Of a DNA stretch of 64,000 nucleotides, positions 1-64,000 are shown piece by piece. How positions within the stretch are numbered: position 1 is the stretch's first letter; the number at the start of each line of letters is the position of its first letter. The DNA is from Niameybacter massiliensis (GTDB lineage: Bacteria > Bacillota > Clostridia > Lachnospirales > Cellulosilyticaceae), in NCBI RefSeq assembly GCF_001282685.1, contig NZ_LN875035.1, positions 447,001-511,000 on the forward strand, written 5' to 3'. Made by a program: the position numbers and the translations under genes. The notes beneath the pieces are model-generated. The model ran no database searches. It was given only the letters and a program-made list of their open reading frames with translations, and was not told where the DNA came from.

Positions 1-9
1 TAATTAATC

Positions 10-48
10 ACCTTAAATACACAAATTAATTTAAGGTATATTTTTTTA
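10..48 (+). terminator. Possible terminator
   Basis: A 9-bp perfect inverted repeat (ACCTTAAAT at 10-18, ATTTAAGGT at 29-37) is followed by a T-rich stretch with seven T. It would stop rightward transcription entering from outside the window. The stem is AT-rich, so this is tentative. Confidence 0.35.
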
Positions 49-100
49 GATTTAAGGATTTATTTAGATAGTCATTTATACTTACACTATTAGTTATATT

Positions 101-143
101 AAAAAAAGCTACTAGGAGCATATACTTCCTAATAGCTTTTTTA
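101..143. terminator. Bidirectional terminator downstream of the early operon
   Basis: The arms 101-118 and 124-142 form a stem of about 17 bp with one mismatch, with an A-run on the left and a T-run on the right. It can act in both directions and could end the leftward transcript of the 313-762 gene. Confidence 0.6.
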
Positions 144-263
144 ATTTTATTTCCTTCAACTTAATGACGATACGAAGATAAATACAATGGACTTTGTAAT
201 GTTAGTGCCTTTTGTTTTAACTTCGATAATAGTATTCTAGCACTTGTAAGTAATACACTTCAA

Positions 264-311
264 CATACATATTGCATACTTTTCATATATGTTTTGTATG
301 ATTATTGTATG
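264..311. repeat. Imperfect dyad, candidate late-gene control site
   Basis: Sequences at 264-279 and 296-311 are imperfect inverted copies (11 of 16 positions) that begin and end with CATAC/GTATG blocks. They lie just past the stop of the late-regulator gene, where the switch from early to late leftward transcription is expected. A role as activator site or late promoter is inference. Confidence 0.3.
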
Positions 312-312
312 T

Positions 313-762
313 TTATAGTATATTTATTAGTTCTAATATAACTGGCTTTCTTCGTTTTGCCATACCATCTTTAGTTATATCAAACACTTCTCCTGCTTTT
401 TCAAGAGTGTATCTCTTGAAGTATATTAACTCAACTAACTTTCTTTCGTCCTCTTTAAGTAAGCTTAGTGCATTATCAACCTTTCTTATGTATCTCTCTT
501 TATTTCTAAGTAGTCTATTCATATCATTAATCCTATCAGGAAGATTCTCTTCACGATCTATTACTTCATTCTCTACATTTGAATTAAAGGCATTGGTTGC
601 ACTTGAAGGTTTAATCTTATTATTACCTGCCCCCTTTATGCCTACTACATCATTTAGTTCCTCTATATCTATTTTAATGTTTTCTATTTCAACTTTGACT
701 TTTGGATAGTTATAGAGTATACCCTCAACTCTTGCATAATTATTGTCTTTTGCACCTTTCAT
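313..762 (-). CDS. Late transcription regulator, sigma region 4/RinA-ArpU-like
   Basis: A 149-residue protein whose last ~55 residues resemble a sigma-70 region 4 helix-turn-helix: a leucine-rich helix, then DERKLVELIYFKRYTLEKAG, then a recognition helix. Proteins of this type close the early operon of many Firmicute phages and switch on late genes. AGGAGG lies seven bases before the ATG. A 13-codon micro-ORF (759-800) ends in an ATGA overlap with this start and may couple translation. The middle is low-complexity and polar. Phage regulator class is fairly certain; the exact family is not. Confidence 0.65.
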   Translation of the reverse strand: MKGAKDNNYARVEGILYNYPKVKVEIENIKIDIEELNDVVGIKGAGNNKIKPSSATNAFNSNVENEVIDREENLPDRINDMNRLLRNKERYIRKVDNALSLLKEDERKLVELIYFKRYTLEKAGEVFDITKDGMAKRRKPVILELINIL

Positions 763-897
763 TTAAAACCTCCTAAAATCGTTTCTAAGATGTTTTTCAT
801 ATGCACCCATATAATTTATCATTCAACAATTTAAAATTAAATTCTAGTATAAAATCTTAGCCATACGCCCTATGTCTAGATATATGAGTTACTGTAA

Positions 898-1071
898 TCA
901 CTTTTTAAATGCTCCCCCTATTAATCCAATTAATGCAAAACCTATGTAATAAAAACTTGTTGTTAGTTGTACTTCTGTAAAAGTCTGACATACTTCAAGT
1001 ACCATATGATCTACACCAAATAAGCTTAAAAGCCAAGCTACTATTAAACCGCCTATAAATCCTTCTAACAT
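898..1071 (-). CDS. Small membrane protein, two TM segments
   Basis: Starting from the ATG at 1071, preceded by AGAGGTGAG, this gives 57 residues; an upstream GTG at 1080 is less likely. Two hydrophobic segments (about residues 4-20 and 37-53) flank a short loop, with a lysine pair at the C-terminus. No family is recognised. It sits in a run of tiny membrane-protein genes at the distal end of the early operon. Confidence 0.5.
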   Translation of the reverse strand: MLEGFIGGLIVAWLLSLFGVDHMVLEVCQTFTEVQLTTSFYYIGFALIGLIGGAFKK

Positions 1072-1151
1072 AACTCTCACCTCTATTAATCATACTTGTT
1101 CACAATATATGCTGACTCACGCTATTTACATACAAAATAAGATATCAATTT

Positions 1152-1307
1152 CTATTGTTTTAGCATGACAACAACAGTTAATACAACAAGTGATGCATTG
1201 AACCATCTCCACTTCTTATCTCCATTAAATAAGTAATACATCCCAATAAATAATGTTCCCACTTGAATTAATGATCTTATAATTATTTCAATCATGGTTA
1301 CTAACAT
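1152..1307 (-). CDS. Small membrane protein
   Basis: The ATG at 1307 follows GAGGTGAGT and gives 51 residues; upstream in-frame starts lack a ribosome site. It contains two hydrophobic stretches joined by a charged loop NGDKKWRW. Function is unknown. It follows the tiny ORF at 1345-1404 and precedes the 898-1071 gene. Confidence 0.5.
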   Translation of the reverse strand: MLVTMIEIIIRSLIQVGTLFIGMYYLFNGDKKWRWFNASLVVLTVVVMLKQ

Positions 1308-1344
1308 ACTCACCTCTTCAAAACTAATTTTATTAAATAGCTTC

Positions 1345-1404
1345 TTACATTCCATAACATTGCTCTTGCATATTAGCAGCTACTATAGCTTTTGCTAGTG
1401 TCAA
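1345..1404 (-). CDS. Tiny ORF, 19 residues, TTG start
   Basis: A TTG codon preceded by GGAGAGAGAG opens a 19-codon frame rich in alanine at the N-terminus. It ends 40 bases before the next gene's start. It could be a real phage micro-protein or a leader; only the ribosome site and operon position support it. Confidence 0.25.
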   Translation of the reverse strand: MTLAKAIVAANMQEQCYGM

Positions 1405-1479
1405 AACTCTCTCTCCTTCTTTTCTTTAAAATTTAGTACTAGTAGTAATTTTATTAAACTCAAGTTCATATATTTTATT

Positions 1480-1639
1480 AAAGACGTGTACGGGTTCCTT
1501 TTGAGGGGGATTTAGCATTGTATCTCACAGCGCTTAGAAAGGATGTGGTATAATGCTAGAAACAATATTAGCCATTCTAGTTGTTACTCTTGTAATAAAG
1601 CTATTAGGTTAAAATATTGCCTGGGGGATACACGTCTTT
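1480..1639 (+). promoter_or_regulatory. 5'-3' long-distance pairing in toxin-like mRNA
   Basis: AAAGACGTGTA at 1480-1490 and TACACGTCTTT at 1629-1639 are perfect 11-base complements that bracket the 19-codon ORF at 1553-1612. Pairing of the two ends of one transcript is a known control in type I toxin mRNAs, which stay untranslated until processed. Its function here is inferred. Confidence 0.5.
1553..1612 (+). CDS. Type I toxin-like hydrophobic peptide
   Basis: A 19-residue peptide (MLETILAILVVTLVIKLLG) is preceded by AAAGGA 10 bases before the ATG. It is almost entirely hydrophobic with a single late lysine, long enough to span a membrane once, as in small type I toxins. Its transcript would end at a hairpin with a T-run at 1644-1665, and its ends can base-pair over 11 bases. 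It runs against the leftward early operon, so it is probably expressed in the lysogen. No antisense antitoxin RNA was located with confidence. Confidence 0.5.
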   Translation: MLETILAILVVTLVIKLLG

Positions 1640-1643
1640 CTCT

Positions 1644-1665
1644 ATGTTAAAAACATTTTTTATTG
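1644..1665 (+). terminator. Terminator of the toxin-like transcript
   Basis: ATGTT and AACAT pair across an AAA loop and are followed by six T. The stem is short, but its place 32 bases after the peptide stop fits. Confidence 0.5.
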
Positions 1666-1675
1666 AATACTTCTA

Positions 1676-1704
1676 TTGAATACTAAAAAGTTATACTTTA
1701 TAAT
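1676..1704 (+). promoter_or_regulatory. Sigma-A promoter of the small RNA
   Basis: TTGAAT, a 17-base spacer and TATAAT. Transcription would start near 1711, immediately before the first hairpin of the RNA. Confidence 0.7.
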
Positions 1705-1710
1705 AATTAT

Positions 1711-1831
1711 CAGATAGGTTTTACACTCCTAAATGTCTACCTATCTTAATTAAGTACCCCTGGCGATTATAAAATTAAGATCCACCTCCCGTGGCATGTT
1801 ATTATATCTATCTGCCAAGGGGTATTTTTTT
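1711..1831 (+). ncRNA. Candidate structured small RNA (~120 nt)
   Basis: Downstream of a near-consensus promoter lie a hairpin with 7-bp arms (GATAGGT 1713-1719, ACCTATC 1739-1745), a short hairpin presenting CTCCC in its loop (CCAC/GTGG, 1782-1793), and a long-range stem TACCCC-TGGC (1755-1764) with GCCAAGGGGTA (1814-1824) followed by seven T. No ORF with a ribosome site lies inside. The C-rich loop could pair with Shine-Dalgarno sequences, which suggests translational control in trans; it is also antisense to the leftward operon. Confidence 0.55.
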
Positions 1832-1849
1832 GCTCAAAAACTAATTTTA

Positions 1850-1878
1850 TTGTCATACATACTATATTCTTTTATAAT
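1850..1878 (+). promoter_or_regulatory. Sigma-A promoter for the 1908 gene
   Basis: TTGTCA, 17-base spacer, TATAAT. It lies just after the small-RNA terminator and about 30 bases before the coding start. The 18 bases before and into the -35 box (1834-1851) recur at 52265-52282 in the right prophage. Confidence 0.7.
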
Positions 1879-1907
1879 AGAACCTAAATATATAAAAAAT
1901 AAAAAGG

Positions 1908-2183
1908 GTGGTTGCTCTGCTAAAAATGAATCTATTTAAACATTTTTTAACATGCTTATTTACTAAACCAAAAGATAAAAGACTTAGCAAAATTTTCTTC
2001 TATTACTTTTATATCCTAAACCTTATATGGGGAGTAATTGGATACATTTATAATTTATTTGTAGGAGTTGGATTTTTAGTAGCTACTAGTAACCTATTGC
2101 TATATGCCATCCTCCTACATCTTTTTAGACTTGATGTAATAATCAAGTTCTTTAAAGATATAAAGAAAAGTAATAAACCATGA
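1908..2183 (+). CDS. Small membrane protein, lone rightward gene
   Basis: Up to 91 residues from a GTG at 1908; the ATG at 1926 (85 residues) is an alternative because the AGGGTGG ribosome site overlaps the GTG. A basic N-terminal segment (KPKDKRLSK) is followed by two hydrophobic segments (about residues 30-50 and 53-75) and a basic tail. It has its own promoter and opposes the early operon, the pattern of lysogenic-conversion or superinfection-exclusion genes. No family is recognised. Confidence 0.5.
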   Translation: MVALLKMNLFKHFLTCLFTKPKDKRLSKIFFYYFYILNLIWGVIGYIYNLFVGVGFLVATSNLLLYAILLHLFRLDVIIKFFKDIKKSNKP

Positions 2184-2235
2184 AAAAACTATTTTATCTG
2201 CTTAAAATTCTTTTATGCTCAAAACTTATATGCAA

Positions 2236-2264
2236 TTGTTGCCTTACACAAGATTTGTTATAAT
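2236..2264 (+). promoter_or_regulatory. Promoter of the 2294 gene
   Basis: TTGTTG, 17-base spacer, TATAAT with an extended -10 TG. It lies 30 bases before the coding start. Confidence 0.65.
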
Positions 2265-2293
2265 AATTTATACAAATATCGGAAGGGGATTTT

Positions 2294-3181
2294 ATGAGTC
2301 TTACATTAACGGGTTATTCTAAAAGTCATAGATTATGTGAAAGTTATTTTTTTGTTAATGGACATAAATTAGAACATTTTAGAATAGTAAACAAAGGTTA
2401 TATCAGTTATTCAGATTTGAATGATTGTGTATTTAACTATAGATTGCGACAATATTCTTTTGAGGAACTAATAGCCAATGATGCTTTTGAACTAGAAATA
2501 GCTGATTGTTATACTAGTATTATGTCCAGTGAAATGTTTTGTATGGAATTAAAAGATAGATTTATTTTTAGGTTATTAGAAACCTTAGAAAATAGTATTA
2601 ACAAAGCAAGGCTTGAAACAATTAATGCTTCAAGTAAATTTAGCATGGATTTTCTAAATAGTGATATATCGTGTCATATGTATGGGTGGTACTATCGTCA
2701 ACGCTGTTATCAAGCCATTAATGCTATAAATACATATAACTCTATATTTGACATCCTAATGCAATTAATTTGGATATATGAGTATTCGTCCCCTCATTCA
2801 AGTTCCTTTACATCTATTTTAAAAGAATATAATCGAAATAAATTTATTGCGAAGTATGAACATAAAACTGACGTTTATAACTTATTCTTCACTAAAAGAT
2901 ATAAGAGAAGTAAAAAATTCCATGATACGAACTCTGAATATGCAACTATAAGAAACTGGTGTAATACTATTAAACATAGTGGCAATTTAGAATTTGAGGG
3001 AAATAGATTTATGGATAAACCAACATCTAAAGTTATTCTAAATAATGGTGATATACATTCTAGTACAGATGCAGAGTATACTTATTTAGATTTAGATCTA
3101 GAAGTTATCCCAGAACTTCTAAGCTATCATAAAGCAATTTATGATTTATCTGAAAAAGTTATAGCATATATTTCTAAATAG
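2294..3181 (+). CDS. Lone rightward gene, possible HEPN-like protein
   Basis: A 295-residue soluble protein with GGAAGGGG seven bases before the ATG and its own promoter. The N-terminal part is beta-rich; the central part (about residues 85-225) is helical. Near residue 220 it has RNWCNTIKHSGN, which recalls the R-N-x(6)-H signature of some HEPN families found in abortive-infection and toxin RNases. The Arg-His spacing is longer than the classic Rx4-6H, so the assignment is weak. It is convergent with the broken YopX gene. A defence or exclusion role is plausible but unproven. Confidence 0.45.
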   Translation: MSLTLTGYSKSHRLCESYFFVNGHKLEHFRIVNKGYISYSDLNDCVFNYRLRQYSFEELIANDAFELEIADCYTSIMSSEMFCMELKDRFIFRLLETLENSINKARLETINASSKFSMDFLNSDISCHMYGWYYRQRCYQAINAINTYNSIFDILMQLIWIYEYSSPHSSSFTSILKEYNRNKFIAKYEHKTDVYNLFFTKRYKRSKKFHDTNSEYATIRNWCNTIKHSGNLEFEGNRFMDKPTSKVILNNGDIHSSTDAEYTYLDLDLEVIPELLSYHKAIYDLSEKVIAYISK

Positions 3182-3190
3182 CTTCATTCA

Positions 3191-3233
3191 CATAGTGAGT
3201 ACTTTATATCTCCAGTATTGAATGCTCACTATG
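3191..3233. repeat. Stem-loop between convergent genes
   Basis: CATAGTGAG (3191-3199) and CTCACTATG (3225-3233) are perfect 9-bp inverted repeats between two convergent genes. There is no clear T-run, so it may be a weak terminator or an mRNA end-stabiliser. Confidence 0.4.
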
Positions 3234-3285
3234 ATTCCCTCATTTCCAAAGAACTCACTAGTACCTTCCTTATAAATCTTAAATT

Positions 3286-3684
3286 TTAGACTTTCAGCAA
3301 CTCTTTGTGTTCATGAATATTTCCAACCACCTTACCCTTAACACTCCAATAATCTAAATCAGTTCTAAAATATGTGCTTTCTATCCATTTAATAGTGAAT
3401 GTTGCATTTTCAAATAAAACATAACATATTGATTCTTCTCCATGCCTACTTGTAAACAATAGTATGTCACCTTCATAGATTTCTTTACCATTCTTATCTT
3501 TTAAGCCTGTATACTGCATAAGTTCAACATCATCACTAATAATCAACGTAAGTAACTCAAATGTTTCATTCTCAGCATCACTAAACGCAGTCTTTTTAAC
3601 CTATTCGCCAAATTTCACTATCCCTTCATGTGGCAATATTTTTTTCTGATTCTTTTCCCACGCTCTAAACTTAATCTCTCTCAT
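3286..3684 (-). pseudogene. YopX-family phage gene broken by an in-frame TAG
   Basis: Translation from the ATG at 3684, which follows AGGAGG by six bases, begins MREIKFRAWEKNQKKI, the usual YopX N-terminus. It meets TAG at codon 28 (3601-3603), then stays open in the same frame to 3286, giving the typical QYTGLKDKNGKEIYEGDI core and end. Whole length would be about 132 codons, normal for YopX. The single nonsense codon makes this a recent pseudogene unless TAG is read through. A restart at an internal ATT/ATG could give an 86-residue fragment. YopX function is unknown. Confidence 0.8.
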
Positions 3685-3740
3685 CTTCATCCTCCTACCT
3701 TTTTGTTGGCCTTAACAATATGGTAAGGACACGAACGTCC

Positions 3741-3923
3741 CTACCAATCCCTTGTAGATCTCATTTCAAACTCTTCATACATTTCACATTCACACTTTTC
3801 ACAATAGCAATCATAGTAATATTCTTCTTCTACTGTTAGCCTTTTACCGCATCTGTCACACCTGCAAACCTCTCTGCCTATAACCTTGTCAATCAATTTC
3901 AATATCTTGTATTTCATCTTCAT
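3741..3923 (-). CDS. Small zinc-ribbon protein
   Basis: From the ATG at 3923 (GGGTGGGA upstream) the product has about 60 residues: a basic N-terminal helix, then CRCDRCGK and, 17 residues on, CYCEKCEC. Two CxxC pairs suggest one structural zinc site. It overlaps the 3' end of the preceding gene by about 35 bases, typical of phage early operons. Function unknown; nucleic-acid binding is possible. Confidence 0.55.
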   Translation of the reverse strand: MKMKYKILKLIDKVIGREVCRCDRCGKRLTVEEEYYYDCYCEKCECEMYEEFEMRSTRDW

Positions 3924-4134
3924 ACAAATCATCCCACCCTTGCATTTGTGCATATGCTCTAATAAGTGATTCAAGGTAGAATGTAACCTCTTTTCCACTC
4001 ATATTGCACATGGACATACTTACATGTATCTCCTCTTCATCTTGTTCTGTAGAAACTACCATACCTTTATCAAGTACCTTTTCTGTGCCATCTTTGTACT
4101 TAATAATTACTTGCTCTATATCACTTGATCCCAT
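3889..4134 (-). CDS. Hypothetical phage protein
   Basis: An 81-residue acidic protein with AAAGGATG upstream of the ATG. The N-terminal half looks like a beta-hairpin (QVIIKYKDGTEKVLDKG) and the C-terminus is a run of D/E residues. No family is recognised. It is the gene before the zinc-ribbon protein, overlapping it. Confidence 0.5.
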   Translation of the reverse strand: MGSSDIEQVIIKYKDGTEKVLDKGMVVSTEQDEEEIHVSMSMCNMSGKEVTFYLESLIRAYAQMQGWDDLYEDEIQDIEID

Positions 4135-4174
4135 TTAGTTCTCATCCTTTCAAAAATTATTTTTATCATACTAT

Positions 4175-4203
4175 TTGAATTATTTATTATATTACCATAT
4201 ACT
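4175..4203 (+). promoter_or_regulatory. Promoter of the 4254 gene
   Basis: TTGAAT, 17-base spacer, TATACT. The transcribed leader that follows closely matches the leader of the 55148 gene in the other prophage, including TTTATNTATCANCT and TAAAAGAAAGG. Confidence 0.65.
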
Positions 4204-4253
4204 TTATCTATCAGCTTTTTAGAGTTGAATTTTAAAAGAAAGGTGGGATAACT

Positions 4254-4562
4254 ATGTCTTCTGATTTAGAAACTTTAGCAAATCAAAATCCTAATGATCC
4301 TAAATTATTTAATTTGCTAAGTGAAAATGAAAAAGAAATATTACTTAAATGGATTGATGATAATTTCTCTCCTATCCAGTCATTTTTAACTTCAAAAACT
4401 TCATACGGTTTAAAGCAAACTTTTGATAGAACTCATTTTTATGTTTGTAATGGAGTATTTAAAGGCGCAATGCTTGAAGCTGGATATAAAGTAAAAAATA
4501 CCGATGATATCAATTGGATATTTAACATTTCTAAAAAATCTCCATACTTTTCGCTTAAATAA
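4254..4562 (+). CDS. Lone rightward gene, hypothetical protein
   Basis: A 102-residue soluble protein with AAAGGTGGG upstream of the ATG. It contains a helical N-terminal half and a C-terminal part with HFYVCNGVFKGAMLEAGYKV, which resembles a small DNA-binding or substrate-fold region, but no family can be named. It is transcribed from its own promoter against the early operon, so it is likely expressed in the lysogen. Confidence 0.5.
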   Translation: MSSDLETLANQNPNDPKLFNLLSENEKEILLKWIDDNFSPIQSFLTSKTSYGLKQTFDRTHFYVCNGVFKGAMLEAGYKVKNTDDINWIFNISKKSPYFSLK

Positions 4563-4581
4563 TTAAATCCCATTTAATTTA

Positions 4582-4651
4582 GGCATCATGCTTTATACCC
4601 TTTTATCAAGTTAAATGAAACGTATTTTGTAATCATTTAGAACATGATGCC
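4582..4651. repeat. Long-loop inverted repeat after the 4254 gene
   Basis: GGCATCATG (4582-4590) and CATGATGCC (4643-4651) are perfect 9-bp arms around a 52-base loop, starting 20 bases after the stop of the 4254 gene and before the convergent gene at 4702. It may fold as a long terminator or be part of a small RNA. Confidence 0.4.
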
Positions 4652-4701
4652 ATTTCTTTATTAAGCTGTAGACTAGTAATAAGTTAAATAAAAATTTACT
4701 T

Positions 4702-4869
4702 CTAACTATTGTAATATACAACTCTTTTTCTAGAATCTTCTTTTACCTTTTTGCGATATCTTCTTGCACTACCCTTAACACCTTTTAATTGCCACTCTGT
4801 CAACTCTTTGCCATTGAGTGCCTTATCTACTAGCACTAAAAAGTTTTCTGTTACTGGATACTTTTTCAT
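4702..4869 (-). CDS. Small basic phage protein
   Basis: A 55-residue frame starts at the ATG at 4869, preceded by GAGGTAACAG, and follows the 4881-5252 gene after 11 bases. The N-terminal half is amphipathic; the C-terminal half is strongly basic (SARRYRKKVKEDSRKRVV), suggesting nucleic-acid binding. Family unknown. It is shorter than a 60-residue ORF cut-off would show. Confidence 0.55.
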   Translation of the reverse strand: MKKYPVTENFLVLVDKALNGKELTEWQLKGVKGSARRYRKKVKEDSRKRVVYYNS

Positions 4870-4880
4870 AATCTGTTACC

Positions 4881-5252
4881 TCACCTCAAGTTATTCATTT
4901 TTTCCTCTCTCCACTCCGTATACTCTGTTTTCTCTTTCAAATTAAGATTGGCCTTCTCTTCCATTCTCTTTGTGGTTTCTTCCAGTTCTTGAAGTGTTAT
5001 AACTCTACTGTTTATACATTCTAAATGTTCTTCCATTCTGTCCTGGTACCTCTGCAATCTTTTGGATCCAAAACCAAACTCATCATGCAAAGTAATCATT
5101 GAAGCTGCTACTATGGTACGTATTGCTATATTTCCAAAAGCTTCTCTATCACGTTGTACCTTTTCTTGTGCTATTTTATCAGCAACTTCTACTGTCATTT
5201 TAGCCATGCTTCTGGCATTACCTTTTTGTTGATATGGTTTAAACCTTTTCAT
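4881..5252 (-). CDS. Hypothetical early phage protein
   Basis: A 123-residue, mostly helical and charged protein. It carries ITLHDEFGFGSKRLQRYQDR in the middle, then a long predicted coiled coil (QELEETTKRMEEKANLNLKEK). Its N-terminus is basic. It is translated just upstream of the small basic protein at 4702-4869. I know similar proteins only as conserved unknowns in clostridial phages. Confidence 0.55.
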   Translation of the reverse strand: MKRFKPYQQKGNARSMAKMTVEVADKIAQEKVQRDREAFGNIAIRTIVAASMITLHDEFGFGSKRLQRYQDRMEEHLECINSRVITLQELEETTKRMEEKANLNLKEKTEYTEWREEKMNNLR

Positions 5253-5434
5253 GTGTATTCCCCTTTCTGTATTCCTTTCTTAATAACTCATTCATTCTTC
5301 AGTTACTTTCTAAAAACAATCTCTTATAGCACTGAAATTCCAGCGTTATTTGGTTAGATCTCTCCTTTAACATCAAAAATTACATTTTTTCTTATATTTT
5401 TTTTGAACAATATATTATAGGGTACTCACCCTAC

Positions 5435-5460
5435 TAGGCCTATTTAGGTCTATTTTTTTT
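5435..5460 (+). terminator. Rightward terminator
   Basis: TAGGCCT and AGGTCTA pair (one G-T) across a four-base loop, followed by eight T. No rightward gene precedes it, so it may end a short antisense transcript that starts in the 5253-5430 gap, where a TATTAT box is seen but no convincing -35. Confidence 0.55.
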
Positions 5461-5474
5461 GCCTTTTTCTAAAA

Positions 5475-5490
5475 AGGAAAATATTTTCCT
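5475..5490. repeat. 16-bp perfect palindrome
   Basis: AGGAAAATATTTTCCT reads the same on both strands, 110 bases upstream of the toxin-like gene at 5602. It may be an operator; nothing else supports this. Confidence 0.3.
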
Positions 5491-5601
5491 ACTCTTTTTC
5501 TATCTTCTTTGTGCCACCGCACAGAGGAGATTTTTTTTTGGAATCGCACGTGTAAATGCACCTTTTCCTCAAGTAATGACATTCACAAAGGAGGTCGTAC
5601 A

Positions 5602-5865
5602 ATGAATAAACAACGACAAGAAAAAATCAAATATCCAAACAAAGAAATAAAGCAAATAGCGGAAAAACTAGGATTTGTGTTAACCAAATATCGTACGTTC
5701 AACAATCAACTAATCTTTACCGATGGTAAGAACTTCATCTCACACGATGTTGACCAACATAATGGTGGGTTTTGGAAAATGGCTAAATCTATTAAAAAGC
5801 TAAATTTAAAGAATAGTAGATGTGGAACATTCTCTTGTGATTTGAAAACACGTATAGGTGGTTAG
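5602..5865 (+). CDS. Stand-alone toxin domain (Ntox21-like)
   Basis: The ATG at 5602 follows AAAGGAGG by seven bases and gives 87 residues. The C-terminal ~55 residues (FTDGKNFISHDVDQHNGG, then FWKMAKSIKKLNL, then a conserved Arg and GTFSCDL) closely recall the C-terminal toxin domain of polymorphic toxins called Ntox21, a predicted RNase. Here it stands alone with no delivery region and no obvious immunity gene beside it. It opposes the early operon and is convergent with the 5909 gene. It may be a prophage-encoded growth inhibitor or a repurposed domain. Confidence 0.55.
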   Translation: MNKQRQEKIKYPNKEIKQIAEKLGFVLTKYRTFNNQLIFTDGKNFISHDVDQHNGGFWKMAKSIKKLNLKNSRCGTFSCDLKTRIGG

Positions 5866-5871
5866 ATTATT

Positions 5872-5896
5872 TATAGGGGAGCAAATCCCCTTTATA
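5872..5896. terminator. Hairpin between convergent genes
   Basis: TATAGGGGA and TCCCCTTTATA pair around GCAAA with one bulged base, seven bases after the 5865 stop. The T-run is weak; it probably separates two convergent transcripts. Confidence 0.5.
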
Positions 5897-5908
5897 GCAA
5901 CTAATCTA

Positions 5909-6286
5909 CTACTCTAAAACGTACTTGAATCTTAGCCCTTTACTTTTTATGTATCCATCACGGTTTCTTATTGCATTTCTTATTGTTTTACTGCTTATAA
6001 AGTTATCTTCTGCTGCAGTTTCTGCATCATCGTACTTATCAATAACCTCTCCTGTTTCGTAATCAATTTGAGCAACCCTATAATTACATAATGGTCTATT
6101 AGGACCATCTGCATATGCAAATCTAAGATGTTTATTATTTAGCTTACCGCTATTCTTTACAATGGCGTTTGTAACATCTACTCTAAATAATCCAAACTTC
6201 TCAAGAGCCTCTTTCATACTTCCATATGTTTCAACAACTTCTCCAGTTTCAAAATCTAGTTGATTAAGCCTTCTTACCATTGGCAT
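5909..6286 (-). CDS. Two-repeat NUMOD-like DNA-binding protein
   Basis: A 125-residue protein made of two copies of a ~60-residue unit: a beta-hairpin (QLDFETGEVVETY; QIDYETGEVIDKY), then an alpha-helical DNA-binding-like part (SMKEALEKFGL; DAETAAEDNFI) and an RFAYADG/RFKY end. These units resemble NUMOD1/intron-encoded endonuclease repeats that bind DNA beside HNH or GIY-YIG nucleases, but no nuclease is present. A paralogue of the same length lies at 56362-56736 in the right prophage. Possibly a regulator. Confidence 0.55.
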   Translation of the reverse strand: MPMVRRLNQLDFETGEVVETYGSMKEALEKFGLFRVDVTNAIVKNSGKLNNKHLRFAYADGPNRPLCNYRVAQIDYETGEVIDKYDDAETAAEDNFISSKTIRNAIRNRDGYIKSKGLRFKYVLE

Positions 6287-6339
6287 TTATAAAACCTCCT
6301 TAGTAGCTTTAAAGAAGGTTTTTCAACCTCCTCTTTTGC

Positions 6340-6873
6340 CTACGCTTCTAGTTCATCTTTATTATTTTGAATTACTTCATCCATGTTCACTTGTGCTCTA
6401 CTTTCTGGTTTCTCTTTATCTTCACTTTGATTAACCACTTCTAATTCTTCTATGCTAATTTGAGCTTGTTGAAGAGGTTTAGCAATAAGCTTACCACCTT
6501 CTTCCACCAATTCATGTGTTGTATATGTAACATCACCATCTGTTGTATCTTTTTGTACAAGCTTAGCTGTAACTCTATGCTTAATACGTGGTGCTTTATA
6601 AACAGCTATCTTTGCATTACTTCCATTTCCACTTTCAATAGTCTTGGTAGCTTCTTTTTCCTCACATGATATTTTGATTGTAATTGCAATAGTTGCTTCC
6701 TCAAATTCTTCATCATAAACATTTGCTGTAGAGTTTTTAACTGCTCTATCAATATCTTTTGCAATCCCTGCAAACATAGGTGAGTAAAAGCTTAATTCAA
6801 GTTCCTGCTTAGCAAGTTTAGCTGCTTCAATTTCTTTTTGTTCATACTCTGTAAGTTGTCTTTCGTTTTTCAT
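6340..6873 (-). CDS. Hypothetical early phage protein
   Basis: A 177-residue acidic protein with GGAGGG upstream of the ATG. The N-terminus is helical (LTEYEQKEIEAAKLAKQELE), the middle is beta-rich with alternating hydrophobics (EATIAITIKIS, HRVTAKLVQKD), and the C-terminal 40 residues are low-complexity and acidic. It follows RecU in the operon. No family recognised. Confidence 0.55.
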   Translation of the reverse strand: MKNERQLTEYEQKEIEAAKLAKQELELSFYSPMFAGIAKDIDRAVKNSTANVYDEEFEEATIAITIKISCEEKEATKTIESGNGSNAKIAVYKAPRIKHRVTAKLVQKDTTDGDVTYTTHELVEEGGKLIAKPLQQAQISIEELEVVNQSEDKEKPESRAQVNMDEVIQNNKDELEA

Positions 6874-6898
6874 TTTTAACCCTCCAGGTATATTAGTA

Positions 6899-7396
6899 TT
6901 AAATTGCTAATTTAAATAATTCGCTTAGATCATAGGTACTACGTACTTTTTTAATTCTTGATGGTATGATAACTGCCTTCCCACTTTTTACAATATCTAA
7001 TTCACTTATGCTTTTCTTACCAAACATTCCGTAATTAGTAATCTCATCAAAGGCTTGAATTGACAAGAAATATGTATTATTAGATTTTCTAAAGTTAATG
7101 ATAAATCCTGCTACACAATGAAGTGCTGCCTTCCTTAAGTTCTTAAGTTGATGAGGTTTTATTGTTGGTGTTTTACCTTCAAAGCTTAGTGCTGTTGTAC
7201 CTATGCTTTTAAGTTCTAAAGCATACATCATAGGTTTTTTATACAATACATAATCATAAGGTGATTTAGGAGCAAACCTCTGTGTACTTGCTGCTACATC
7301 AAAACCTATCGCACTATCTGTTAGCCTTAAGCAATATACGTCTTTTGGTATTGAATCCTTAAAGTCTGCTTCAAACTGTTTACCTACATTAGCCAA
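6899..7396 (-). CDS. recU: RecU-like Holliday junction resolvase
   Basis: A 165-residue protein starting at TTG (7396) after GAGGGTG. It follows the RecU plan of Gram-positive bacteria: GKQFEADFKDSIP at the N-terminus, SPYDYVLYKK (catalytic Asp) near residue 46, YALELKS (Glu and Lys of the nuclease core) near residue 60, IKPHQLKNL and AGFIINF further on. RecU cuts four-way DNA junctions; in phages it resolves recombination or replication intermediates before packaging. It overlaps the coiled-coil gene upstream by eight bases and belongs with RecT and the SbcC-like ATPase of this operon. Confidence 0.8.
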   Translation of the reverse strand: MANVGKQFEADFKDSIPKDVYCLRLTDSAIGFDVAASTQRFAPKSPYDYVLYKKPMMYALELKSIGTTALSFEGKTPTIKPHQLKNLRKAALHCVAGFIINFRKSNNTYFLSIQAFDEITNYGMFGKKSISELDIVKSGKAVIIPSRIKKVRSTYDLSELFKLAI

Positions 7397-7892
7397 TATT
7401 AAGCACCCTCTTCCACCATGACTTGTTGATGCATTGATGATATAAATTTTTGTAGTGGTCCATTTGCTTTTTCCAGTATATTGCTACGTCCTCTGCCTGA
7501 TTTTTATCCATAAGTAAATCATTAGCACGATCTCTTTCAACTTCATACATATGATAAATTCTTTCAGTTTCTTTTATCTGTGCTCCATATGACGCATTAG
7601 CTGTTGTTGCATCTTTTTTATGGAATTCAACTAACTCTTCTAGATCTCTAATCTTATCAGCTGAATTCATACACATAGCCTTTATACTTTGGTCCTTTTG
7701 TGTAATTAATTCTTCTTTTGCCATTATAATATCTGATAGATTAGCCACTGTTTTATTGAGCTCTATATTTTCTTTTTCGAGATTATCAATTTGTATAAAC
7801 AATTGGTGTAATGTTACTTGTTGATTTTTAACACGTTCTTTGGTGGTTAAAGCTTTACAATTTGAAGTTTTCTTCTTCATTCTCTTGTTCAT
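7389..7892 (-). CDS. Coiled-coil phage protein
   Basis: A 167-residue protein with a long coiled coil over about residues 27-135 (leucine/isoleucine heptads, many K/E/D) and an aromatic C-terminus. AAAGGATG lies upstream of the ATG at 7892. It overlaps the upstream RHH gene by 38 bases and RecU by 8. Function unknown; a scaffold or DNA-associated role is possible. Confidence 0.55.
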   Translation of the reverse strand: MNKRMKKKTSNCKALTTKERVKNQQVTLHQLFIQIDNLEKENIELNKTVANLSDIIMAKEELITQKDQSIKAMCMNSADKIRDLEELVEFHKKDATTANASYGAQIKETERIYHMYEVERDRANDLLMDKNQAEDVAIYWKKQMDHYKNLYHQCINKSWWKRVLNIG

Positions 7893-8055
7893 CTATTTTC
7901 ATCCTTTCGTATCCATATATTTCTCTGTACGCTTTTTCTTCAAGGATTAACTTAATGGTCAGTTGACTCATGGTTATATCCTGTTCCCTCGCAAGTTTCC
8001 TTAATATCTCGTATGCCTCTTCATTAACACGTATACTCCAGCACTCTACTTGCAT
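7855..8055 (-). CDS. Small ribbon-helix-helix-like protein
   Basis: A 66-residue protein: a short strand (WSIRVNEEAYEIL) followed by two helices (EILRKLAREQ; ITMSQLTIKLILEEKAY), the layout of CopG/Arc ribbon-helix-helix DNA-binding proteins that act as dimers. It lies directly after the helicase-loader gene (four-base gap). It may regulate the operon or serve replication. Confidence 0.5.
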   Translation of the reverse strand: MQVECWSIRVNEEAYEILRKLAREQDITMSQLTIKLILEEKAYREIYGYERMKIDEQENEEENFKL

Positions 8056-8059
8056 AGAA

Positions 8060-8920
8060 TCACCCCATTAATTCTTTGAGCATTTCCTCATTTTTGCTTT
8101 TAGCCTTAGTTCTTCTTACACTTTCCTCTGGCATCACTACTTGCATCACCATATCTTCTAATCTATTTATAAGTCTATAATCGAATCCTAGCTTATTCAT
8201 TGGTATGTTAGATGTTATAAGAGTCACTCTCTTATTCGTAAGCCTTCTATTGATAATTCTGTAGAAAATATTGTTTATCCAATCCTTATTTCCCTCAACA
8301 CCAATATCATCAAGTATCAATACAGGTATGGTTACAAACTCTTCAACAAGTGCTTCTTCACTGCTACCGCTTTTGTCATTCCATGAATCTCTTATCTTAC
8401 CCAGTAGATCAACAGTAGTAATAAATCTAACATGCTGCTTTTTGTACTTAACAAGTGAATTTCCAATACTTACTGCAAGTCTTGTCTTTCCACTTCCAGC
8501 TTCTTTTGAGTAAAAGTAAAGTCCTCTACCAAGTTCCTGCATTTTTTCAAATTTATCTACATACTTCTTGGCTACACTTACGGCTCTACTCGCCTTTACT
8601 TTAGACTCTTCTAGCTTATAAATATCAATATCGAAGTCCTCTATTGCTAAGTTTTGAAACTCTTTTGGTATCTGTGCAAAATCAAGCTTGTTATAGATAA
8701 CTTGCTCTTCATAGCACTTACACTTTTTAGCAAATAACCCCTCCGGTTTATTAACTAAGTAATGTCCTGAACCATCACATATACCATAAGGGCATCCACA
8801 TGTTCTTTCTGGCTCAGTCTGTGCTTCTTCATTGAATTCCGTGCTGCTCAGCATATTTTGCGAATTCATCTTCAACTGGTTCGCTATCCTCTGTATTTGG
8901 TCCTGTGTTATTTGCCCCAT
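8060..8920 (-). CDS. DnaC/DnaI-like helicase loader
   Basis: A 286-residue AAA+ protein. Residues 41-69 hold five cysteines (C41, C43, C48, C67, C69) that should bind zinc, as in DnaI. The Walker A is SKEAGSGKT (138-146), with Ser in place of the first Gly; Walker B is VLILDDIG near residue 206; a sensor-like LITSN follows. Such proteins load the host replicative helicase onto the phage origin opened by the initiator encoded just upstream, with which this gene overlaps by up to 92 bases. A later start at 8869 would shorten the overlap to 41. Confidence 0.85.
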   Translation of the reverse strand: MGQITQDQIQRIANQLKMNSQNMLSSTEFNEEAQTEPERTCGCPYGICDGSGHYLVNKPEGLFAKKCKCYEEQVIYNKLDFAQIPKEFQNLAIEDFDIDIYKLEESKVKASRAVSVAKKYVDKFEKMQELGRGLYFYSKEAGSGKTRLAVSIGNSLVKYKKQHVRFITTVDLLGKIRDSWNDKSGSSEEALVEEFVTIPVLILDDIGVEGNKDWINNIFYRIINRRLTNKRVTLITSNIPMNKLGFDYRLINRLEDMVMQVVMPEESVRRTKAKSKNEEMLKELMG

Positions 8921-9725
8921 TTCCTTTCACCTTCTTTTGTTCTTTCTTAAGCTCTTGGTCAGCTATGTATTGATTGAGAGTAAGTATTTTCTCTTTAGTA
9001 CATCTTTCAAGTATGCTTTTTGTGTACTTGAGGTTTCTTACTCCATTCTCAATGGTTTCTGTTAAAGATTTTTCTATTAGCTCAATCTCCATACCATCTT
9101 CTATATAGCTTGTTAACATTTCAATTTCATATTGACTAGGCATACGTCCAAAAGTACTCTCTAGCATAGTCGCAATTCTTTTAATGTTAGTAGCAGCTGT
9201 ATTCTCCTCACTACTACTTTCCTTTTCTTTCTTTTTACTTTCTATTTTCTTTACTTTACTTTGGGGATTACTGCTAGCATTAACTTCGGTTTTTGTAACA
9301 ATAACTAGAGTTTTTGTTGCAGAAACTTCATTTTTGGTTAAAAGTAGGTATTCTTCATAAATTTCCATTGCGCTTCTACGTCCTATTGCGAATATAAATC
9401 TCTGTTGAATTCCATGAGAAGTTAAGATTTTGTACTTGTCATACATTTGCTGATTAAATAACCCCCACTCTAAACATGAGGTTATTACTGCATTAACTAT
9501 AGTTTCTGCTGCATTAACTCGTTTACTAAAGATTAATTGCTCCTTTTTAGTCCACTCTAAGTAGTAACCACTTTTGTAGATTGACTGAAGTAACTTTATA
9601 AAAATTGCAAATCCTACAAGTCCGTGTTCACTTTCTACAAGTTCTAGTTCATCATCTTTTCCAGCAGCAACATCCAGTGGAAAGTATTCTAACCCATCCT
9701 TTTTAGGCCTTGCCAATTCATTCAC
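8829..9725 (-). CDS. DnaD-like replication initiator
   Basis: A 298-residue protein with an N-terminal winged-helix region of the type in phage initiators (GLVGFAIFIKLLQSIYKSGYYLEW), a Lys/Ser/Glu-rich linker at about 150-180, and a C-terminal DnaD/DnaB2 domain (about 185-265; YEIEMLTSYIEDGMEIELI). The C-terminus is acidic. GTG at 9725 sits tight against its ribosome site; TTG at 9716 is a better-spaced alternative. It likely binds the origin and recruits the loader encoded next. Three 21-bp repeats in its linker may be origin iterons. Confidence 0.75.
   Translation of the reverse strand: MNELARPKKDGLEYFPLDVAAGKDDELELVESEHGLVGFAIFIKLLQSIYKSGYYLEWTKKEQLIFSKRVNAAETIVNAVITSCLEWGLFNQQMYDKYKILTSHGIQQRFIFAIGRRSAMEIYEEYLLLTKNEVSATKTLVIVTKTEVNASSNPQSKVKKIESKKKEKESSSEENTAATNIKRIATMLESTFGRMPSQYEIEMLTSYIEDGMEIELIEKSLTETIENGVRNLKYTKSILERCTKEKILTLNQYIADQELKKEQKKVKGNGANNTGPNTEDSEPVEDEFAKYAEQHGIQ
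9282..9344. repeat. Three 21-bp direct repeats, possible origin iterons
   Basis: AACT followed by a T-rich TTTTTG core recurs at 9282, 9303 and 9324, exactly 21 bases apart, inside the initiator gene. Phage origins often lie in the initiator gene. Since 21 bases equal seven codons, the repeat could also reflect a protein heptad (TKNEVSA, TKTLVIV, TKTEVNA). Confidence 0.4.
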
Positions 9726-9731
9726 CCCTTT

Positions 9732-10418
9732 CTAAAAGGGGCATAGGCTTAAATCAATTTCTAGCCCCTTTTCAGCTATGTAAGTTGATTTATTAGTCAA
9801 CTCATGTATTTCTCTTTTAAATTCCTCTGCATGACTATTTGAATCACTCAGATGCAATAAAACAATATTCCTAGTCTTACTTAAGTCATTTGCCTGGAGA
9901 AAGTCTTTACAAGTCTCCAGGCTCATATGATCTCGAACTATACGGTCTGCCAGTACTGGATTGAGTCCATTATCTACATGTTCATCAAGTATCTCTTTTG
10001 AATAGTTACACTCTATAAGCCAATGATTAGTTTCCTTAAACGTGTATTCTATATAACCTGTATCTGTTCCAAAAATTAACTGACCTAAGCCTTTATGATT
10101 AATTTTAAATCCATAACAGGGTACATCATGGTGATTCTTGAATGGTATGTAATTAAATCCACCAAACCTTAGAACCTCTTCATTCCTGTTAACTGTATAA
10201 GGCGAATAAACCTTAATTCCTCTCATAATGTACTGCCCTACATATCCTGCATGGTCCTTATGTTCGTGACTTACTAAGCATCCGACTATCTTCCTATAGT
10301 CCACATACCTTATGAGTTCTTTAAACGGTACCCCAGCTTCAATCACTAGGGCCTCCGTTTCAGATTCTAAGATATAACTATTACCAGCCGAACCACTTGC
10401 TAATACTTTAAGCCTCAT
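9732..10418 (-). CDS. MBL-fold hydrolase (YycJ-like)
   Basis: The ATG at 10418 follows AGGAGG by eight bases and gives 228 residues starting MRLKVLASGSAGNSYIL. The metal motif HEHKDH (51-56) and later His/Asp ligands (H near 95, D of GTDTGY, H near 206) mark the metallo-beta-lactamase fold. This subtype, next to RecT in Firmicute phages, is thought to act on DNA or RNA as a nuclease. It may supply the 5'-3' exonuclease partner for RecT, since no other exonuclease gene is seen in the operon. Confidence 0.75.
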   Translation of the reverse strand: MRLKVLASGSAGNSYILESETEALVIEAGVPFKELIRYVDYRKIVGCLVSHEHKDHAGYVGQYIMRGIKVYSPYTVNRNEEVLRFGGFNYIPFKNHHDVPCYGFKINHKGLGQLIFGTDTGYIEYTFKETNHWLIECNYSKEILDEHVDNGLNPVLADRIVRDHMSLETCKDFLQANDLSKTRNIVLLHLSDSNSHAEEFKREIHELTNKSTYIAEKGLEIDLSLCPF

Positions 10419-10689
10419 CCTCATTCCTCCTAAATTCATCATCTTCTATGAACTTAATATCTTCTCTATATACATGAATGAATGTAGGATCATCTTCTGT
10501 AAACCCAGCTTCTTTGATAAAACCTATTACTTTAACTATTTTCGAATTGGCATATCCTTCGCAAAAATGTAACTCTGCAAGATGTATATTAGGGAACTGC
10601 CTTACTTCATCAATACTATATAGTTCTGTCACTTCTCCTGCTCTAGCAAGTGAAAATGTTTCATTAATAACCTTTACTCTTCTAGGCAT
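10408..10689 (-). CDS. Hypothetical early phage protein
   Basis: A 93-residue protein with AAGGTGGTG upstream of the ATG. It begins basic (MPRRVKVINETF) and ends acidic, with predicted mixed alpha/beta structure. It is co-translated between RecT and the MBL hydrolase and overlaps the latter by about 10 bases. No family recognised. Confidence 0.5.
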   Translation of the reverse strand: MPRRVKVINETFSLARAGEVTELYSIDEVRQFPNIHLAELHFCEGYANSKIVKVIGFIKEAGFTEDDPTFIHVYREDIKFIEDDEFRRNEDEA

Positions 10690-10702
10690 TTAGAACACCA
10701 CC

Positions 10703-11563
10703 TTAAATAGGACATACTATTTCTTCTTGAGTTGGTGCAGTTACTTGCGCTGGTACTTCTTGCTTATCTTCAACAAATGGTACATCTACAAATTCCTTAC
10801 TTGCAGTCATTTCCTTTTGTTCTGCTTGTGGTGTAGGTGTAGATTCTTCATCTGCACCTTGATATGTATCAATTAGATCTCCATCATCACTGGAGTTAAT
10901 AAGTGTTTTACAAACCCTTGTGATAATAGTTTTTTTACACATTTCATCCGTAAAGTTTGTGTGTGCTCCTGACTTTCCTTTTGCATAGCCTTGATTCCAT
11001 GATTTCTGGATTTGGTCGTAACTCATATATACAAGGTCACCTCTTGTACCATCTTTAAAGATTGGAATAGCAAATGCACCTGTAATTTTTGACAAATTAA
11101 CATTAAGTGGATTTGGTTTGTAGGTCTTAAGCTGCATGGTGAGATCATCAATATTGAATTCCATTTCAAATTCATCACCTTCATAGATAACAAAAGCCTT
11201 TACCTCTTCAAGACCTGAAACTCTTTTAGCAATAGCCAGCTTGCCGAAGTATGAAGTCATAAGCTGAAGCTTTCCTCCGAATGCTACAAAGTAGCATTGT
11301 TTTTTGCTTGGCTCTAGTCCCATCTTAACCATGTCTAAAAGAGAGTTGGCAATACTTTCTTTGGTACAACTTTCAAGCACTGGTTTCTTCGCATTATCTA
11401 CTGTTTCAGCTAAAATTAATGCAGCACTTTGAAGTGCATTTCCTGCTACATAGTTTTGTGGTAATACTAATGACTTGTTCTCTTGAAGCTTGTTTACCTT
11501 TGCTAATACACTATCTGTAATTTCCTTTTGTGGTTTTACTGCTACTTGGTTATCTGACATCAT
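10703..11563 (-). CDS. recT: RecT-family single-strand annealing protein
   Basis: A 286-residue protein with the RecT core: LDMVKMGLEPSKKQCYFVAF, YFGKLAIAKR, KSWNQGYAKGKSG and TNFTDEMCKKTIITR, then a low-complexity acidic/proline tail from about residue 230. RecT binds single-stranded ends and anneals them to complementary DNA in phage recombination. The neighbours (MBL hydrolase, SbcC-like ATPase, RecU) form a recombination module. AAGGAGG precedes a double ATG; the first was kept. Confidence 0.9.
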   Translation of the reverse strand: MMSDNQVAVKPQKEITDSVLAKVNKLQENKSLVLPQNYVAGNALQSAALILAETVDNAKKPVLESCTKESIANSLLDMVKMGLEPSKKQCYFVAFGGKLQLMTSYFGKLAIAKRVSGLEEVKAFVIYEGDEFEMEFNIDDLTMQLKTYKPNPLNVNLSKITGAFAIPIFKDGTRGDLVYMSYDQIQKSWNQGYAKGKSGAHTNFTDEMCKKTIITRVCKTLINSSDDGDLIDTYQGADEESTPTPQAEQKEMTASKEFVDVPFVEDKQEVPAQVTAPTQEEIVCPI

Positions 11564-11583
11564 TTGTTCCTCCTTGGTTTTAA

Positions 11584-11811
11584 TTAATTTAATGGCATTT
11601 GAAATACTTCATCATCTTTTGTTTTGTTTTGAATAAAGTTTGCTATAATAGCCATAACTTCTTTTGCTCTTTCCTTTGTTCCGTAATCCCCTAGATGCAC
11701 ATAATCTTTTCCATAATTATTTACTATTCTTCCGCTCTCCCAAGCCTTTACTGTCTTGCATAATGTTAATGTTGTTCCATCTTGACTTCTAATCCAAATA
11801 CCCTTCATCAT
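11584..11811 (-). CDS. Hypothetical small phage protein
   Basis: A 75-residue protein, probably a small beta-barrel-like fold (GIWIRSQDGTTLTLCKTVKAW) followed by a helix (KERAKEVMAIIANFI). Its start overlaps the stop of the Cys-rich gene upstream (ATGA-type), so the two are coupled. Function unknown. Confidence 0.5.
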   Translation of the reverse strand: MMKGIWIRSQDGTTLTLCKTVKAWESGRIVNNYGKDYVHLGDYGTKERAKEVMAIIANFIQNKTKDDEVFQMPLN

Positions 11812-11969
11812 TTAGTTCCCTCGCTTTTCTTTTTGAATTTACATGTCCAACAATCATTACAAGTTGCACACTTTTTCTCTTTTCCATAATGGCTACACAT
11901 AGCGCATGCTTTTGAACCATTGCATAAATGATTTTCTTTATCCCAGTTACCACATGTATCACGCTTCAT
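11808..11969 (-). CDS. Cysteine-rich mini-protein
   Basis: A 53-residue protein whose ATG overlaps the SbcC-like gene stop as TAATG, with GAGGAT upstream. Eight cysteines lie at residues 6, 16, 22, 25, 34, 37, 40 and 43, mostly as CxxC pairs, plus His residues, so it should fold around one or two zinc ions. The tail is basic. Too short for a 60-residue ORF cut-off but well placed in the operon. Function unknown. Confidence 0.6.
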   Translation of the reverse strand: MKRDTCGNWDKENHLCNGSKACAMCSHYGKEKKCATCNDCWTCKFKKKSEGTK

Positions 11970-13864
11970 TATTCAATCCTCAACTCCTTATCAACTGCAC
12001 TCACAATAAGGTCGATTACTTGACTTTGAGTTGCTGGAATGTCTGTTACAGATTCTCTATTATCAATGAATATAGGCGCATTCATTCCATAGTGTTCACT
12101 TAGAACATTTATAATCTCTATACCAGCTTGAACTTGGGCTGCATTATTTGCATTGCTGAAAGGAACTCCATTAATAAGTGATTCACAGCACTCTGCAAGT
12201 CCACCGTTTATTTGTTGATCAAATAGCTTAAAGCTTACGTTTTTAAACTTGCTATTGATATTAGCTTCTAGCATTTCTACTTTAGCCTTTGTAAAGTCCT
12301 CTATCATGATTTCTACTTGTTCTACATCTGCAAGCTTGCATTGTAAATCCTTAAGTTGCTCCTGAAGCTCTTTTATTCTTGCAAGCGCTTTAGCATTGGA
12401 ATCATGCTTAGATACTCTTAATTTGATATTTTGAATATTAATCTCTTCCATTTTGATAGCTTGCTTAATGGCTTCATTGTCTACGCTTTCAAATGCTTGT
12501 ACCTCTTTTTTGAGAACATCTATTTGATTATCTATTTCAGACGTATCACATGGTGTAGTATCTATTGGCTTCTCAAGTATCTTTTCAACCTCATTAATAT
12601 TTGATTGAATACTTACTAATTGGCATGCAATCTCTTCAAATCTAGTAGTTAAATTCTGCATGTTCTGCTGTGTATTTAGTAAATCTGCTTTAATTATGTT
12701 TGCTTCATTAAGCAAACGTTCTTGTCTTATAGCTTTCTCTTCTATGTATTTGCTTTTAAGCTTTTCAACTTCTTCACTAGGTAGATCCTGTCCACAAGTA
12801 GGACAAATAGCTTTATGCTCATCAAAAGTTTCTTCTTCTATTTTCATCCATTCATTACGTCTGTCTGCTACTTTTGAAGTAAGGATAACTTCATCTTGTT
12901 TTAATGCTTCAATTTTCTTGACAATACTATCTTGCTCATATGTATGATTAGATAACTCACGTTTTAAAGTTTCTAACCTGTCCTTATTTTGGTTGTATTC
13001 TGCATATGTAGATTTATTATGCGCTCTTATAATCTCTTCTTTTGTGCGCTCTAAACTTAGTATTTGATGTTGTTTTGTACGTATCTCATTAAACTGTGCA
13101 TCTGTAGCTTCTAATTGTTTTTCTAACTCTGCTTTATATGCTTCTTTTTCATCTATTTTTGCCTGGAGAACTTCTAACGGTTCAAGCCCTTCTTCTAGGC
13201 TTCTAGTTTGCTCATCAATTCTTGGTGGAATGTTCTCAATATCTGACTTAAGCTTCTTCTTAGTAGCTGCTAAAGACTTCTTGTATTCATCTGCACTTTT
13301 ACCTGCTAATGTTTCTTGAAGTTTTTCATAACCCTCTATTTGGTTATCAGCAATATTGCCACATACTTCAAATAGGAACTTTCTTTTGTCTTGCCACTTC
13401 ATTGCTTCAAAAGCTAATGGATTGGTTAAAAGCTTAAATGTCTTTTCATTAATAATTTCATTAACGTACTCTTGATACTCACTCTTTTTGCAAGGAACCC
13501 CATCTATATAGTAGATAGTCTCATGACCACTAAACTCCTGTTCTGCTTGTCCACGCTTCTTAACCCACTTTTCTCTAAACAACTTTCCTAGTGTGAATGT
13601 CTTGCCATTCAATACAAAGTCAGCTGTAACTTCTGTATTAAGAAAATGAATAGGCTCATTGTGTTCTGTGAGTGGTTTAATCTCGAAGTCCTTACGCTCC
13701 TGGCTATCTTTGTCATATAATAACCAACTAAACGCATCTGCTATTGTTGTTTTCCCTGTTCCATTTGCTCCATATATCCTAGTTTCTGTTGTGTCGAAAA
13801 AAATTCTTCTTTCTTTAATTCCCTTGAAATTCTTCAACTCTAGTACTTTTAATAAAAGTTTCAT
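11969..13864 (-). CDS. SbcC/Rad50-like ATPase
   Basis: A 631-residue protein with an N-terminal ABC-type ATPase half (Walker A GANGTGKT, 32-39), a long central coiled coil broken by a CPTCGQ zinc hook near residue 355, and a C-terminal half ending near APIFIDNRES, where the Walker B aspartate is expected. This is the SMC/SbcC plan, but shorter than host SbcC (about 1000 residues). No SbcD-type nuclease lies beside it. It probably tethers or processes DNA ends for the phage recombination module. AGGAGG lies 10 bases before the ATG. Confidence 0.8.
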   Translation of the reverse strand: MKLLLKVLELKNFKGIKERRIFFDTTETRIYGANGTGKTTIADAFSWLLYDKDSQERKDFEIKPLTEHNEPIHFLNTEVTADFVLNGKTFTLGKLFREKWVKKRGQAEQEFSGHETIYYIDGVPCKKSEYQEYVNEIINEKTFKLLTNPLAFEAMKWQDKRKFLFEVCGNIADNQIEGYEKLQETLAGKSADEYKKSLAATKKKLKSDIENIPPRIDEQTRSLEEGLEPLEVLQAKIDEKEAYKAELEKQLEATDAQFNEIRTKQHQILSLERTKEEIIRAHNKSTYAEYNQNKDRLETLKRELSNHTYEQDSIVKKIEALKQDEVILTSKVADRRNEWMKIEEETFDEHKAICPTCGQDLPSEEVEKLKSKYIEEKAIRQERLLNEANIIKADLLNTQQNMQNLTTRFEEIACQLVSIQSNINEVEKILEKPIDTTPCDTSEIDNQIDVLKKEVQAFESVDNEAIKQAIKMEEINIQNIKLRVSKHDSNAKALARIKELQEQLKDLQCKLADVEQVEIMIEDFTKAKVEMLEANINSKFKNVSFKLFDQQINGGLAECCESLINGVPFSNANNAAQVQAGIEIINVLSEHYGMNAPIFIDNRESVTDIPATQSQVIDLIVSAVDKELRIE

Positions 13865-13909
13865 CTTACAAATACCTCCTAATTGGTATATAATCTAACT
13901 GATAAATTT

Positions 13910-14290
13910 TTATTTATCTGCACCAGTATGCTTGCCGGCGGCTGGTGCATTTTTAATTGTATCTAATGCTCTTTGGTAAACTGCTGCTTCATGAATAAGT
14001 TCTTGTACTGCGAATAATACATATTCAACTATTATTTCAAGTTGATGATTGATATCTGCTATAGGCTTATTCATCTTAATCATTTCCCAAAGTTCTACTT
14101 TATGAATGTGCAACCAATCAAGTTGTTCAAATGCTTCTTCATGTTCTTCTAATGCAAGTCCCCACATTTCATGATGATTGTGCATGTCACCCCATTTCTC
14201 TGTGTTAAACTCAGTTTGTTCTTGCTTAAGCTGCTTGATCATATCAAGTATGTATTGGTCTTTTTCTTCTTTTGACATTATCTTAATCAT
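13910..14290 (-). CDS. MazG-like helical phage protein
   Basis: The ATG at 14290 follows AAAGGAG by eight bases, giving 126 residues, almost all helical. The segment WGLALEEHEEAFEQLD recalls the EExxE metal helix of MazG-type NTP pyrophosphohydrolases, followed by a second long helix (LEIIVEYVLFAVQEL) where the ExxD would be expected but is not canonical. A role in nucleotide house-cleaning is possible but unsure. Confidence 0.5.
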   Translation of the reverse strand: MIKIMSKEEKDQYILDMIKQLKQEQTEFNTEKWGDMHNHHEMWGLALEEHEEAFEQLDWLHIHKVELWEMIKMNKPIADINHQLEIIVEYVLFAVQELIHEAAVYQRALDTIKNAPAAGKHTGADK

Positions 14291-14396
14291 TGCTATGCTC
14301 CTTTTTCCTTTCCTCATTTCTAGCTATGTATGATGCTCCTACCATTGATGTAATTCCTATCAAGTAACCAAATGAAAATATCAAAATATCTTTCAT
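14283..14396 (-). CDS. Single-TM mini-protein
   Basis: A 37-residue frame with AAAAAGGAGG before its ATG. It has one hydrophobic segment (about residues 3-23) and a charged cytoplasmic-type tail (ARNEERKKEHS). Its stop overlaps the next start by eight bases. Too short for ordinary gene calling; the ribosome site and spacing make it likely real. Confidence 0.5.
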   Translation of the reverse strand: MKDILIFSFGYLIGITSMVGASYIARNEERKKEHSND

Positions 14397-14408
14397 AAGT
14401 CCTCCTTT

Positions 14409-14570
14409 TTAGTTAGAAGCTATGTACATTGAAATGCCAAAGATACCAAGTGTTATAAATGATGAGATTATATATTGTGTAAAATTAAGTAAGTCACATT
14501 CTAATCCGCCTGCAAGGCCCAAAAGCATTACAAATGATAATACCGAAATGGTACCCATTAGCTTTTTCAA
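14409..14570 (-). CDS. Two-TM mini-protein, TTG start
   Basis: A 53-residue frame from TTG, preceded by GAGGTGAGAG. Two hydrophobic segments (about 6-24 and 31-50) flank a short acidic loop. The stop lies 13 bases before the next start, whose ribosome site overlaps it. Function unknown. Confidence 0.5.
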   Translation of the reverse strand: MKKLMGTISVLSFVMLLGLAGGLECDLLNFTQYIISSFITLGIFGISMYIASN

Positions 14571-14624
14571 TTAACTCTCACCTCATTTTTAATTGCTTGT
14601 CCAATTTCATCGCTGTAGATGAAG

Positions 14625-14789
14625 TTAATCATCTACTTCTTGTTTAACATCAATATCTTTAATTGGATTTACAAACTCGTATCCTATCTTATGTACTGCA
14701 TTAATAAGCATTTTTGTAAGCATTATCTTCTGTTCTTCTTTCGAATATGAATCTAAATCCTTTCCGTTAACTGTATAAATTACTTTCAT
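14625..14789 (-). CDS. Small hypothetical phage protein
   Basis: The ATG at 14789 follows GAGGTGATTG and yields 54 residues starting MKVIYTVNGKDLDSYSKEEQ. Mixed alpha/beta, acidic C-terminus. No family. It lies between the Rha-type regulator and the membrane mini-proteins. Confidence 0.45.
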   Translation of the reverse strand: MKVIYTVNGKDLDSYSKEEQKIMLTKMLINAVHKIGYEFVNPIKDIDVKQEVDD

Positions 14790-14863
14790 ACAATCACCTC
14801 TATTTATATCTATGTTTGTATAAAATTGTCCTATTAGCACTTTTACAATTTATTTGTATTATG

Positions 14864-15586
14864 CTATGCTCCTTTCTTCTCAAATAAACTTGTCTGTTCA
14901 TAAGGTCTTTCCATCTTCAATATCCTTATACTCTCATCAATAATATCCATAGAATTTCTAAGCGTTTCTATGTCTATATCCTCCCACTTTCTAGCACCTA
15001 ACCTAATAAGTACACGTTCTTTAACCAGTTCGTATTCTTCATCAGCTTTGGCAATTCCTAAACGTTTCTTTATGTAATGGCTGATACTTGATTTATCTGC
15101 ACATGATGGCTTGTAGTATTCAGAGCATTTCCTTTCTACTTGCTTGATAGCAATTCCTAATTGCTCGTCTACTAAGCCCATGATTTGCCCTTTGAACTCG
15201 GCTAGGGCTTTGTTTATATCTAGTGAATGAACAACTTGTTCCATCTCATTAAAGCGTTTTACGTACTTAGCTGTAAAAATTATTCCTTTTTCTCCTGTAA
15301 ATTTATTTGCTAGAAAGTCACAACCTAATCTAGTGCAGTCATAGCATTTTCTTGGTTTACCTTGTGCGTCTATATATGTACTTTCTATGAAATAATCAGC
15401 CAACGGAAAATTCCGCTCGCTAAGAACCGGTATAATCCCCTTCGTTTTCACTGTTCCATCTGTTTTATTTGTCCCTTCTAACTTTTGTAAAATATCTGAA
15501 TGTCTAACTTCCATCATCTCAGCAACTTCTACTGTAGTAATTGCTGCTGGCTTTTCTTGTTTCTTACATAATGCATTCTTTGGCAT
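14864..15586 (-). CDS. Rha-type phage regulator/antirepressor
   Basis: A 240-residue protein. The N-terminal ~110 residues match the Rha (pRha) domain: a helix-turn-helix-like VAEMMEVRHSDILQKLE, an aromatic sheet with GKPRKCYDCTRLGCDFLANK, and FTAKYVKRFNEME. The C-terminal part (about 120-240) is helical and charged and may be a second DNA- or protein-binding region. Rha proteins sit next to the repressor switch and affect the lysis-lysogeny choice. It is the second gene of the leftward operon, four bases after the Cro-like gene. Confidence 0.75.
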   Translation of the reverse strand: MPKNALCKKQEKPAAITTVEVAEMMEVRHSDILQKLEGTNKTDGTVKTKGIIPVLSERNFPLADYFIESTYIDAQGKPRKCYDCTRLGCDFLANKFTGEKGIIFTAKYVKRFNEMEQVVHSLDINKALAEFKGQIMGLVDEQLGIAIKQVERKCSEYYKPSCADKSSISHYIKKRLGIAKADEEYELVKERVLIRLGARKWEDIDIETLRNSMDIIDESIRILKMERPYEQTSLFEKKGA

Positions 15587-15589
15587 ATG

Positions 15590-15835
15590 TCATGCTCCTT
15601 TCAGTATTTGTTCTTCTTTCTGAACTTTTTCATTAAAAAAATATGATGGTATCTCTTCTTTTCTTAACCCTAAGACTTCTACTGAACGATTTATCTCATT
15701 TTGTGAAAATTCTAGTTTATTATTTAGTCTGTGGCTAAGTGAGACCCTTCCTATGCCTATCTTTTTAGCAAAATTATCTTGTGTTCCGCAAACTTCCTTA
15801 ATTCTGCCTAGAAGCTTATTATAATCAAAACTCAT
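15590..15835 (-). CDS. Cro-like HTH repressor
   Basis: From the ATG at 15835 it has 81 residues with an XRE-type helix-turn-helix (NFAKKIGIGRVSLSHRLNNK). It is the first gene of the leftward early operon, divergent from the CI-like gene, with the operator region between. This is the Cro position: it should shut off the CI gene during lytic growth. A GTG three codons upstream is too close to the ribosome site. Confidence 0.7.
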   Translation of the reverse strand: MSFDYNKLLGRIKEVCGTQDNFAKKIGIGRVSLSHRLNNKLEFSQNEINRSVEVLGLRKEEIPSYFFNEKVQKEEQILKGA

Positions 15836-15862
15836 TTTTCTCACTTCCTCTCTTTTTCATTT

Positions 15863-15979
15863 GTTCGTGTTTCTGAACTAACTAAATCATAAATCATGAA
15901 TTTTTAACTGTCAATATATTTTTTCGTGTTTCTGAACTTTTTTTATTATTATTGGTGCATAATGTTGTCTTTTCTGAAC
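15863..15979. promoter_or_regulatory. Repressor operators of the left prophage
   Basis: Three related sites: GTTCGTGTTTCTGAAC at 15863-15878, TTCGTGTTTCTGAAC at 15923-15937 and TTTCTGAAC at 15971-15979, with a TCAGAA half-site at 15993. One lies at the leftward start site, one just upstream of its -35, one inside the spacer of the rightward promoter. They are the likely binding sites of the CI-like and Cro-like proteins. Confidence 0.65.
15886..15914 (-). promoter_or_regulatory. Leftward early promoter
   Basis: On the minus strand TTGACA, 17-base spacer, TATGAT, a near-consensus sigma-A promoter driving the early operon. It is flanked by two repressor sites. Confidence 0.8.
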
Positions 15980-15993
15980 ACATATGATATTAT
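15965..15993 (+). promoter_or_regulatory. Rightward repressor promoter
   Basis: TTGTCT, 17-base spacer, TATTAT, ending 35 bases before the CI-like gene. The TTTCTGAAC operator occupies the start of the spacer, so the repressor can control its own gene. Confidence 0.7.
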
Positions 15994-16027
15994 CAGAATA
16001 GATTAACAAAAAAGGAGCCTTTATATC

Positions 16028-16480
16028 ATGAAGAAAACTATATCAGAAAGAATAAGAGAAGGTTTAGCAATAAGAGGCATGAAACAAGCTGATTTAGTTA
16101 ATAAAACCGGAATTGGTAAATCCTCTATCAGTACTTATATTTCAGGTTCTTATGAACCTAAACAAACTAATATCTATAAAATTGCTAAGGCATTAGATGT
16201 TAATGAGGCATGGCTTATGGGGCATGATGTTAAAATGGATAGAGATACCTCAGCCCAAGAACTTAATTTAACTGCAGCCGAACAGGAACATCTTAAGAGA
16301 TATAGAACACTGGATGAAAAAGGACAACATACGGTAGATACCGTACTATATATGGAGTATAACCGTTGTACCAATGACTATTTAATGCCAATAGCGGCAC
16401 ATAATGATAATATTAACGATGAACAATTAGAGAAAATAAATAGAGATATAGAAAACATTTTACTTAAGAAAAAAAGATAA
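16028..16480 (+). CDS. CI-like HTH repressor
   Basis: A 150-residue protein with an N-terminal XRE helix-turn-helix (about residues 18-40, MKQADLVNKTGIGKSSISTY) and a helical C-terminal half, without a LexA-type Ser-Lys peptidase domain. AAAGGAG lies upstream. It heads the lysogeny cluster and is followed by an ImmA-like gene, so derepression probably works through the ImmA partner rather than by RecA-driven self-cleavage. Confidence 0.75.
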   Translation: MKKTISERIREGLAIRGMKQADLVNKTGIGKSSISTYISGSYEPKQTNIYKIAKALDVNEAWLMGHDVKMDRDTSAQELNLTAAEQEHLKRYRTLDEKGQHTVDTVLYMEYNRCTNDYLMPIAAHNDNINDEQLEKINRDIENILLKKKR

Positions 16481-16506
16481 TTTTATAATTTTTAAAGGTG
16501 ATTTGC

Positions 16507-17022
16507 TTGAATGAATATGAAATTTTATTGCACAAAAGTTCTAAAGAAGGACTTGAAGTATTTGAAATGGCTTTGGAATCAGATTCTGATGCATTATGTG
16601 TTGGTGATACATTAGCCTTAAATACAAGACTATTAAGTACAGTACCCGAAAAAAGATGTACTTTAAGTGAGGAAGTCTGGCATAGCAAAACAACTGTTGG
16701 AAATATAATTGATACTCGTGACATTAATAATCTAAAACAAGAATGTTTTGCACGAAAGTGTTCTTTTGAAGATTTAATTCCGCTTGATAACATTGTGCAA
16801 GCATTACTTAATCACTGCTTAAATTTACAAGATGTATGTGAGTACCTGTGTGTAACAGAAAAGTACTTCTGTGAAGCAATTGCTTACTATAAGCAAAAAT
16901 ATGGTCCATATTATAGATGTAAAGAATACACATTACATTTTGAACCTTTGTCAGTTATAGGTTCATCAAAAGGAGATGGTTTAAATGACAGCAGCTCTTT
17001 ATATTCGAGTAAGTACAGATGA
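16507..17022 (+). CDS. ImmA-like anti-repressor protein
   Basis: The TTG at 16507 (AAAGGTGAT upstream) starts LNEYEILLHKSSKEGLEVFEM, the usual beginning of phage ImmA-like proteins, giving 171 residues. The metallopeptidase helix reads LSEEVWHSKTTVGNI: the second His is kept but the first is Glu, a variant common in this phage subgroup. The C-terminal part (NLQDVCEYLCVTEKYFCEAIAYYKQKYG) is also typical. ImmA proteins cleave the phage repressor. Its 3' end overlaps the recombinase gene by 38 bases. Confidence 0.7.
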   Translation: MNEYEILLHKSSKEGLEVFEMALESDSDALCVGDTLALNTRLLSTVPEKRCTLSEEVWHSKTTVGNIIDTRDINNLKQECFARKCSFEDLIPLDNIVQALLNHCLNLQDVCEYLCVTEKYFCEAIAYYKQKYGPYYRCKEYTLHFEPLSVIGSSKGDGLNDSSSLYSSKYR

Positions 17023-18445
17023 TCAGCTAGAGTTCTCTCCTGATGCTCAAAAAAGAGCATTACTTGAATACGCTAAAAAGAATAATATATTAGTAGATGA
17101 ACAATATATTTTTGTTGATGAAGGTATTAGTGGCACAAGTGCTAAGAAAAGACCTGCCTTCCAAACTATGATTGCTACAGCGAAGAAAAAGCCTAAACCA
17201 TTTGATACTATTTTAGTTCATAAATTCGATCGTTTTGCACGTTCTAGGGAAGACTCTGTAGTATATAAAAGTCTTCTTCGTAAAGAATGCGACATAAAAG
17301 TTATATCTATAACAGAACAAATGGAAGATGATAAATTCAGTGTTATTCTAGAGGCTATGCTTGAAGCTATGGCAGAATACTACTCTCTTAACTTAAGTGA
17401 TGAGGTTATGAAAGGAATGACTGAAAAAGCACGTAGAGGGTTACCACAGTCAGAAGCACCATATGGATATAGGCGCGATGGAGATAAATATGTTTTAGTA
17501 GATGATGAAGCTGAAATTGTAAAAATGATATTCTCAAAATTTAATAGTGGTGAACTTGGATACGGGGAAATTTGCAGGTTTTTACTTCTAAATGGAATTA
17601 CAAATAGAAAGGGTCAATCATTTACTGTTAGTGGAATAAAATATATGCTAGAAAATCCAATTTATTGTGGTAAAGTTCGCTGGAACTACTCTACTCATAA
17701 AGGTGGGCGTAGGAAAAATCCCAAAGAAGAATGGATCATAACCGATGGTGAGCATCAACGTATTATTAGCGATGAACTATACCAAAGTGTTCAACAAAAG
17801 ATTGCTTCATTAAAAAAGGCTCCTGGACACTATACTCCTAATAAAGAAATTAAGCACTGGTTAAGTGGGCTCTTAAGATGTTCAAATTGCAACAAGGTAT
17901 TAGTGTATAATAAAGGTTATCATAAGTACCCCTTTTATAGATGTAACGGATATAATAAAGGCGTATGCACTACCAGCAATATGGGGCCATTACATTTTTA
18001 TGAAAAAGAAGTTTTGAAAGCATTATCTCTTAAATTTAATGAGCTTAGCCAAGGACTAGGCAACATAGATTCAGTAGTTGTAAAAACAAATAAAGAAACA
18101 TCCAATAAAATTCTTCTTCAAAAACAGTTAGAAAAGGTTAGAAGAAAATATGAAATTGCTAAAAAGGCTTATTTGGCTGAAATTGATACTTTAGAAGAAT
18201 ATGCAAACAATAAATCAGATATTGAAAAAGAAGAAAGAGATCTATTAGATAAACTTTCTAAAGAAATTAGTTCTGAGGATGTATCAAAAATTATAACTTC
18301 TAAGTTAGAACATGCCATCCAAATATTAAATGATGATTCAAAAAGTAATACTGAAAAAAATACATTTTTAAAGAGCTTTATAAATAGTATAGATGTAGAT
18401 AGAAACAATGATATACTAAAGATAAATATGTACGTAGAGTGCTAA
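16985..18445 (+). CDS. Large serine recombinase (left prophage integrase)
   Basis: A 486-residue protein. The resolvase domain begins ALYIRVSTDDQ with catalytic Ser10, followed by FDRFARS (Arg83, Arg86). Then come the recombinase domain (about 150-270), a zinc ribbon (C299, C302, C320, C328) and a coiled coil (about 365-440), the standard large serine integrase plan. It cuts and joins attP and attB and, with a directionality factor, excises the prophage. Its stop lies inside a terminator that ends a few bases from dpaA coding sequence, so it almost certainly targets dpaA. No separate directionality factor is evident nearby. Confidence 0.95.
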   Translation: MTAALYIRVSTDDQLEFSPDAQKRALLEYAKKNNILVDEQYIFVDEGISGTSAKKRPAFQTMIATAKKKPKPFDTILVHKFDRFARSREDSVVYKSLLRKECDIKVISITEQMEDDKFSVILEAMLEAMAEYYSLNLSDEVMKGMTEKARRGLPQSEAPYGYRRDGDKYVLVDDEAEIVKMIFSKFNSGELGYGEICRFLLLNGITNRKGQSFTVSGIKYMLENPIYCGKVRWNYSTHKGGRRKNPKEEWIITDGEHQRIISDELYQSVQQKIASLKKAPGHYTPNKEIKHWLSGLLRCSNCNKVLVYNKGYHKYPFYRCNGYNKGVCTTSNMGPLHFYEKEVLKALSLKFNELSQGLGNIDSVVVKTNKETSNKILLQKQLEKVRRKYEIAKKAYLAEIDTLEEYANNKSDIEKEERDLLDKLSKEISSEDVSKIITSKLEHAIQILNDDSKSNTEKNTFLKSFINSIDVDRNNDILKINMYVEC

Positions 18446-18464
18446 TCATAAGCACTCTTTTTAT
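18437..18464 (+). terminator. Recombinase terminator at the prophage edge
   Basis: GAGTGCT and AGCACTC pair around a seven-base loop, followed by TTTTTATTT. The recombinase stop codon lies within the left arm and loop. Confidence 0.85.
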
Positions 18465-18470
18465 TTGTGT

Positions 18471-18578
18471 ACCTTTAATACTCCAAGGTTACCTGGAAAA
18501 GTTGCCCCTATGACAGCAGCAGCAATCCTCTATCAAGGTCTTACTCTCATCATGCGCGAACAGGGGGAACAAATATGA
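18471..18578 (+). pseudogene. dpaA: dpaA (spoVFA) 3' fragment at the attachment junction
   Basis: Reading in the frame that ends at TGA 18576-18578 gives NTPRLPGKVAPMTAAAIL and a short helical end. LPGKVAP-TA is the C-terminal signature of dipicolinate synthase subunit A. Upstream codons (before about 18477) no longer make sense, so the rest of dpaA has been displaced by the left prophage. Subunit A is the dehydrogenase-like partner that makes dipicolinate from the lysine-pathway intermediate in the mother cell. The stop overlaps the dpaB start (ATGA), the normal operon arrangement. Intact dpaA would be restored by exact excision. Confidence 0.85.
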
Positions 18579-18937
18579 CAGATTTGAAAAATTTAAAATT
18601 AGGTGTTGCACTTTGCGGCTCCTTTTGTACGTTTAAGAAAGCAATGGTTATGCTTCAAAATTTAGTTGACTTAGGTGTTGATGTCTATCCAATTATGTCT
18701 TTCAATGCGTACTCTATTTCTACACGTTTTGGAAGTGCCACTGACTTTATAGATCAAGTTGAAACGATTACTGGAAAACCAATCATTCATTCTATTCATG
18801 ATGCAGAACCTTTAGGACCAAAAAGTATGATTGATGCACTTCTCATTGCACCTTGCACAGGTAATACACTTTCTAAAATTGACCATGCAATTGTTGATAC
18901 ACCTGTTGTTTTAGCTGCAAATGCAACCATGATATGA
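18575..18937 (+). pseudogene. dpaB: dpaB (spoVFB) 5' fragment at the second junction
   Basis: A 120-residue N-terminal part of dipicolinate synthase subunit B, a flavoprotein-like partner of DpaA. Its landmarks are LGVALCGSFCTFKKAM, STRFGSATDFIDQVETITGK, AEPLGPK, LLIAPCTGNTLSK and DTPVVLAANATM. The family normally has about 195-200 residues; here the frame ends two codons past ANATM at TGA, where the right prophage begins. The missing ~75 residues, which include the usual PVVLAVSTND stretch, should lie beyond the right end of that prophage. GGGGGAAC-type ribosome site precedes the ATG. Confidence 0.92.
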
Positions 18938-19380
18938 ATATGGGTTTCTATAAGTACACTTTATCAAATACTTGGCATGAGTTAAAAGCAATTAAAACTC
19001 TTGGTGATTGTATTAGATTTAATAGACTAAAAGCAAAATTAACTCAGGCTGAGCTTGCGAATAAGATTGGGTTAGATAAAAATACAATCTACTTACTAGA
19101 AAAAAATAAAGCTCTACTACACGTAAAATTTATTTTAAAAATTGAAGAAATCCTATCCTGCTCTTTAGTTGGATTTGATGAGTATTATGATTTTGCACGA
19201 GATACTTCTACATATATCATAAATATTAGAAATAAATTAGGATTAAAACGTAAAGGCTTTAGTAAATTGATAGGAGTACATAGTAGTACTTTATTAAAAT
19301 GGGAAACAGGTAAGTCATATATAACAAGAATGCATATGAACAAATTAAGCTTTTTTTTCCTTGATAATAATATTTCTTAA
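18934..19380 (+). CDS. Double-HTH protein coupled to truncated dpaB
   Basis: A 148-residue protein with two XRE-like helix-turn-helix units: one near residues 35-57 (LTQAELANKIGLDKNTIYLL) and a second near 105-128 (FSKLIGVHSSTLLKWETGKS). There is no ribosome site of its own: the ATG overlaps the TGA of the dpaB fragment (ATGA), so it should be translated only by coupling on the dpaAB message. That message is made in the mother cell late in sporulation. This suits a protein needed then, such as a recombination directionality factor. A start at the third codon's ATG is possible. Function is inference. Confidence 0.6.
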   Translation: MNMGFYKYTLSNTWHELKAIKTLGDCIRFNRLKAKLTQAELANKIGLDKNTIYLLEKNKALLHVKFILKIEEILSCSLVGFDEYYDFARDTSTYIINIRNKLGLKRKGFSKLIGVHSSTLLKWETGKSYITRMHMNKLSFFFLDNNIS

Positions 19381-19405
19381 TTAACATAGCTAATCTATAA
19401 ACTAT

Positions 19406-19501
19406 TTATATGTTCAAGGCAATTGCAAGGATGATAGTGATTACTAATAACGTCCCAAAATAGCTAGTAATTAGTACTCTTCTTAAATTAAATTTTTCCA
19501 T
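19406..19501 (-). CDS. Possible single-TM mini-protein
   Basis: A 31-residue frame with a basic N-terminus (MEKFNLRR) and one long hydrophobic segment (about residues 9-30). AAGGAG lies 13 bases upstream, inside the arm of a hairpin, so translation is uncertain. Confidence 0.3.
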   Translation of the reverse strand: MEKFNLRRVLITSYFGTLLVITIILAIALNI

Positions 19502-19510
19502 AAAAATAGA

Positions 19511-19546
19511 CCACACTCCTTATTTTTCTAGAGTGTGGCCTTTTAT
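19511..19546. terminator. Terminator after the double-HTH gene
   Basis: CCACACTC and GAGTGTGG pair around a 12-base loop, followed by CCTTTTATTT on the plus strand; an A/T-rich tract on the other side makes it usable in both directions. Confidence 0.7.
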
Positions 19547-19579
19547 TTATATTTTTATACTATAAAAATATATTCTAAT

Positions 19580-20685
19580 CTAATAGCATACTTTGCAAGC
19601 CTCGTATCCTTGTTTTTTAGCATCATCAACTGTTAGTTCTCTGCTTGTTGTATTAATATATCTACAAGCTTTATAATGATATTTTTTACCTGTTCCAGTT
19701 ACCCAAACCTTTTGGCCTGTTGATTGTATAGTAGTTGACTCTATAATTGTATTAGTAGGATTTGTTGATATCTGTACATTATTTATAGTATTCGATATAG
19801 TATCAACTTTAGTTACTATAGGTGTCTGCATCACTTTACCGTCTACTTTTTGTGTAGATATAGTAAGTATTTTCTCATCACTAGTAATAATAATATTGCC
19901 ATTTAAATCAGTTCTATATGTTTTAATGTCTTTAAGTCTGTCGCTTACTTCTTTATGCGGGTGGCCATACTTATTGTCCTTTCCACAAGTAATAACAGCT
20001 ATTTCAGGTTTTACTTTATCCAAAAACTCTTTACTTGTTGAAGTATTACTTCCGTGATGCCCTACTTTAAGTACATCTATATCTATCATTTTATCTAAGA
20101 TAGATTTTTCTACATCTTTGCCAGCCAGCATCTCCTGTAAATAAAAATTCATGCTCATCGTTTTTATAAAGCATTATTAAACTTCTATCATTTACATCTT
20201 TAGATTGACTTTTTGTATTATAAAATTGGAATGTACCATTACCTAAAGTAACTATTTTATCTTCTAATGGTACACTTGGTTTTAAATTTTTATTAGTAGC
20301 AGCTTGAACACAATCTTTATAAGTTTTTGTATCAGCACTACCATTTCCAATTAACACTATGCCAATTTCGAAGTTCTTGATTACTGCATCTAATGCCCCA
20401 CAATGGTCTGCATCTGGATGAGTTAATACTATGTAATCTAATTTTTTTACCTCTTGCATCTTAAGGTATTCTACAAGAGACTTTTCATCATCATTTTCTG
20501 CTCCATCTATAAGCATATTTTTACCGTTGTCTTTAATAAGAATTGAATCACTGTTTCCAGTATCAATAAAAATGTACTTCAACCGATTGTATAATTTGAA
20601 TTTGCTGGACATTTTTTGCAAATAATGTATTGGTAATTAGTAATAATGACATAATAAATATCAAAAATTTACTAGATCTCTTCAC
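19580..20685 (-). pseudogene. Secreted ComEC-like MBL hydrolase, two frameshifts
   Basis: A GTG at 20685 (GGAGGG upstream) starts a signal peptide (KRSSKFLIFIMSLLLITNTLFA). The frame breaks at a five-base A/T run (20568-20572), where HFIDTG is expected; one extra base explains it. The MBL core follows (LIDGAENDD, LTHPDADHCG, FLFTGDAG), then a second break at a duplicated GCCA/CCAG unit (20120-20129), and the frame resumes as GKDVEKSIL, VGHHGSNTS and a C-terminal metal-binding-like CRYINTTSRELT...CKVCY tail. Intact, it would be an exported hydrolase like the ComEC catalytic domain. Both lesions are slippage-type. Sequencing error cannot be excluded. Confidence 0.8.
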
Positions 20686-20791
20686 TTTTATCCCTCCATT
20701 TTCTGCTATACTATTTCACAAAGTAATATATTTAATACTTTTAATCTTAAAATAACATTGTCCATAAATATATATTTTTAGTCATATCGTT

Positions 20792-21601
20792 TTATACACT
20801 TAATTCTTTTTCTTTCTGATATATTAAATCTAATAATCTATTCTTTATCTCATCTTTATTATGTGCATAATGAGATCTAGCATGACAATTTGCACATATT
20901 GCCGCTACTGATACTGGGTGATCAGGTCCATTATCGGATAATCTAGTAATATGATGAACTTCTAAATACATATCACCATTTTTTTTTACAAATCCTCTTT
21001 CTCCGCACAATTCACATACTCCCTGTGAGCGCCTCATAGCATACTCCCTAATCGCCTTACTCCTTTTCCTTACATTTATTTTTATTTCCTCACTAGACGC
21101 TCCCTCAACAGCTTGCTCCATAGCCTTTTTTCTCAATTCTTCTAATGATTGATTTAGATTACTTTCTGCTAAATCATTAAAATCACAGCCTACATCTATA
21201 TTATCAATGGGATTTAATTCAAACACTATTGAATTTCTCTCTCTATTGTTTTTATCTATGGCTTGTATTATCTCGTAACCCAGGCACATAAATTCGCCAA
21301 TATATTTAACATATGCTGATTTTACATATTGAAACAGAAATATAGATTTATTATTTTTCAAGTGATCTCTTACTGCTTTATTTCCTCTTATAAATTGCAT
21401 ATGCCCTATCTGGCCTTCTCCTGTATACTTAAAGGTTCCATATTTAGTCCAACTATCTGCATATCCAAATTCATCTCCTGACTCACCTGTAAATATAAAT
21501 ATACAAGGAAAGTTTGTAGGTGTACTTATTCCACCTTGTCCTTGACCTCCATATTCCATATGAATATTTTTACGCTTATAAACTTCATTTCTAATAAACA
21601 T
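20792..21601 (-). CDS. McrA-like HNH endonuclease
   Basis: A 269-residue protein. The N-terminal ~115 residues (YGGQGQGGISTP, FIFTGESGDEFGY, YTGEGQIGHM, IRGNKAVRDH) match a DNA-recognition module seen in McrA/SRA-type enzymes that cut modified DNA. A helical linker follows, then a zinc HNH nuclease: C196-C199, H216-H217, N224, C236 and C239-H240. Such type IV enzymes attack invading DNA carrying base or backbone modification. It lies with cargo genes past the lysis cassette, transcribed with AAGGAGGGAG upstream. A prophage-borne defence role is likely; the modification recognised is unknown. Confidence 0.75.
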   Translation of the reverse strand: MFIRNEVYKRKNIHMEYGGQGQGGISTPTNFPCIFIFTGESGDEFGYADSWTKYGTFKYTGEGQIGHMQFIRGNKAVRDHLKNNKSIFLFQYVKSAYVKYIGEFMCLGYEIIQAIDKNNRERNSIVFELNPIDNIDVGCDFNDLAESNLNQSLEELRKKAMEQAVEGASSEEIKINVRKRSKAIREYAMRRSQGVCELCGERGFVKKNGDMYLEVHHITRLSDNGPDHPVSVAAICANCHARSHYAHNKDEIKNRLLDLIYQKEKELSV

Positions 21602-21725
21602 AACCTCTCCCTCCTTTATCTGACTATACTATATCATAAAATTTATTAGTATATTTAACTATTTCCTATAGTATTCCTCTTTACATGAAAAAGCTAGAAC
21701 CATAGTCCTAGCTAAAATAATAACT

Positions 21726-24680
21726 CTATTTATACAATATACTTGATTTAGTAACCTTTATGTCTGAATCACAATAATTTAAATATGTTGCTATTTCTTC
21801 TACATTACTTACTTTAGGCCCAAGTATTACTTCTTCTAAATCTATGTCTTTATTAATTTCTATAAATAAATGAGGCACCCTCCATGTAGAAATTTTATCT
21901 GTTTGCACATTATTACTCCCAAATCTTATAAGTCTTATTTCTTTCTCATATTTATATTGAGCATATTTATACAGAAATCTTACTTGATCTAATATATTGC
22001 ATATTATTTTTCTCATTGTTATATCTCTTACTTTATCTATACCTAAATCATTTAATATAATACAAATTTCTTCAAAGATTTTTTCATCTATATTCATAAA
22101 ATCTTCTTCTATATAACTTACTTTGTATAAACAATTTGTTATTTTATTATTTTCTTTTAGCAAAATATCCTCATCTTCTTTTAAATTCTCTTCTACCCTA
22201 TGATATGTAAGACTGTGTTTTTCCTCATTATCAAAAAAAGTATTCTTAAATAGTAAACAACACCCTTCTCCATTCTCACTATACGTTGTCCACATAGGTA
22301 AATTATCTTCAGACTCTGAAAAACTTGTTATATACGTTTGACTATAGTTATTTAATATTTTTCTTCCATTTTTTGTACTATCTTCATTATACAAAATATC
22401 TATAATATCTTTTATAGACTTATACTGATTATTATTTTTACATAGTAATTCTTTATCTATATGACTTAATATATTTTTAAAGACTTCGCCCTCCATTGGA
22501 TCATTCATATAGACCGAATTGTTTAACCTTAATCGTGGCTTACTTTGTTTATCTAAGTCATTTACTCCTTTATTAGGTTTAATTAAAAAGTTAATCGTAT
22601 TCATCTTAGTATAATGACAAATTTTTGAGTCTTGATTTACTATTTTAATTCTTGATTTTTTCAGTTCACTAACCTTAATAAATAATTTTATAATTTGTAT
22701 GTATGTATTCTCATCCTTTAATGTGTTCTTTAGATATTCTAAGAAAGATCTATTGTCTTTCTCTAACATTAACAAATTTAATTGATCCTTAATATATTCT
22801 TTTGAGTCTATTGGAAACAATTTCATTCTCTCAGTGTAGTAGCCCTTATTATAAGGATTTAATTTAATTGCATTTTCATAATCTGCCAAAGCTTTTTCTA
22901 GATTTTCTAGCCTCCTATATACCTCTGCTCTCTCTTTAAATGCAAGGCTATTTTGGGGATCTAGCTCTATTGCTCTTGTATAATTTTTTAATGCTTCTTC
23001 ATTTTCATCCCATAGACCATATATATATCCTCTGCTATAATATGCATTACTGCTATTAGGCTCTAATTCTACTATTTTATCCGCATCTTCTAATGATTTT
23101 AACTTATCATTTAGTTTATTATATAATATTGCTCTATTACTATAGTATATAGACGTATCAGGTTTTAATTCAATTGCTTTTGTATAATCTGCTAACGCTT
23201 GTTCTAGTCTCTTGGTTATGCTATATAATATTCCTCTACGATTGTAGTACAATGCATTAGTAGGTTTCAATTCAATTGCTTTTGTATAATCTGCTATAGC
23301 CTTTTCTTCTTCCTTAAGATCTCTATATAGTACTCCTCTACGGTTGTAGTACAGTGGATTATCAGGTTTCAATTCAATTGCTTTTGTATAATCCTCTACT
23401 GCCTTCTCTTGTTCATTAAGTTCTCTATATAGCAGCCCTCTACTACTGTAGTACTGTGAATTATTAGGTTTCAATTCAATTGCTTTTGTATAATCCTCTA
23501 CTGCCTTCTCTTGTTCATTAAGTTCTCTATATAGCAGCCCTCTACTACTGTAGTACTGTGGATTATCAGGTTTCAATTCAATTGCTTTTGTATAATCCTC
23601 TACTGCCTTCTCTTGTTCATTGAGTTCTCTATATAGCGCCCCTCTAAACTTATAGTACTGTGCATTACCAGGTCTCAATTCAATTATTTTTGTATAATCT
23701 GCTAATGCCTTCTCTTGTTCATTGAGTTCTTTATATAGGGATCCTCTAAACTTATAGTACAATACATTTTTAGGCTCTAATTCAATTGATTTTGTATAAT
23801 CTGCTAATGCCTTCTCTTGTTCATTGAGTTTTCTATATAGCGCCCCTCTAAGTTTATAGTACAATGCTTTATTAGGATCTAATTCAATTGCTTTTGTATA
23901 ATCTGCTAATGCCTTTTCTTCTTCTTGTGACTCTCTATATATCATTCCTCTAACCTTATAATACAATGCATTAGTCGGATCTAATTCAATTGCCTTTGTA
24001 TAATCCGCTACTGCCTTCTCTACTTGTGACTCTTTATATATTAATCCTCTATAAGCGTAGTACTGTGCATTAGTCGGATCTAATTCAATTGCTTTTGTAT
24101 AATCTGCTAATGCCTTTTCTTCTTGTGACTCTTTATATATTAATCCTCTATAAGCGTAGTACTGTGCATTAGTCGGATCTAATTCAATTGCTTTTGTATA
24201 ATCTGCTAATGCCTTTTCTTCTTCTTGTGACTCTTTATATATTAATCCTCTATAAGCGTAGTAGTGTGTATTAGTCGGATCTAATTCAATTGCTTTTGTA
24301 TAATCTGCTAATGCCTTTTCTAATTTTTCTTCTTCTTGTGACTCTTTATATAGCATTCCTCTATAAGCGTAGTACTGTGTATTAGTCGGATCTAATTCAA
24401 TTGCTTTTGTATAATCTGCTAATGCCTTTTCTAATTTTTCTTCTTGTGACTCTTTATATAGCATTCCTCTATAAGCGTAGTACTGTGCATTAGTCGGATC
24501 TAATTCAATTGCTTTTGTATAATCTACTAACGCCTTTTCTTCTTCTTCCAACTCTCTATATAGTCTAGCTCTACTATTATATGCGCTGGCATCCTTTCTA
24601 TCTAACTCTATTTTTCTTGTATAAATTTCTATCTCTCTCTTAATACTATCAGTAGTTTCTTCCTGCATTTGTGCTTTCAT
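21726..24680 (-). CDS. Giant TPR protein with DUF2971-like C-terminus
   Basis: A 984-residue protein. Residues ~16-630 are about 18 tetratricopeptide repeats of the form ALADYTKAIELDPTN-YYAYRG-YKES. The C-terminal ~300 residues (CHYTKMNTINFLI, SVYMNDPMEGEVF, SFSESEDNLPMWTTYS, GEGCCLLF, YKYEKEIRLIRF, LGPKVSN) match the DUF2971 pattern, whose proteins often sit in defence islands; their biochemistry is unknown to me. Units 2-7 are nearly identical in DNA and some are 33, 36 or 37 rather than 34 residues. Probably a sensor-effector protein in lysogens. Confidence 0.75.
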   Translation of the reverse strand: MKAQMQEETTDSIKREIEIYTRKIELDRKDASAYNSRARLYRELEEEEKALVDYTKAIELDPTNAQYYAYRGMLYKESQEEKLEKALADYTKAIELDPTNTQYYAYRGMLYKESQEEEKLEKALADYTKAIELDPTNTHYYAYRGLIYKESQEEEKALADYTKAIELDPTNAQYYAYRGLIYKESQEEKALADYTKAIELDPTNAQYYAYRGLIYKESQVEKAVADYTKAIELDPTNALYYKVRGMIYRESQEEEKALADYTKAIELDPNKALYYKLRGALYRKLNEQEKALADYTKSIELEPKNVLYYKFRGSLYKELNEQEKALADYTKIIELRPGNAQYYKFRGALYRELNEQEKAVEDYTKAIELKPDNPQYYSSRGLLYRELNEQEKAVEDYTKAIELKPNNSQYYSSRGLLYRELNEQEKAVEDYTKAIELKPDNPLYYNRRGVLYRDLKEEEKAIADYTKAIELKPTNALYYNRRGILYSITKRLEQALADYTKAIELKPDTSIYYSNRAILYNKLNDKLKSLEDADKIVELEPNSSNAYYSRGYIYGLWDENEEALKNYTRAIELDPQNSLAFKERAEVYRRLENLEKALADYENAIKLNPYNKGYYTERMKLFPIDSKEYIKDQLNLLMLEKDNRSFLEYLKNTLKDENTYIQIIKLFIKVSELKKSRIKIVNQDSKICHYTKMNTINFLIKPNKGVNDLDKQSKPRLRLNNSVYMNDPMEGEVFKNILSHIDKELLCKNNNQYKSIKDIIDILYNEDSTKNGRKILNNYSQTYITSFSESEDNLPMWTTYSENGEGCCLLFKNTFFDNEEKHSLTYHRVEENLKEDEDILLKENNKITNCLYKVSYIEEDFMNIDEKIFEEICIILNDLGIDKVRDITMRKIICNILDQVRFLYKYAQYKYEKEIRLIRFGSNNVQTDKISTWRVPHLFIEINKDIDLEEVILGPKVSNVEEIATYLNYCDSDIKVTKSSILYK
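23913..24533. repeat. Near-identical tandem TPR-coding repeats
   Basis: Six consecutive units of 99-111 bp coding for TPR units 2-7 are almost identical and differ mainly by whole-codon changes in the Glu/Lys linker. This is a likely site of copy-number change by recombination or slippage. Confidence 0.8.
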
Positions 24681-24853
24681 CCTAAATCCTCTTTATTATT
24701 TTATTATCAATAATATTATATATATAATTACACGATAGTTCAAGATTTAACAATATCTCTTCCAAGTATCTATGATTATTTAGATAATATATTTACAACA
24801 ATCATTGTATACACCTTTATATGTATAAGAATATCTATTGGCTAGTATATTTT

Positions 24854-26086
24854 CTATCTTATGCCATTTTTTAATTGTTGTATTTTTCTTGCACAGTTAA
24901 TTATCAATTTAGGTACATTATTAGGTTTTATTTTATCTTTATCTTTCCATACGCTTAATGTATTTACTACACCTTCTTGATTTAGTACTTTAAGTGCTTC
25001 TTGATATTCATCTTTAGCTTGAACTTTAGTCTCTTCAACTTCTTTCATCATTCTAAGCAAATCATGTCCATATGTAGCACTTGGACACCAGTTGCCACCT
25101 AATGCTTCTACTGTTGGCGCTTCACCTTTAAGATAACTAAAGTGCCTTGGATCAAGTGTGTTTGACTTAGGATATCCATTAACACCCGCATAAAGTGCTA
25201 GATGATCTATATGTGCCTTAATACCATCTTCCCATGTATCAAAACGTTTGTGTGCTTCTGCAATGGTGCAATCATCTTTACCTGATGCAGTTTCTTTTAA
25301 TCCACATGGATTTCTGTAGGTTTCATCTAACACGCCTCCAAACTTACCATAGCCTGTTTCCTTGGTATACTGAACAATAGCTACTACTGGATTAATGCCT
25401 ACTTTAAGACATTCTTTAAAGTAAATAGATAGATTATCAATAAAAATCTGTTTTGGCTTCTTAACAATTGCCCACTCTTGACACTGTTCTAATGTTGCTG
25501 TAGCTGGACCAATAATAGGTGTGCCTCCTACGTTGCTAGTGCCTAACACTTTTAAGATTCCTTCTCCTATACCTCTACCCATTAACTTACGTTCTTCAGA
25601 TGTATCAATAATTTCAACATCCTTTGAATCAATAAAAGCACACTCCACAATAACAGCTGGCATACTTGTTTGCCTAATCACTCCAAAATAATCATGTCCC
25701 GCATCATTTACTTTTGTATATATTTCTTTAGGACGCTTATTTTGGCCAGTAACTTGATTAATTGAGTCAACTATCTCTTGTGCCATCTTTAAACTTGTAC
25801 CACCAGTTACACTATAAATAACTTCTACGCCATCACCCCCTCCTGCATTGGTATGTATAGAGATAAAAAGAGCTGCTTTATGCTTGTTAGCAAATGCAAC
25901 TCTTTCATTAATACTTACAGTTTTATCTGTGTCTCTAGTTTGCAATACTTGAATTCCTTTAGACTCTAGATACTCTTTGCAAAACTTGCTAATACTAGAT
26001 ACTAAATCTTTTTCTTTTAGTCCGTTAGCACATGCTCCTGGATCAGAACCTCCATGCCCTGGGTCTAATACAACTAATCTACTCAT
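24854..26086 (-). CDS. Bifunctional endolysin: amidase plus glucosaminidase
   Basis: A 410-residue lysin. Residues 1-185 are an Amidase_3 zinc N-acetylmuramoyl-L-alanine amidase with ligands H11, E25, H78 and catalytic E148. Residues ~205-350 look like a glucosaminidase domain (VAIVQYTKETGYGKFGG, NPCGLKETASG, FDTWEDGIKAHIDHLALYAG). The C-terminal ~50 residues resemble a small cell-wall-binding or linker repeat. It has no signal peptide, so it needs the holin encoded just upstream, with which it overlaps by eight bases. It cuts both peptide and glycan bonds of peptidoglycan at lysis. Confidence 0.9.
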   Translation of the reverse strand: MSRLVVLDPGHGGSDPGACANGLKEKDLVSSISKFCKEYLESKGIQVLQTRDTDKTVSINERVAFANKHKAALFISIHTNAGGGDGVEVIYSVTGGTSLKMAQEIVDSINQVTGQNKRPKEIYTKVNDAGHDYFGVIRQTSMPAVIVECAFIDSKDVEIIDTSEERKLMGRGIGEGILKVLGTSNVGGTPIIGPATATLEQCQEWAIVKKPKQIFIDNLSIYFKECLKVGINPVVAIVQYTKETGYGKFGGVLDETYRNPCGLKETASGKDDCTIAEAHKRFDTWEDGIKAHIDHLALYAGVNGYPKSNTLDPRHFSYLKGEAPTVEALGGNWCPSATYGHDLLRMMKEVEETKVQAKDEYQEALKVLNQEGVVNTLSVWKDKDKIKPNNVPKLIINCARKIQQLKNGIR

Positions 26087-26555
26087 CCATCTTACCTCCT
26101 ATAATAGTTTCTCCCATTGAATCCACTTTGTCTTTTGCCACATTTAGTGCTTTCGTTATAAAAGGTGGCAAATCCATACCAGCATGTTGTAAATTCTCTA
26201 AGTTACTTATAAACTCTCTTACAAATATCCATGCTAGAGTTAATGCTGTAAATATAATTTTTGTGGCTACAACTATTCCTAATGTATTGGCTATCTGAAT
26301 TAGTCCATAATCAAGCAGTAATGATAGTACGATAAGCATTCCCATACCTATCTTTCTATAGATACCCTTGATTACAAGCTTACTCTCTACCTTTTCATCC
26401 TCTCTAGCACCTGCTGCATAAGCACGTGTGAACAGATCAGCAACCATTAATAAAATTACTCCATATAATAGAGGTGTAAAAATCCCAAAATAATTTGCGA
26501 TGCATAAATTAATTGTTGTAAATATAGCAATTACTACTGATTTGATATCTTCCAT
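26079..26555 (-). CDS. Phage holin (Cph1/toxin-secretion type)
   Basis: A 158-residue membrane protein with three to four hydrophobic segments (about 8-25, 28-45, 72-90, 92-112) and MVADLFTRAYAAGAREDEKVESKLVIKGIYRK, the conserved cytosolic loop of the phage_holin_4 family. It makes the membrane lesion that releases the endolysin. AAGGAGG precedes the ATG; it ends inside the start of the endolysin gene. Confidence 0.88.
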   Translation of the reverse strand: MEDIKSVVIAIFTTINLCIANYFGIFTPLLYGVILLMVADLFTRAYAAGAREDEKVESKLVIKGIYRKIGMGMLIVLSLLLDYGLIQIANTLGIVVATKIIFTALTLAWIFVREFISNLENLQHAGMDLPPFITKALNVAKDKVDSMGETIIGGKMDE

Positions 26556-26590
26556 ATTTCCTCCTTAGTACAATACTCTATTTTTAAAAA

Positions 26591-26633
26591 AGGCATAAAA
26601 AATAATGCTATCTCTAGTGCCTTTTCTATGCCT
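26591..26633 (-). terminator. Possible weak terminator before the holin
   Basis: On the minus strand AGGCATA and TATGCCT pair around a ~29-base loop and are followed by TTTTT, between the tail-fibre genes and the holin. It may attenuate tail transcription into lysis genes. Confidence 0.35.
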
Positions 26634-26657
26634 TATTTACTTTCTAAAATCATTCTT

Positions 26658-26879
26658 TTATTTACTTATTGCTGATACTTCTTCCAAAGTTAGTGAAAAT
26701 TGCTGCTGTGTATATCCAAGCGTTTCTGCTGCTTCATCTGCATCAATCCATCCCATAGCTAAAAATAAAGCTGTTAGTTCTTGCATACCTTGTAAATTTT
26801 GTGTGCCTTGATCTGTTGCTGCTACTGCAATTCTTACAAAAATATTTTTTTCCACCATTCCGTTTAATTTCTCACTCAT
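26658..26879 (-). CDS. Small tail-region protein
   Basis: A 73-residue helical protein (FVRIAVAATDQGTQNL, LTALFLAMGWIDADEAAETLGY). Its start overlaps the previous gene's stop by one base. It lies where XkdX-like proteins are found, but I do not recognise the sequence. Confidence 0.5.
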   Translation of the reverse strand: MSEKLNGMVEKNIFVRIAVAATDQGTQNLQGMQELTALFLAMGWIDADEAAETLGYTQQQFSLTLEEVSAISK

Positions 26880-27220
26880 TATTTCATTCCTCCGTTTAAT
26901 AAAGTATTTTTTGCTGTTTGTGTTGCTAACATTCCTATTGCTTCTTCAATTTGTGTTAATCTTACTTCTGTCTTATCAGGTGCTATATTTGTTTTATTAG
27001 CTTCTTTCCATGTTTGAATTTCTTCAGGCGTTGCACCTTCTTCCCATGATCCATCAACTAGTTTAGGCTTAACATATCCAACTGTTAATGGCACTGTTGT
27101 ATATGGCACGTTTACTGGCAATGGCAATTCATTTCCGTGATTATCAAATTGTCTTTCAACTAATCTTGATTCATCTTCATAAAATCCATTTGCATCTATT
27201 ATCCATATTTGTTGCATCAT
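26879..27220 (-). CDS. Tail fibre accessory protein (XkdW-like position)
   Basis: A 113-residue protein with an aromatic beta-rich N-terminal half (IWIIDANGFYEDESRLV, LPVNVPYTTVPLTVG) and a C-terminal coiled-coil-like region (TEVRLTQIEEAIGMLA). This pattern is common in small proteins encoded after the receptor-binding fibre, which help fibre folding or attachment. Its ATG overlaps the fibre gene stop. Confidence 0.5.
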   Translation of the reverse strand: MMQQIWIIDANGFYEDESRLVERQFDNHGNELPLPVNVPYTTVPLTVGYVKPKLVDGSWEEGATPEEIQTWKEANKTNIAPDKTEVRLTQIEEAIGMLATQTAKNTLLNGGMK

Positions 27221-28185
27221 AGAATCACCCTCATATAAATATTTTTCACATTATTATTTGTTGTACATATTTCTATTTGTCCATTGCTTCTTATAAAACC
27301 ATGCACATTTGATGTTGCATCACCTCCAACATCTACACCAGTACATGTCATTGCTAATATGGGATGTTTTGGTACTATTGTAGATATAGCAACAATAGTA
27401 TTTTTGCCTGTTGCAAATGTTGAACCATCTGTTTTTGATACTCTAAAACTAATATAGGCCGCTGTATTTGTTGTATAACAATCCTGAAAATCAACTGTTA
27501 TACCCGTATTAGGTGTTACATTGAATTGTGTCTTTGAAGTTGCTGCAAGCTCTTTCCACCCACTAAAACTATTATTCCAACAATCACCAACATAAATTTT
27601 ATTACTTGGATTATAGCTACTTAGAGTTGCTTTCCAGTCTGCACCTACAGGGGATCTTTCAAAAGTAGCAATATAAAACTTATTTGCTTCAGGTTGTCCA
27701 GTACAATTTTGATGTATATAATAAATACCTGGTAAAGTTGCATGATTTTTAAAGAAATCTATAACATTTTGATTCTCTATATTAAATCTTTTTGTCATTG
27801 TAAAATCTGTTGTTGCAATTTCTTTCCATGCTGTCCATTGCCCGTCTTTTAAAACTCTCTCTTTTACTTGGCCTATATTGCCGCCATAAACACATTTTGC
27901 TCTATGAAAAACAATGCCACTTTGTATAGGATTAACCTCTAAATACCAAACCCCTCCACCAGGTGAATTTGTACCCCCTCCAATACGATAACGTTGAAAA
28001 TCAATCAATGTATTATAGTCTGGATTATCTAACCATTTAGCAAATTGAATTCCTATTTTATCAAATAAACCATTGATTTGTTCTTCTACTGTTTTACCAT
28101 CCGGGCCGAATACAACGTCACTCGATGTATGAGGATATAATTCATCCCCATTATCTGCTTGAAATGCTCCCTTTAATCTTGCCAT
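27217..28185 (-). CDS. Tail fibre / receptor-binding protein
   Basis: A 322-residue protein. The N-terminus (MARLKGAFQADNGDELYPHTSSDVVFGPDGKTVEEQI) is the attachment module seen on many clostridial phage fibres. The middle resembles a pyocin-knob-like repeat (YYIHQNCTGQP; WKEIATTDF, WKELAATSK). The C-terminal ~100 residues are beta-rich and likely bind the host surface. It is the variable end of the tail module. Confidence 0.7.
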   Translation of the reverse strand: MARLKGAFQADNGDELYPHTSSDVVFGPDGKTVEEQINGLFDKIGIQFAKWLDNPDYNTLIDFQRYRIGGGTNSPGGGVWYLEVNPIQSGIVFHRAKCVYGGNIGQVKERVLKDGQWTAWKEIATTDFTMTKRFNIENQNVIDFFKNHATLPGIYYIHQNCTGQPEANKFYIATFERSPVGADWKATLSSYNPSNKIYVGDCWNNSFSGWKELAATSKTQFNVTPNTGITVDFQDCYTTNTAAYISFRVSKTDGSTFATGKNTIVAISTIVPKHPILAMTCTGVDVGGDATSNVHGFIRSNGQIEICTTNNNVKNIYMRVIL

Positions 28186-28196
28186 CCTTTCGCCTC

Positions 28197-28787
28197 CTAT
28201 CCCATTACCTTAAAGAATATTTTTCTAGATACTGCATTTGTTGTACTCGTTCCTACTTTTATTGAATCTCCTGGATCTCCTTTTTCGCCTTTAGCACCTG
28301 TTGCCCCTGGGTCTCCTTTTGGTCCTTGTGCGCCTGTTGCCCCCGGATCTCCTTTTGGTCCTTGTGCGCCCTGTGCTCCAGTTGTTCCTCTAAAGTTTCC
28401 TCTTTTAGTCCAAGTTGTAGATGCTGTTTTTTCAAATACATCTCCATTAGATGTATTCAGTGCCCAATCTCCTACTACACCTAATGATGTAGCTGGTGTA
28501 CCAGTAACATTATGCATTTTAGATCCTGTAACTCCAGCTGGACCTTGTGCTCCTGTTTCTCCTCTTGGACCTTGTGGGCCTGCTGCACCTGTAGGGCCTT
28601 GTGGACCTATTGCTCCCGTTGTCCCCTTAGGACCCGTTAATTTACCTGCATTTAACTTTTGCTGAAAAGTTTCTCCATCTGAAAAAGTTACACAATCTGC
28701 TGACGTTAATACATCTACTCCTTCAATAACTTCGCCAGTACTTTCATCTATCAATTGTACCCTTACTTTTTTTAATACTTCTGCCAT
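28197..28787 (-). CDS. Collagen-like tail fibre protein
   Basis: A 196-residue protein with two Gly-X-Y blocks: about residues 50-88 (TGPKGTTGAIGPQGPTGAAG onward) and 134-175 (GAQGPKGDPGATG repeats), separated by a globular stretch, and flanked by a beta N-terminus. Such blocks form trimeric collagen-like rods that extend phage fibres. The second block's near-identical DNA repeats make its length prone to change. Confidence 0.8.
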   Translation of the reverse strand: MAEVLKKVRVQLIDESTGEVIEGVDVLTSADCVTFSDGETFQQKLNAGKLTGPKGTTGAIGPQGPTGAAGPQGPRGETGAQGPAGVTGSKMHNVTGTPATSLGVVGDWALNTSNGDVFEKTASTTWTKRGNFRGTTGAQGAQGPKGDPGATGAQGPKGDPGATGAKGEKGDPGDSIKVGTSTTNAVSRKIFFKVMG

Positions 28788-28801
28788 TTAAAGTTCACTC
28801 C

Positions 28802-29095
28802 TTATTCTTTTATTTCAATCCCCATATTAGGGCTTACTTTTATAATGCCATTACTACTTCCACCACTCTGCCTACTTGTAACTTTAAAATACATCTTCCC
28901 CTTTACTCTATCCTGAACAGGAATATCCGAACCTTCTGGTATAACATATGGACTAGATAAATTCTTGATTTGGTTAGCTTGATTATGAAGTGTATCATCT
29001 GCTTTTTTCATATTTCTATTATGCACTTCTATATCATAGAAATCATCTTCTAGTGGTGTCTCAAAATCATAATACTGTGTACGTTCTATACTCAT
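28802..29095 (-). CDS. Small tail protein
   Basis: A 97-residue protein with a coiled-coil segment (HNRNMKKADDTLHNQANQIKN) between short beta regions. It overlaps the upstream baseplate gene by four bases. It probably joins baseplate and fibres; no named family. Confidence 0.5.
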   Translation of the reverse strand: MSIERTQYYDFETPLEDDFYDIEVHNRNMKKADDTLHNQANQIKNLSSPYVIPEGSDIPVQDRVKGKMYFKVTSRQSGGSSNGIIKVSPNMGIEIKE

Positions 29096-29625
29096 TTAAG
29101 CACCTCCTCTCTCATTTCCCTATGTCTCATTTCTTTAAGCTGCCTATGTGTATATCGTTTTAACTTCTTATGCTGATTGTATCTAAGTTCTACAGTAATG
29201 AGTAAATTGGCCGGAGCCATTTTCCTTAATAGATTCCTAGCTTCATCTTCCATCCTTTTTACTGTGAGCTCTACTCTAACAAACATCGTATACTCATTAG
29301 AGTTAAGTTGTACACTAAACCCATCCTCACCACAAAGTTGTGTTAGACGTTCTATCATACTTCTATATGTATAAGGTAATCCGTCTCCCCACTTACTAAG
29401 CACTCTAAATCGTCTACTTTCTAGCGTATCATCTGCAAATGGTATAAGGTTAAGTATCTTTTCCCTACGTGCAATCCCTTCTTCTGTAGCTGTTTGTATA
29501 AACTGGTCATTAATAATATTACTCAGTTCATCATTTACCTTTTTTATTTCTCCATCTTCAACGACACCTATTGATTCAAATTCTTTTATATTTTGTATAG
29601 CTTCAATCCAATAGTCTTTTATCAT
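29092..29625 (-). CDS. Baseplate protein, YmfQ/XkdU (DUF2313) type
   Basis: A 177-residue protein with the pattern of YmfQ-like proteins, the gpI equivalent of P2: a helical N-terminal half with ESRRFRVLSKWGDGLPYTYRSMIERL, then a beta-rich half with RKMAPANLLITVELRYNQ. It follows the baseplate J-like gene as in PBSX. Starts in the four-base overlap ATGA. Confidence 0.8.
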   Translation of the reverse strand: MIKDYWIEAIQNIKEFESIGVVEDGEIKKVNDELSNIINDQFIQTATEEGIARREKILNLIPFADDTLESRRFRVLSKWGDGLPYTYRSMIERLTQLCGEDGFSVQLNSNEYTMFVRVELTVKRMEDEARNLLRKMAPANLLITVELRYNQHKKLKRYTHRQLKEMRHREMREEVLK

Positions 29626-30680
29626 ACTTTTGTCACCGTCCCCAACTTTGGTATACTGTTAGGTTGTAAGATTAGGTTATTTAATGAACTGTTTATCTTA
29701 GTAAACTGAACATCTAATACACCAGTAACCTGAAGGATACGTGTTTCTATATGCGCGATTCTTACTACTATGTTTTCTGCATTCTCCCATGTACTAGATA
29801 ACTGAGTTAGATATTCATCTATAGCCTTATCTATATACGGCTTTACATCTTCCCAAGTATGGATATCTAGAAGAGTAATATTACTTTCAACATTTACAAC
29901 CATTTCATCTACTGCCTGAACAGTTACAACATGCCCTATAGGTGCTATCCCTACCCCTTTGCCTTGATTTTGTGTAGGATCTATCAGTGTTTGCACCTGG
30001 TTAATTAATTCATTGTTAGGCTTCTTGTATTCTGAGTTAATAACTACTAACTTAACAGTTCCACCACCATTCCAAGTAGGGTAAACCTTTGTGCCACCTA
30101 TGCCTTTAACCTGATTTGTTCTTTGCTTGTAATCAGCAATATTTCCACCAAACGCTTCATTCTCTATGCTGCTAAAATATCTCTTACGTAATGCTTCATC
30201 ATCTTCTATATCTTCTCCTGGTATGATTATGTCTAATAGCATCGCACTTGTTAATCCATCTATATTGTCTAGTGGAATCAACGATCCTGAATAGATGTTT
30301 CCAACTTTTCCAAGCTGCTCACATTTTAATTCATATTCAAAGCCTACTATTTGTTTAATTACTTGATACGTAGTATCTTCAAAAGCAAATCTGCTACCTA
30401 TAGGAATTTCTATATTGAATTTCCCTTTTCTAATAGCATTTGTTGCCTGTTCCCTGTACACACCACGTTCACTACACCTTTTTGTAAGGAAATCACCTGT
30501 ACTAGTATCTGCATAGGTTAACTCAAGAACATTTTTAAGTTCCATATACACTTGAACTAGCTCAAAACAGGCAGGTGCTATTGCATCATAAATCAATGTG
30601 CCTTCACCTTTGTAAATTTCATCAGGTACTTTACTCAAACATCTATTAAGCAATTCTTCATACGTTGGTACGTTTATCAT
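29622..30680 (-). CDS. Baseplate J-like protein (XkdT type)
   Basis: The ATG at 30680 lies eight bases after GGGAGGTG, giving 352 residues. It has the Baseplate_J layout: an N-terminal helical wedge (LTYADTSTGDFLTKRCSERGVYR), the beta region with PIPIGSRF-like IEIPIGSRFAFED, and DDEALRKRYFSSIENEAFGGNIADYK. This wedge protein forms the baseplate ring of contractile tails. Confidence 0.88.
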   Translation of the reverse strand: MINVPTYEELLNRCLSKVPDEIYKGEGTLIYDAIAPACFELVQVYMELKNVLELTYADTSTGDFLTKRCSERGVYREQATNAIRKGKFNIEIPIGSRFAFEDTTYQVIKQIVGFEYELKCEQLGKVGNIYSGSLIPLDNIDGLTSAMLLDIIIPGEDIEDDEALRKRYFSSIENEAFGGNIADYKQRTNQVKGIGGTKVYPTWNGGGTVKLVVINSEYKKPNNELINQVQTLIDPTQNQGKGVGIAPIGHVVTVQAVDEMVVNVESNITLLDIHTWEDVKPYIDKAIDEYLTQLSSTWENAENIVVRIAHIETRILQVTGVLDVQFTKINSSLNNLILQPNSIPKLGTVTKV

Positions 30681-31080
30681 GTATATGCACCTCCCCAAAC
30701 TCTGTAACAACTGTAAAATCACATGTTAGTAATGTCTTTTCAAATGTTACATGAAAATTATTAATTTCTTTGATGTACTCATTAACTAACAAGGCTTCTT
30801 TGATATATCGTTCTACTTCACTTTCGATAAACTCTCTATCAAAATTCTTGCTAATTAATTCCTCTAGCTCTACGCCATGATCCCAAGTATAAATAAGATA
30901 TTTATATCTTTCTGTCATGAGCGCTTTATAAATCCACACTTTAATTGCTTCTTTACCTTTTACTGTTCTGCCTGTTAACTTGCCTGTTTCAAAGTCAATG
31001 CCGTATTCAATAGGTATTCTCTTTTCATCTAAAATTGCCTCTTGCGGTTCCTGTTGATTTATGAAAGGGAATAAACTCAT
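30658..31080 (-). CDS. Baseplate protein, XkdS (DUF2634) type
   Basis: From the ATG at 31080 (ATGA overlap with the previous gene) it has 140 residues. The segment EYGIDFETGKLTGRTVKGKEAIKVWIYKALMTERYKYLIYTWDHGVELEELI is the DUF2634 signature in pieces, related to gp25-like lysozyme-fold baseplate proteins. It lies between XkdR- and XkdT-like genes, as in PBSX. Confidence 0.82.
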   Translation of the reverse strand: MSLFPFINQQEPQEAILDEKRIPIEYGIDFETGKLTGRTVKGKEAIKVWIYKALMTERYKYLIYTWDHGVELEELISKNFDREFIESEVERYIKEALLVNEYIKEINNFHVTFEKTLLTCDFTVVTEFGEVHIHDKRTNV

Positions 31081-31571
31081 ACCAAGCTCACCACCTTGCA
31101 TAACACGATATAAAGCTGCTCACCATCCATAGGCATTAGTGCTAGTGAGTCACCTTTTTTCAAATAACCTTTATACTCTACTTCTGATTCTCCATCTAAT
31201 GTATATTGTCCACTTGATTCACATGCACCAGATAAAGTTGCTTCATTATTGATAGCATGATCATGACTAGCAAAAGAATCATCGCCAGATCCACCGGATG
31301 TATTTTGCGTACTGGATGACAAAGTACCACTCATACTGGACTCACCACTATTTACAAGAGTACCTTTTGAAGATACTTTAAGGCTTCTTTTGTAACCTTC
31401 AACTAGGAAGTCATCTATAAGAAAATCATCAGGATCTAATATCAATTCATCAACTTTTATTTTTAAAGGGGACTCTGAGATAACTTCGCCCAAACAAATA
31501 GAAGGTGGATTTGATTTCGCACCTTCTGTCTGCATCATTGAGATTATCCCTGAGTATGGATCATCATTCAT
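31077..31571 (-). CDS. Baseplate spike-region protein, XkdR (DUF2577) type
   Basis: A 164-residue protein with an N-terminal beta domain (ICLGEVISESPLKIKVDELILDPDDFLI) typical of DUF2577, a Ser/Gly/Thr-rich linker (about 75-100), SHDHAINNEA, and a C-terminal YLKKGDSLALMPMDGEQLYIVL strand pair. It belongs to the central hub. Confidence 0.78.
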   Translation of the reverse strand: MNDDPYSGIISMMQTEGAKSNPPSICLGEVISESPLKIKVDELILDPDDFLIDDFLVEGYKRSLKVSSKGTLVNSGESSMSGTLSSSTQNTSGGSGDDSFASHDHAINNEATLSGACESSGQYTLDGESEVEYKGYLKKGDSLALMPMDGEQLYIVLCKVVSLV

Positions 31572-31582
31572 ATACCCACCTC

Positions 31583-32542
31583 CTATTTTTCATCCATAAT
31601 ATTTTTAAAGTTTAAATTCAGCTTCATAATATGTTGTCCATTGGACCATGTGTGTGTATCGCTATCAATATAGAATACGCCTGTTAGCCCACTTGCACTA
31701 TCTTTAAGTTGAATACCATTCCCTGTAACACAATCAACATAGCCTAGTGCTGTGACATTAACAGTTTTTTGAACATCTACGAGCATTGATTGTGCAACAG
31801 TTTTGGCTTGCTTATCTTTTTCTTTCGTATAAATATTTTGCAGTAATCCATACTTTTTAATCCACTCAGCATTTTCAACCATTCCAATATCGTTACCTTT
31901 GCCATCATAAATGCGTACCCTATTCACCATGTTCTCAATACTTTCAGTATAGCCACTGTCAATGATATTACTTTCGTCCGATAGCATGAATGTACTCATA
32001 ACAGCACCAATTTCTATAACGTCTAGTTTGCCATCTCTCATTTTGGCCATATACTTTTTATTATTCTGCTTACTTGCTCCTGTATAGGCACTCATAAAAA
32101 TATCATAAAGATATTTGTTATTTGCTTTTATATCTTGCTTAATTCCAGTCTTAACAATATTTCCTATAGGTATTAAGAAGTCATTACATATGGTTCTCGT
32201 AATTTCTTCTGCAGTTTTCTTTTTGAAGTTATATACGCCTCTGTTTTTAATTGCATAGATTAAATGATCATACGCAGTCACATTAACTGTACTTGCTTGA
32301 CCAGCTCTAGTATTTAAAAAAACAAACCCTTTAAATAATAGTTTCCCATCATCATTAAAGAGTTTTAATATACTGCCATTCTTAATATAAAGATCTGGTA
32401 TGTTCTTATCTAATACACTATTAATTAAATCTATATCTAATCTTCTAGCGACTTGATTCTTGCTTCCTGTCCAAGTTATTTTACCTATGTAATGTGTAAT
32501 ATCACTGTATAAATCCTCTTGATGTAAATATACTTTAGGCAT
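31583..32542 (-). CDS. Baseplate hub protein, XkdQ type
   Basis: A 319-residue protein resembling the XkdQ/gpD-like hub: YIGKITWTGSKNQVARRLDIDLINS at the N-terminus, ILKLFNDDGKLLFKGFVF, TVNVTAYDHLIYAIKNRG, and a C-terminal TALGYVDCVTGNGIQLKD. It carries the tail spike complex at the end of the tube. Its start overlaps the LysM gene's stop by one base. Confidence 0.85.
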   Translation of the reverse strand: MPKVYLHQEDLYSDITHYIGKITWTGSKNQVARRLDIDLINSVLDKNIPDLYIKNGSILKLFNDDGKLLFKGFVFLNTRAGQASTVNVTAYDHLIYAIKNRGVYNFKKKTAEEITRTICNDFLIPIGNIVKTGIKQDIKANNKYLYDIFMSAYTGASKQNNKKYMAKMRDGKLDVIEIGAVMSTFMLSDESNIIDSGYTESIENMVNRVRIYDGKGNDIGMVENAEWIKKYGLLQNIYTKEKDKQAKTVAQSMLVDVQKTVNVTALGYVDCVTGNGIQLKDSASGLTGVFYIDSDTHTWSNGQHIMKLNLNFKNIMDEK

Positions 32543-33180
32543 TAGATCAACACCACCGTTCCTTTAACTAGGTCCATGCCCTTATGCTGGTCTACTTTAT
32601 TCGTTTTTGCTATAGCATTGGCATTACTCATGCTACCAGTAGCTTTTTTCGCTACCGTATACATGTTATCCCCTTTTTGAGCTTTTTGTGTAGAAGGTAT
32701 AGGTTTAGTTTCTCTTTTAGTTGCTGGAACAGTAATTTTAGCACCATTAGAGGTTGTAATTTCTGTAGGTTTAACTTGCTTTGTAAAGACATATTCCCTA
32801 AGTTCTAGCACAAAGTAAACATCTCTAGTCCCATCTTGTTCTGAAAATGTAAAGTTCTCAATAGTCATGGCATAATTAACCGATGTTCCTGTAATAATTA
32901 ACCGGATAGGTTTACCTGAATCCCTCCACTTTTGAATCATCTTTACACATTCATAAGGTTTAGGAAATCCTGTATACTTACAAAAATAATATTCCTGTGC
33001 GGGGAAAAAGCTTGATAGTGAAATGGATGCAAGGCCTTTTTTACCTATCAAGTTTATTTCTCCTAGTGAATTTATATTGATAACGGTATTATTATGTCTT
33101 TGTGATAATTCAAATTCACCAGGTATAACAGGCAATCTTAATTGTTCTTCATTGTTGTTATATGATAAATAAAAGTCCAT
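32542..33180 (-). CDS. LysM baseplate/tail protein, XkdP type
   Basis: A 212-residue protein: an N-terminal domain of about 125 residues (LPVIPGEFELSQRHNNTVIN, FPAQEYYFCKY, YVFTKQV) and a C-terminal LysM-like motif after a Thr/Pro linker (AQKGDNMYTVAKKATGSMSN). It connects the tape measure end to the hub and may touch peptidoglycan. Confidence 0.85.
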   Translation of the reverse strand: MDFYLSYNNNEEQLRLPVIPGEFELSQRHNNTVININSLGEINLIGKKGLASISLSSFFPAQEYYFCKYTGFPKPYECVKMIQKWRDSGKPIRLIITGTSVNYAMTIENFTFSEQDGTRDVYFVLELREYVFTKQVKPTEITTSNGAKITVPATKRETKPIPSTQKAQKGDNMYTVAKKATGSMSNANAIAKTNKVDQHKGMDLVKGTVVLI

Positions 33181-33189
33181 ACGCTCCTC

Positions 33190-35301
33190 CTATCCCATTG
33201 ATGTATTCATTGAATGCTTTGCTAGATTCATATATAAAAGGTTAGCCACCTTCTCGATATCTGCTTCTTCTCTTACAGTCATTGAAGCTATATTTATATT
33301 AACGCCACCTGAAACTTTTGCATTATCTTCTTGATCTGCTTGCACTTTTGTTTTTATTCGTTCACCTTCATGCACACGCACAAGCATATCATTTCTTGGC
33401 ACTCTATCTAATCCTGTGGCATATCCAGCAACCGACTTAGTGTCTATACCTCCAAAAGTATTTGTCCCATTGCCTGTAAATTTATCTTTAAATTTTTGTA
33501 CAAATGTTCCATGCTCTTTCGTAAGTTCAGAAACCTGCGGGGAATAAAGTCCAGAGGCTGTTAATTTTTCAATAACACTTGCATAACCCTCTGAAAATTT
33601 CTCAGCCATCTTTTCTCCAAATATAAGATATTCATTATTAAGTGCTACATCCTCTTGGATATTTTGAATAACATTCATTTGTGACTCTCTTAACTTCTGC
33701 ATACCCTCGCCCTTTTGATAATTCACTTCGGCTTCTGTCTTTGCACTAAAGATAATTTCACCCATTTTGGCACCATCACCAGCTGCTTCTGCTTCTGAGA
33801 ATTCACTTGTTTTCATAGCATTATTAATAGCATCTACAATACTTTTTTGATGTTGATTCTCTAAATCTGCTTGGAATTCACCTATTAAACTATAAGCTTT
33901 TTCCATTTCTTCCCGCATGGGACCATTTAATATGCCTAGTTCTTGTTCAATACCCTCTTTACGCTTTTCTGTATAGCCTTTGCCCATTGCACTATCTAGC
34001 TGTGCCCATGAATCACTTAATGTAGATACTAGACCTGAGTAAGTTTCTGACTGTTTAGCCATATTGCCTTCAAACTCTTTACCCATTGCATCTACAATGA
34101 TTTGAGAAGCTTTAGCACCATCTATAGTGCCTTTGCTAATCATTTCATAAATCTCTTTATTAGATTTGCCAAGTGCTTCTGCTAAATAATCTATAGCAGG
34201 GATTGCTCTTTCCGAAAGCTGATTAATATATTCCAAACTTGTTTTTCCGCTAGATTTCATTCGGCCCAATGCTGTTGCTACAACATTTTGCCCCTCTTTA
34301 TCTATATCTAAGGCACTCGATGCATCTCCTATCTTTGTCATGAAAGGTATGATTTCTTCTTGCTTATACTTATAACTTAGCAATACTTTCGATGTATCTA
34401 ATAAATCATTCATTTCAAAAGGCGTCTTTGCGCTAAACTGTTGAATGTCCTTTAAAAACTTATCTGCATGCTCAGCTCCGCCAAGTAATGTCCCATATGA
34501 AATCATATCGGTTTCACGTTTTGCTGCTAGACCTCGTCCATTTACTAGACTTTCTTCTTGCTCTTCATTAAATTTTTGATAAATGCGTTGTACTTCTCCA
34601 GTAAAGTTTTCATCTTGTCTTTGTCGCTTCTCTGTTCCAGATGTTATACCTCCAGCAAGTCCACCTACTGCTGCTCCTATTGCAATACCAGCTGGTCCTG
34701 CTACTGATCCTAGTGCAGCCCCTGTTGCAGCACCCCCAACAACGCCATTAATCATGCTACCTGTGTTCACACCGAACATAGAGGTTATTTCTTGACTAAT
34801 TCTTCCAGTAAAAGCATTCCCTATCATACCTGCTAGACCAGCACTCGCTATACTCTTCAACCAAGAAGATTGTTGCCCCTCCATTGTTTTATTAAAATTC
34901 TTGGACTTGTTCATATCATCCATTAGTTGCTTTTCTGCTTTGCTTGCTTCTTTGGCTGCTTGTGATAATCTTCTATATTCTTCTTGCAAATCTTCAAGAG
35001 CACGTTGCTTCTCTTTAAAAGCTTGTTCAGAACCTGAAACATTCTCTTTTACTGCTTTTTCAAGTTCCTTAAGCTCTTGCTTTGCTTTAGTCATATCAAA
35101 TTTAACTTCAGTTCTTTTATCAAATGCTTGTGATTGTATTTTCCTATACTCTGATACATCCCTAGATAATCCACCTACAGACTTTCGCATAGATTGAACT
35201 GAATGTGTCAAATTATCACTAGCTTTAAATGCTATGGATACGTCTTTGCTCACCTTCCCCCTCCTTTTTATAGATTTACCAAGGCCTTTGTCTACTTTCA
35301 A
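33190..35301 (-). CDS. Tail tape measure protein
   Basis: A 703-residue protein: N-terminal coiled coil (about 45-145), a Gly/Ala-rich hydrophobic stretch (about 155-225, GGAATGAALGSVAGPAGIAI) able to insert in membranes, then the conserved tape-measure domain (FSAKTPFEMNDLLDTSKVLL, IDKEGQNVVATALGRMKSSG). Near the C-terminus is GYATGLDRVPRNDMLVRVHEGERI. Length sets tail length; 703 residues implies a fairly short tail. It follows the frameshifted chaperone gene, as usual. Confidence 0.9.
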   Translation of the reverse strand: MKVDKGLGKSIKRRGKVSKDVSIAFKASDNLTHSVQSMRKSVGGLSRDVSEYRKIQSQAFDKRTEVKFDMTKAKQELKELEKAVKENVSGSEQAFKEKQRALEDLQEEYRRLSQAAKEASKAEKQLMDDMNKSKNFNKTMEGQQSSWLKSIASAGLAGMIGNAFTGRISQEITSMFGVNTGSMINGVVGGAATGAALGSVAGPAGIAIGAAVGGLAGGITSGTEKRQRQDENFTGEVQRIYQKFNEEQEESLVNGRGLAAKRETDMISYGTLLGGAEHADKFLKDIQQFSAKTPFEMNDLLDTSKVLLSYKYKQEEIIPFMTKIGDASSALDIDKEGQNVVATALGRMKSSGKTSLEYINQLSERAIPAIDYLAEALGKSNKEIYEMISKGTIDGAKASQIIVDAMGKEFEGNMAKQSETYSGLVSTLSDSWAQLDSAMGKGYTEKRKEGIEQELGILNGPMREEMEKAYSLIGEFQADLENQHQKSIVDAINNAMKTSEFSEAEAAGDGAKMGEIIFSAKTEAEVNYQKGEGMQKLRESQMNVIQNIQEDVALNNEYLIFGEKMAEKFSEGYASVIEKLTASGLYSPQVSELTKEHGTFVQKFKDKFTGNGTNTFGGIDTKSVAGYATGLDRVPRNDMLVRVHEGERIKTKVQADQEDNAKVSGGVNINIASMTVREEADIEKVANLLYMNLAKHSMNTSMG

Positions 35302-35427
35302 CTTCTATTATGTACATTGCTCTTAAAATCTTAAGTTCACCAGCTGGCATATTGTATACTTTGGAAGGCTCCCACCCATGCTTCACCCATGCATAGTACA
35401 TAAGGTTAGCTATTGTATTGCCTTCCT

Positions 35428-35814
35428 CTAGAAGTTTTTTACTTCTTTTACTACATCTCTTCCATAACCACTCAATGTATTGATTTCCAAGAAAAGTGAA
35501 TATACTTCGCCCGGTTTTAAGATTTTTTTAAGTAAGTCTTTAGGTGTAGATGCTCCAAACTTATCCATCAATTCTTTGTTGTTAAACCTTTTACCTTCAA
35601 TCCTGCATGATTCAATCACAGTATTGTATTTTGTTTCTGTATGGTTGTTACTAATTTCACTCACATGATCAACCTGTTCATCTGTAAGTGCATGGCAAGT
35701 AATTACAAACTTTTCACCAAGTATCTTAGACAATCTTTTAATTTCATAATCTTTCTTGTTATTCTCTTCAAACTTTTTTGCATCTGTTTCCAATAATAAA
35801 TCAATAATACTCAT
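35428..35814 (-). CDS. Tail assembly chaperone, short form (XkdN type)
   Basis: A 128-residue protein (IIDLLLETDAKKFEENNKKD, FVITCHALTDEQVDHVSEIS, DKFGASTPKDLLKKILKPGE) of the XkdN/phage_TAC family that lies between the tube and tape measure genes. It ends at TAG right after the slippery site, so a minority of products are extended. Confidence 0.85.
   Translation of the reverse strand: MSIIDLLLETDAKKFEENNKKDYEIKRLSKILGEKFVITCHALTDEQVDHVSEISNNHTETKYNTVIESCRIEGKRFNNKELMDKFGASTPKDLLKKILKPGEVYSLFLEINTLSGYGRDVVKEVKNF
35434..35440 (-). promoter_or_regulatory. Slippery heptamer AAAAAAC for -1 frameshift
   Basis: The heptamer lies in the correct phase (GT-A AAA AAC) two codons before the TAG stop of the short chaperone form. 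Confidence 0.85.
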
Positions 35815-35854
35815 ATCTGCCTCCTTATATTTAGAAGGCTAGGAATTCCTAGCC

Positions 35855-36295
35855 TTATTCTGGTTGAATGATATCTAAATAATCCCAATCTGTAAAAGTA
35901 AAGTTTTGTGTAATCGTTCCAATTTGATTAGCTGTCCAGTCTGCAAGTGTAAGTGTACTAAACTGACAATCTTTTAATACTACCCTTTCAGCGCCTTCTG
36001 CATCTGGATCGTCTAATTTACTAATAATAGTAAACACTGGTGTTTTGCCCTTTTTAATCATATCTGAAAGCTTAATGGCCATACGTGAATTGGTTTTTGT
36101 CATTGTGATTGATCCATTTCCATTGGAACCACTTACTTTTTTATGCTTACTTAATGTTCCACACATCGGAACATCTAAAAAATCTAATGAGATTTCTGCT
36201 TTTAATCCAGTAGCTTCACGTACTAACTCACCTTCTAACCAAACTTCTCCAAATGTACCATTAATAGCTTTTCTTGCATCATACCCTTTGCGCAT
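35855..36295 (-). CDS. Tail tube protein (XkdM type)
   Basis: A 146-residue protein with GTFGEVWLEGELVREATGLK at the N-terminus and GSITMTKTNSRMAIKLSD, the tube signature of PBSX-like contractile phages; the C-terminus is beta-rich (IGTITQNFTFTDWDYLD). It polymerises into the inner tube under the sheath. The next gene upstream encodes the sheath. Confidence 0.88.
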   Translation of the reverse strand: MRKGYDARKAINGTFGEVWLEGELVREATGLKAEISLDFLDVPMCGTLSKHKKVSGSNGNGSITMTKTNSRMAIKLSDMIKKGKTPVFTIISKLDDPDAEGAERVVLKDCQFSTLTLADWTANQIGTITQNFTFTDWDYLDIIQPE

Positions 36296-36309
36296 ATATA
36301 CTCACCACC

Positions 36310-37359
36310 TTAAATATTGAAATTAATTTTAATGTCTTCTATTGCATTAAGAATTTTAAAGTTAGATGCCAAGAACACAAACGTCTGTGTATTAGCCTCT
36401 TTGATTTCTTTTTCTGACATATCATCTACTAGTTGCCCTTTACCTTTTAGATAATTGATTTGTGCCTCCATATCAATACCTGTAGTAATATTTTCATCCA
36501 ACAACTCATCATTTCTAAGCGCCTCTAAGTAGGCTTGAATAGATACAATCAAGTTACATTTGTTGTCATAGTTATTGGCAAACTTCCCAATATAGCTATC
36601 TTCGCATGTTCTGCGAATATCTGAATAGATTAGATCCATAATATCTACAATCTTAATAGATTTATAATCCTCACTCTTAGTTGCTCCTACAGTTGTTAAA
36701 CTGTTTACAGCTCTACCTACTTTTACCTTTTCGCCATCATGGAAAATAATAAATTCTCCTGCATCAATTTTCTTGTCTAGATCTGACTTTATAAACTTTG
36801 GCACATCGTCAACCTCTGATAGATGATAATAGGTAGCACTTTGCTGCAATGGTGTACCAGCTAATAGTCCTGCAATACGTGAACAATACTGTGCCGCTGT
36901 AAATGTTGCTTTGCCTACTTCAATATTATCTGTTGTAAAGTTGATGATACCTTCGTGATCTGCCTTAGTATTTGGCAAAATAGCTTTTACTTTAATGCCT
37001 TTGTTATCTCGTAAACCTTTAATAAAATTAGCAATCTTTGTAGCATTCTCAGCTGTAATATCATGTGGGCCTACTACATAATCAAACTTAAGAGGCTCTA
37101 ATGTATTTAACCCATTCTCAATAGTATCTGTTACAATCAAAACTACTCCTTTTACAGGCTTAATGCCTCCTAAGAATGTTCTTTCAATATAAGCCTTGTT
37201 CTCTTCTGTAAGTCCTTTTGGAACCTGTGTAGCATCTTCTAGCTTCGTTACGCCTACTTCAGTATCTATAATAATAATTGCTACAATTCCGCGATCACCA
37301 CGTTTAATAGCTGTACTTGCCTTTGATTTAAATTCAATCAGTATATTTGGTAAACCCAT
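36310..37359 (-). CDS. Contractile tail sheath protein (XkdK type)
   Basis: A 349-residue protein: N-terminal GLPNILIEFKSKASTAIKRGDRGIVAIII, a variable central part, and a C-terminal conserved core (LIYSDIRRTCEDSYIGKFANNYDNK...YLEALRND). Shorter than the ~450-residue average but normal for PBSX-like phages. It shows that this prophage is a myovirus. Start overlaps the upstream stop as TAATG. Confidence 0.9.
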   Translation of the reverse strand: MGLPNILIEFKSKASTAIKRGDRGIVAIIIIDTEVGVTKLEDATQVPKGLTEENKAYIERTFLGGIKPVKGVVLIVTDTIENGLNTLEPLKFDYVVGPHDITAENATKIANFIKGLRDNKGIKVKAILPNTKADHEGIINFTTDNIEVGKATFTAAQYCSRIAGLLAGTPLQQSATYYHLSEVDDVPKFIKSDLDKKIDAGEFIIFHDGEKVKVGRAVNSLTTVGATKSEDYKSIKIVDIMDLIYSDIRRTCEDSYIGKFANNYDNKCNLIVSIQAYLEALRNDELLDENITTGIDMEAQINYLKGKGQLVDDMSEKEIKEANTQTFVFLASNFKILNAIEDIKINFNI

Positions 37360-37826
37360 TATACGATTTCCTCCTTGTTTATATAAATTTTCTGCATCAT
37401 TTCTCTAGCCTGTTCTTCATCATATTTAGTGTCTACTAAGCCATCTTTAAACTTGAATGCCATATTGATAGTCAACTGGCCATCTGCTTCACCAAATGAA
37501 TATTCAAAGTTTAGATACCTATCTCCAACTTGAACAAAAAAGCAACTTAGACATCTTCTAAGCTGCTCCATTACTTTCAACTTTTCTTCATAGTCACTTA
37601 TTCCATATAGGTCTTTATCCCCAAAATAAATGATCTGCAAATCTAGTTTTACATCTTTTGTATACTTTGTTTGCCTGGTGTCACTATTGAATACCATTCT
37701 ATACAAAAAGCATGGCGGACTATAATCTTCAGGTAGATTAAAATAATGTTCAGACTGTGGTACTTGTTCCCTAATCTTCTTGATGATTGCATAAATAACA
37801 TTTAGTACATTAACCAAATATCTCAC
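37359..37826 (-). CDS. Tail terminator-like protein
   Basis: A 155-residue alpha/beta protein (IYAIIKKIREQVPQSEHYFN, LDLQIIYFGDKDLYGISDYEEKLKVMEQLRRCL) lying directly before the sheath gene, the place of tail-completion proteins of the DUF6838 type. It likely caps the tail for joining to the head. Confidence 0.65.
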   Translation of the reverse strand: MRYLVNVLNVIYAIIKKIREQVPQSEHYFNLPEDYSPPCFLYRMVFNSDTRQTKYTKDVKLDLQIIYFGDKDLYGISDYEEKLKVMEQLRRCLSCFFVQVGDRYLNFEYSFGEADGQLTINMAFKFKDGLVDTKYDEEQAREMMQKIYINKEEIV

Positions 37827-38205
37827 CCACCAAATTATTTATCATTTCTTCACCACTTCTTTCTAGTTCATCGGCCAGTTCATTGATTGCATTTCTATAC
37901 ATATGCTTTCCACTTACCCAGCCTACTACTTTCCCATTTCGTACAACCTTATGTCCATTTTCTATAAGATGCATATGGGGCGCTCTTAAGTGGTTACATC
38001 TAACAGCTACATAACCACCACCAGAACCCTGTACCTTTACAACGCCTTTTTTAAGATCGCCACTTTTTTCATCTACTGCTGCTTCAATATTTGCGATTAC
38101 TTTTCTATAGAGTTTATCTCCATTTCTAACAATAAGCTTTTTTCTGGCTTCTGGAAATTCCTTTAGTAGCCTTTCAAATTGTTTGTCTAAACCATCTAAT
38201 TCCAT
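37810..38205 (-). CDS. HK97 gp10-like tail completion protein
   Basis: A 131-residue protein with the gp10 pattern: KLIVRNGDKLYRKVIANIEAAV, then GGYVAVRCNHLRAPHMHLIENGHKV and a helical C-terminus. It joins head and tail. Overlaps both neighbours by a few bases. Confidence 0.78.
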   Translation of the reverse strand: MELDGLDKQFERLLKEFPEARKKLIVRNGDKLYRKVIANIEAAVDEKSGDLKKGVVKVQGSGGGYVAVRCNHLRAPHMHLIENGHKVVRNGKVVGWVSGKHMYRNAINELADELERSGEEMINNLVGEIFG

Positions 38206-38528
38206 TAAATCACCTCAGTAGCTTTAATCTTTAGTATTTCATTTTTATAAAGCACATTGTCAACGTGTACGATATTAAAAGCCTTACCTTTGTATATGAT
38301 TCTATCTTTGACTGTTAGGTCTTTACATGATCCATACCGTATAATAAATACTACTGTATTTTCAGCATTGTAGTTTTTAGCTGTCCAATACTCTTTGCCG
38401 GATAATCCATTCATAGAACACCATATTGTTTTTAAGTCATACCATTCGGTCTTAGTAATACCATTGGCATCTTCTTGCTTTCCGGACCTTTGGATTGTAA
38501 TTCGTTTGTTTAGTTTCCCAAATTGCAT
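38205..38528 (-). CDS. Head-tail adaptor / head closure protein
   Basis: A 107-residue protein starting MQFGKLNKRITIQRSGKQED, the standard opening of SPP1 gp16-like stoppers, with IWCSMNGLSGKEYWTA and YKGKAFNIVHVDNV. It closes the portal channel after packaging. Confidence 0.82.
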   Translation of the reverse strand: MQFGKLNKRITIQRSGKQEDANGITKTEWYDLKTIWCSMNGLSGKEYWTAKNYNAENTVVFIIRYGSCKDLTVKDRIIYKGKAFNIVHVDNVLYKNEILKIKATEVI

Positions 38529-38860
38529 TAGACTACCTCTGCGCTGACATTCTTAAGTTGAATAATAATACTTGTTAGGCTATGTTCTAGTTCTTTTGAA
38601 ATAGTGCCAGTTATTACTGTACTTCTATTCTCGTACCAGCTACCAACTATCATAAATACCGCCAATTTATATAATTCGTAGTTGTCAGCATCCCTTTTAA
38701 CCGATTCTACTTTTACACCAGCATTTTTCAGATAAGCGAATCCCGCTTTCATTTGTAGAGTGATGATGTGATCATCTTCATCATCCTCTACTTTTAGGTG
38801 CTCTTTCAAATATGCTTTTATTTCTGCTTCATGATCTTCTACAGTTTTAACTTCTTTCAT
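38528..38860 (-). CDS. Head-tail connector (gp6-like)
   Basis: A 110-residue helical protein (EIKAYLKEHLKVEDDEDDHIITLQMKAGFAYL, LAVFMIVGSWYENRS) of the QLRG/phage_connect_1 type that forms a ring under the portal. Confidence 0.8.
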   Translation of the reverse strand: MKEVKTVEDHEAEIKAYLKEHLKVEDDEDDHIITLQMKAGFAYLKNAGVKVESVKRDADNYELYKLAVFMIVGSWYENRSTVITGTISKELEHSLTSIIIQLKNVSAEVV

Positions 38861-38871
38861 GAGCGATACCT

Positions 38872-39147
38872 CTATTCTTCAATACTTATTGTCGCATCAG
38901 ATTTACTTCCATCGTCCATGATAAACTCAATCACATTTTGTCCACTTTCTAAAGACTCTAAGTAATTACTTTCAAACTTAACACCTTCTGAAGATGTTGT
39001 GTAGTTTCCTGTCTTATTAATCTTTTTTCCATTTACATTAATAGATTTAAGCTTTGCCCCTTCTTTTTGTTCCACTGTAAAAGCTACATCCTCTGGGGCA
39101 TTCCTAGTGAATGTAGCTTGAATTGTTGGTATTACAGTGTTATCTAT
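38872..39147 (-). CDS. X2/Ig-like domain, read as a capsid extension
   Basis: The frame from 39147 down to 38872 reads IDNTVIPTIQATFTRNAPED, VAFTVEQKEGAKLKSINVNG and a beta-rich end with NVIEFIMDDGSKSDATISI, about 91 residues with the pattern of X2/Ig-like domains found on phage surfaces. It has no credible start of its own (the first ATG-like codon at 39075 is mid-domain), and it lies in the -1 frame directly after the nine-A run at the capsid gene's end. It is best explained as a C-terminal extension of a fraction of capsid subunits. Confidence 0.7.
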   Translation of the reverse strand: MDNTVIPTIQATFTRNAPEDVAFTVEQKEGAKLKSINVNGKKINKTGNYTTSSEGVKFESNYLESLESGQNVIEFIMDDGSKSDATISIEE

Positions 39148-40427
39148 TTTTTTTTGATAATAACTAGGCCATTATCATCTGCCATTTTACCATCAACGAT
39201 CATCAGTGATTTATGTACATACTTGTTTGCTTTTTCATCAAAATACTTCTTGTAAGACATTGCTAAGTTTGAGTTTAAGCAATATTCTTCTAGGTCCACT
39301 AATACGGCAAATACATCACCCGCAACTGCTGCATCAAATGATTTCATATATTCAACTGTTTCAACTAAGCGACCATTCAAACGTTTTTCACCACGTTCAT
39401 TGATTCTACCAAGACCAATTTTTTGTCCTGTAGTATCTGTCATTGCATTTAAGTATTTTTCCCATGTTTTCTTATTCATAAGATAAATACCTTTATCTTC
39501 GTACGCTTCAGGAATAGCACTTTCAGGTTCAGCCCACTTTTTAACTGTTCCAATTTCATCTAATGTCATTTCTACCGTACGTTCTGCTGGTGCTGTAATT
39601 TTAGTAATCCCTTTTGGTTTGCCTGTACCATCACCTGAAATAATTGCTGCTTCAATGGCTCTAATCATAGCAGCTTTAAGGCATTTGATGATTGTTGATT
39701 CGAATACTGGCAAGCTTACAACTGAACTTACAAGTGATAATGCAATTTTTGCTTCTAATAAGTGGTATCCAAACGAAATAGTTGCATTTGCATCTGCTTT
39801 TTGTTCATCTGAAGATACAGTTTCACTTACCCATGTAGCAACTGGCTTTAAGTCTGATTTAGGGATTGAAACGCCGCCTTGGAATGATGTTTGTGTTACT
39901 CTTTGTAGGATTTTACCTTCTTTAGTAGCTTCAGTAATAACACGATTCATAATGGTTGTTGGAATAACTGCCCCGATGTTATCTGTTACTGTGAGTTGAT
40001 CCGAACGCATTTCTGCTGTTGGTGCAAATTTATCTGGAATAGGTGTCCCTTTTGTTACATAATCCTTAAATGCATTACGATATTCTAATGTATCGAATAG
40101 ATCATCTGTTGCATCTGCTGAACGTTGTGTGAAGTCTGCTGTTGCTAACGGTGTGAATCCTGCTCCTGGTGTAAAACTTCTTTGTTCTGGTCCATTAATT
40201 GGCTCAGCAACTAATCCATTAACAATATGTGTTCTTTCTGACTGGCCATCATCTAATGATCTTTGCTCTGCTGCTACTTCCATTTCTAATTCTTTGATTT
40301 CAATATCTGCTTTTCTAAGGTCTAATTCAATTTTATCAAGTTCTTCTTTTGTTTCTGCATTTGTAATCTTTGCTACTAAACTTTTTCTTACTTCTGTTGC
40401 TTTTGCTAATCTTTCTGCTAATGTCAT
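39144..40427 (-). CDS. HK97-type major capsid protein
   Basis: A 427-residue protein with an N-terminal coiled-coil delta domain (about 1-65), a cleavage-like region, then the HK97 fold (PTTIMNRVITEATKEGKILQRVTQTSFQGG, ISGDGTGKPKGI, YLMNKKTWEKYLNAMTDTTGQ). The upstream protease should remove the first ~105 residues. It ends in Lys codons of the nine-A run, so a longer form of about 518 residues with an X2 domain is expected. Confidence 0.92.
   Translation of the reverse strand: MTLAERLAKATEVRKSLVAKITNAETKEELDKIELDLRKADIEIKELEMEVAAEQRSLDDGQSERTHIVNGLVAEPINGPEQRSFTPGAGFTPLATADFTQRSADATDDLFDTLEYRNAFKDYVTKGTPIPDKFAPTAEMRSDQLTVTDNIGAVIPTTIMNRVITEATKEGKILQRVTQTSFQGGVSIPKSDLKPVATWVSETVSSDEQKADANATISFGYHLLEAKIALSLVSSVVSLPVFESTIIKCLKAAMIRAIEAAIISGDGTGKPKGITKITAPAERTVEMTLDEIGTVKKWAEPESAIPEAYEDKGIYLMNKKTWEKYLNAMTDTTGQKIGLGRINERGEKRLNGRLVETVEYMKSFDAAVAGDVFAVLVDLEEYCLNSNLAMSYKKYFDEKANKYVHKSLMIVDGKMADDNGLVIIKKK
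39147..39155 (-). promoter_or_regulatory. Nine-A slippery run at the capsid stop
   Basis: On the coding strand nine A precede the TAG of the capsid gene. A -1 shift (or polymerase slippage) here joins the capsid frame to the X2 frame without a gap. Confidence 0.65.
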
Positions 40428-40456
40428 ATGGTTTTACCATCCTTTTTTAATATTTT

Positions 40457-41059
40457 TTATTTATTGTATTGGTACTGCATTTGTAACTTACACTTTTGCA
40501 ATTCAAAACTATCCTGTTTTGCTTGTAAATTGTTATCCAACAACTCAAAGCTTCTTGCAAAAACATTTGTAGAATCATAAAACGGTGTATCCACAACGCT
40601 TACGTCATACAATTTTTTAATATTTGTTACTTCACGATAAGTTTCATCATCTCCATAAATCCACGTATCGCCTTTATCTGCTACTGAAAAGCAAAAAGAC
40701 ATACCATCAATCAATCCTTCCTGAATTGACTTGTATATGTCTCTGTTGCTTTGAGTATCTATTAGTTCGGCTCTTATCAAAAGACCTTTATCGTCTTTAA
40801 TAAGCTGTAGGCTATTATTTCTAGTTCTAGCCATAATACACCAGGTGTCATTGTGATTGTATCTAAGTGGTACATCTTTCATATCTGTATAATCAAGCGC
40901 ACCTCTCTTAATAACCTCCGTAAATTTTCTGGTACCGTATTGATGTGTTGCTGGTTGGTCATAAACAATGGCATAACCTTCAATAATCATTTTACCATCG
41001 TCATTGTCAACTGCTCTGAACTCTATAAGGCGTTGTTCGCCCTGTAGCTTTTTATTCAT
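40457..41059 (-). CDS. HK97 prohead protease
   Basis: A 200-residue U9/U35-type serine protease: IEGYAIVYDQP at the N-terminus, LRYNHN with catalytic His69, GMSFCF with catalytic Ser121, and a Glu/Asp third residue near 140. It trims the capsid delta domain during maturation. The start overlaps the portal gene end by eight bases. Confidence 0.9.
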   Translation of the reverse strand: MNKKLQGEQRLIEFRAVDNDDGKMIIEGYAIVYDQPATHQYGTRKFTEVIKRGALDYTDMKDVPLRYNHNDTWCIMARTRNNSLQLIKDDKGLLIRAELIDTQSNRDIYKSIQEGLIDGMSFCFSVADKGDTWIYGDDETYREVTNIKKLYDVSVVDTPFYDSTNVFARSFELLDNNLQAKQDSFELQKCKLQMQYQYNK

Positions 41060-42302
41060 CCTTTTCTACTCCTACCTTTCCTAGTTGATATTTATCTACT
41101 AACTCTACATTTGAATAATTTAGAGATTGTATTCTTCGATTGCCTGATTCAGAAGGCGTCATTCCAAACATTTCTGCTACATCATTTAATGACATCAATC
41201 CTGTGTTAGTAGCGAGTTCAGCTATTTTAATTTTGTTTTCTGTGCTTAGATAAGAAACTTTGTTGTAATAGCCTTTTACTCTGTGTCCTATGTCCTGTTC
41301 TCTTTGCGAAAATAATGTACTACTCATTGCTTGTTCAAACTCTATGATGAAATCTTCTATACAAGATTGATAGAAAGCACTATGCTGCTCTCCGTTATAG
41401 TCACCGCTAATAATGCTTTCACTAATTCCATAACGTTCACGTAAGATGGCTTTTAAGAATTTAAGGATATTATCGTTTACTGTCGCTGGCTTTATATTTA
41501 CTGGTGTAAACTCTCCCGATAAATCAGTCGCTACGATACCAGCTTTACTACTGAAAATATGCTTTTCAAAGTTATCTCTTTCAGTTGCTAGTTTAGTAGA
41601 ATCAACCATCGACTTAGCACTGTACACCCCATTTACTTTCAAGCTGGCTTCTATGGATTTAGGTAGTCCTTGGATAACTTGATCTAACACCTTAACTGAC
41701 TTTAGTAAATCTCTGGTATCCGGTGAACCAAAATCATCACCACCACCAATTACAGTATTCTTACCTCTTCTCCATTTTAGATGGATAACATCTGCATAGG
41801 GTATAATATCCCACGTGCCATCCTTCCAATGGAATTTGATTTCCCATGTTTCACCTTCTGTATTAACACCTATTTCTATGCTTGTAGGATTTAAAGGGTA
41901 AAACGCTGTATACTTTTTAACTTCCTTACCATTTGCACCTTTTACAAGCGTATATTGAGGATAGATGAAACAGTTATAATCTTTTCTTCTTAGCCATTCA
42001 CAACATGCCAGGAAGTCCTTAGTTGTCTGCAATGGGTTAGGCTGAAATCTAAACAGCTTTGTAATGTCATCGTTTTGTTGTACAACACTTTCTGTTTGTT
42101 GTATGACTGAAACTACGTTAATCTTGCTTACCTCCGTAGCTATTCTGTCAATACAGTTATTAACAAAGTCAGATAGATATACATCTTTCCCAAACTCACT
42201 AAATACTGCTTGACCATCATTCATTATTGAAATTAATTCTTTATATACTTTATCTTGCTTGTACTGCTTGAATAACTTGTTGAAATAGTTAGCGCCTAGC
42301 AC
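41052..42302 (-). CDS. HK97-type portal protein
   Basis: A 416-residue protein starting at GTG after AGGAGGTG. Portal features: VNNCIDRIATEVSKI, LFRFQPNPLQTTKDFL, KKYTAFYPLNPTSIEI, KWRRGKNTVIGGG and SAFYQSCIEDFIIEFEQAMS. It forms the dodecameric DNA gate at one capsid vertex. Order terminase-portal-protease-capsid is standard. Confidence 0.9.
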   Translation of the reverse strand: MLGANYFNKLFKQYKQDKVYKELISIMNDGQAVFSEFGKDVYLSDFVNNCIDRIATEVSKINVVSVIQQTESVVQQNDDITKLFRFQPNPLQTTKDFLACCEWLRRKDYNCFIYPQYTLVKGANGKEVKKYTAFYPLNPTSIEIGVNTEGETWEIKFHWKDGTWDIIPYADVIHLKWRRGKNTVIGGGDDFGSPDTRDLLKSVKVLDQVIQGLPKSIEASLKVNGVYSAKSMVDSTKLATERDNFEKHIFSSKAGIVATDLSGEFTPVNIKPATVNDNILKFLKAILRERYGISESIISGDYNGEQHSAFYQSCIEDFIIEFEQAMSSTLFSQREQDIGHRVKGYYNKVSYLSTENKIKIAELATNTGLMSLNDVAEMFGMTPSESGNRRIQSLNYSNVELVDKYQLGKVGVEKDE

Positions 42303-42309
42303 CTTACTA

Positions 42310-44025
42310 TCACCTCCTTATCATTTCTAAATAGTCACTTTTAAACTTGCTCAATGTTGCGTATGCTATGATAAATCCAAGGCTACCATCAATCCTGTTC
42401 TTACTTTGTCCTTGTACCTTAACAGGCATAATTAATCCTAAGTTATTTGTCTTATAGGAAGTATTTTTTAAACACCATCTATCAATCTCATGATTGTTAT
42501 AGACAAGGCGTTTCGCTTTAAGGTCTGCCTCTACAATACGCATAGGCCCTGATAATTGTAAGAAATCCATATTAATACGCTCTAATATACCTTCTCCAAA
42601 ATGGCTAGCCATAAGCTTTTTAAAGTCAGTAGCATGCCAGTTGTCATACCCCACTTTAAATGGAAGCATACCATAATCTTTATAGAGACTATAAAACCAT
42701 TGGACAATGTATGTAGCATCTACCTCGCTACCAGGACAAATGGTTACCAATCCTTTTGATTCCCACTTTCTATAATTCTTCTTCTCTGGATTGAGGTCGT
42801 TATCTTCTAGTATTGCATCTGCTTTTTCTTCACAAATGAAATACATCGTAAGGGTTTCCACCTTCATGGTTAATGGATCTATAAATAAAGCTTTGGCATT
42901 ACATAAATCTGTTGTCTCTGCATAATCTAAGGACCCTATATACATCTGTCCCCTATACTTCTCAGGATCAAACATTTCTGTATTGGTGTATTCAGCTTCA
43001 GATAGCCATGCACTTGAAGCATTTTGCTTGATATTAAAGTCTTTGGCTAATACAAAGGCCCTTGTACTATTGTCCGTTTTGGCCTCTTCTATCATTTGTC
43101 GCATAAAGGACCATTTCTTAATAGTGCCTATCCCTGGATTGCTCTTAGCCCATGACTTTTCATCTTGCCATACTTCTTCTTCACTATCTTGTGTGTAAAG
43201 CCAAATAAGCCAACGTGGTCTATCCAGTTCACCTTTTAATACTTTTCTAGCATCTATAAGCCTTTTATCAAGGTAGCCATCATAAGTAAATCCTTCTGTT
43301 GTTAATTCAAAGTATAGAGGTTCATCCTGTGTAGAAAGTGCCTGGCGAATAGGCATAACTGTCTTATCATCTAACATTTCAAATACTTCATCTACTGCAC
43401 CAATCCCTATATTCCTACCTTCTTTAGCACCTGTTTTAGCTGATAGCTTTCGGATATTGCCTTTATTTTGATAGCTGAACTTTCCTTTTTTGGTCTTTTG
43501 CTTTGGATTACCAAAGTAAATCCCTTTTATATTTTTTCTTGTACACTTTGCAAGACTCCTACTTTCCTCACGCATAGCATTAATTGCCTGGAACATGAGA
43601 TCTGCTTGCTCATAGTCATTACTTGCACAAAGCACCTTTTTACCTTCTTCACCACAAAACCATTCAGACAAGCATATTGCTCCTATAAGCGGTGTCTTAC
43701 CATTCTTTCTTCCAACTAAAAAAAGTATGTCTTGATATTTCCTAACATACTTCTCCAACTCTTCATCATATATTTTGATTGCAAAAATAGCTTCTATAAA
43801 AGCCTTTTGCCATAGCATCAGCTTGAATGGTTTGCCAGCATGTGGCGCTTCATAATGCTTGCATTCTTTTTCTATGAATTGTATCCGCTTATCTGAAGCC
43901 TTGTAATCTTTTTGGACAAATGGATTGTTCAAGTCCTCCATAAGCATTTCTAACTGGCTCATTAACTCCTTGCCTATAATACAATTTCCTGATTTACATT
44001 CCTTGTAATATGCTTCTATCCACAT
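42310..44025 (-). CDS. terL: Terminase large subunit
   Basis: A 571-residue packaging motor. Walker A is GRKNGKT (105-111); the Walker B region is GIGAVDEVFEML; the ATPase is followed by an RNase H-like nuclease with GSLDYAETTDLCNAKALF, VGYDNWHATDF and a C-terminal Asp region. It cuts concatemers and drives DNA into the prohead. HK97/phi-type sequence, consistent with a cos phage with an HNH partner. Confidence 0.93.
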   Translation of the reverse strand: MWIEAYYKECKSGNCIIGKELMSQLEMLMEDLNNPFVQKDYKASDKRIQFIEKECKHYEAPHAGKPFKLMLWQKAFIEAIFAIKIYDEELEKYVRKYQDILFLVGRKNGKTPLIGAICLSEWFCGEEGKKVLCASNDYEQADLMFQAINAMREESRSLAKCTRKNIKGIYFGNPKQKTKKGKFSYQNKGNIRKLSAKTGAKEGRNIGIGAVDEVFEMLDDKTVMPIRQALSTQDEPLYFELTTEGFTYDGYLDKRLIDARKVLKGELDRPRWLIWLYTQDSEEEVWQDEKSWAKSNPGIGTIKKWSFMRQMIEEAKTDNSTRAFVLAKDFNIKQNASSAWLSEAEYTNTEMFDPEKYRGQMYIGSLDYAETTDLCNAKALFIDPLTMKVETLTMYFICEEKADAILEDNDLNPEKKNYRKWESKGLVTICPGSEVDATYIVQWFYSLYKDYGMLPFKVGYDNWHATDFKKLMASHFGEGILERINMDFLQLSGPMRIVEADLKAKRLVYNNHEIDRWCLKNTSYKTNNLGLIMPVKVQGQSKNRIDGSLGFIIAYATLSKFKSDYLEMIRR

Positions 44026-44027
44026 CT

Positions 44028-44345
44028 TTAATCCTCATAGTCTGATAAGTCATTATCATCATCTTCAATGTTCTTACCTAATATGTTAGATAGCTTTGCA
44101 ATGTAGTTTAGATAGTTGGCTCTTACTTTTATAATCATTTTTGATACCGGAAGTTCTTTTTGCATAGACGGGTTCTTCGTGCTAACAGCTACCAGGCCAC
44201 TCTTTTTAACAATCTCGTATAGATCATCCAACTCAACTCTTAATCTAGCAGCTTCCCAAATGGTCCCATCTATTAATTCAAGTTGCTTTTCATCTATTCC
44301 AGTAAATAATGCTTTGATTCTTTCGTATTCTTGTTTGACTTCCAT
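44028..44345 (-). CDS. Terminase small subunit, P27 type
   Basis: The ATG at 44345 follows GGAGTGATTC and gives 105 residues: helical KALFTGIDEKQLELIDGTIWEAARLRVELDDLYEIV, VSTKNPSMQKELPVSKMIIKVRANYLNYIAKL, then an acidic tail. This is the P27 family that recognises the packaging site together with the large subunit encoded two bases on. Confidence 0.8.
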   Translation of the reverse strand: MEVKQEYERIKALFTGIDEKQLELIDGTIWEAARLRVELDDLYEIVKKSGLVAVSTKNPSMQKELPVSKMIIKVRANYLNYIAKLSNILGKNIEDDDNDLSDYED

Positions 44346-44420
44346 GTGAATCACTCCTTTTTCAAACGTCTTTCAAACTTTCTAAGAAAAAGTCAAATTT
44401 TTAGTGTGTGTATAAATCAT

Positions 44421-44470
44421 GTAGCCACCCGGTTCCCGGGCATATGATCCTCCGAAACACCATAGGGGGG
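44421..44470. other. GC-rich patch, candidate cos site
   Basis: Between the small terminase and HNH genes is a short GC-rich island in otherwise very AT-rich DNA, with CCGGTTCCCGGG (44429-44440) and a run of six G at 44465-44470. Cohesive-end sites commonly lie here, between HNH and terminase genes. No coding function is seen. Confidence 0.4.
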
Positions 44471-44472
44471 TA

Positions 44473-45141
44473 TCACTCTGTGTATTCATCAAACCATTTG
44501 TCAATGTACTTTGCCCATTGACCTCCTCTGCCACTAACAACTAATCTTTCATAACATTCTTGTCTGCTTGCTTCACAATAAATAAGCTCTGCATTTAATT
44601 CTTTCTGCAGCCGTTCTCTTTCTGCTTTACTCGGATAGCCTCCTATAATATAAGCATCGTACCAATTGCCGTATCTTGTCTTAATCATATCTAGTATCTT
44701 GTCTCTTACACCAAATACATTGAATCTTAGATTATTAGGATTGTGATACATCTCCTGGCCACTAATGCATTGATAGATACTATCTAAATCAAGTATTAAG
44801 TCACCATATGTAGAAAGCTGATTAACTAAAGTACGTTTCCCACTTAAAGGTGGACCATAGATAATATAAATCTTTCTTGCTGCCTTACCTTCAAATCTTC
44901 TATGCTCTTTATTGTGGCAATCACTACAGATAATCTCTATGTTCATAGAATTGAATACTACGTCTAGATCATTAACATTTTGCTCCGTCAATTCTATCTT
45001 GTGATGTCCTACTAGCCTTGATGTATCTAGGCATATCTTGCCACATCGTTCACACTTTGGCGTACGTTCTACTATCAAGTTATGACGTAACTCTCTCCAT
45101 TCTTTTGACGTATAAATACGTTCTGCAAACTCTTGTGCCAT
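44473..45141 (-). CDS. HNH endonuclease fused to a P-loop kinase-like domain
   Basis: A 222-residue fusion. Residues 1-85 are a zinc HNH nuclease (C30, C33, H46-H47, N66, C72, C75-H76). Residues ~90-222 are a small P-loop domain with Walker A GPPLSGKRT (96-104), LDLDSIYQ, and an Arg-rich end (RLVVSGRGGQWAKY), like a nucleotide or nucleic-acid kinase. HNH proteins beside terminase help cut cos sites; a fused kinase could act on the ends. The fusion is uncommon. Confidence 0.8.
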   Translation of the reverse strand: MAQEFAERIYTSKEWRELRHNLIVERTPKCERCGKICLDTSRLVGHHKIELTEQNVNDLDVVFNSMNIEIICSDCHNKEHRRFEGKAARKIYIIYGPPLSGKRTLVNQLSTYGDLILDLDSIYQCISGQEMYHNPNNLRFNVFGVRDKILDMIKTRYGNWYDAYIIGGYPSKAERERLQKELNAELIYCEASRQECYERLVVSGRGGQWAKYIDKWFDEYTE

Positions 45142-45142
45142 G

Positions 45143-45631
45143 TTAAAACTCCTTTGCTGCTGCTTCTTTTTTCCTTATCTTAAGCATTGCCTTGTCATTC
45201 TCAACCTTATGAGGATTGTCTTGCCATATCTTCTTAGCCTTGTTAAGTAAGTAGAACTTCGCTGCTCCTATGTCTGCTGGACTATGCTTTTCTACTCTAA
45301 CTACTTCTACCTTCTCAACATTTAACTTGACTCCTTCTTTACTCAGTATCTCTTCTTTTACCTTCACCGGAACTGATTCAGTATAGTTGTATCCAATCGC
45401 ACGTTTGTATAATGACTCCTCAACTGTCTTAACTTGCTCATCAAGTACTTCTTTTCTCTTAATAGCACATTTTTCTAGAAGTGCTAAAAGTGCTAAATTC
45501 TTGCCTTTTATAGCCCTAAAACTGGCATAACTCATTTCAAGCATCTCTGCCATTTCTTTATAACTCATGCCTTGCAACGCCCATTCCTCAATGGTTTGAA
45601 GGCTATTCATAACCTTTTCTTCGTTACTCAT
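45143..45631 (-). CDS. Second terminase-small-subunit-like protein
   Basis: A 162-residue protein with an N-terminal helix-turn-helix (WALQGMSYKEMAEMLEMSYASFRAI) and the EESLYKRAIGYNYTE block, then HSPADIGAAKFYLLNKAKKIW, a pattern familiar from Staphylococcus-type small terminases. A P27-type subunit is already present downstream, so this may assist packaging-site recognition or act as a regulator at the head of the late operon. Confidence 0.65.
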   Translation of the reverse strand: MSNEEKVMNSLQTIEEWALQGMSYKEMAEMLEMSYASFRAIKGKNLALLALLEKCAIKRKEVLDEQVKTVEESLYKRAIGYNYTESVPVKVKEEILSKEGVKLNVEKVEVVRVEKHSPADIGAAKFYLLNKAKKIWQDNPHKVENDKAMLKIRKKEAAAKEF

Positions 45632-45648
45632 TTTTACCTCCTTTTTTT

Positions 45649-45671
45649 AGCACTTTGAAGAAAACAGTGCT
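45649..45671. repeat. Inverted repeat before the first late gene
   Basis: AGCACT (45649-45654) and AGTGCT (45666-45671) pair around 11 bases just upstream of the ribosome site of the 45143-45631 gene. It may affect translation or mark an mRNA 5' end. Confidence 0.3.
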
Positions 45672-45701
45672 ATTGGTTTTAAAAAATGTTGCACAAAAAA
45701 A

Positions 45702-45738
45702 TATTTAGGTATGATTTTCCTATGATTTAACCTAAATA
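45702..45738. promoter_or_regulatory. Dyad in the late-operon leader, candidate activator site
   Basis: TATTTAGGT (45702-45710) and ACCTAAATA (45730-45738) are perfect 9-bp inverted repeats, with a direct repeat ATGATTT inside (45711, 45722). It lies in a ~300-base non-coding stretch (45632-45927) before the first late gene, where a late promoter must be. No sigma-A promoter of good quality was seen on the minus strand, in line with control by a phage factor. Confidence 0.45.
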
Positions 45739-45927
45739 CTTTTATATCCTTTATGTATCAAGGCTTTAAGCCCTATTTTTTTATATTTTAAAATGCACGT
45801 TATAACTAAGGTCTATTGCATTTTATAAAACCTTGTCTAGCCTTTGATTTCTTTAACTTTTTATACTTTCTAATTTACTACTTGCATCTCATAACTGAAA
45901 ATGATGCATTTGAAAAATTCTTTCCTA

Positions 45928-46488
45928 TTAAATGCGATTTTTCTTTCTCCTTTCAGTTAAGTTATCCATCTTCTTAATAGAACGTTTTCTAAGTACTTTA
46001 TTAAGTCCTAAATACTTAGCTGTTTCAGTAGGTGATACATGCCCAGCGTAGTTCTGTGCTTCGGCTAAGTCATTATCTTTTTCATAGACCATTGTAATAC
46101 TAGTCTTTCTAAGAACATGTGTTGCCATATCATAAATTCCTACTGCAGCACCTGCTGTTTTTAACCTTCTATTGGCTTGTGAATAAGATAAAGGTACATT
46201 TCTATCTCTAGGACTTGGAAATAAGTATTCACTATTTGATTTACCATATGTATACTCTTTAAAGATTCTTTTTAAATCCGGATGTATATCTATCTCTCTT
46301 GGAGGCTTGGGTTGCCTTGGCCTTTTCTTACCTTCTTTTAAATCCTTTTTATGCAACCTACTCAGATACTTTGTTTTGCCCTCTTCAATTACAAGCGTAT
46401 CGCCTCTTACGTCTCTCACTGTTAGCTGTAAAACATCACCTATTCTAAAGGCTGTATAAAGCATAATAGATGAAAGAACGTAAATCAT
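45928..46488 (-). CDS. Catalytic-domain-only tyrosine recombinase
   Basis: At least 186 residues with all active-site residues: R15, K38/K40, H124, R127, H150 and nucleophile Y159. It lacks the usual N-terminal core-binding domain. The open frame extends upstream with RRTEPIDNERQLFRLLDYLEE but has no ATG, GTG or TTG there; an ATA codon after GTTGTGAGAGC is the only candidate. Similar short recombinases occur in late regions of Firmicute phages with unknown roles. The prophage integrase is the serine enzyme, so this one may act on concatemers or dimers. Confidence 0.75.
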   Translation of the reverse strand: MIYVLSSIMLYTAFRIGDVLQLTVRDVRGDTLVIEEGKTKYLSRLHKKDLKEGKKRPRQPKPPREIDIHPDLKRIFKEYTYGKSNSEYLFPSPRDRNVPLSYSQANRRLKTAGAAVGIYDMATHVLRKTSITMVYEKDNDLAEAQNYAGHVSPTETAKYLGLNKVLRKRSIKKMDNLTERRKKNRI

Positions 46489-46581
46489 TATGTCGTTTTC
46501 TTCTAAGTAGTCTAATAGCCTAAATAATTGCCTTTCATTATCTATGGGTTCAGTTCTTCTTCCTATGCTCTCACAACCTTT

Positions 46582-47337
46582 CTAATAATTTGTAATGATT
46601 AGCTCTCTATATTCTTTTCTAGCCTTTTGCTCTTTGGATATTGAATAGGATACTTGTACTTCTTCTATGTTAAAATCTTTGTACCATTCCCTTACTTTAG
46701 GATGGTCGTTGATTGTAACCATAAATTTACCTTTTATCTGAGATAATGTATCCCTTAACAAAAGATGCTCTTGCTCTCCAAACTCATTCCCATAACCTGC
46801 AGTTTCAAAATAAGGTGGATCACAAAAGAAAAAGCTGTGAGGTCTATCATATCTTTTGATAATATCCTCAAAGCTTTTATTCTCAACATATGTATTTCTA
46901 AGTCTTTCTTTTATATTACCTAGTACGCCTTGATAATATATCTGTGGCGCTGGCTTACTGGTTGTTCCATAACCAAAGGTTTCACCCTTACTCGCAAAAC
47001 TTTGTGAGATGAGATAGAGAAAGCGTACTGCTCTTTGAATCTCTGTAAGATATTCAACTGTACAGTGCTTATACTCTTCAAACATATCTCTACCAGAAAA
47101 CTCATACTCTAATACTCTTTCTATTTCTGGTGCGTGATACTTGATCATACGGAACATATTGATAAGTTCTTTGTCAATGTCATTAATCACTTCAACTTTA
47201 CTAGGTTCTTTGCCAAAGTATACCCATCCAGCTCCAAAGAACGGCTCTACATAACAAATATGTTCAGGTATTCTTTTTATAATTGTTTTTCTTAATTTTG
47301 ATTTCCCTCCCATTCTAGGGATTGGTGGTTTCATCAT
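46582..47337 (-). CDS. Dam-type DNA adenine methyltransferase
   Basis: A 251-residue D12-class N6-adenine methyltransferase: GGKSKLRKTIIKRIP near the N-terminus, motif I EPFFGAG (31-37), target-recognition region in the middle, and motif IV DPPY (173-176). It methylates adenine in phage DNA, perhaps to avoid host restriction. It has no cognate nuclease beside it. Ends 94 bases before the tyrosine recombinase frame becomes clear. Confidence 0.9.
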   Translation of the reverse strand: MMKPPIPRMGGKSKLRKTIIKRIPEHICYVEPFFGAGWVYFGKEPSKVEVINDIDKELINMFRMIKYHAPEIERVLEYEFSGRDMFEEYKHCTVEYLTEIQRAVRFLYLISQSFASKGETFGYGTTSKPAPQIYYQGVLGNIKERLRNTYVENKSFEDIIKRYDRPHSFFFCDPPYFETAGYGNEFGEQEHLLLRDTLSQIKGKFMVTINDHPKVREWYKDFNIEEVQVSYSISKEQKARKEYRELIITNY

Positions 47338-47430
47338 TTGTAATGTGCTCCTTTATGGTTTTATTTGGGTCAAATCTTTTGTACACACCATTAAAGTCGC
47401 TTTCAAAACAGTTTTTTACTAGATTGAAAT

Positions 47431-47466
47431 AAAAATGCACCTAGCATTAACACTAGGTGCATTTTT
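47431..47466. terminator. Strong bidirectional terminator
   Basis: A perfect 14-bp stem (AAAAATGCACCTAG with CTAGGTGCATTTTT) around an eight-base loop. It separates the Dam gene from the region upstream. Confidence 0.85.
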
Positions 47467-47473
47467 AAATATT

Positions 47474-47491
47474 TGATAAGTTGACTTATCA
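47474..47491. repeat. 18-bp palindrome
   Basis: TGATAAGT-TG-ACTTATCA, a perfect dyad just beyond the terminator, within a 280-base non-coding stretch (47338-47617). It contains TTGACT and may be an operator over a promoter; no gene with a good ribosome site follows. Confidence 0.4.
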
Positions 47492-47617
47492 TTTTAATAT
47501 TTAGGGGGAATTAGGATGAACTTTAGGTAAAGGGTTTATCTATCATTCACCTAATACTATATTACCATGTTGATACTATCAAAAAGTCCTATAAAAGTAT
47601 GTGAAAAGTATGGTACT

Positions 47618-48343
47618 TTAGTACCAAATATTTTTTATTCCCTCTTTTATATTATAAAAATTTTCATTTGCTACTTTTATCTTTTTATTCCTAAACTCTT
47701 TTCTTTTAAATGATATTATATTTTCCATAGTTGCCTTTATAGGTGTTAGTCTAGTTCTTTCAACTGAATTATTATAATCTTCATCTAAAACCATATCTGC
47801 CATTCCGCACCATACTATACATATTAATATAATCGTGCCTATAAATAATAACACTTTATAATACATTAAAATGCTATATGTTTGATAAATTGTACTCACT
47901 GTAAGTATTATTCCTGTCAGACTTATATCACGATAATATCTTTTCATTTCTTTAATATCTTGTATTTCATTCCATATACTATCGTTTATAGATATATGCT
48001 TAATTTCACTAAATAAATAAAAACCCCATGGGATAAATACGATAATGTTCATTATTGCCAAAATTGTATTTAGATAGATGTATATTGTACTCATTATAAA
48101 TATTAGTTCTTCCATCTGAGTTATTTTTATAATAAGAAATGGCATTAGTGCTAATATATTTATAAATAACAAAAATTTTAATGCCTTTATTGACACATTA
48201 CTTTGATCCTGCAAAGAACCATATTGATGACCATACAATATTTGTTTTCTTTCGAGCTTTAATTTTCTAACTTCTTTAAATCTAATAACCACAAATCCTA
48301 ACAACATCAAGTACACACCTATAAATATTAATATTTCTACCAT
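47618..48343 (-). CDS. Multi-pass membrane protein
   Basis: A 241-residue protein with five or six hydrophobic segments (about 3-20, 53-73, 78-108, 141-160, 163-182) and a soluble C-terminal tail of ~55 residues rich in K/R/N. It has AAAAAGGAG upstream and its own promoter after the terminator of the sigma gene, so it can be expressed apart from the early operon. No family is recognised; superinfection exclusion is one possibility. Confidence 0.55.
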   Translation of the reverse strand: MVEILIFIGVYLMLLGFVVIRFKEVRKLKLERKQILYGHQYGSLQDQSNVSIKALKFLLFINILALMPFLIIKITQMEELIFIMSTIYIYLNTILAIMNIIVFIPWGFYLFSEIKHISINDSIWNEIQDIKEMKRYYRDISLTGIILTVSTIYQTYSILMYYKVLLFIGTIILICIVWCGMADMVLDEDYNNSVERTRLTPIKATMENIISFKRKEFRNKKIKVANENFYNIKEGIKNIWY

Positions 48344-48364
48344 ACCCTACTCCTTTTTAATTTT

Positions 48365-48394
48365 ATTATAAGTTATATACTCTTATTATATCAA
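48365..48394 (-). promoter_or_regulatory. Promoter of the membrane-protein gene
   Basis: On the minus strand TTGATA, 18-base spacer, TATAAT; the -35 box overlaps a second possible extended -10 (TGATATAAT). Confidence 0.55.
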
Positions 48395-48423
48395 CTTGTA
48401 AAATTTATACTTCTACTTAACAA

Positions 48424-48447
48424 AAGAGTAGATTTATATCTACTCTT
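48424..48447 (-). terminator. Terminator of the sigma-factor gene
   Basis: AAGAGTAGAT and ATCTACTCTT form a perfect 10-bp stem with a four-base loop at the stop codon of the sigma gene, followed on the minus strand by TTTTG. Confidence 0.65.
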
Positions 48448-49084
48448 AAACTTGTTCATATCGTCTCTTTTTCCATTCTTGTCTTGCCCAATTTGTATTT
48501 CTTATTTTACCTAACGCCTTGTTTTTGCTATGTATAGTTTTCTTTAACTCCATACAATACATATCTGCAATCTCACTTATTCCTATGCATTCACCATCCC
48601 ATCCAAAATTAAGTTTTATAATAGTATTTTCTATTAATGTTAAGTTTCTACTCATGATATTTTCCAATGCTTCTCTAACTTCTTCGTAATATATAGATTT
48701 CTCTACATATTCAAACTTGTTATACCTATCCTCTAAAGTATCTTCTATTTTAAGCCCTTCATCATTAATAGTCATTTGCAAACTTACTTCTTCATTAGTA
48801 TTTTTTTGCTCAATAAATCTAGCCATCTTTTTATAAATCCAATATATAGCATATGTCATAAATTTAGCTTTCTTAGGATTATCAAAATCATATCTATTAC
48901 AAGCATCCATTAGGCCAATGTATCCCTCTTGGATCAAATCATCTATATCTATTGAGTTAGTTTTACCTATGTAAAATTTACTGGCTAGCTTACACACTAT
49001 ATTCTCATTCTGCCTTATAATATCTTCTAGGATATTCAATTCTCCTTGTTGATACCTAAGAACTAATTCTTCATTATTTGTCAT
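48446..49084 (-). CDS. Phage sigma-70 family factor
   Basis: A 212-residue protein with region 2 (DIDDLIQEGYIGLMDACNRY, AKFMTYAIYWIYKKMARFI) and region 4 (LTLIENTIIKLNFGWDGECIGISEIADMY, then a recognition helix). It lacks region 1.1 and 3 is short, as in sporulation-type and phage sigma factors. GGGGGAT lies upstream. It probably directs host RNA polymerase to phage promoters, most simply the late operon. A RinA/ArpU-like gene lies just upstream. Confidence 0.82.
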   Translation of the reverse strand: MTNNEELVLRYQQGELNILEDIIRQNENIVCKLASKFYIGKTNSIDIDDLIQEGYIGLMDACNRYDFDNPKKAKFMTYAIYWIYKKMARFIEQKNTNEEVSLQMTINDEGLKIEDTLEDRYNKFEYVEKSIYYEEVREALENIMSRNLTLIENTIIKLNFGWDGECIGISEIADMYCMELKKTIHSKNKALGKIRNTNWARQEWKKRRYEQV

Positions 49085-49106
49085 TGATATATCCCCCTTT
49101 TTTACT

Positions 49107-49538
49107 TTAATAACATCCTAGGCCCATAACTAATGGTAGATCCTGATGTATAACGATACCGTAAATAGCTTCTCCTACTTGTATAACACCATATTTGCCT
49201 AATTCCTTACATCTACTCACCGAATATCCGACCTCCATAGATACATTTATCCAACTATTTTTTTTGATATATTTTAGGTCTACAATTTGATGCTCTACTC
49301 TATTTAAATTATTAAGCCCCTTCTTTATCTTCTCTATATCAAGTTTTAAGCGCTTAATTTCAGCTTCTAAATATGTTCTAGTTTTTATATTATTAAGGTC
49401 TACTATCTCATTTGAAGCATCAAATTTCATGTTTTCGTTCAATATATCTAAATCTTTTACGCGTAGCTCCAGTTGAGTACAGTATTTATTGTACTCCCCA
49501 ATCTTTTTCTTTGTATTTTTTATGTATTCATTTTTCAT
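49107..49538 (-). CDS. ArpU/RinA-like late regulator
   Basis: The ATG at 49538 (GGGGGAATTG upstream) gives 143 residues: coiled-coil N-terminal half, then RVEHQIVDLKYIKKNSWINVSMEVGYSVSRCKELGKYGV, the sigma-region-4-like fold of ArpU/RinA proteins. The C-terminal 20 residues (IVIHQDLPLVMGLGCY) are an unusual hydrophobic extension. It matches in type the 313-762 gene of the left prophage and should take part in late gene activation. Confidence 0.6.
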   Translation of the reverse strand: MKNEYIKNTKKKIGEYNKYCTQLELRVKDLDILNENMKFDASNEIVDLNNIKTRTYLEAEIKRLKLDIEKIKKGLNNLNRVEHQIVDLKYIKKNSWINVSMEVGYSVSRCKELGKYGVIQVGEAIYGIVIHQDLPLVMGLGCY

Positions 49539-49605
49539 CTTCAATTCCCCCTTTAAAATTTACGACTTATTAAACTTTCATTTGTTTGCTTGAATAAGCA
49601 CCAAA

Positions 49606-49642
49606 ACACATGAAGTAAACTATAAAAATTTACTTCATGTGT
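49606..49642 (-). terminator. Terminator of the partition operon
   Basis: ACACATGAAGTAAA and TTTACTTCATGTGT form a perfect 14-bp stem around nine bases, 17 bases after the parR stop, followed by TTTTGG on the minus strand. Confidence 0.7.
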
Positions 49643-49658
49643 ACTGATCCTTATTCAA

Positions 49659-49952
49659 TTAGTCCTCATCAAAGAAGCTTGCAGCTTCAACTAAATCATT
49701 ATCCTCTTCTTTATCCTTCTGTTTCACTTGAAGTATTGGTTGAAAATCTTCAAGATACTTCTTAACAATTTTTTCTATCCTGGTATCCAAGTCTTTTTCA
49801 CTTGTTAGTACTCTTCTTTCTTCCATCATTTCTTTTCTAATACAGTAACGGATAAATTCTGATTTATTCCCATTGCATTTAGATTTCACATACTCATGGA
49901 GCTCTGGATCATTATCAAATCCAACTGGAACGATATCTCTTGATTTGCTCAC
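49659..49952 (-). CDS. parR: ParR-like ribbon-helix-helix adaptor
   Basis: A 97-residue protein starting at GTG in a GTGA overlap with the actin-like gene. The N-terminal half (RDIVPVGFDNDPELHEYVKSKCNGNKSEFIRYCIRKEM) is a ribbon-helix-helix DNA-binding domain; the C-terminal half is acidic and helical, as expected for the part that contacts the filament. It should bind the repeats at 50899-50967 and link them to the ParM filament. Confidence 0.7.
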   Translation of the reverse strand: MSKSRDIVPVGFDNDPELHEYVKSKCNGNKSEFIRYCIRKEMMEERRVLTSEKDLDTRIEKIVKKYLEDFQPILQVKQKDKEEDNDLVEAASFFDED

Positions 49953-50872
49953 TTAAACTTCACCTTCCCTATTTCAAGGAACCCTGCAACATTTGTCCAT
50001 TGTGTTTCCTCGACCGTCTGTACGTGTGGGATTACTTCTTTAAGTGCCTCTTTAACCAATAGGCTTGTCCCACCAGTAACAACAATATCCATTAAATCTA
50101 AAGGGAACTCCTTCTTTAAGTCTGCAACAACTTCCTGTACATACCCCTTATAGATTTCACTTAATGCCTTTTGACTTTCTGGTTCAATCTTCCCTTGATA
50201 CTTAATACCACCATTTGAAATGATATCTTCTATATCTCTTGAAGTAAGTCCTCGCTTATACATTGCTTCAAATTTCCTCTTAATCATTGCTTCTATCTGC
50301 ATAGACCCTTGATTAGTTGTCATCATAGAACTTGGTTGAGGTATTAGATTGTCGTAAATGCCAAAGTTCATATTCCTTCCACCTAGATCTATAACGCCGA
50401 CTCTCTTGCCTACAAAAAGTTCTTTGTTGGTATAAACTACTCCTGATGATTCAGGCATAATTAAAACTCTAGTAAATTGGATATTTTGATACTTCCCATC
50501 TACTACAAATTTCTTTGGTTGCTCTTTGATATTCTCTTGAAATGCCTTTCTATTATCTTTACTCAAATAGATATTAGTTGGGCATCCAATAACAGCCGCT
50601 ATTTCACCTTTGCATCCTAATCTATATGCTGCTGTATATATGGCTAACTTGTGAAGTAATGTGTTCTTTTCAAGGCTATAATCTACTTGCTCGCCTTGAT
50701 CTCCAATAATATATGTATCTTCTTCATAAATCACTTTATTGCTATTCCCAGTTGCTTCAATATCTAGGCTGGATGTAAGTTGTGTACTCTTTGTTCTAAA
50801 TAGAGTTTTCTCTCCACTTGCTCCTAACCCCTTTGTTGCATGCTTTCCTGCATCGATTGCTATTACTTTCAT
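49949..50872 (-). CDS. parM: ParM/Alp-type actin-like partition ATPase
   Basis: The ATG at 50872 follows GGAGGG by eight bases and gives 307 residues; a start seven codons upstream is less likely. Actin-fold motifs: IAIDAGKHATKG (phosphate 1), GVIDLGGRNMNFG (phosphate 2) and DIVVTGGTSLL (adenosine). Such proteins form filaments that push DNA copies apart. With the adjacent adaptor and upstream repeats it forms a full type II partition system, which is normal for plasmids and suggests that this phage can exist as an extrachromosomal lysogen. Confidence 0.82.
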   Translation of the reverse strand: MKVIAIDAGKHATKGLGASGEKTLFRTKSTQLTSSLDIEATGNSNKVIYEEDTYIIGDQGEQVDYSLEKNTLLHKLAIYTAAYRLGCKGEIAAVIGCPTNIYLSKDNRKAFQENIKEQPKKFVVDGKYQNIQFTRVLIMPESSGVVYTNKELFVGKRVGVIDLGGRNMNFGIYDNLIPQPSSMMTTNQGSMQIEAMIKRKFEAMYKRGLTSRDIEDIISNGGIKYQGKIEPESQKALSEIYKGYVQEVVADLKKEFPLDLMDIVVTGGTSLLVKEALKEVIPHVQTVEETQWTNVAGFLEIGKVKFK

Positions 50873-50898
50873 CCTAATCCCTCCAAATTTCATAATTT

Positions 50899-50967
50899 GT
50901 ATTACAATGTATTACTTGTAATACCGTTTCGTCTTCATATGTATTACAATGTAATACTTTGTAATAC
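50899..50967. repeat. parC-like centromere/operator repeats
   Basis: Six 7-bp elements GTATTAC or its complement GTAATAC start at 50899, 50909, 50918, 50941, 50951 and 50961: two groups of three with ~10-base steps, so all face one side of the helix. They lie immediately upstream of the parM gene, the usual place for a ParR binding site that is also the operator. Confidence 0.75.
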
Positions 50968-50998
50968 ATAACCATGCTTTAACTGCTTAAAACACATT

Positions 50999-51412
50999 CT
51001 AGAATGGTAAGTCATCATCTTCTCCTATATCTGGTGTTGGGCATTCACTTAATGTTTGAGTATTACTTGAAGTTGGCGTCCCTTCTTCAACTGATTTCTT
51101 ACTCTCTGCAAAATGTTGCTCTTCAACTACAACATCAACTGATGTATGTGTGATGCCATCTTTATCCCATCTGTTCGTTTGAAGTCTGCCTACTACTGAT
51201 ACCATTTGGCCCTTCCTAAAGAACTTCTCTGCAAATTCTCCAGCTTTACCAAATGCTACAATATTGAAGAAGTCAACATCTGGTTCGCCTTGCTTTACAA
51301 ATTGTTTTCTAACCGCTAGCCCATATCTTACTACTGCAACTGGATTAGCTGACTGTGAGTATCTAACTTCTGGATCACGTGTTAAGCGTCCCATTAAAAT
51401 CACTTTATTCAT
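50999..51412 (-). CDS. ssb: Single-stranded DNA-binding protein
   Basis: A 137-residue OB-fold protein starting MNKVILMGRLTRDPEVRY, with FFNIVAFGKAGEFAEKF and KGQMVSVVGRLQTNRW, a low-complexity linker, and the acidic tip DDDLPF that docks SSB partners. It protects single strands during phage replication. GGAGGAAAG lies upstream. Confidence 0.93.
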   Translation of the reverse strand: MNKVILMGRLTRDPEVRYSQSANPVAVVRYGLAVRKQFVKQGEPDVDFFNIVAFGKAGEFAEKFFRKGQMVSVVGRLQTNRWDKDGITHTSVDVVVEEQHFAESKKSVEEGTPTSSNTQTLSECPTPDIGEDDDLPF

Positions 51413-51578
51413 GTCTAAACTTTCCTCCTATTATGTACTCTTGAGATCTCATCTTTTTTCTATGTTGGTAATCTGCAAATGCTTTATCAAACATCCTGCG
51501 TTGCTCTTTTTGTTTAAGCTCTTCAGCGCGCTTCTGTTTTTCAATGACTTGTGCTGCTATCCTTTGTTGTGTATTCAT
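51405..51578 (-). CDS. Small charged coiled-coil protein
   Basis: The ATG at 51578 follows GGAGGG and gives 57 residues, a single charged helix (RIAAQVIEKQKRAEELKQKEQRR) with a basic end. It overlaps the SSB start by eight bases. Function unknown. Confidence 0.5.
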   Translation of the reverse strand: MNTQQRIAAQVIEKQKRAEELKQKEQRRMFDKAFADYQHRKKMRSQEYIIGGKFRHE

Positions 51579-51722
51579 CGTTATACCCTCCATACTTCTA
51601 GCCAAAAGCAAATTTTATTCATTAATTCATTATTTGATATTGATTTTCATTTTCTATTATGGTATTATTATTTTGACATGATTAATACATATTTTTTAAC
51701 ATTTTCCCTCCCGATTTCGGGA

Positions 51723-51753
51723 AGCACTAGCTCCAACTAGTGCTTATTTTTTT
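51723..51753 (+). terminator. Rightward terminator, possibly of a short RNA
   Basis: AGCACTAG and CTAGTGCT form a perfect 8-bp stem, then seven T. A second hairpin (CCCGA/TCGGG, 51710-51721) precedes it, and TTGACA lies at 51673 though without a good -10. This may be a ~50-nt RNA; the layout resembles the small RNA at 1711-1831. Confidence 0.65.
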
Positions 51754-51848
51754 GCCCACTTAAAATCAATTTTTATTTAATGTATATATCTAAATACTTT
51801 TACACAAAATATTAATGGATCTTAATTAATCAATTGTCCTAACACCCT

Positions 51849-51952
51849 TATAATTTATTTATCTAGAGTGATCTAGCCTGGTATCCTCCTTAGGTCACTC
51901 TATACATATCTTAACGTTTTTATTTAATTCTTACTTTTCACTGTGTTATACT
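51849..51952 (+). promoter_or_regulatory. Promoters and leader of the 51989 gene
   Basis: The nearer promoter is TTAATT, 17-base spacer, TATACT with extended -10 (51924-51952). Farther up, a TATAAT box (51849-51854) precedes a hairpin AGAGTGA/TCACTCT (51864-51902) that presents CCTCCTT, a sequence complementary to ribosome sites. The rest of the 51612-51988 stretch shows no gene. Confidence 0.45.
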
Positions 51953-51988
51953 AAAACTCTAAACCATCCATAAAATAGGGGGAATTTT

Positions 51989-52225
51989 ATGTCTATATTT
52001 TTAATAATCTGTGGTATTATTTTTATTTCTTTAACTCCAGTAGTGAGTAATTTAGTACTACCAGCTCTTGGTATACTACTTATAGCACTATCTATTGTTA
52101 TAAAGAATCAAAAAACACTTATCGTTAAAAGTGATATCATCATAGAACATCTAAAGTTAAATCGTTCTCTACTAGAGGTAACGTCAGATAGTTCTACTAA
52201 TAATATCTTAGATAACGAAGTCTAA
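51989..52225 (+). CDS. Small membrane protein, lone rightward gene
   Basis: A 78-residue protein with AGGGGGA upstream: two hydrophobic segments (about 2-17 and 20-38) then a soluble tail. It opposes the early operon and has its own promoter and terminator, the same pattern as the 1908 gene in the left prophage. Likely expressed in lysogens; function unknown. Confidence 0.5.
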   Translation: MSIFLIICGIIFISLTPVVSNLVLPALGILLIALSIVIKNQKTLIVKSDIIIEHLKLNRSLLEVTSDSSTNNILDNEV

Positions 52226-52235
52226 AGTACTTAAG

Positions 52236-52261
52236 CGCCATCCTACTGGATGGTGTTTTTT
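52236..52261 (+). terminator. Terminator of the 51989 gene
   Basis: CGCCATCC and GGATGGTG pair (one G-T) around TACT, followed by six T. Confidence 0.8.
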
Positions 52262-52283
52262 ATTCAAAAACTAATTTTATTGA

Positions 52284-53081
52284 CTACTCTTCAAACATAC
52301 TGCACTGATTTTCTAGTGGCTTTTCTTTACATTTGCCTATCCACCATTCCATTACATCTTCTCCAGTTTGCCATGTTGTGTTATTATCTAAGTTCTTAAT
52401 CATTCTGTTAAATGCTCTTATGTAATTTTCTTTGTACTTAGGATACATCTCTAATTCTTTTTCCTGGTTGCTACTTAAAGGACACCCTATACAACCTATT
52501 CTAGTAAAGCCCTGGTCGTACAGTTCACAGTATGGCTTTTTGTATTTCTTTAGAAATTCCCATACATCTTCATCTGTCCAGTCTATAATAGGTCGTACCA
52601 TTACTTTGCCTTTCCAAAAGCTAACCATACTAAGCTTTTTCCTATTATTGCTTTCTGACCATCTTACGCCAACAAGCACAGTGTCACCTACATTACCTAC
52701 ATTTTCTTTTAACTCTTCACAACAATACCTCTGCATCCTTGTAGGTGGTTGTTTTTTACTAGATATCAAATTAAATATAGTTTTAGGCCTACCTTCCATA
52801 GTCCCCTTTACTTGTCTTTTGGTAAATACATTGCATTTTCTTTCTATAACATCCGGATAGTACTTTCTTCTAAACCTAATCAGCTCTGGTGGATCGGGCG
52901 TTGGTGCAACTTCTGCTCTGAATTTAACCCCTGCCATTTCCGCCAAATGATATACTACTTGACTATCCTTACCTCCACTAAAGGCTAATAAGTAACCTTC
53001 TTGTGGTTCAAATTCTTGCAATCTTTTTATTGCTATATCAACTTTATTTATTTCTCCAAATAATGTATGTTCAACTAACAC
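52284..53081 (-). CDS. PAPS-reductase/PP-loop family phage protein
   Basis: A 265-residue protein starting at GTG after TTAGGTGG. The PP-loop SGGKDS (35-40) binds ATP-type substrates; later RYCCEELK, GVRWSESNNR, DWTDEDVWEFL and GCIGCPLSS with paired cysteines are typical of phage-borne members. Host relatives reduce PAPS or activate sulfate; phage versions have no settled role, though DndC-like sulfur transfer to DNA is a known relative. It is an early gene here. Confidence 0.8.
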   Translation of the reverse strand: MLVEHTLFGEINKVDIAIKRLQEFEPQEGYLLAFSGGKDSQVVYHLAEMAGVKFRAEVAPTPDPPELIRFRRKYYPDVIERKCNVFTKRQVKGTMEGRPKTIFNLISSKKQPPTRMQRYCCEELKENVGNVGDTVLVGVRWSESNNRKKLSMVSFWKGKVMVRPIIDWTDEDVWEFLKKYKKPYCELYDQGFTRIGCIGCPLSSNQEKELEMYPKYKENYIRAFNRMIKNLDNNTTWQTGEDVMEWWIGKCKEKPLENQCSMFEE

Positions 53082-53092
53082 TCATACCACCT

Positions 53093-53121
53093 AATTCAAC
53101 TCGTATTGCCTAAGTTGAATT
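53093..53121. repeat. Inverted repeat upstream of the PP-loop gene
   Basis: AATTCAACT and AGTTGAATT, 9-bp arms around 11 bases, just before the ribosome site of the 52284-53081 gene. Possible operator or leader hairpin. The rest of 53082-53289 has no supportable gene. Confidence 0.4.
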
Positions 53122-53289
53122 AAGTTAAATCGTTATCTACCAATCTCAGTCATGGTGTGAGCCTAATGCTCTACAGTGGGGATTTTTACGCCTTTACCAC
53201 ATATCTTTTTTCATAGCTAGATACATGGCTAGTGTTCTAGCTACTATGGCAACCTTAATAAGTTAAGGTCCTGGTACGGTGTTATGCTT

Positions 53290-53571
53290 CTATATTTCAA
53301 TTAGTTCAGTTTCTTTAAATCTTACACTTAGAATTTCTGCATTAAGGTAAGGTCTATAGTCATAGTCCATGTTGTATTCTATTATGTATGCTTTAAGTGC
53401 TGCTCTAGCTTCATTCTCACTAAGTGCTCTTACTTCCCACGTTTGTTTCTTCCAGTTTCCTCTTATGGTATTGTAAGAGAACTCTATTTGGTACACATTA
53501 ATTTCTAATCGTGTCTTAATGCTCTTCACAATATCACTTCCTAAAAAAACTATTTTATTTACTCTTGCCAT
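53290..53571 (-). CDS. Hypothetical early phage protein
   Basis: A 93-residue mixed alpha/beta protein (YQIEFSYNTIRGNWKKQTWEV, LSENEARAALKAYIIEYNMDY). Its start overlaps the upstream gene by 13 bases. No family recognised. Confidence 0.5.
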   Translation of the reverse strand: MARVNKIVFLGSDIVKSIKTRLEINVYQIEFSYNTIRGNWKKQTWEVRALSENEARAALKAYIIEYNMDYDYRPYLNAEILSVRFKETELIEI

Positions 53572-53795
53572 ACAACTTCTACAATGTCATCCTCTTCAAC
53601 TTCAAACTCTGGATTATACTCTTTAAGTATTTTTTCAATCTTTTTCTTATCAACAAATAATATCCATTCTTTTTGTTCATCATTGAAATGCATATACATT
53701 TTGTTTTGTATCTCTCGCTTCAATTCGTCAAATTGCTTCGCCTTATCCCTTAACTCATCAAAATCATTAATGCTAATGGTTACTTTTCCGTCCAT
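53559..53795 (-). CDS. Hypothetical early phage protein
   Basis: From the ATG at 53795, six bases after GGAGGATG, it has 78 residues: a beta start (DGKVTISIND), a coiled-coil-like helix (DELRDKAKQFDELKREIQNKM) and an acidic C-terminus. No family recognised. Confidence 0.5.
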   Translation of the reverse strand: MDGKVTISINDFDELRDKAKQFDELKREIQNKMYMHFNDEQKEWILFVDKKKIEKILKEYNPEFEVEEDDIVEVVWQE

Positions 53796-53822
53796 CTTCA
53801 TCCTCCTCAAAGAATTATTTTA

Positions 53823-54059
53823 TTAAAACATTTTTGCTATTTTCATCAGATCTTGAGCTCTTTCCATAGCACTTGGGCACATTGCTTCTATCGTTCCTAA
53901 CATGCCAGCTAACGCTATTTCTGATTGTCTCGCTCTTAATCTCCTAATTTCACGTTGTTCATCCTGCAACCTCTTTTGTTCTTCTGTAGGCTCTACATGT
54001 GGTCTATTGTTGTATCTCCACCATATGTTCCTGCTATGAATCTTTTTCAATAATGCCAT
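53823..54059 (-). CDS. Hypothetical early phage protein
   Basis: From the ATG at 54059 (GGAGGAATAC before it) it has 78 residues, with an aromatic/basic N-terminus (HSRNIWWRYNNRP), a charged coil rich in Arg/Gln and a more hydrophobic helix (LAGMLGTIEAM). No family recognised. Confidence 0.45.
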   Translation of the reverse strand: MALLKKIHSRNIWWRYNNRPHVEPTEEQKRLQDEQREIRRLRARQSEIALAGMLGTIEAMCPSAMERAQDLMKIAKMF

Positions 54060-54092
54060 GTATTCCTCCAAAAAAATTATTCTATGGAGTTG

Positions 54093-54413
54093 TTAAGCCC
54101 CATATTTTAAATTTCTTTTGTTCTTCATTATTTGTTCGAATGTATTTGCATACTTACAAATTTTTGTATTCTTTGGAAACACCATTTTCACGCTCTCATG
54201 CGAAAAATTAAGCATTTCTTCTGTTATGCCTAACGTGTCCATGTTGATGTAACAATCACCATGTTTACTTTTGCTAACGGCTTCTTCTTTTGTGTATAAG
54301 CCAACTTTACTTAAATCAGTGTAGTACCCACTACTATTTTTACCCCAAAACAACACATTCTCACTATTGCCCCAGTATCTTAATGCTATTATTAAATACT
54401 TCTTTTCTTCCAT
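54093..54413 (-). CDS. Hypothetical early phage protein
   Basis: A 106-residue protein with YLIIALRYWGNSENVLFWGK at the start and GDCYINMDTLGI in the middle; pattern of a small alpha/beta phage protein. It is divergent from the lone gene at 54501, with the promoter of that gene between them. Confidence 0.5.
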   Translation of the reverse strand: MEEKKYLIIALRYWGNSENVLFWGKNSSGYYTDLSKVGLYTKEEAVSKSKHGDCYINMDTLGITEEMLNFSHESVKMVFPKNTKICKYANTFEQIMKNKRNLKYGA

Positions 54414-54449
54414 TTGCTCACCCTTTCAAACTTAGATTTGCTTAAATAC

Positions 54450-54478
54450 TTTATACACTTCACCATCTTTGTTATAAT
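54450..54478 (+). promoter_or_regulatory. Extended -10 promoter of the 54501 gene
   Basis: TGTTATAAT is an extended -10; the -35 position (TTTATA) is poor. AAGGAG and the ATG follow within 25 bases. Confidence 0.5.
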
Positions 54479-54500
54479 GAAAACAAAAAAGGAGAACTTT

Positions 54501-55007
54501 ATGAATCAATCAGATAAACTAAACGACTTTTTTACTTCTAATCCTGAGGCATACTCTAAATTTAAATCTTCTATGGAAAACTTTTATTATGAACCTCAAA
54601 TAAACATTCCTGATTATACTAAAAACATCAAACTAGCCCCCAGTATTGCAGAGCGTGAAGCTGCTGCTGATAATCGCAATACAGAGTTGATGGCAGAAAT
54701 AAGCTCTGGTAATGATCGCCTAGTTCAGCAATTAGAAATAGCTAATCTATCTTTAAATGAAATGAATACTACTTTAAAGTCTCAACTTAATAGTGCTAAT
54801 ACTACACTTAACATGGTCCTTAGTTCCATAGGTCACAATTCACAGCTAACTCATAGACAACTTATAGAAATGAATAAATCAGTCGCTGAACTTAAAACTC
54901 TAATAGAGATTGGTGATTCTGAAGGTGTAAATAAGTTCATTGCTGACCATGGATTAGAAAGTTTAGCTTTAGTCCTTCAAGTAATTTCTATGTGTTTTGG
55001 TGCTTAG
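54501..55007 (+). CDS. Lone rightward gene, coiled-coil protein
   Basis: The ATG at 54501 lies six bases after AAGGAG and gives 168 residues. The middle (about 60-120) is a coiled coil with repeated SLNEMNTTLKSQLNSANTTL; the C-terminal 30 residues end in a hydrophobic stretch (LALVLQVISMCFGA). It has its own promoter and runs against the early operon. No family recognised. Confidence 0.5.
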   Translation: MNQSDKLNDFFTSNPEAYSKFKSSMENFYYEPQINIPDYTKNIKLAPSIAEREAAADNRNTELMAEISSGNDRLVQQLEIANLSLNEMNTTLKSQLNSANTTLNMVLSSIGHNSQLTHRQLIEMNKSVAELKTLIEIGDSEGVNKFIADHGLESLALVLQVISMCFGA

Positions 55008-55068
55008 AAACTAATGAGGGTTAATTCCCTCAACTAGCTTCTATAAAAAATTGATTTTATTACTCTAT

Positions 55069-55097
55069 TTGAATTTTTCTTTAAACTACCGTATAAT
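55069..55097 (+). promoter_or_regulatory. Promoter of the 55148 gene
   Basis: TTGAAT, 17-base spacer, TATAAT. The leader that follows is close to that of the 4254 gene in the left prophage. Confidence 0.7.
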
Positions 55098-55147
55098 TTA
55101 TTTATCAACTCTATCCAGTTGAAATATAAAAGAAAGGCGGTACTAAT

Positions 55148-55336
55148 ATGAAAGCTACTGAACTTCAACAACAAATAGCTAAAGAACTTTGTCTTAAAAT
55201 GCTTGAAAAAGGTGAGTATGCTGAGTTCTATCGTGGAGATCTTGATGAAATCTCATACAACACTCAAACAGGTCATAATATTGGCACACTCTATCAAGCT
55301 ATTTTATCTAAAGTTTGTGCCACTGAAACTATTTAG
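55148..55336 (+). CDS. Lone rightward gene, small hypothetical protein
   Basis: A 62-residue helical protein with AAAGGCGG upstream. The coding sequence is unrelated to the 4254 gene although the two leaders match. It is tail to tail with a broken leftward gene. Confidence 0.45.
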   Translation: MKATELQQQIAKELCLKMLEKGEYAEFYRGDLDEISYNTQTGHNIGTLYQAILSKVCATETI

Positions 55337-55503
55337 TAATTTCTAAGCTCTCTATATGTTTCAGTTAGCTTACTAATTGCATTTAATGTCTCTGGAATAG
55401 CTGCAACTACTTCTGGAGACATTTGCTTTTCATCTAATTCCTTCTGAATCTATTCACAACTTTTACAAATTGTTTGTTTAAGATTTTCTTTTACTTCTCT
55501 CAT
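55333..55503 (-). pseudogene. Small early gene broken by an in-frame TAG
   Basis: From the ATG at 55503 (GGAAGGATG upstream) the frame reads MREVKENLKQTICKSCE, then TAG (55450-55452, codon 18), then IQKELDEKQMSPEVVAAIPE and on to TAA at 55333. The helical, charged pattern is continuous across the stop, so a 56-residue gene has been broken by one nonsense change, or TAG is read through. Confidence 0.6.
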
Positions 55504-55533
55504 TTTTATCATCCTTCCAATAGTTAATTTGTC

Positions 55534-55749
55534 TTAGTCCCATTCCCCATAATTAGGGCAACTGGTACATTCGGATTTATTCTTAGTACACTCTTCACAA
55601 TCTAGTTCTTCACGTTCATGGATGTACCCAGTGTTACCGCAATTACGGCATGTAGCTTTATCTGCTATTTTTCTGAATCCTATTGTTACATCTTCTTCTA
55701 GATCTATCTCCTTAGAATTGCATTTAACACATTGTATAAATCTAACCAT
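55534..55749 (-). CDS. Zinc-ribbon protein
   Basis: A 71-residue protein with cysteine pairs CVKC, CRNC, CEEC and CTSC, enough for two zinc sites. Begins MVRFIQCVKCNSKEIDLEED. Such small ribbons in phages are usually unknown; some bind nucleic acid or RNA polymerase. Confidence 0.6.
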   Translation of the reverse strand: MVRFIQCVKCNSKEIDLEEDVTIGFRKIADKATCRNCGNTGYIHEREELDCEECTKNKSECTSCPNYGEWD

Positions 55750-55769
55750 CTTCTCACCTTCTAACTTAT

Positions 55770-56000
55770 CTAGATTCTTACTGGTATACCCTCAAGGTCA
55801 TATCCTGATGCAATTACTTCTGCTGATTCATTACGACTCTCTATCCAACATCTACCACTTTCATTTCTGAATCTTACATCAGTCCATTCACCATCAATAT
55901 TAACTTCCACTTTATCCATATCACGTAAGCCTTGTAATACCCATAAGTCCATTTCCAGTATCCCGTATGTGTATAATTTCCCATTACGCCCTAGATACAT
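55770..56000 (-). CDS. DUF5348-like small protein
   Basis: A 76-residue beta-rich protein (GRNGKLYTYGILEMDLWVLQ, VEVNIDGEWTDVRFRNESG, EGIPVRI) with the pattern of DUF5348 proteins in clostridial mobile elements. Function unknown. Confidence 0.5.
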   Translation of the reverse strand: MYLGRNGKLYTYGILEMDLWVLQGLRDMDKVEVNIDGEWTDVRFRNESGRCWIESRNESAEVIASGYDLEGIPVRI

Positions 56001-56023
56001 GCCATCCCTCCTATCCTTTTGTT

Positions 56024-56299
56024 TTACTCAATTTTCATCTGCCCCGGCATAATTGCCATGAGCTTTTTGATATCTGTAACAGGCTTATAAAATTTATTAG
56101 CCCCTTCTATATAATCTATTTCTATCAATCCATGACTTTTAAGATTTCTAATATATCTATCTGTGTTATTCTTCATGCATCCAAGTTCTTTAACTAACTG
56201 TGAAGATGTACAAGGTTTTACTAGGAGTATGAGGATAATTCTGTATTCTGTTGCCTTTAATTTGCATTTTGCTAAATAGTTATAATACTGCTTATCCAT
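56024..56299 (-). CDS. Winged-helix transcription regulator
   Basis: A 91-residue winged HTH protein (ATEYRIILILLVKPCTSSQLVKELGCMKNNTDRYIRNLKSHGLIEI, then a wing and KFYKPVTD) like small MarR/ArsR-type regulators. Two identical dyads lie 14-53 bases upstream, so it probably controls its own expression and that of the downstream early genes. AAGGAG lies six bases before the ATG. Confidence 0.65.
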   Translation of the reverse strand: MDKQYYNYLAKCKLKATEYRIILILLVKPCTSSQLVKELGCMKNNTDRYIRNLKSHGLIEIDYIEGANKFYKPVTDIKKLMAIMPGQMKIE

Positions 56300-56312
56300 A
56301 CTTTCTCCTTAG

Positions 56313-56352
56313 TTAGTCTTTTTTGACTAATCAATTAGTCTGTTTAGACTAA
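56313..56352. promoter_or_regulatory. Tandem operator dyads TTAGTC-N6-GACTAA
   Basis: Two exact copies of the 18-bp dyad start at 56313 and 56335, 22 bases apart, about two helix turns, between the winged-HTH gene and the gene before it. This suits cooperative binding of two dimers. Confidence 0.7.
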
Positions 56353-56361
56353 TCTTGCTTA

Positions 56362-56736
56362 TCATCCCAACATGTATTTAAATCTCATTCCAAGACTTGG
56401 TACAAATCCATTCCTTGTCCTAATAGCTATACCTATTGTCTTTTCTGTTACATAATGTTCTATAGCTGCTTGCTCTGCACTGTTGTATACTTTTACAACT
56501 TCACCTGCATCATTTAATTTTCCAACTTGGTATCTTTGAAGTGGTTTATTTACACCATCACCATATCTAAACCATAGTTTTTTATCTGGGAACTTTCCAT
56601 CGTGCCCCATAAATGCTAGTCTCATTTTTGCCCTATCTATTCCGTGCTCTTCTAATGCCTCTTTGACAGTTCTATATCTCTTAATCACTTCACCTGTCTC
56701 ATAATCTAGTTGTTCAAACTCTCTGATTTTACCCAT
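56362..56736 (-). CDS. Two-repeat NUMOD-like protein
   Basis: A 124-residue paralogue of the 5909-6286 protein: QLDYETGEVIKRYRTVKEALEEHG and KLNDAGEVVKVYNSAEQAAIEHY open its two repeats, and both end in a KLWFRYGDG/RFKYMLG strand. The helical parts look DNA-binding; no nuclease domain is attached. Its position before the operator dyads suggests an early regulatory role. Confidence 0.55.
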   Translation of the reverse strand: MGKIREFEQLDYETGEVIKRYRTVKEALEEHGIDRAKMRLAFMGHDGKFPDKKLWFRYGDGVNKPLQRYQVGKLNDAGEVVKVYNSAEQAAIEHYVTEKTIGIAIRTRNGFVPSLGMRFKYMLG

Positions 56737-57068
56737 TAGCTGATACCTCCCAGCATCAATTGCCCACTTTCTTTTCTTGTAAGTTCATGTTTAAACTTAG
56801 GTTTTACTCGTTCTCTCTTTGCTACTTGCTGTACATCTGCACAATATTTAGCAGCATAAACATGCAATGCTACATCCTCAATGGAATCTTTTTTATTCCA
56901 TAACTTGATGGTGTTCATAATCTTATTTAGAGCCTGTTCGTTCCCATGCTCTTTGATATGCCTTTTAACAATGCTTGTCCATTCTTCTTTGGTTAGCTTA
57001 GTGCCATCCATGAGGTAATAAAACCACGCTTTGTTTATTTCTTCTCTGCATCCTAGTTTCATGTTCAT
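56736..57068 (-). CDS. Hypothetical early phage protein
   Basis: A 110-residue helical protein (EEINKAWFYYLMDGTKLTKEEWTSIVKRHIKEHG) with a basic C-terminal half. Start and stop overlap both neighbours, so it is co-translated. No family recognised. Confidence 0.5.
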   Translation of the reverse strand: MNMKLGCREEINKAWFYYLMDGTKLTKEEWTSIVKRHIKEHGNEQALNKIMNTIKLWNKKDSIEDVALHVYAAKYCADVQQVAKRERVKPKFKHELTRKESGQLMLGGIS

Positions 57069-57226
57069 TGACTCACCAACTTCCCTGCGACATAACCTTT
57101 TATTTGGTTAATATCTTGAAACTGTGTTCGTCCTTCATGAATTAACATCATGATATATGTAATGGATTTATTATGTTTCTCAGCCATTTCACTTGCCCAC
57201 TTAGCTGCTTCAAAATGATTTGTCAT
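57065..57226 (-). CDS. Small helical early protein
   Basis: A 53-residue frame: FEAAKWASEMAEKHNKSITY, then a second helix. The ATG lies eight bases after GGAG, and its stop overlaps the next start as ATGA. Below a 60-residue cut-off but clearly in the operon. Confidence 0.55.
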   Translation of the reverse strand: MTNHFEAAKWASEMAEKHNKSITYIMMLIHEGRTQFQDINQIKGYVAGKLVSQ

Positions 57227-57228
57227 AA

Positions 57229-57876
57229 CTATGCTCCTATGTTCTCTAATACATCTTTAACTTTCGCCATACCACGTTGAGCAACCTCTATAGGTTGTTT
57301 CTCATAGTGTTCTTCGTATGTAATATATGCAACTGCTTGTTCTTTTGGTTTTTGTAATAATGACATTTGCTCATGAATACCAATACTAAGTACTTGCTCT
57401 GCTTGTCTGCGTTTATTAATGCTCTTCATAGTTCTATAAAAATGTGCTCTATCTGCTTCAAGATTTTCACTCGCACATAACTCTGCCCATCCTCCCATTG
57501 CTTTTATAGCTTGTACAACCTCTTCTGGTAATGATGCTAAGGCTTCGTTTACTCTTGCATATCCATAATTACGAATTGCTCGCTGCACCATGCCCCAAGC
57601 ATCTGTCTCATCAATTTCCGGACCATTAATAACTTCTGCACATGCTTTTCTTATTTTTGCTATGTTTGGATAAAATTCTTCTTGTGCTATAAGTTTATGG
57701 ATACCAACCTTAAGAACATTCATAGGAATATCACTTAGGCTTTCGTACCAAAATCTCAACATATTCTTATCATTTAAATCAAAGTCCCAATTAGGATAGT
57801 TGCTTTTAAGTCCTGCCATAAGCGAGGAAAACTCAACTCTTAATTGTTTGTCATCTGTAGCATCAAATTGACTCAT
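57229..57876 (-). CDS. Helicase loader/inhibitor, gp39-like
   Basis: A 215-residue protein whose N-terminal ~85 residues (FSSLMAGLKSNYPNWDFD, LRFWYESLSDIPMNVLKVGIHKLI, FYPNIAKIRKACAE) match the SPP1 gp39-like loader family; the remainder is helical and charged. It should bring the host replicative helicase to the origin with the initiator encoded immediately upstream. Confidence 0.7.
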   Translation of the reverse strand: MSQFDATDDKQLRVEFSSLMAGLKSNYPNWDFDLNDKNMLRFWYESLSDIPMNVLKVGIHKLIAQEEFYPNIAKIRKACAEVINGPEIDETDAWGMVQRAIRNYGYARVNEALASLPEEVVQAIKAMGGWAELCASENLEADRAHFYRTMKSINKRRQAEQVLSIGIHEQMSLLQKPKEQAVAYITYEEHYEKQPIEVAQRGMAKVKDVLENIGA

Positions 57877-58899
57877 TTAAAAATCACCATCCCCATTTAT
57901 AAATTCTTGCATCCCCTTAGACATTAACTGGCTTGTCACCGTTCCAACAGATGCTTTTAAACTATTGTCATACTGTCCTTCTAAAATTGCTATAGCTTGA
58001 TTTTCTCGCATGATCCAGTCAAAGTTTGCTTTCCACTCCTTCTTACGACCTGCTAAGAAATCACTGGATTCTGTTTTGTAAAACAAGGTTCTTAGTATAT
58101 CAATATCACCATTTGCATATTTCCACATTGTTCGCATAGCCTTTTTACGTTTATCACTGACCTGCTGTACTTGAGGGAGTGATATGCAAATCTTGTTATA
58201 TTCAAAAATGATATCCTCATACGGTACTTGTGTGCGTCGTGTGCGCTCTGGCTCGATAGAGCCACTATTGTGTGTACTCTCCTGTGTAGTCTTTTGTTTA
58301 GTCTCCTGGTAATCTACTGAGTAATCTACTGATAATGGAAATGCCCTTTCGGCACTTACGTAAGTTCCCTTTGGTTCTGTACGTAAGTTACCATTGGCAC
58401 CATCCGTAAGTTCCCTTTGTTCATCTCCGTAAGTGCCCTTTGGTAACTTACGTAAAACACCTTTGGGAACTTCCGTAGAATCGCTTTTTGTTGCCCAATT
58501 TGTTAAAACTTGATCTAGAAGTTCATTGTTTCTTTGATAGAAAGTTAACCCTTTAACCCTATCTCGGTAAGACAAGTAATACATGCCTTCAAACTTATCA
58601 CTAGCCTGGTCATACTCCTTTTTACTTACATAAGTAATACCTATCTTAGAAAATGCATTTTTAAATTCCTTTTTGCTAAACCCTATCTCTTCTAGCCATG
58701 CATCACCTGGTGCATAACTTGGATGTTCACATCCTTCAAGGAACTTATAGAAGTTTCTTCCGTTTGTTTTTGAGAACCAATACTCAAGCTGAACCATAAG
58801 CAAACTTGCTGTAACTGATTTGGTAAGGGTATTAAGTTCTGGATAATAAGGTATTGCTCTTGATACATTTGCTAATATCAAGCTTTTCATTTCAGCCAT
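57877..58899 (-). CDS. Replication initiator protein carrying origin iterons
   Basis: A 340-residue protein: an N-terminal winged-helix-like region (about 1-120, LTKSVTASLLMVQLEYWF, AWLEEIGFSKKEFKNAF), a low-complexity linker (about 138-220, repeated PKGTY/LRKLPKG), and a helical C-terminal domain (about 225-315) of the type found in phage initiators. The linker region codes over seven 23-bp iterons, so the protein likely binds inside its own gene, as lambda O does. GGGGGACAAATA precedes the ATG. Confidence 0.72.
   Translation of the reverse strand: MAEMKSLILANVSRAIPYYPELNTLTKSVTASLLMVQLEYWFSKTNGRNFYKFLEGCEHPSYAPGDAWLEEIGFSKKEFKNAFSKIGITYVSKKEYDQASDKFEGMYYLSYRDRVKGLTFYQRNNELLDQVLTNWATKSDSTEVPKGVLRKLPKGTYGDEQRELTDGANGNLRTEPKGTYVSAERAFPLSVDYSVDYQETKQKTTQESTHNSGSIEPERTRRTQVPYEDIIFEYNKICISLPQVQQVSDKRKKAMRTMWKYANGDIDILRTLFYKTESSDFLAGRKKEWKANFDWIMRENQAIAILEGQYDNSLKASVGTVTSQLMSKGMQEFINGDGDF
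58335..58489. repeat. Seven 23-bp iterons, probable replication origin
   Basis: The core (A/C)CGTAAGTTCCCTTTGG recurs at 58358, 58381, 58404, 58427 and 58450, with weaker copies at 58335 and 58473, exactly every 23 bases. Because 23 is not a multiple of three, protein repetition cannot cause the spacing. Two perfect 12-bp tandem copies of GTAATCTACTGA (58309-58332) flank it. Confidence 0.8.
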
Positions 58900-59014
58900 T
58901 ATTTGTCCCCCTGTTTATGTATTCTTTGTGTTTGATAACTTGCCCTAACTTACAAGCAAAATATCCTATTGTAACACCTATTGCTAGTAATAAAGTGCCT
59001 ACTAATTCATCCAA
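58892..59014 (-). CDS. Single-TM mini-protein, TTG start
   Basis: A 40-residue frame from TTG with GGAGGCTTAC upstream; one hydrophobic segment (about 5-22) and a basic tail. It overlaps the initiator start by eight bases. Confidence 0.5.
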   Translation of the reverse strand: MDELVGTLLLAIGVTIGYFACKLGQVIKHKEYINRGTNNG

Positions 59015-59041
59015 CTTGTAAGCCTCCTAGTCATTTATGTA

Positions 59042-59179
59042 TTAAATGCAGCACCAAAGATACAGCATAAAGCCTGTCCCCATAGTTGCTATTACCGCCA
59101 ACTCAAACAACCCTTTCATAGCTTGGTCAAACCATTTGCTGAGGTTACTTTTAAGTGCTCTTTTTTCTCTTACTGTCAT
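59042..59179 (-). CDS. Single-TM mini-protein
   Basis: A 45-residue frame: basic N-terminus (TVREKRALKSNLSK) and a hydrophobic C-terminal half (LFELAVIATMGTGFMLYLW). GGAGAG lies 11 bases before the ATG. Function unknown. Confidence 0.45.
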   Translation of the reverse strand: MTVREKRALKSNLSKWFDQAMKGLFELAVIATMGTGFMLYLWCCI

Positions 59180-59244
59180 TATTCAATTCTCTCCCTTTGA
59201 CATCTGTATAAGAACGTGCTATACTGATGTCACCAATTTAGATT

Positions 59245-59739
59245 TTAAACGTATGCTCTTTCAAGGTTGCCGCCTTGAAGGAGCTTTTTTCTTACTCCAA
59301 AACTACTTATAATTAGCGGTAAGCTTACACCTGCTAGCTCTGTGACTTCTTTCTGGACGCGTTCCCAGCGTTCTTCTTCATCTTCATTTACTTGTCCATC
59401 ACATGCTATCGAGATCATATCCATCTGAACGGACCTTATATCGTTATATTCCTTCTGGAACCGTAAGGCTAGATTATCCAAACCTGTATGTATGATTGGT
59501 GGCAAAATGAGCCTCCCAAGTTCTGTACATCGGTGTAAGTAAATATACCCTAGTAATGGCTCTTCGTAAGCCTGTACTATTTTTGAAACTGTTCTTTCTG
59601 ATGGGATTTCTTTACCTGTCTCCCATTTGCTTAAAGTAGAGGTATCTGCTACTCCAATAACAAAGCATGCTTGCTCTTGTGTCAGCCCTCTATCCTTTCG
59701 TGCCTTTACCAGTGCTATAGTAAATTCATTCTGATTCAT
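59245..59739 (-). CDS. XRE-family regulator
   Basis: A 164-residue protein with an N-terminal helix-turn-helix (LTQEQACFVIGVADTSTLSKWETG) and a helical C-terminal domain of unknown role (LLGYIYLHRCTELGRLILPP). It is the third gene of the leftward early operon; an exact dyad lies just upstream. Confidence 0.7.
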   Translation of the reverse strand: MNQNEFTIALVKARKDRGLTQEQACFVIGVADTSTLSKWETGKEIPSERTVSKIVQAYEEPLLGYIYLHRCTELGRLILPPIIHTGLDNLALRFQKEYNDIRSVQMDMISIACDGQVNEDEEERWERVQKEVTELAGVSLPLIISSFGVRKKLLQGGNLERAYV

Positions 59740-59768
59740 AACGATTTATCCCCTTCTTGTTATATTAG

Positions 59769-59793
59769 GTCAATTTATAGTCATAAAATTGAC
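59769..59793. promoter_or_regulatory. Operator-like dyad
   Basis: GTCAATTT and AAATTGAC, perfect 8-bp arms around nine bases, between the XRE gene and the gene upstream. A likely binding site for that regulator. Confidence 0.5.
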
Positions 59794-59859
59794 TACTTTA
59801 CCTATTCTTAATTTGCATATAATCCTGTAGTATATCTTTAGTATCTATGTACATTCTTC

Positions 59860-60066
59860 TTAATGATACACAGGCATTGAGGTTAATCTCTCAAATACAA
59901 TTTTTCCTACCTCTTTAGGCATTTTATTGATTTGACTAACGATAACCTTAGCCTGAAACCTTGTAACTTCTTGATTAATACATGTGAGGTGTTGATTCTC
60001 TTTAGTAAGTGGCGTACCATCTTCTAAAAAACATCTAATGTTGTACTCTTGTTCTTTGCAAGCCAT
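59860..60066 (-). CDS. Hypothetical early phage protein
   Basis: A 68-residue protein (CFLEDGTPLTKENQHLTCINQEV, then a helix) with GAGGGGAGG before the ATG. It is the second gene after the Cro-like gene. No family recognised. Confidence 0.5.
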   Translation of the reverse strand: MACKEQEYNIRCFLEDGTPLTKENQHLTCINQEVTRFQAKVIVSQINKMPKEVGKIVFERLTSMPVYH

Positions 60067-60110
60067 GACCTCCCCTCCTCTTTAGATGTTTATGAATGTC
60101 TAAATTTGTC

Positions 60111-60332
60111 CTATGACCTCTTTATGTCATTTTTTGTGACATTTGTTTTTAAAAAAATTTTATCATCATTTGTTTTCAGACATTCTTTAAGTTTTAATGC
60201 AATATCTAATGAGGGTGTTAATTTTCCAGTTTCATAGGAAGATATCGTATTTCTATTTACTCCTACATATTCTGCTACAGCATCTTGTGTCAAACCAAGC
60301 TTTTTTCTTTGGTTAATCATATAAATCCTCAT
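60111..60332 (-). CDS. Cro-like HTH repressor
   Basis: A 73-residue XRE protein (MINQRKKLGLTQDAVAEYVGVNRNTISSYETGKLTPSLDIALKL) in the Cro position: first gene of the early operon, divergent from the CI-like gene, with operators between. AGGAGG lies five bases before the ATG. The C-terminal end is basic. Confidence 0.8.
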   Translation of the reverse strand: MRIYMINQRKKLGLTQDAVAEYVGVNRNTISSYETGKLTPSLDIALKLKECLKTNDDKIFLKTNVTKNDIKRS

Positions 60333-60348
60333 GTATACCTCCTGTTAT

Positions 60349-60455
60349 GTCATTTATTATGACTTTATAGTACGTCATTTTAAATGACATGTCAATAGCT
60401 TTTCTAAAAAATGTTTTATTTAATGACATTTATAGATTTAGTCATTAATAATGAC
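60349..60455. promoter_or_regulatory. Repressor operators of the right prophage
   Basis: Three 15-bp dyads with GTCAT/ATGAC ends: GTCATTTATTATGAC (60349-60363), GTCATTTTAAATGAC (60374-60388) and GTCATTAATAATGAC (60441-60455), plus a half-site at 60422. The first two cover the leftward promoter, the last the rightward one. The motif differs wholly from the TTCTGAAC sites of the left prophage. Confidence 0.75.
60367..60395 (-). promoter_or_regulatory. Leftward early promoter
   Basis: On the minus strand TTGACA, 17-base spacer, TACTAT, with a 15-bp operator filling the spacer. Confidence 0.75.
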
Positions 60456-60461
60456 TATACT
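60456..60461 (+). promoter_or_regulatory. -10 box of the rightward repressor promoter
   Basis: TATACT directly follows the third operator; the -35 position is weak, so transcription may depend on the bound repressor. Confidence 0.45.
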
Positions 60462-60506
60462 TTATATATAAAAACATCAATACTTTATCAGAATTGGAGG
60501 ATAAAT

Positions 60507-60932
60507 ATGGAAGTGACTAGTAGTGAGTTTGCCTTAAGACTAAAAGAACTCCGTAAAGAAAATAATATTACACAACTAGAGCTTTCAAAGAAACTAGGTA
60601 TAGTACGTACCGCTATTACCAATTATGAAACTGGTAGGACTATGCCAGATCCAATAACATTAAACGCGCTTGCCAAAATATTTAATGTGTCATTAGATTA
60701 TCTTATGGGTGAAACAAATACCCGTAATTATATTGACCTTGATCACATTAAGCCTGCATCTGTTAAGGAAAAAGTTTCTTATGATGAGTTCATGAAAACA
60801 GCAAAAGCTTTCTTTATGGATGCATCTGATGAAGATCGTGAAGCAATCACCAGAGATATTTCAAATTTATACTGGGAAAGTAAACAAATTAATAAGACAA
60901 AATATGCTCCACGTAAAAAAAAAAATAGTTAA
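60507..60932 (+). CDS. CI-like HTH repressor
   Basis: The ATG at 60507 follows TTGGAGGA and gives 141 residues: XRE helix-turn-helix (ITQLELSKKLGIVRTAITNYETGR) near residues 20-43, LDYLMGETN, and a helical C-terminal part without a self-cleavage domain. It maintains lysogeny through the operators at 60349-60455 and is followed by an ImmA/IrrE gene that may remove it on DNA damage. Confidence 0.8.
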   Translation: MEVTSSEFALRLKELRKENNITQLELSKKLGIVRTAITNYETGRTMPDPITLNALAKIFNVSLDYLMGETNTRNYIDLDHIKPASVKEKVSYDEFMKTAKAFFMDASDEDREAITRDISNLYWESKQINKTKYAPRKKKNS

Positions 60933-61000
60933 ATAAAAACTTAAATAAATTTGAAATTTAATAAGTAATAACTATTCTTTTTTTTACTGGAGGAACACAA

Positions 61001-61441
61001 ATGATAAATATTAGAGTAAGGGTTAAAAACTTAGTGCAAAAATATGGGACACGTAGCCCTGAAAAAATTGCTAAAGAATTAAAAATCCATGTAAAATACT
61101 TGCCTTATGCAACAACAAAAGGTTATTTTATTAAAATATTGCGCAATAAGTTCATTATTGTTAATTCTAATTTAGATGAAACAGCTCAACAAATAGTACT
61201 GGCGCATGAACTTGGGCATGCACTGCTCCACTCTAATAAAACGGACTTTTTGAAATATGAAAAGGGAGTTTTACTAACACAAGATGAAGACCTCTTTAAC
61301 TCTAATTGTATGTACGAGAATCAAGCAAATAAATTTGCAGCCGAGTTACTCTTGCATAACGATATGGAATTTGAAGGTTCTTACATAGATGAAACAACAT
61401 ATAATATGCTTGTTCGTATAAAAGAAACAAAAATAAGATAA
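61001..61441 (+). CDS. ImmA/IrrE metallopeptidase
   Basis: A 146-residue protein with zinc motif HELGH (69-73) and a third-ligand region ENQANKFAAELLLHND, the ImmA/IrrE plan. Such enzymes cleave the adjacent XRE repressor and induce the element. TGGAGG lies upstream of the ATG. Confidence 0.88.
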   Translation: MINIRVRVKNLVQKYGTRSPEKIAKELKIHVKYLPYATTKGYFIKILRNKFIIVNSNLDETAQQIVLAHELGHALLHSNKTDFLKYEKGVLLTQDEDLFNSNCMYENQANKFAAELLLHNDMEFEGSYIDETTYNMLVRIKETKIR

Positions 61442-61512
61442 TCGTACAAACCCATAGCATAATATTTATTGGCTATGTTATGGCTTATTATTAAAGTATA
61501 TTAGGAGTAAAT

Positions 61513-62307
61513 ATGTCATATTTATATATAGATAAAATTATAGATGGTTACCCCCATACTTCTACACAACCTTTAAACTGTGTATTGAATAATAATGAAC
61601 ATGTTATTTTTAAATGTTATGATAACCAAGAAGGTGTACTCTCTTTAATAAATGAGTGGGTTTCCTATAAGTTAGCATGTCATTTAAGATTGCCAATCCC
61701 AAATGCTGGACTTGCTAGGTTAGACTTAAATACAGCTGTTGGTACTCCACCTTATGAAATTTCAAGTGGACTTGGTTTTTATTCAACACGATTAAATAAT
61801 ATCTTGAATATGCGTTCTGAGTTAGGTTTACTTTTAAAACAGCATTGTATAAACTTAAGTGATTTCCCAAGAATTCTTTTATTTGATCACTTAATATTCA
61901 ATACTGACCGTAATCCAGGGAATTTATTATATAGTATTGCAGAAAATAAAATCTACATTATTGATCATACGCACGTCTTTCCAAATAGAGTTATCTGGGA
62001 TAAATACAAGCTTAAGCAATGTATGGAAGAAAAAGATATTGGGGATACTTCTGTAATGGAATGGAATGAGTTTCTCTATAATATGTTTTTTGGAATTATG
62101 TCTGTTAAAAATATGAATTTGATTGATGTTGCACATGATTTCCAAACTCTATTAAATAAGGACTTAATTAAAGATATTGTATATTCTATCCCAGAAGAAT
62201 GGAAAATTGATTGCGATAGTTTAGATATGCTGATAGAATATATAAGTTATCGATTGGTTCACTTAGAGGATATTTGTAATACTATATTTAAGTATAAGGA
62301 GGTGTAA
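61513..62307 (+). CDS. HipA-like kinase
   Basis: A 264-residue protein with the HipA_2-type kinase pattern: KCYDNQEG near the ATP lysine (K34), NEWVSYKLACHLRLPIPNAG, the catalytic loop NTDRNPGNLL (D132, R133, N137) and the metal aspartate IIDHTHVF (D151). HipA kinases phosphorylate translation factors or tRNA synthetases and arrest growth; this short family lacks the N-terminal HipA domain and comes with a DUF3037-like partner, here two bases downstream. It is in the lysogeny operon, so it is made in lysogens. Confidence 0.75.
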   Translation: MSYLYIDKIIDGYPHTSTQPLNCVLNNNEHVIFKCYDNQEGVLSLINEWVSYKLACHLRLPIPNAGLARLDLNTAVGTPPYEISSGLGFYSTRLNNILNMRSELGLLLKQHCINLSDFPRILLFDHLIFNTDRNPGNLLYSIAENKIYIIDHTHVFPNRVIWDKYKLKQCMEEKDIGDTSVMEWNEFLYNMFFGIMSVKNMNLIDVAHDFQTLLNKDLIKDIVYSIPEEWKIDCDSLDMLIEYISYRLVHLEDICNTIFKYKEV

Positions 62308-62308
62308 T

Positions 62309-63106
62309 ATGATGTGTAAAATTAAATACTCTGCATTAACTTATTATCCATCTTTTTTATTAACTGATAATACTACAATCGGTGTTGCATTCCATAACCT
62401 ATCTACTAATGAGCGTAGATTTGAAATAACTTCTAATATAACTAGAATTGCTAATACATATGATGAATTAAACCCAGATATTTTAAAAATCATATTGCAC
62501 AGTATCAAAGAGTCTATTTGCAAAGATTCATCATATTCATTCAATAATACAGAAACATCATTTGATTTATATGACTTCACAAAATTCTATGTCAACGAAT
62601 TTAAATTTACTCCTATTGTTGAAGTTGATGTAGAAAATTTTGATTCATTTATAGATGAAGCCAAAAAGATTTATCTAAGATATGACTACTCAAAAGAACA
62701 ACGCCCTTCTGTAGGTGATGAAATCAAATTTTTAAAACATATAATTTCTTCCAAGAAGAATGATTGTTCTTCTAAACCTCTATTTGGTGAATTTAATGAT
62801 CAAATTAATTTTGATTATATTATAAATAATGAATATGCAATAAAAATATTTGATTTTAAGAATAGTACCCAAAAGCAATCTATTTCTACCGCAAGAAGTT
62901 GGGCTTTAGCTGCTCAAGAAGTTACTCCTATGCATAAAGTAGTATTTATCTATAGCCATGATATGGATATACTAAGCGAAAACGCAAAAAGCAAACTAAA
63001 AACTGCATTAGCTATTTTAAATAAATATAGCTATAAAACATTAGAAATTAGTGAAGGGGCATCTTTTATCTCTTCAATAACTAACAATCAATTGTCGGTT
63101 ATTTAA
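62309..63106 (+). CDS. DUF3037-like partner of the HipA-like kinase
   Basis: A 265-residue protein. The N-terminal ~110 residues begin KIKYSALTYYPSFLLTDNTTIGVAF, recalling DUF3037 proteins that pair with HipA_2 kinases. The C-terminal ~110 residues are alpha/beta with INFDYIINNEYAIKIFDFKN, which resembles the D-(D/E)xK arrangement of PD-(D/E)xK nuclease folds, though the lysine motif is DFK. It is translated right after the kinase, so the two probably form one unit. Function unproven. Confidence 0.55.
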   Translation: MMCKIKYSALTYYPSFLLTDNTTIGVAFHNLSTNERRFEITSNITRIANTYDELNPDILKIILHSIKESICKDSSYSFNNTETSFDLYDFTKFYVNEFKFTPIVEVDVENFDSFIDEAKKIYLRYDYSKEQRPSVGDEIKFLKHIISSKKNDCSSKPLFGEFNDQINFDYIINNEYAIKIFDFKNSTQKQSISTARSWALAAQEVTPMHKVVFIYSHDMDILSENAKSKLKTALAILNKYSYKTLEISEGASFISSITNNQLSVI

Positions 63107-63117
63107 ATTTATATTCA

Positions 63118-63147
63118 AGCTCCACATAGACACATCTATGTGGAGCT
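63118..63147 (+). terminator. Terminator of the lysogeny operon
   Basis: AGCTCCACATAGA and TCTATGTGGAGCT form a perfect 13-bp stem with a four-base loop, 12 bases after the 63106 stop; the T-rich tail is modest (TTGTTTATAT). Confidence 0.7.
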
Positions 63148-63173
63148 CATTGTTTATATATAGGAGGCCTACT

Positions 63174-64000
63174 ATGAAAATAGCAATCTACTCCCGTAAG
63201 TCCAAGACTTCTGACAAAGGGGAATCTATAGATAATCAAATACACATGTGTAAGGAGTATGCCAATGCACATTTTGAGACGCCAGAGTTCTCTACATTTG
63301 TAGATGAAGGTTTCTCAGGTGGCAATACCAATCGTCCTCAATTTAAAATACTTATAGATGAGCTAAAGAAAGGTATGTATGATGTACTTATATGCTATCG
63401 TCTAGATCGTATTTCTAGAAATGTTTCTGACTTTGCATCTACATTAGACATCTTAACCGAGCATGGCATAGGATTCGTATCTATCAAAGAGAATTTTGAT
63501 ACAACCACACCTATGGGGCGTGCCATGATTCACATATCTTCTGTATTTGCTCAACTAGAAAGAGAAACCATTGCAGAGCGTGTTACAGATAACCTATTAG
63601 AGCTTGCAAAGCTGGGCCGTTGGCTAGGCGGTACTTCTCCGTTAGGCTATAAGAGCAAAAAAGTAGCTTATCAATCCAGTGGCAAGACTAAGCATTATTC
63701 TGTTCTTGAACAAGATCCAGATACTGCTTCTATCGTTAAGCTCATTTTTGACAAGTATTTAGAGCTTGGTAGCATTTCTAAAGTAGAAACCTATCTTATG
63801 CAGTCTAATATCAAAACACCTAACAAAGCCTACTTCCGATCCAATGTTATACGTAATATATTAATCAATCCTGTTTATGTTACTGCTGATACATCAATCT
63901 ATGATTACTTTCATAAACTTGAATGTATTCTACCTAAACCTAAAGAAGAATTTAATGGCTCCTATGGACTCATGCCTTATAACCGTAATAAAAAAGGACA
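63174..64000 (+). CDS. Large serine recombinase (right prophage integrase), partial
   Basis: The ATG at 63174 lies five bases after TAGGAGG. The 275 residues in view start MKIAIYSRKSKTSDKGESID (catalytic Ser10), then RLDRISRN, MGRAMIHISSVFAQLERETIAERV, and the recombinase-domain start near residue 150 (GRWLGGTSPLGYK). The zinc ribbon and coiled coil should lie beyond the window edge. It differs clearly from the left prophage enzyme and should target dpaB. Confidence 0.93.
   Translation, partial: MKIAIYSRKSKTSDKGESIDNQIHMCKEYANAHFETPEFSTFVDEGFSGGNTNRPQFKILIDELKKGMYDVLICYRLDRISRNVSDFASTLDILTEHGIGFVSIKENFDTTTPMGRAMIHISSVFAQLERETIAERVTDNLLELAKLGRWLGGTSPLGYKSKKVAYQSSGKTKHYSVLEQDPDTASIVKLIFDKYLELGSISKVETYLMQSNIKTPNKAYFRSNVIRNILINPVYVTADTSIYDYFHKLECILPKPKEEFNGSYGLMPYNRNKKG

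Follow-up and report, generated by a model that had tools for sequence, protein, structure and literature searches.

In Niameybacter massiliensis (genome G000), which carries spore-formation genes, both dpaA and dpaB, encoding the two subunits of dipicolinate synthase, were cut, each by a separate prophage. The two split dpa genes noticed in the first-pass annotation were confirmed, as was its statement that each subunit gene is split by its own element, while its interpretation was upheld in part; exact excision of each element would restore a full frame. The genome comparisons suggest, with a probability of roughly two in three, that two unrelated temperate phages integrated in dpaA and dpaB and that both are excised exactly in the sporulating mother cell, restoring dipicolinate synthase.

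Two prophages in the dpa operon

The window, i.e. the whole stretch of 64,000 nt analysed, corresponds to positions 447001-511000 of contig NZ_LN875035.1 (designated C11, 3.39 Mb); the genome comprises 4.57 Mb in 11 contigs and is 98% complete, with a reported contamination of 3.52%. The element in dpaA was designated A and that in dpaB was designated B; their features are given below in window coordinates unless preceded by C11.

C11:417098-417880, same strand as the halves in the window: dpaA 5' part, about 48 kb to the left, found by profile search of the contigs
C11:417881 to 465489, no strand assigned (right part, window 1..18488): element A, a 47,608-bp tailed prophage, delimited by the dpaA 5' half at its left end, the core and structural genes
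16985..18445, + strand: integrase A, large serine recombinase of 486 aa (above the Pfam cut-offs for Resolvase, Recombinase and Zn_ribbon_recom; PF07508 search)
18464..18488, + strand: left arm of attP A, with 18/25 symmetry to the right arm at C11:417883-417907
18489..18498, + strand: attR core of A, TTACCTGGAA, with the identical 10 bp at C11:417881
18489..18578, + strand: dpaA 3' end, last 30 codons including the stop; 290 aa with no stop when rejoined with C11:417098-417880
18575..18919, + strand: dpaB 5' end, first 115 codons; 195 aa when rejoined with C11:511834-512076
18917..18921, + strand: attL core of B, GCAAA, repeated at C11:511831-511835; crossover of highest symmetry, 23/25
18922..18946, + strand: right arm of attP B
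C11:465920 to 511834, no strand assigned (left part, window 18920..64000; end at window-equivalent 64834): element B, a 45,914-bp tailed prophage, delimited by structural genes and core
18934..19380, + strand: first gene of B, a helix-turn-helix regulator (PHROG regulator matches)
48446..49084, - strand: sigma-70 family factor in B (PHROG 351, E 3.2e-28; Pfam Sigma70_r2 over cut-off)
59860..60066, - strand: 68-aa protein, weak candidate recombination directionality factor of B
63138..64000, on to window-equivalent 64796, + strand: integrase B, a 552-aa large serine recombinase (PF07508 match)
C11:511834-512076, same strand as the halves in the window: dpaB 3' part, about 46 kb to the right, found by profile search of the contigs

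The outer gene parts, which had been expected to the left and right of the window, were both present on the same contig and strand, the search of the genome itself giving a dpaA-model match at C11:417110-417895 and a dpaB-model match at C11:511816-512067. Both elements lie inside the coding sequence of sporulation genes, with the two halves of each gene present and in order, and each encodes a serine recombinase of its own close to an att site, as in gene-intervening elements. A second intact dpaAB copy, named beforehand as evidence against the first-pass reading, was looked for and none was found in the 98%-complete genome; other matches were weak (best E 0.0023 with the dpaA model and 1.1e-5 with the dpaB model), and the DpaB half used as query returned itself and one match at E 0.02, nothing else.

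The host DNA separating A and B amounts to 418 bp, or about 430 bp including the cores (window 18489-18921); the short host stretch of the first-pass annotation was therefore real, but smaller than the ~460 bases given there. The overlap of the dpaA end with the dpaB start by ATGA also held, whereas the 120 dpaB codons assigned to the host had to be reduced to 115, the next five, up to the stop at 18935-18937, being phage sequence. The ATG of B's first gene overlaps the TGA closing this truncated frame (ATGA, 18934-18937). Two different serine-recombinase prophages were correctly recognised, one at each broken end, but integrase B is not at dpaB: integrase A stops 43 bp short of the attR core of A, and it is the left end of B, not its integrase, that adjoins dpaB because integrase B sits at the far end of the element.

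Genes for terminase, portal, major head protein, tail sheath, tape measure, baseplate and endolysin were matched in both elements, together with RecT and an SbcC-like protein in A and the sigma-70 factor in B; the set found in A and in B covers terminase, portal, major head protein, tail and lysis, as in tailed temperate phages. Helix-turn-helix regulators were present in both, and an anti-repressor in A. The integrases share 29% identity and only 2.2 kb of DNA could be aligned between A and B, which appear to be unrelated elements, each looking like a complete tailed prophage. Near their left ends A and B hold related genes (C11:418031-419110 and window 19580-20621, respectively) with an alignment of 884 bp at 79%; in B the gene is broken into two ORFs. 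A short tyrosine-integrase-like ORF was seen inside B at window 45928-46488, alongside its serine integrase system. The 68-aa protein of B has a close homologue in the relative G007 and resembles weakly (E 0.008 to 0.012, among 6,613 ORFs) a small ORF that neighbours the integrase in the 4.7-kb elements described below; in one direction of this comparison one unrelated ORF outranked it, and it had no Pfam or PHROG match.

Three large serine recombinases were found in the genome with PF07508, two of them at the dpa operon. The third belongs to a prophage located between genes, at C11:about 2121400-2168000, which aligns with B over 24 kb at 75-99% identity yet carries a different integrase; B therefore seems to belong to a group of phages whose integration module is exchanged. 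Two mismatch-free alignments to the window, of 20,357 and 21,458 bases, were found in the IMG/VR record IMGVR_UViG_2775506840_000002; they lend no independent support because the record probably derives from the same assembly. This record treats the double prophage as a single 91.9-kb virus with the dpa fragment inside.

Predicted excision and the rejoined genes

Excision at the att cores would leave an uninterrupted dpaA of 290 codons with a TTG start and an uninterrupted dpaB of 195 codons, both without stops, the predicted junctions being CCAAGCTTACCTGGAAAAG in dpaA and GCTGCAAAATCTC in dpaB. Symmetry of the attP arms was 18/25 in A and 23/25 in B, and none of 396 random region pairs reached 18 (best 17). 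This att anatomy implies integration and exact excision by serine integrases. Two separate excisions would be needed, as previously suggested, because the integrases are so dissimilar (29% identity) and the cores differ (TTACCTGGAA versus GCAAA). A single joint excision of A and B was considered and rejected, since the 418 bp of host DNA would be taken out with them. The crossover of B was chosen by a scan of all dinucleotide pairs; one at CATG, where attP is palindromic, was discarded, as it leaves six extra residues in DpaB and has a symmetry of 18/25 versus 23/25 for GCAAA.

The rejoined DpaA scored 276.7 bits with PRK08306, over the cut-off of 261, and 204.3 bits with TIGR02853, below the cut-off of 319.65. 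The rejoined DpaB from the GCAAA crossover could be aligned with the first intact relative along 195 columns without a gap. With TIGR02852, a 201-aa version of DpaB containing the six extra residues scored 244.2, over the cut-off of 229, and the dpaB half alone 132.6, under it; the TIGR02852 scores and the DpaB identities of the family search come from this 201-aa query with its six-residue insert. None of the invariant positions was broken in the rejoined proteins, i.e. 0/99 in DpaA (14 DpaA sequences, G021 being left out of the comparison as the motif was not found there) and 0/54 in DpaB (15 DpaB sequences), and intact relatives break 0 to 10 such positions.

Misassembly, or the mixing of two genomes, is scarcely credible as the source of this arrangement: contamination is reported at 3.52% and IMG/VR joins the region in one 91.9-kb record, both of which would be compatible with it, but every piece is ordered, on one strand and on a 3.39-Mb contig, the recovered attP symmetry is far beyond chance, and the double pattern is repeated on one contig in the relative G018.

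Split dpa genes in the Cellulosilyticaceae and the wider order

A search of 24 Cellulosilyticaceae genomes, including G000, showed dpaA or dpaB cut at fixed sites in eight and both genes cut in three (G000, G007 and G018), several of the assemblies being incomplete. The cases other than G000 are as follows.

G018: 46,851 bp in dpaA and 4,742 bp in dpaB, halves of both genes on one contig
G020: about 4.7 kb in dpaB, both halves on one contig
G022: about 23.5 kb in dpaA, both halves on one contig
G016: dpaB cut, halves on two contigs that end just past the site
G003: dpaB 3' half with an integrase, only one half found
G007: dpaA 5' half with an integrase, and dpaB 3' half; only one half of each found
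G017: dpaA 5' half with broken frame, only one half found

Three cut sites were used: LAAK-S in dpaB (six genomes), NA-IPTAE in dpaA (four genomes) and SLPG in dpaA (G000 only). The dpaB cut has a GCAAA-type core in G000, G016 and G018 and lies at the same position in G020; by eye, G007 and G017 have att arms similar to those of G018. In the integrase tree the dpaB integrases of B, G018 and G020 grouped at 86/93, below the tool's star level, with the dpaB integrase of G003 outside the group. Symmetry of attP was weak in dpaB of G018 (16/25, a level reached by 14/396 random pairs), 14/25 and tied with other pairs in dpaB of G020, and absent at the dpaA join of G022, which was set from the reading frame. 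In G018 and G020 both dpaB halves are open, and pN was 0.107 versus pS 0.701 for the rejoined genes. A second dpaB, 45% identical, lies elsewhere in G018 and G020; no dpaA adjoined it in the copies checked, those of G018 and G019. On these comparisons, the dpaA-dpaB operon is a long-standing integration target in Cellulosilyticaceae, a pattern missed by the first-pass annotation. The dpaA prophage of G018 is also present in IMG/VR (IMGVR_UViG_2832721004_000002).

The inserts of about 4.7 kb in dpaB of G018 and G020 (L075:15390-18215; L077:6867-9640) encode AgrB (Pfam over cut-off), a GHKL kinase and one serine recombinase, as well as an AgrD-like peptide, assigned by reading with no Pfam match, and a small ORF divergent from the recombinase. 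Between the two inserts, identities were 51% for AgrC, 63% for AgrD, 60% for AgrB, 26% for the small ORF and 55% for the recombinase. Neither a response regulator gene nor a recognised phage structural gene was seen in these inserts; the dpaB halves of both genomes are open nonetheless.

Two loci showed further changes. In G007 (L084, L083) the locus looks rearranged, with the dpaA-site integrase in inverted orientation next to the dpaA 5' half and, at the dpaB 3' half, an inverted host gene recognised by eye as YceG-like. In G017 (L085), a tandem duplication just ahead of the att site, representing either decay or an assembly error, disrupts the reading frame of the dpaA 5' half. In the family search three Epulopiscium-like genomes (G009, G011 and G012) had dpaB with no dpaA match, in agreement with Epulopiscium type B, which according to an excerpt of PMC8245194 has lost DPA genes and retains one of nine. 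Both the broken dpaA half of G017 and these losses, together with two insertions within one operon, are what would be expected of a dead operon accumulating phages after DPA was no longer needed or sporulation was lost. For N. massiliensis such decay is very unlikely, as the 485 codons of the rejoined genes have neither stop nor frameshift, no invariant residue is lost, and the sporulation genes sigK (one open frame over cut-off) and spoVA (two spoVAC/spoVAEB-type genes over cut-off) are intact.

In a sample of 392 Lachnospirales genomes, dpaB was matched in 178 (156 outside the family) and dpaA in 177 (159 outside the family). No dpaB outside the family looks split, because the best E was 9.5e-60 or better in 156/156, versus 1.4e-38 or weaker for the cut genes, although a split gene beside an intact paralogue would escape this comparison. 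For dpaA, eight of the 159, picked for weak or double matches, were re-examined and five of these were partial matches; two dpaA matches occurred outside the family in G089, G164 and G232 only. In G232 (C14:31001-37000), dpaA is split at the NAIPT motif by a 2.9-kb insert with a 522-aa ORF read as a serine recombinase, which brings at least one dpaA split to a second Lachnospirales family. In G089 and G164 the NAIPTAE site of dpaA is precisely where contigs end, those of G164 overlapping by 14 nt; these ends possibly reflect mixed whole and split copies and would equally fit a plain assembly break.

Proposed excision in sporulation and comparison with known elements

Upstream of the dpaA start is ACAATGCCAAGCTTAAATTCATAGGTTA, a sigma-K-like site. 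Scanning with promoter patterns against reversed sequence revealed no convincing sporulation promoter inside A or B: the sigma-K pattern occurred 9 times in A and 10 times in B versus 12 and 17 in the reversed controls, giving no support to control by sigma-K; a loose sigma-E pattern occurred 25 times in B versus 9 in the reversed control and 23 times in A versus 25.

Growing cells would need neither dpaA nor dpaB. On the favoured reading, each phage integrated by its own large serine integrase into one gene of the operon; during sporulation both would excise exactly in the mother cell, the operon behind the sigma-K-like promoter would then yield both dipicolinate synthase subunits, and the forespore would retain the lysogenic form and transmit it. 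This timing is proposed by analogy with skin, SPbeta, vfbin, gin and yin, which are compared below. If both phages do excise in the mother cell, one spore-resistance enzyme would depend on two independent viruses at once.

Because both look like complete phages, A and B may instead be mere inducible prophages that excise on induction only, so that spores of the lysogen would be DPA-poor or reliant on rare spontaneous excision. The full structural gene sets and helix-turn-helix regulators of both, the anti-repressor of A, the lack of a clear sporulation promoter within either and the 24-kb alignment of B with a prophage located between genes all fit such phages. It is nevertheless a rather unlikely account, since the gene halves are without decay (0/99 and 0/54 invariant positions broken), insertions recur in the presumably mother-cell DPA genes and not at other loci (2/3 serine-recombinase elements here and 8/24 family genomes), and dpaB halves are open in G018 and G020 around 4.7-kb elements with no recognised phage structural gene. 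For excision in the sporulating mother cell, a speculative and unlikely extension is that DPA synthesis forms an ordered two-key lock with A out before B: once A has left, the sigma-K-type promoter before dpaA would read through the 5' part of dpaB into B, and a transcript reaching the regulator in B's first gene would trigger or license excision of B, so that spore maturation would check two phages in turn; in some species the agr element may add a link to cell density. With insertions at fixed sites that range from 4.7-kb elements to 47-kb phages, this one family offers a natural series in which to ask how phages become developmental switches.

The comparisons that follow rest on excerpts of the cited reports. 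Vfbin is a phage-like element in spoVFB (dpaB) of Bacillus weihenstephanensis KBAB4 reported to excise in sporulation (PMC4191935, PMC5595907, PMC6957869, PMC10747680); as described in those excerpts it is like element B in splitting dpaB, but only dpaB is split there, whereas here an unrelated complete phage interrupts dpaA as well, and the host belongs to another bacterial order. In B. subtilis, SPbeta splits spsM, a mother-cell gene restored by exact excision with a serine integrase (PMC4191935), and is, like A and B, an active-type prophage with a serine integrase. Skin, a prophage-like element with a serine recombinase, likewise splits a gene, namely sigK in B. subtilis and C. difficile (PMC5025042, PMC4191935), which is intact here, unlike in the skin hosts. 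As a correction to the first-pass annotation, a pair of developmental elements in a genome is in itself no novelty, B. subtilis 168 already having skin in sigK and SPbeta in spsM according to the excerpt of PMC4191935; its two elements, as described there, target unrelated genes, whereas here A and B, separated by 418 bp of host DNA, hit the two subunit genes of a single enzyme. Yin of Clostridium botulinum, which like B has a small candidate directionality factor, is likewise a prophage in a sporulation gene, there one of the sigma-K type (PMC10747680), differing, as far as the excerpt goes, in its single insertion and its target, yabG.

Singly split sporulation genes, including spoVFB (dpaB), were already known, and what is new is the interruption of both subunit genes within a single operon. 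The literature searched, whose coverage stopped short of subscription papers (among them Abe 2013, reportedly the original vfbin study), contained no report of a split dpaA or of both dpa subunits split by different phages, nor, within the same coverage, of such elements in Cellulosilyticum, Epulopiscium or other Lachnospirales. If excision is developmental, such switches would be placed in Lachnospirales.

A possible link of cell-cell signalling to spore maturation is suggested by the small agr-carrying elements. They are comparable to gin (PMC5595907, in excerpt), which occupies gerE of Bacillus cereus ATCC10987 and has a size of 28.6 kb and three recombinases, in being non-phage elements with a serine recombinase in a sporulation gene; as far as that excerpt describes gin, the dpaB elements of G018 and G020 differ from it in their size of about 4.7 kb, their one recombinase and their agr-type cassette.
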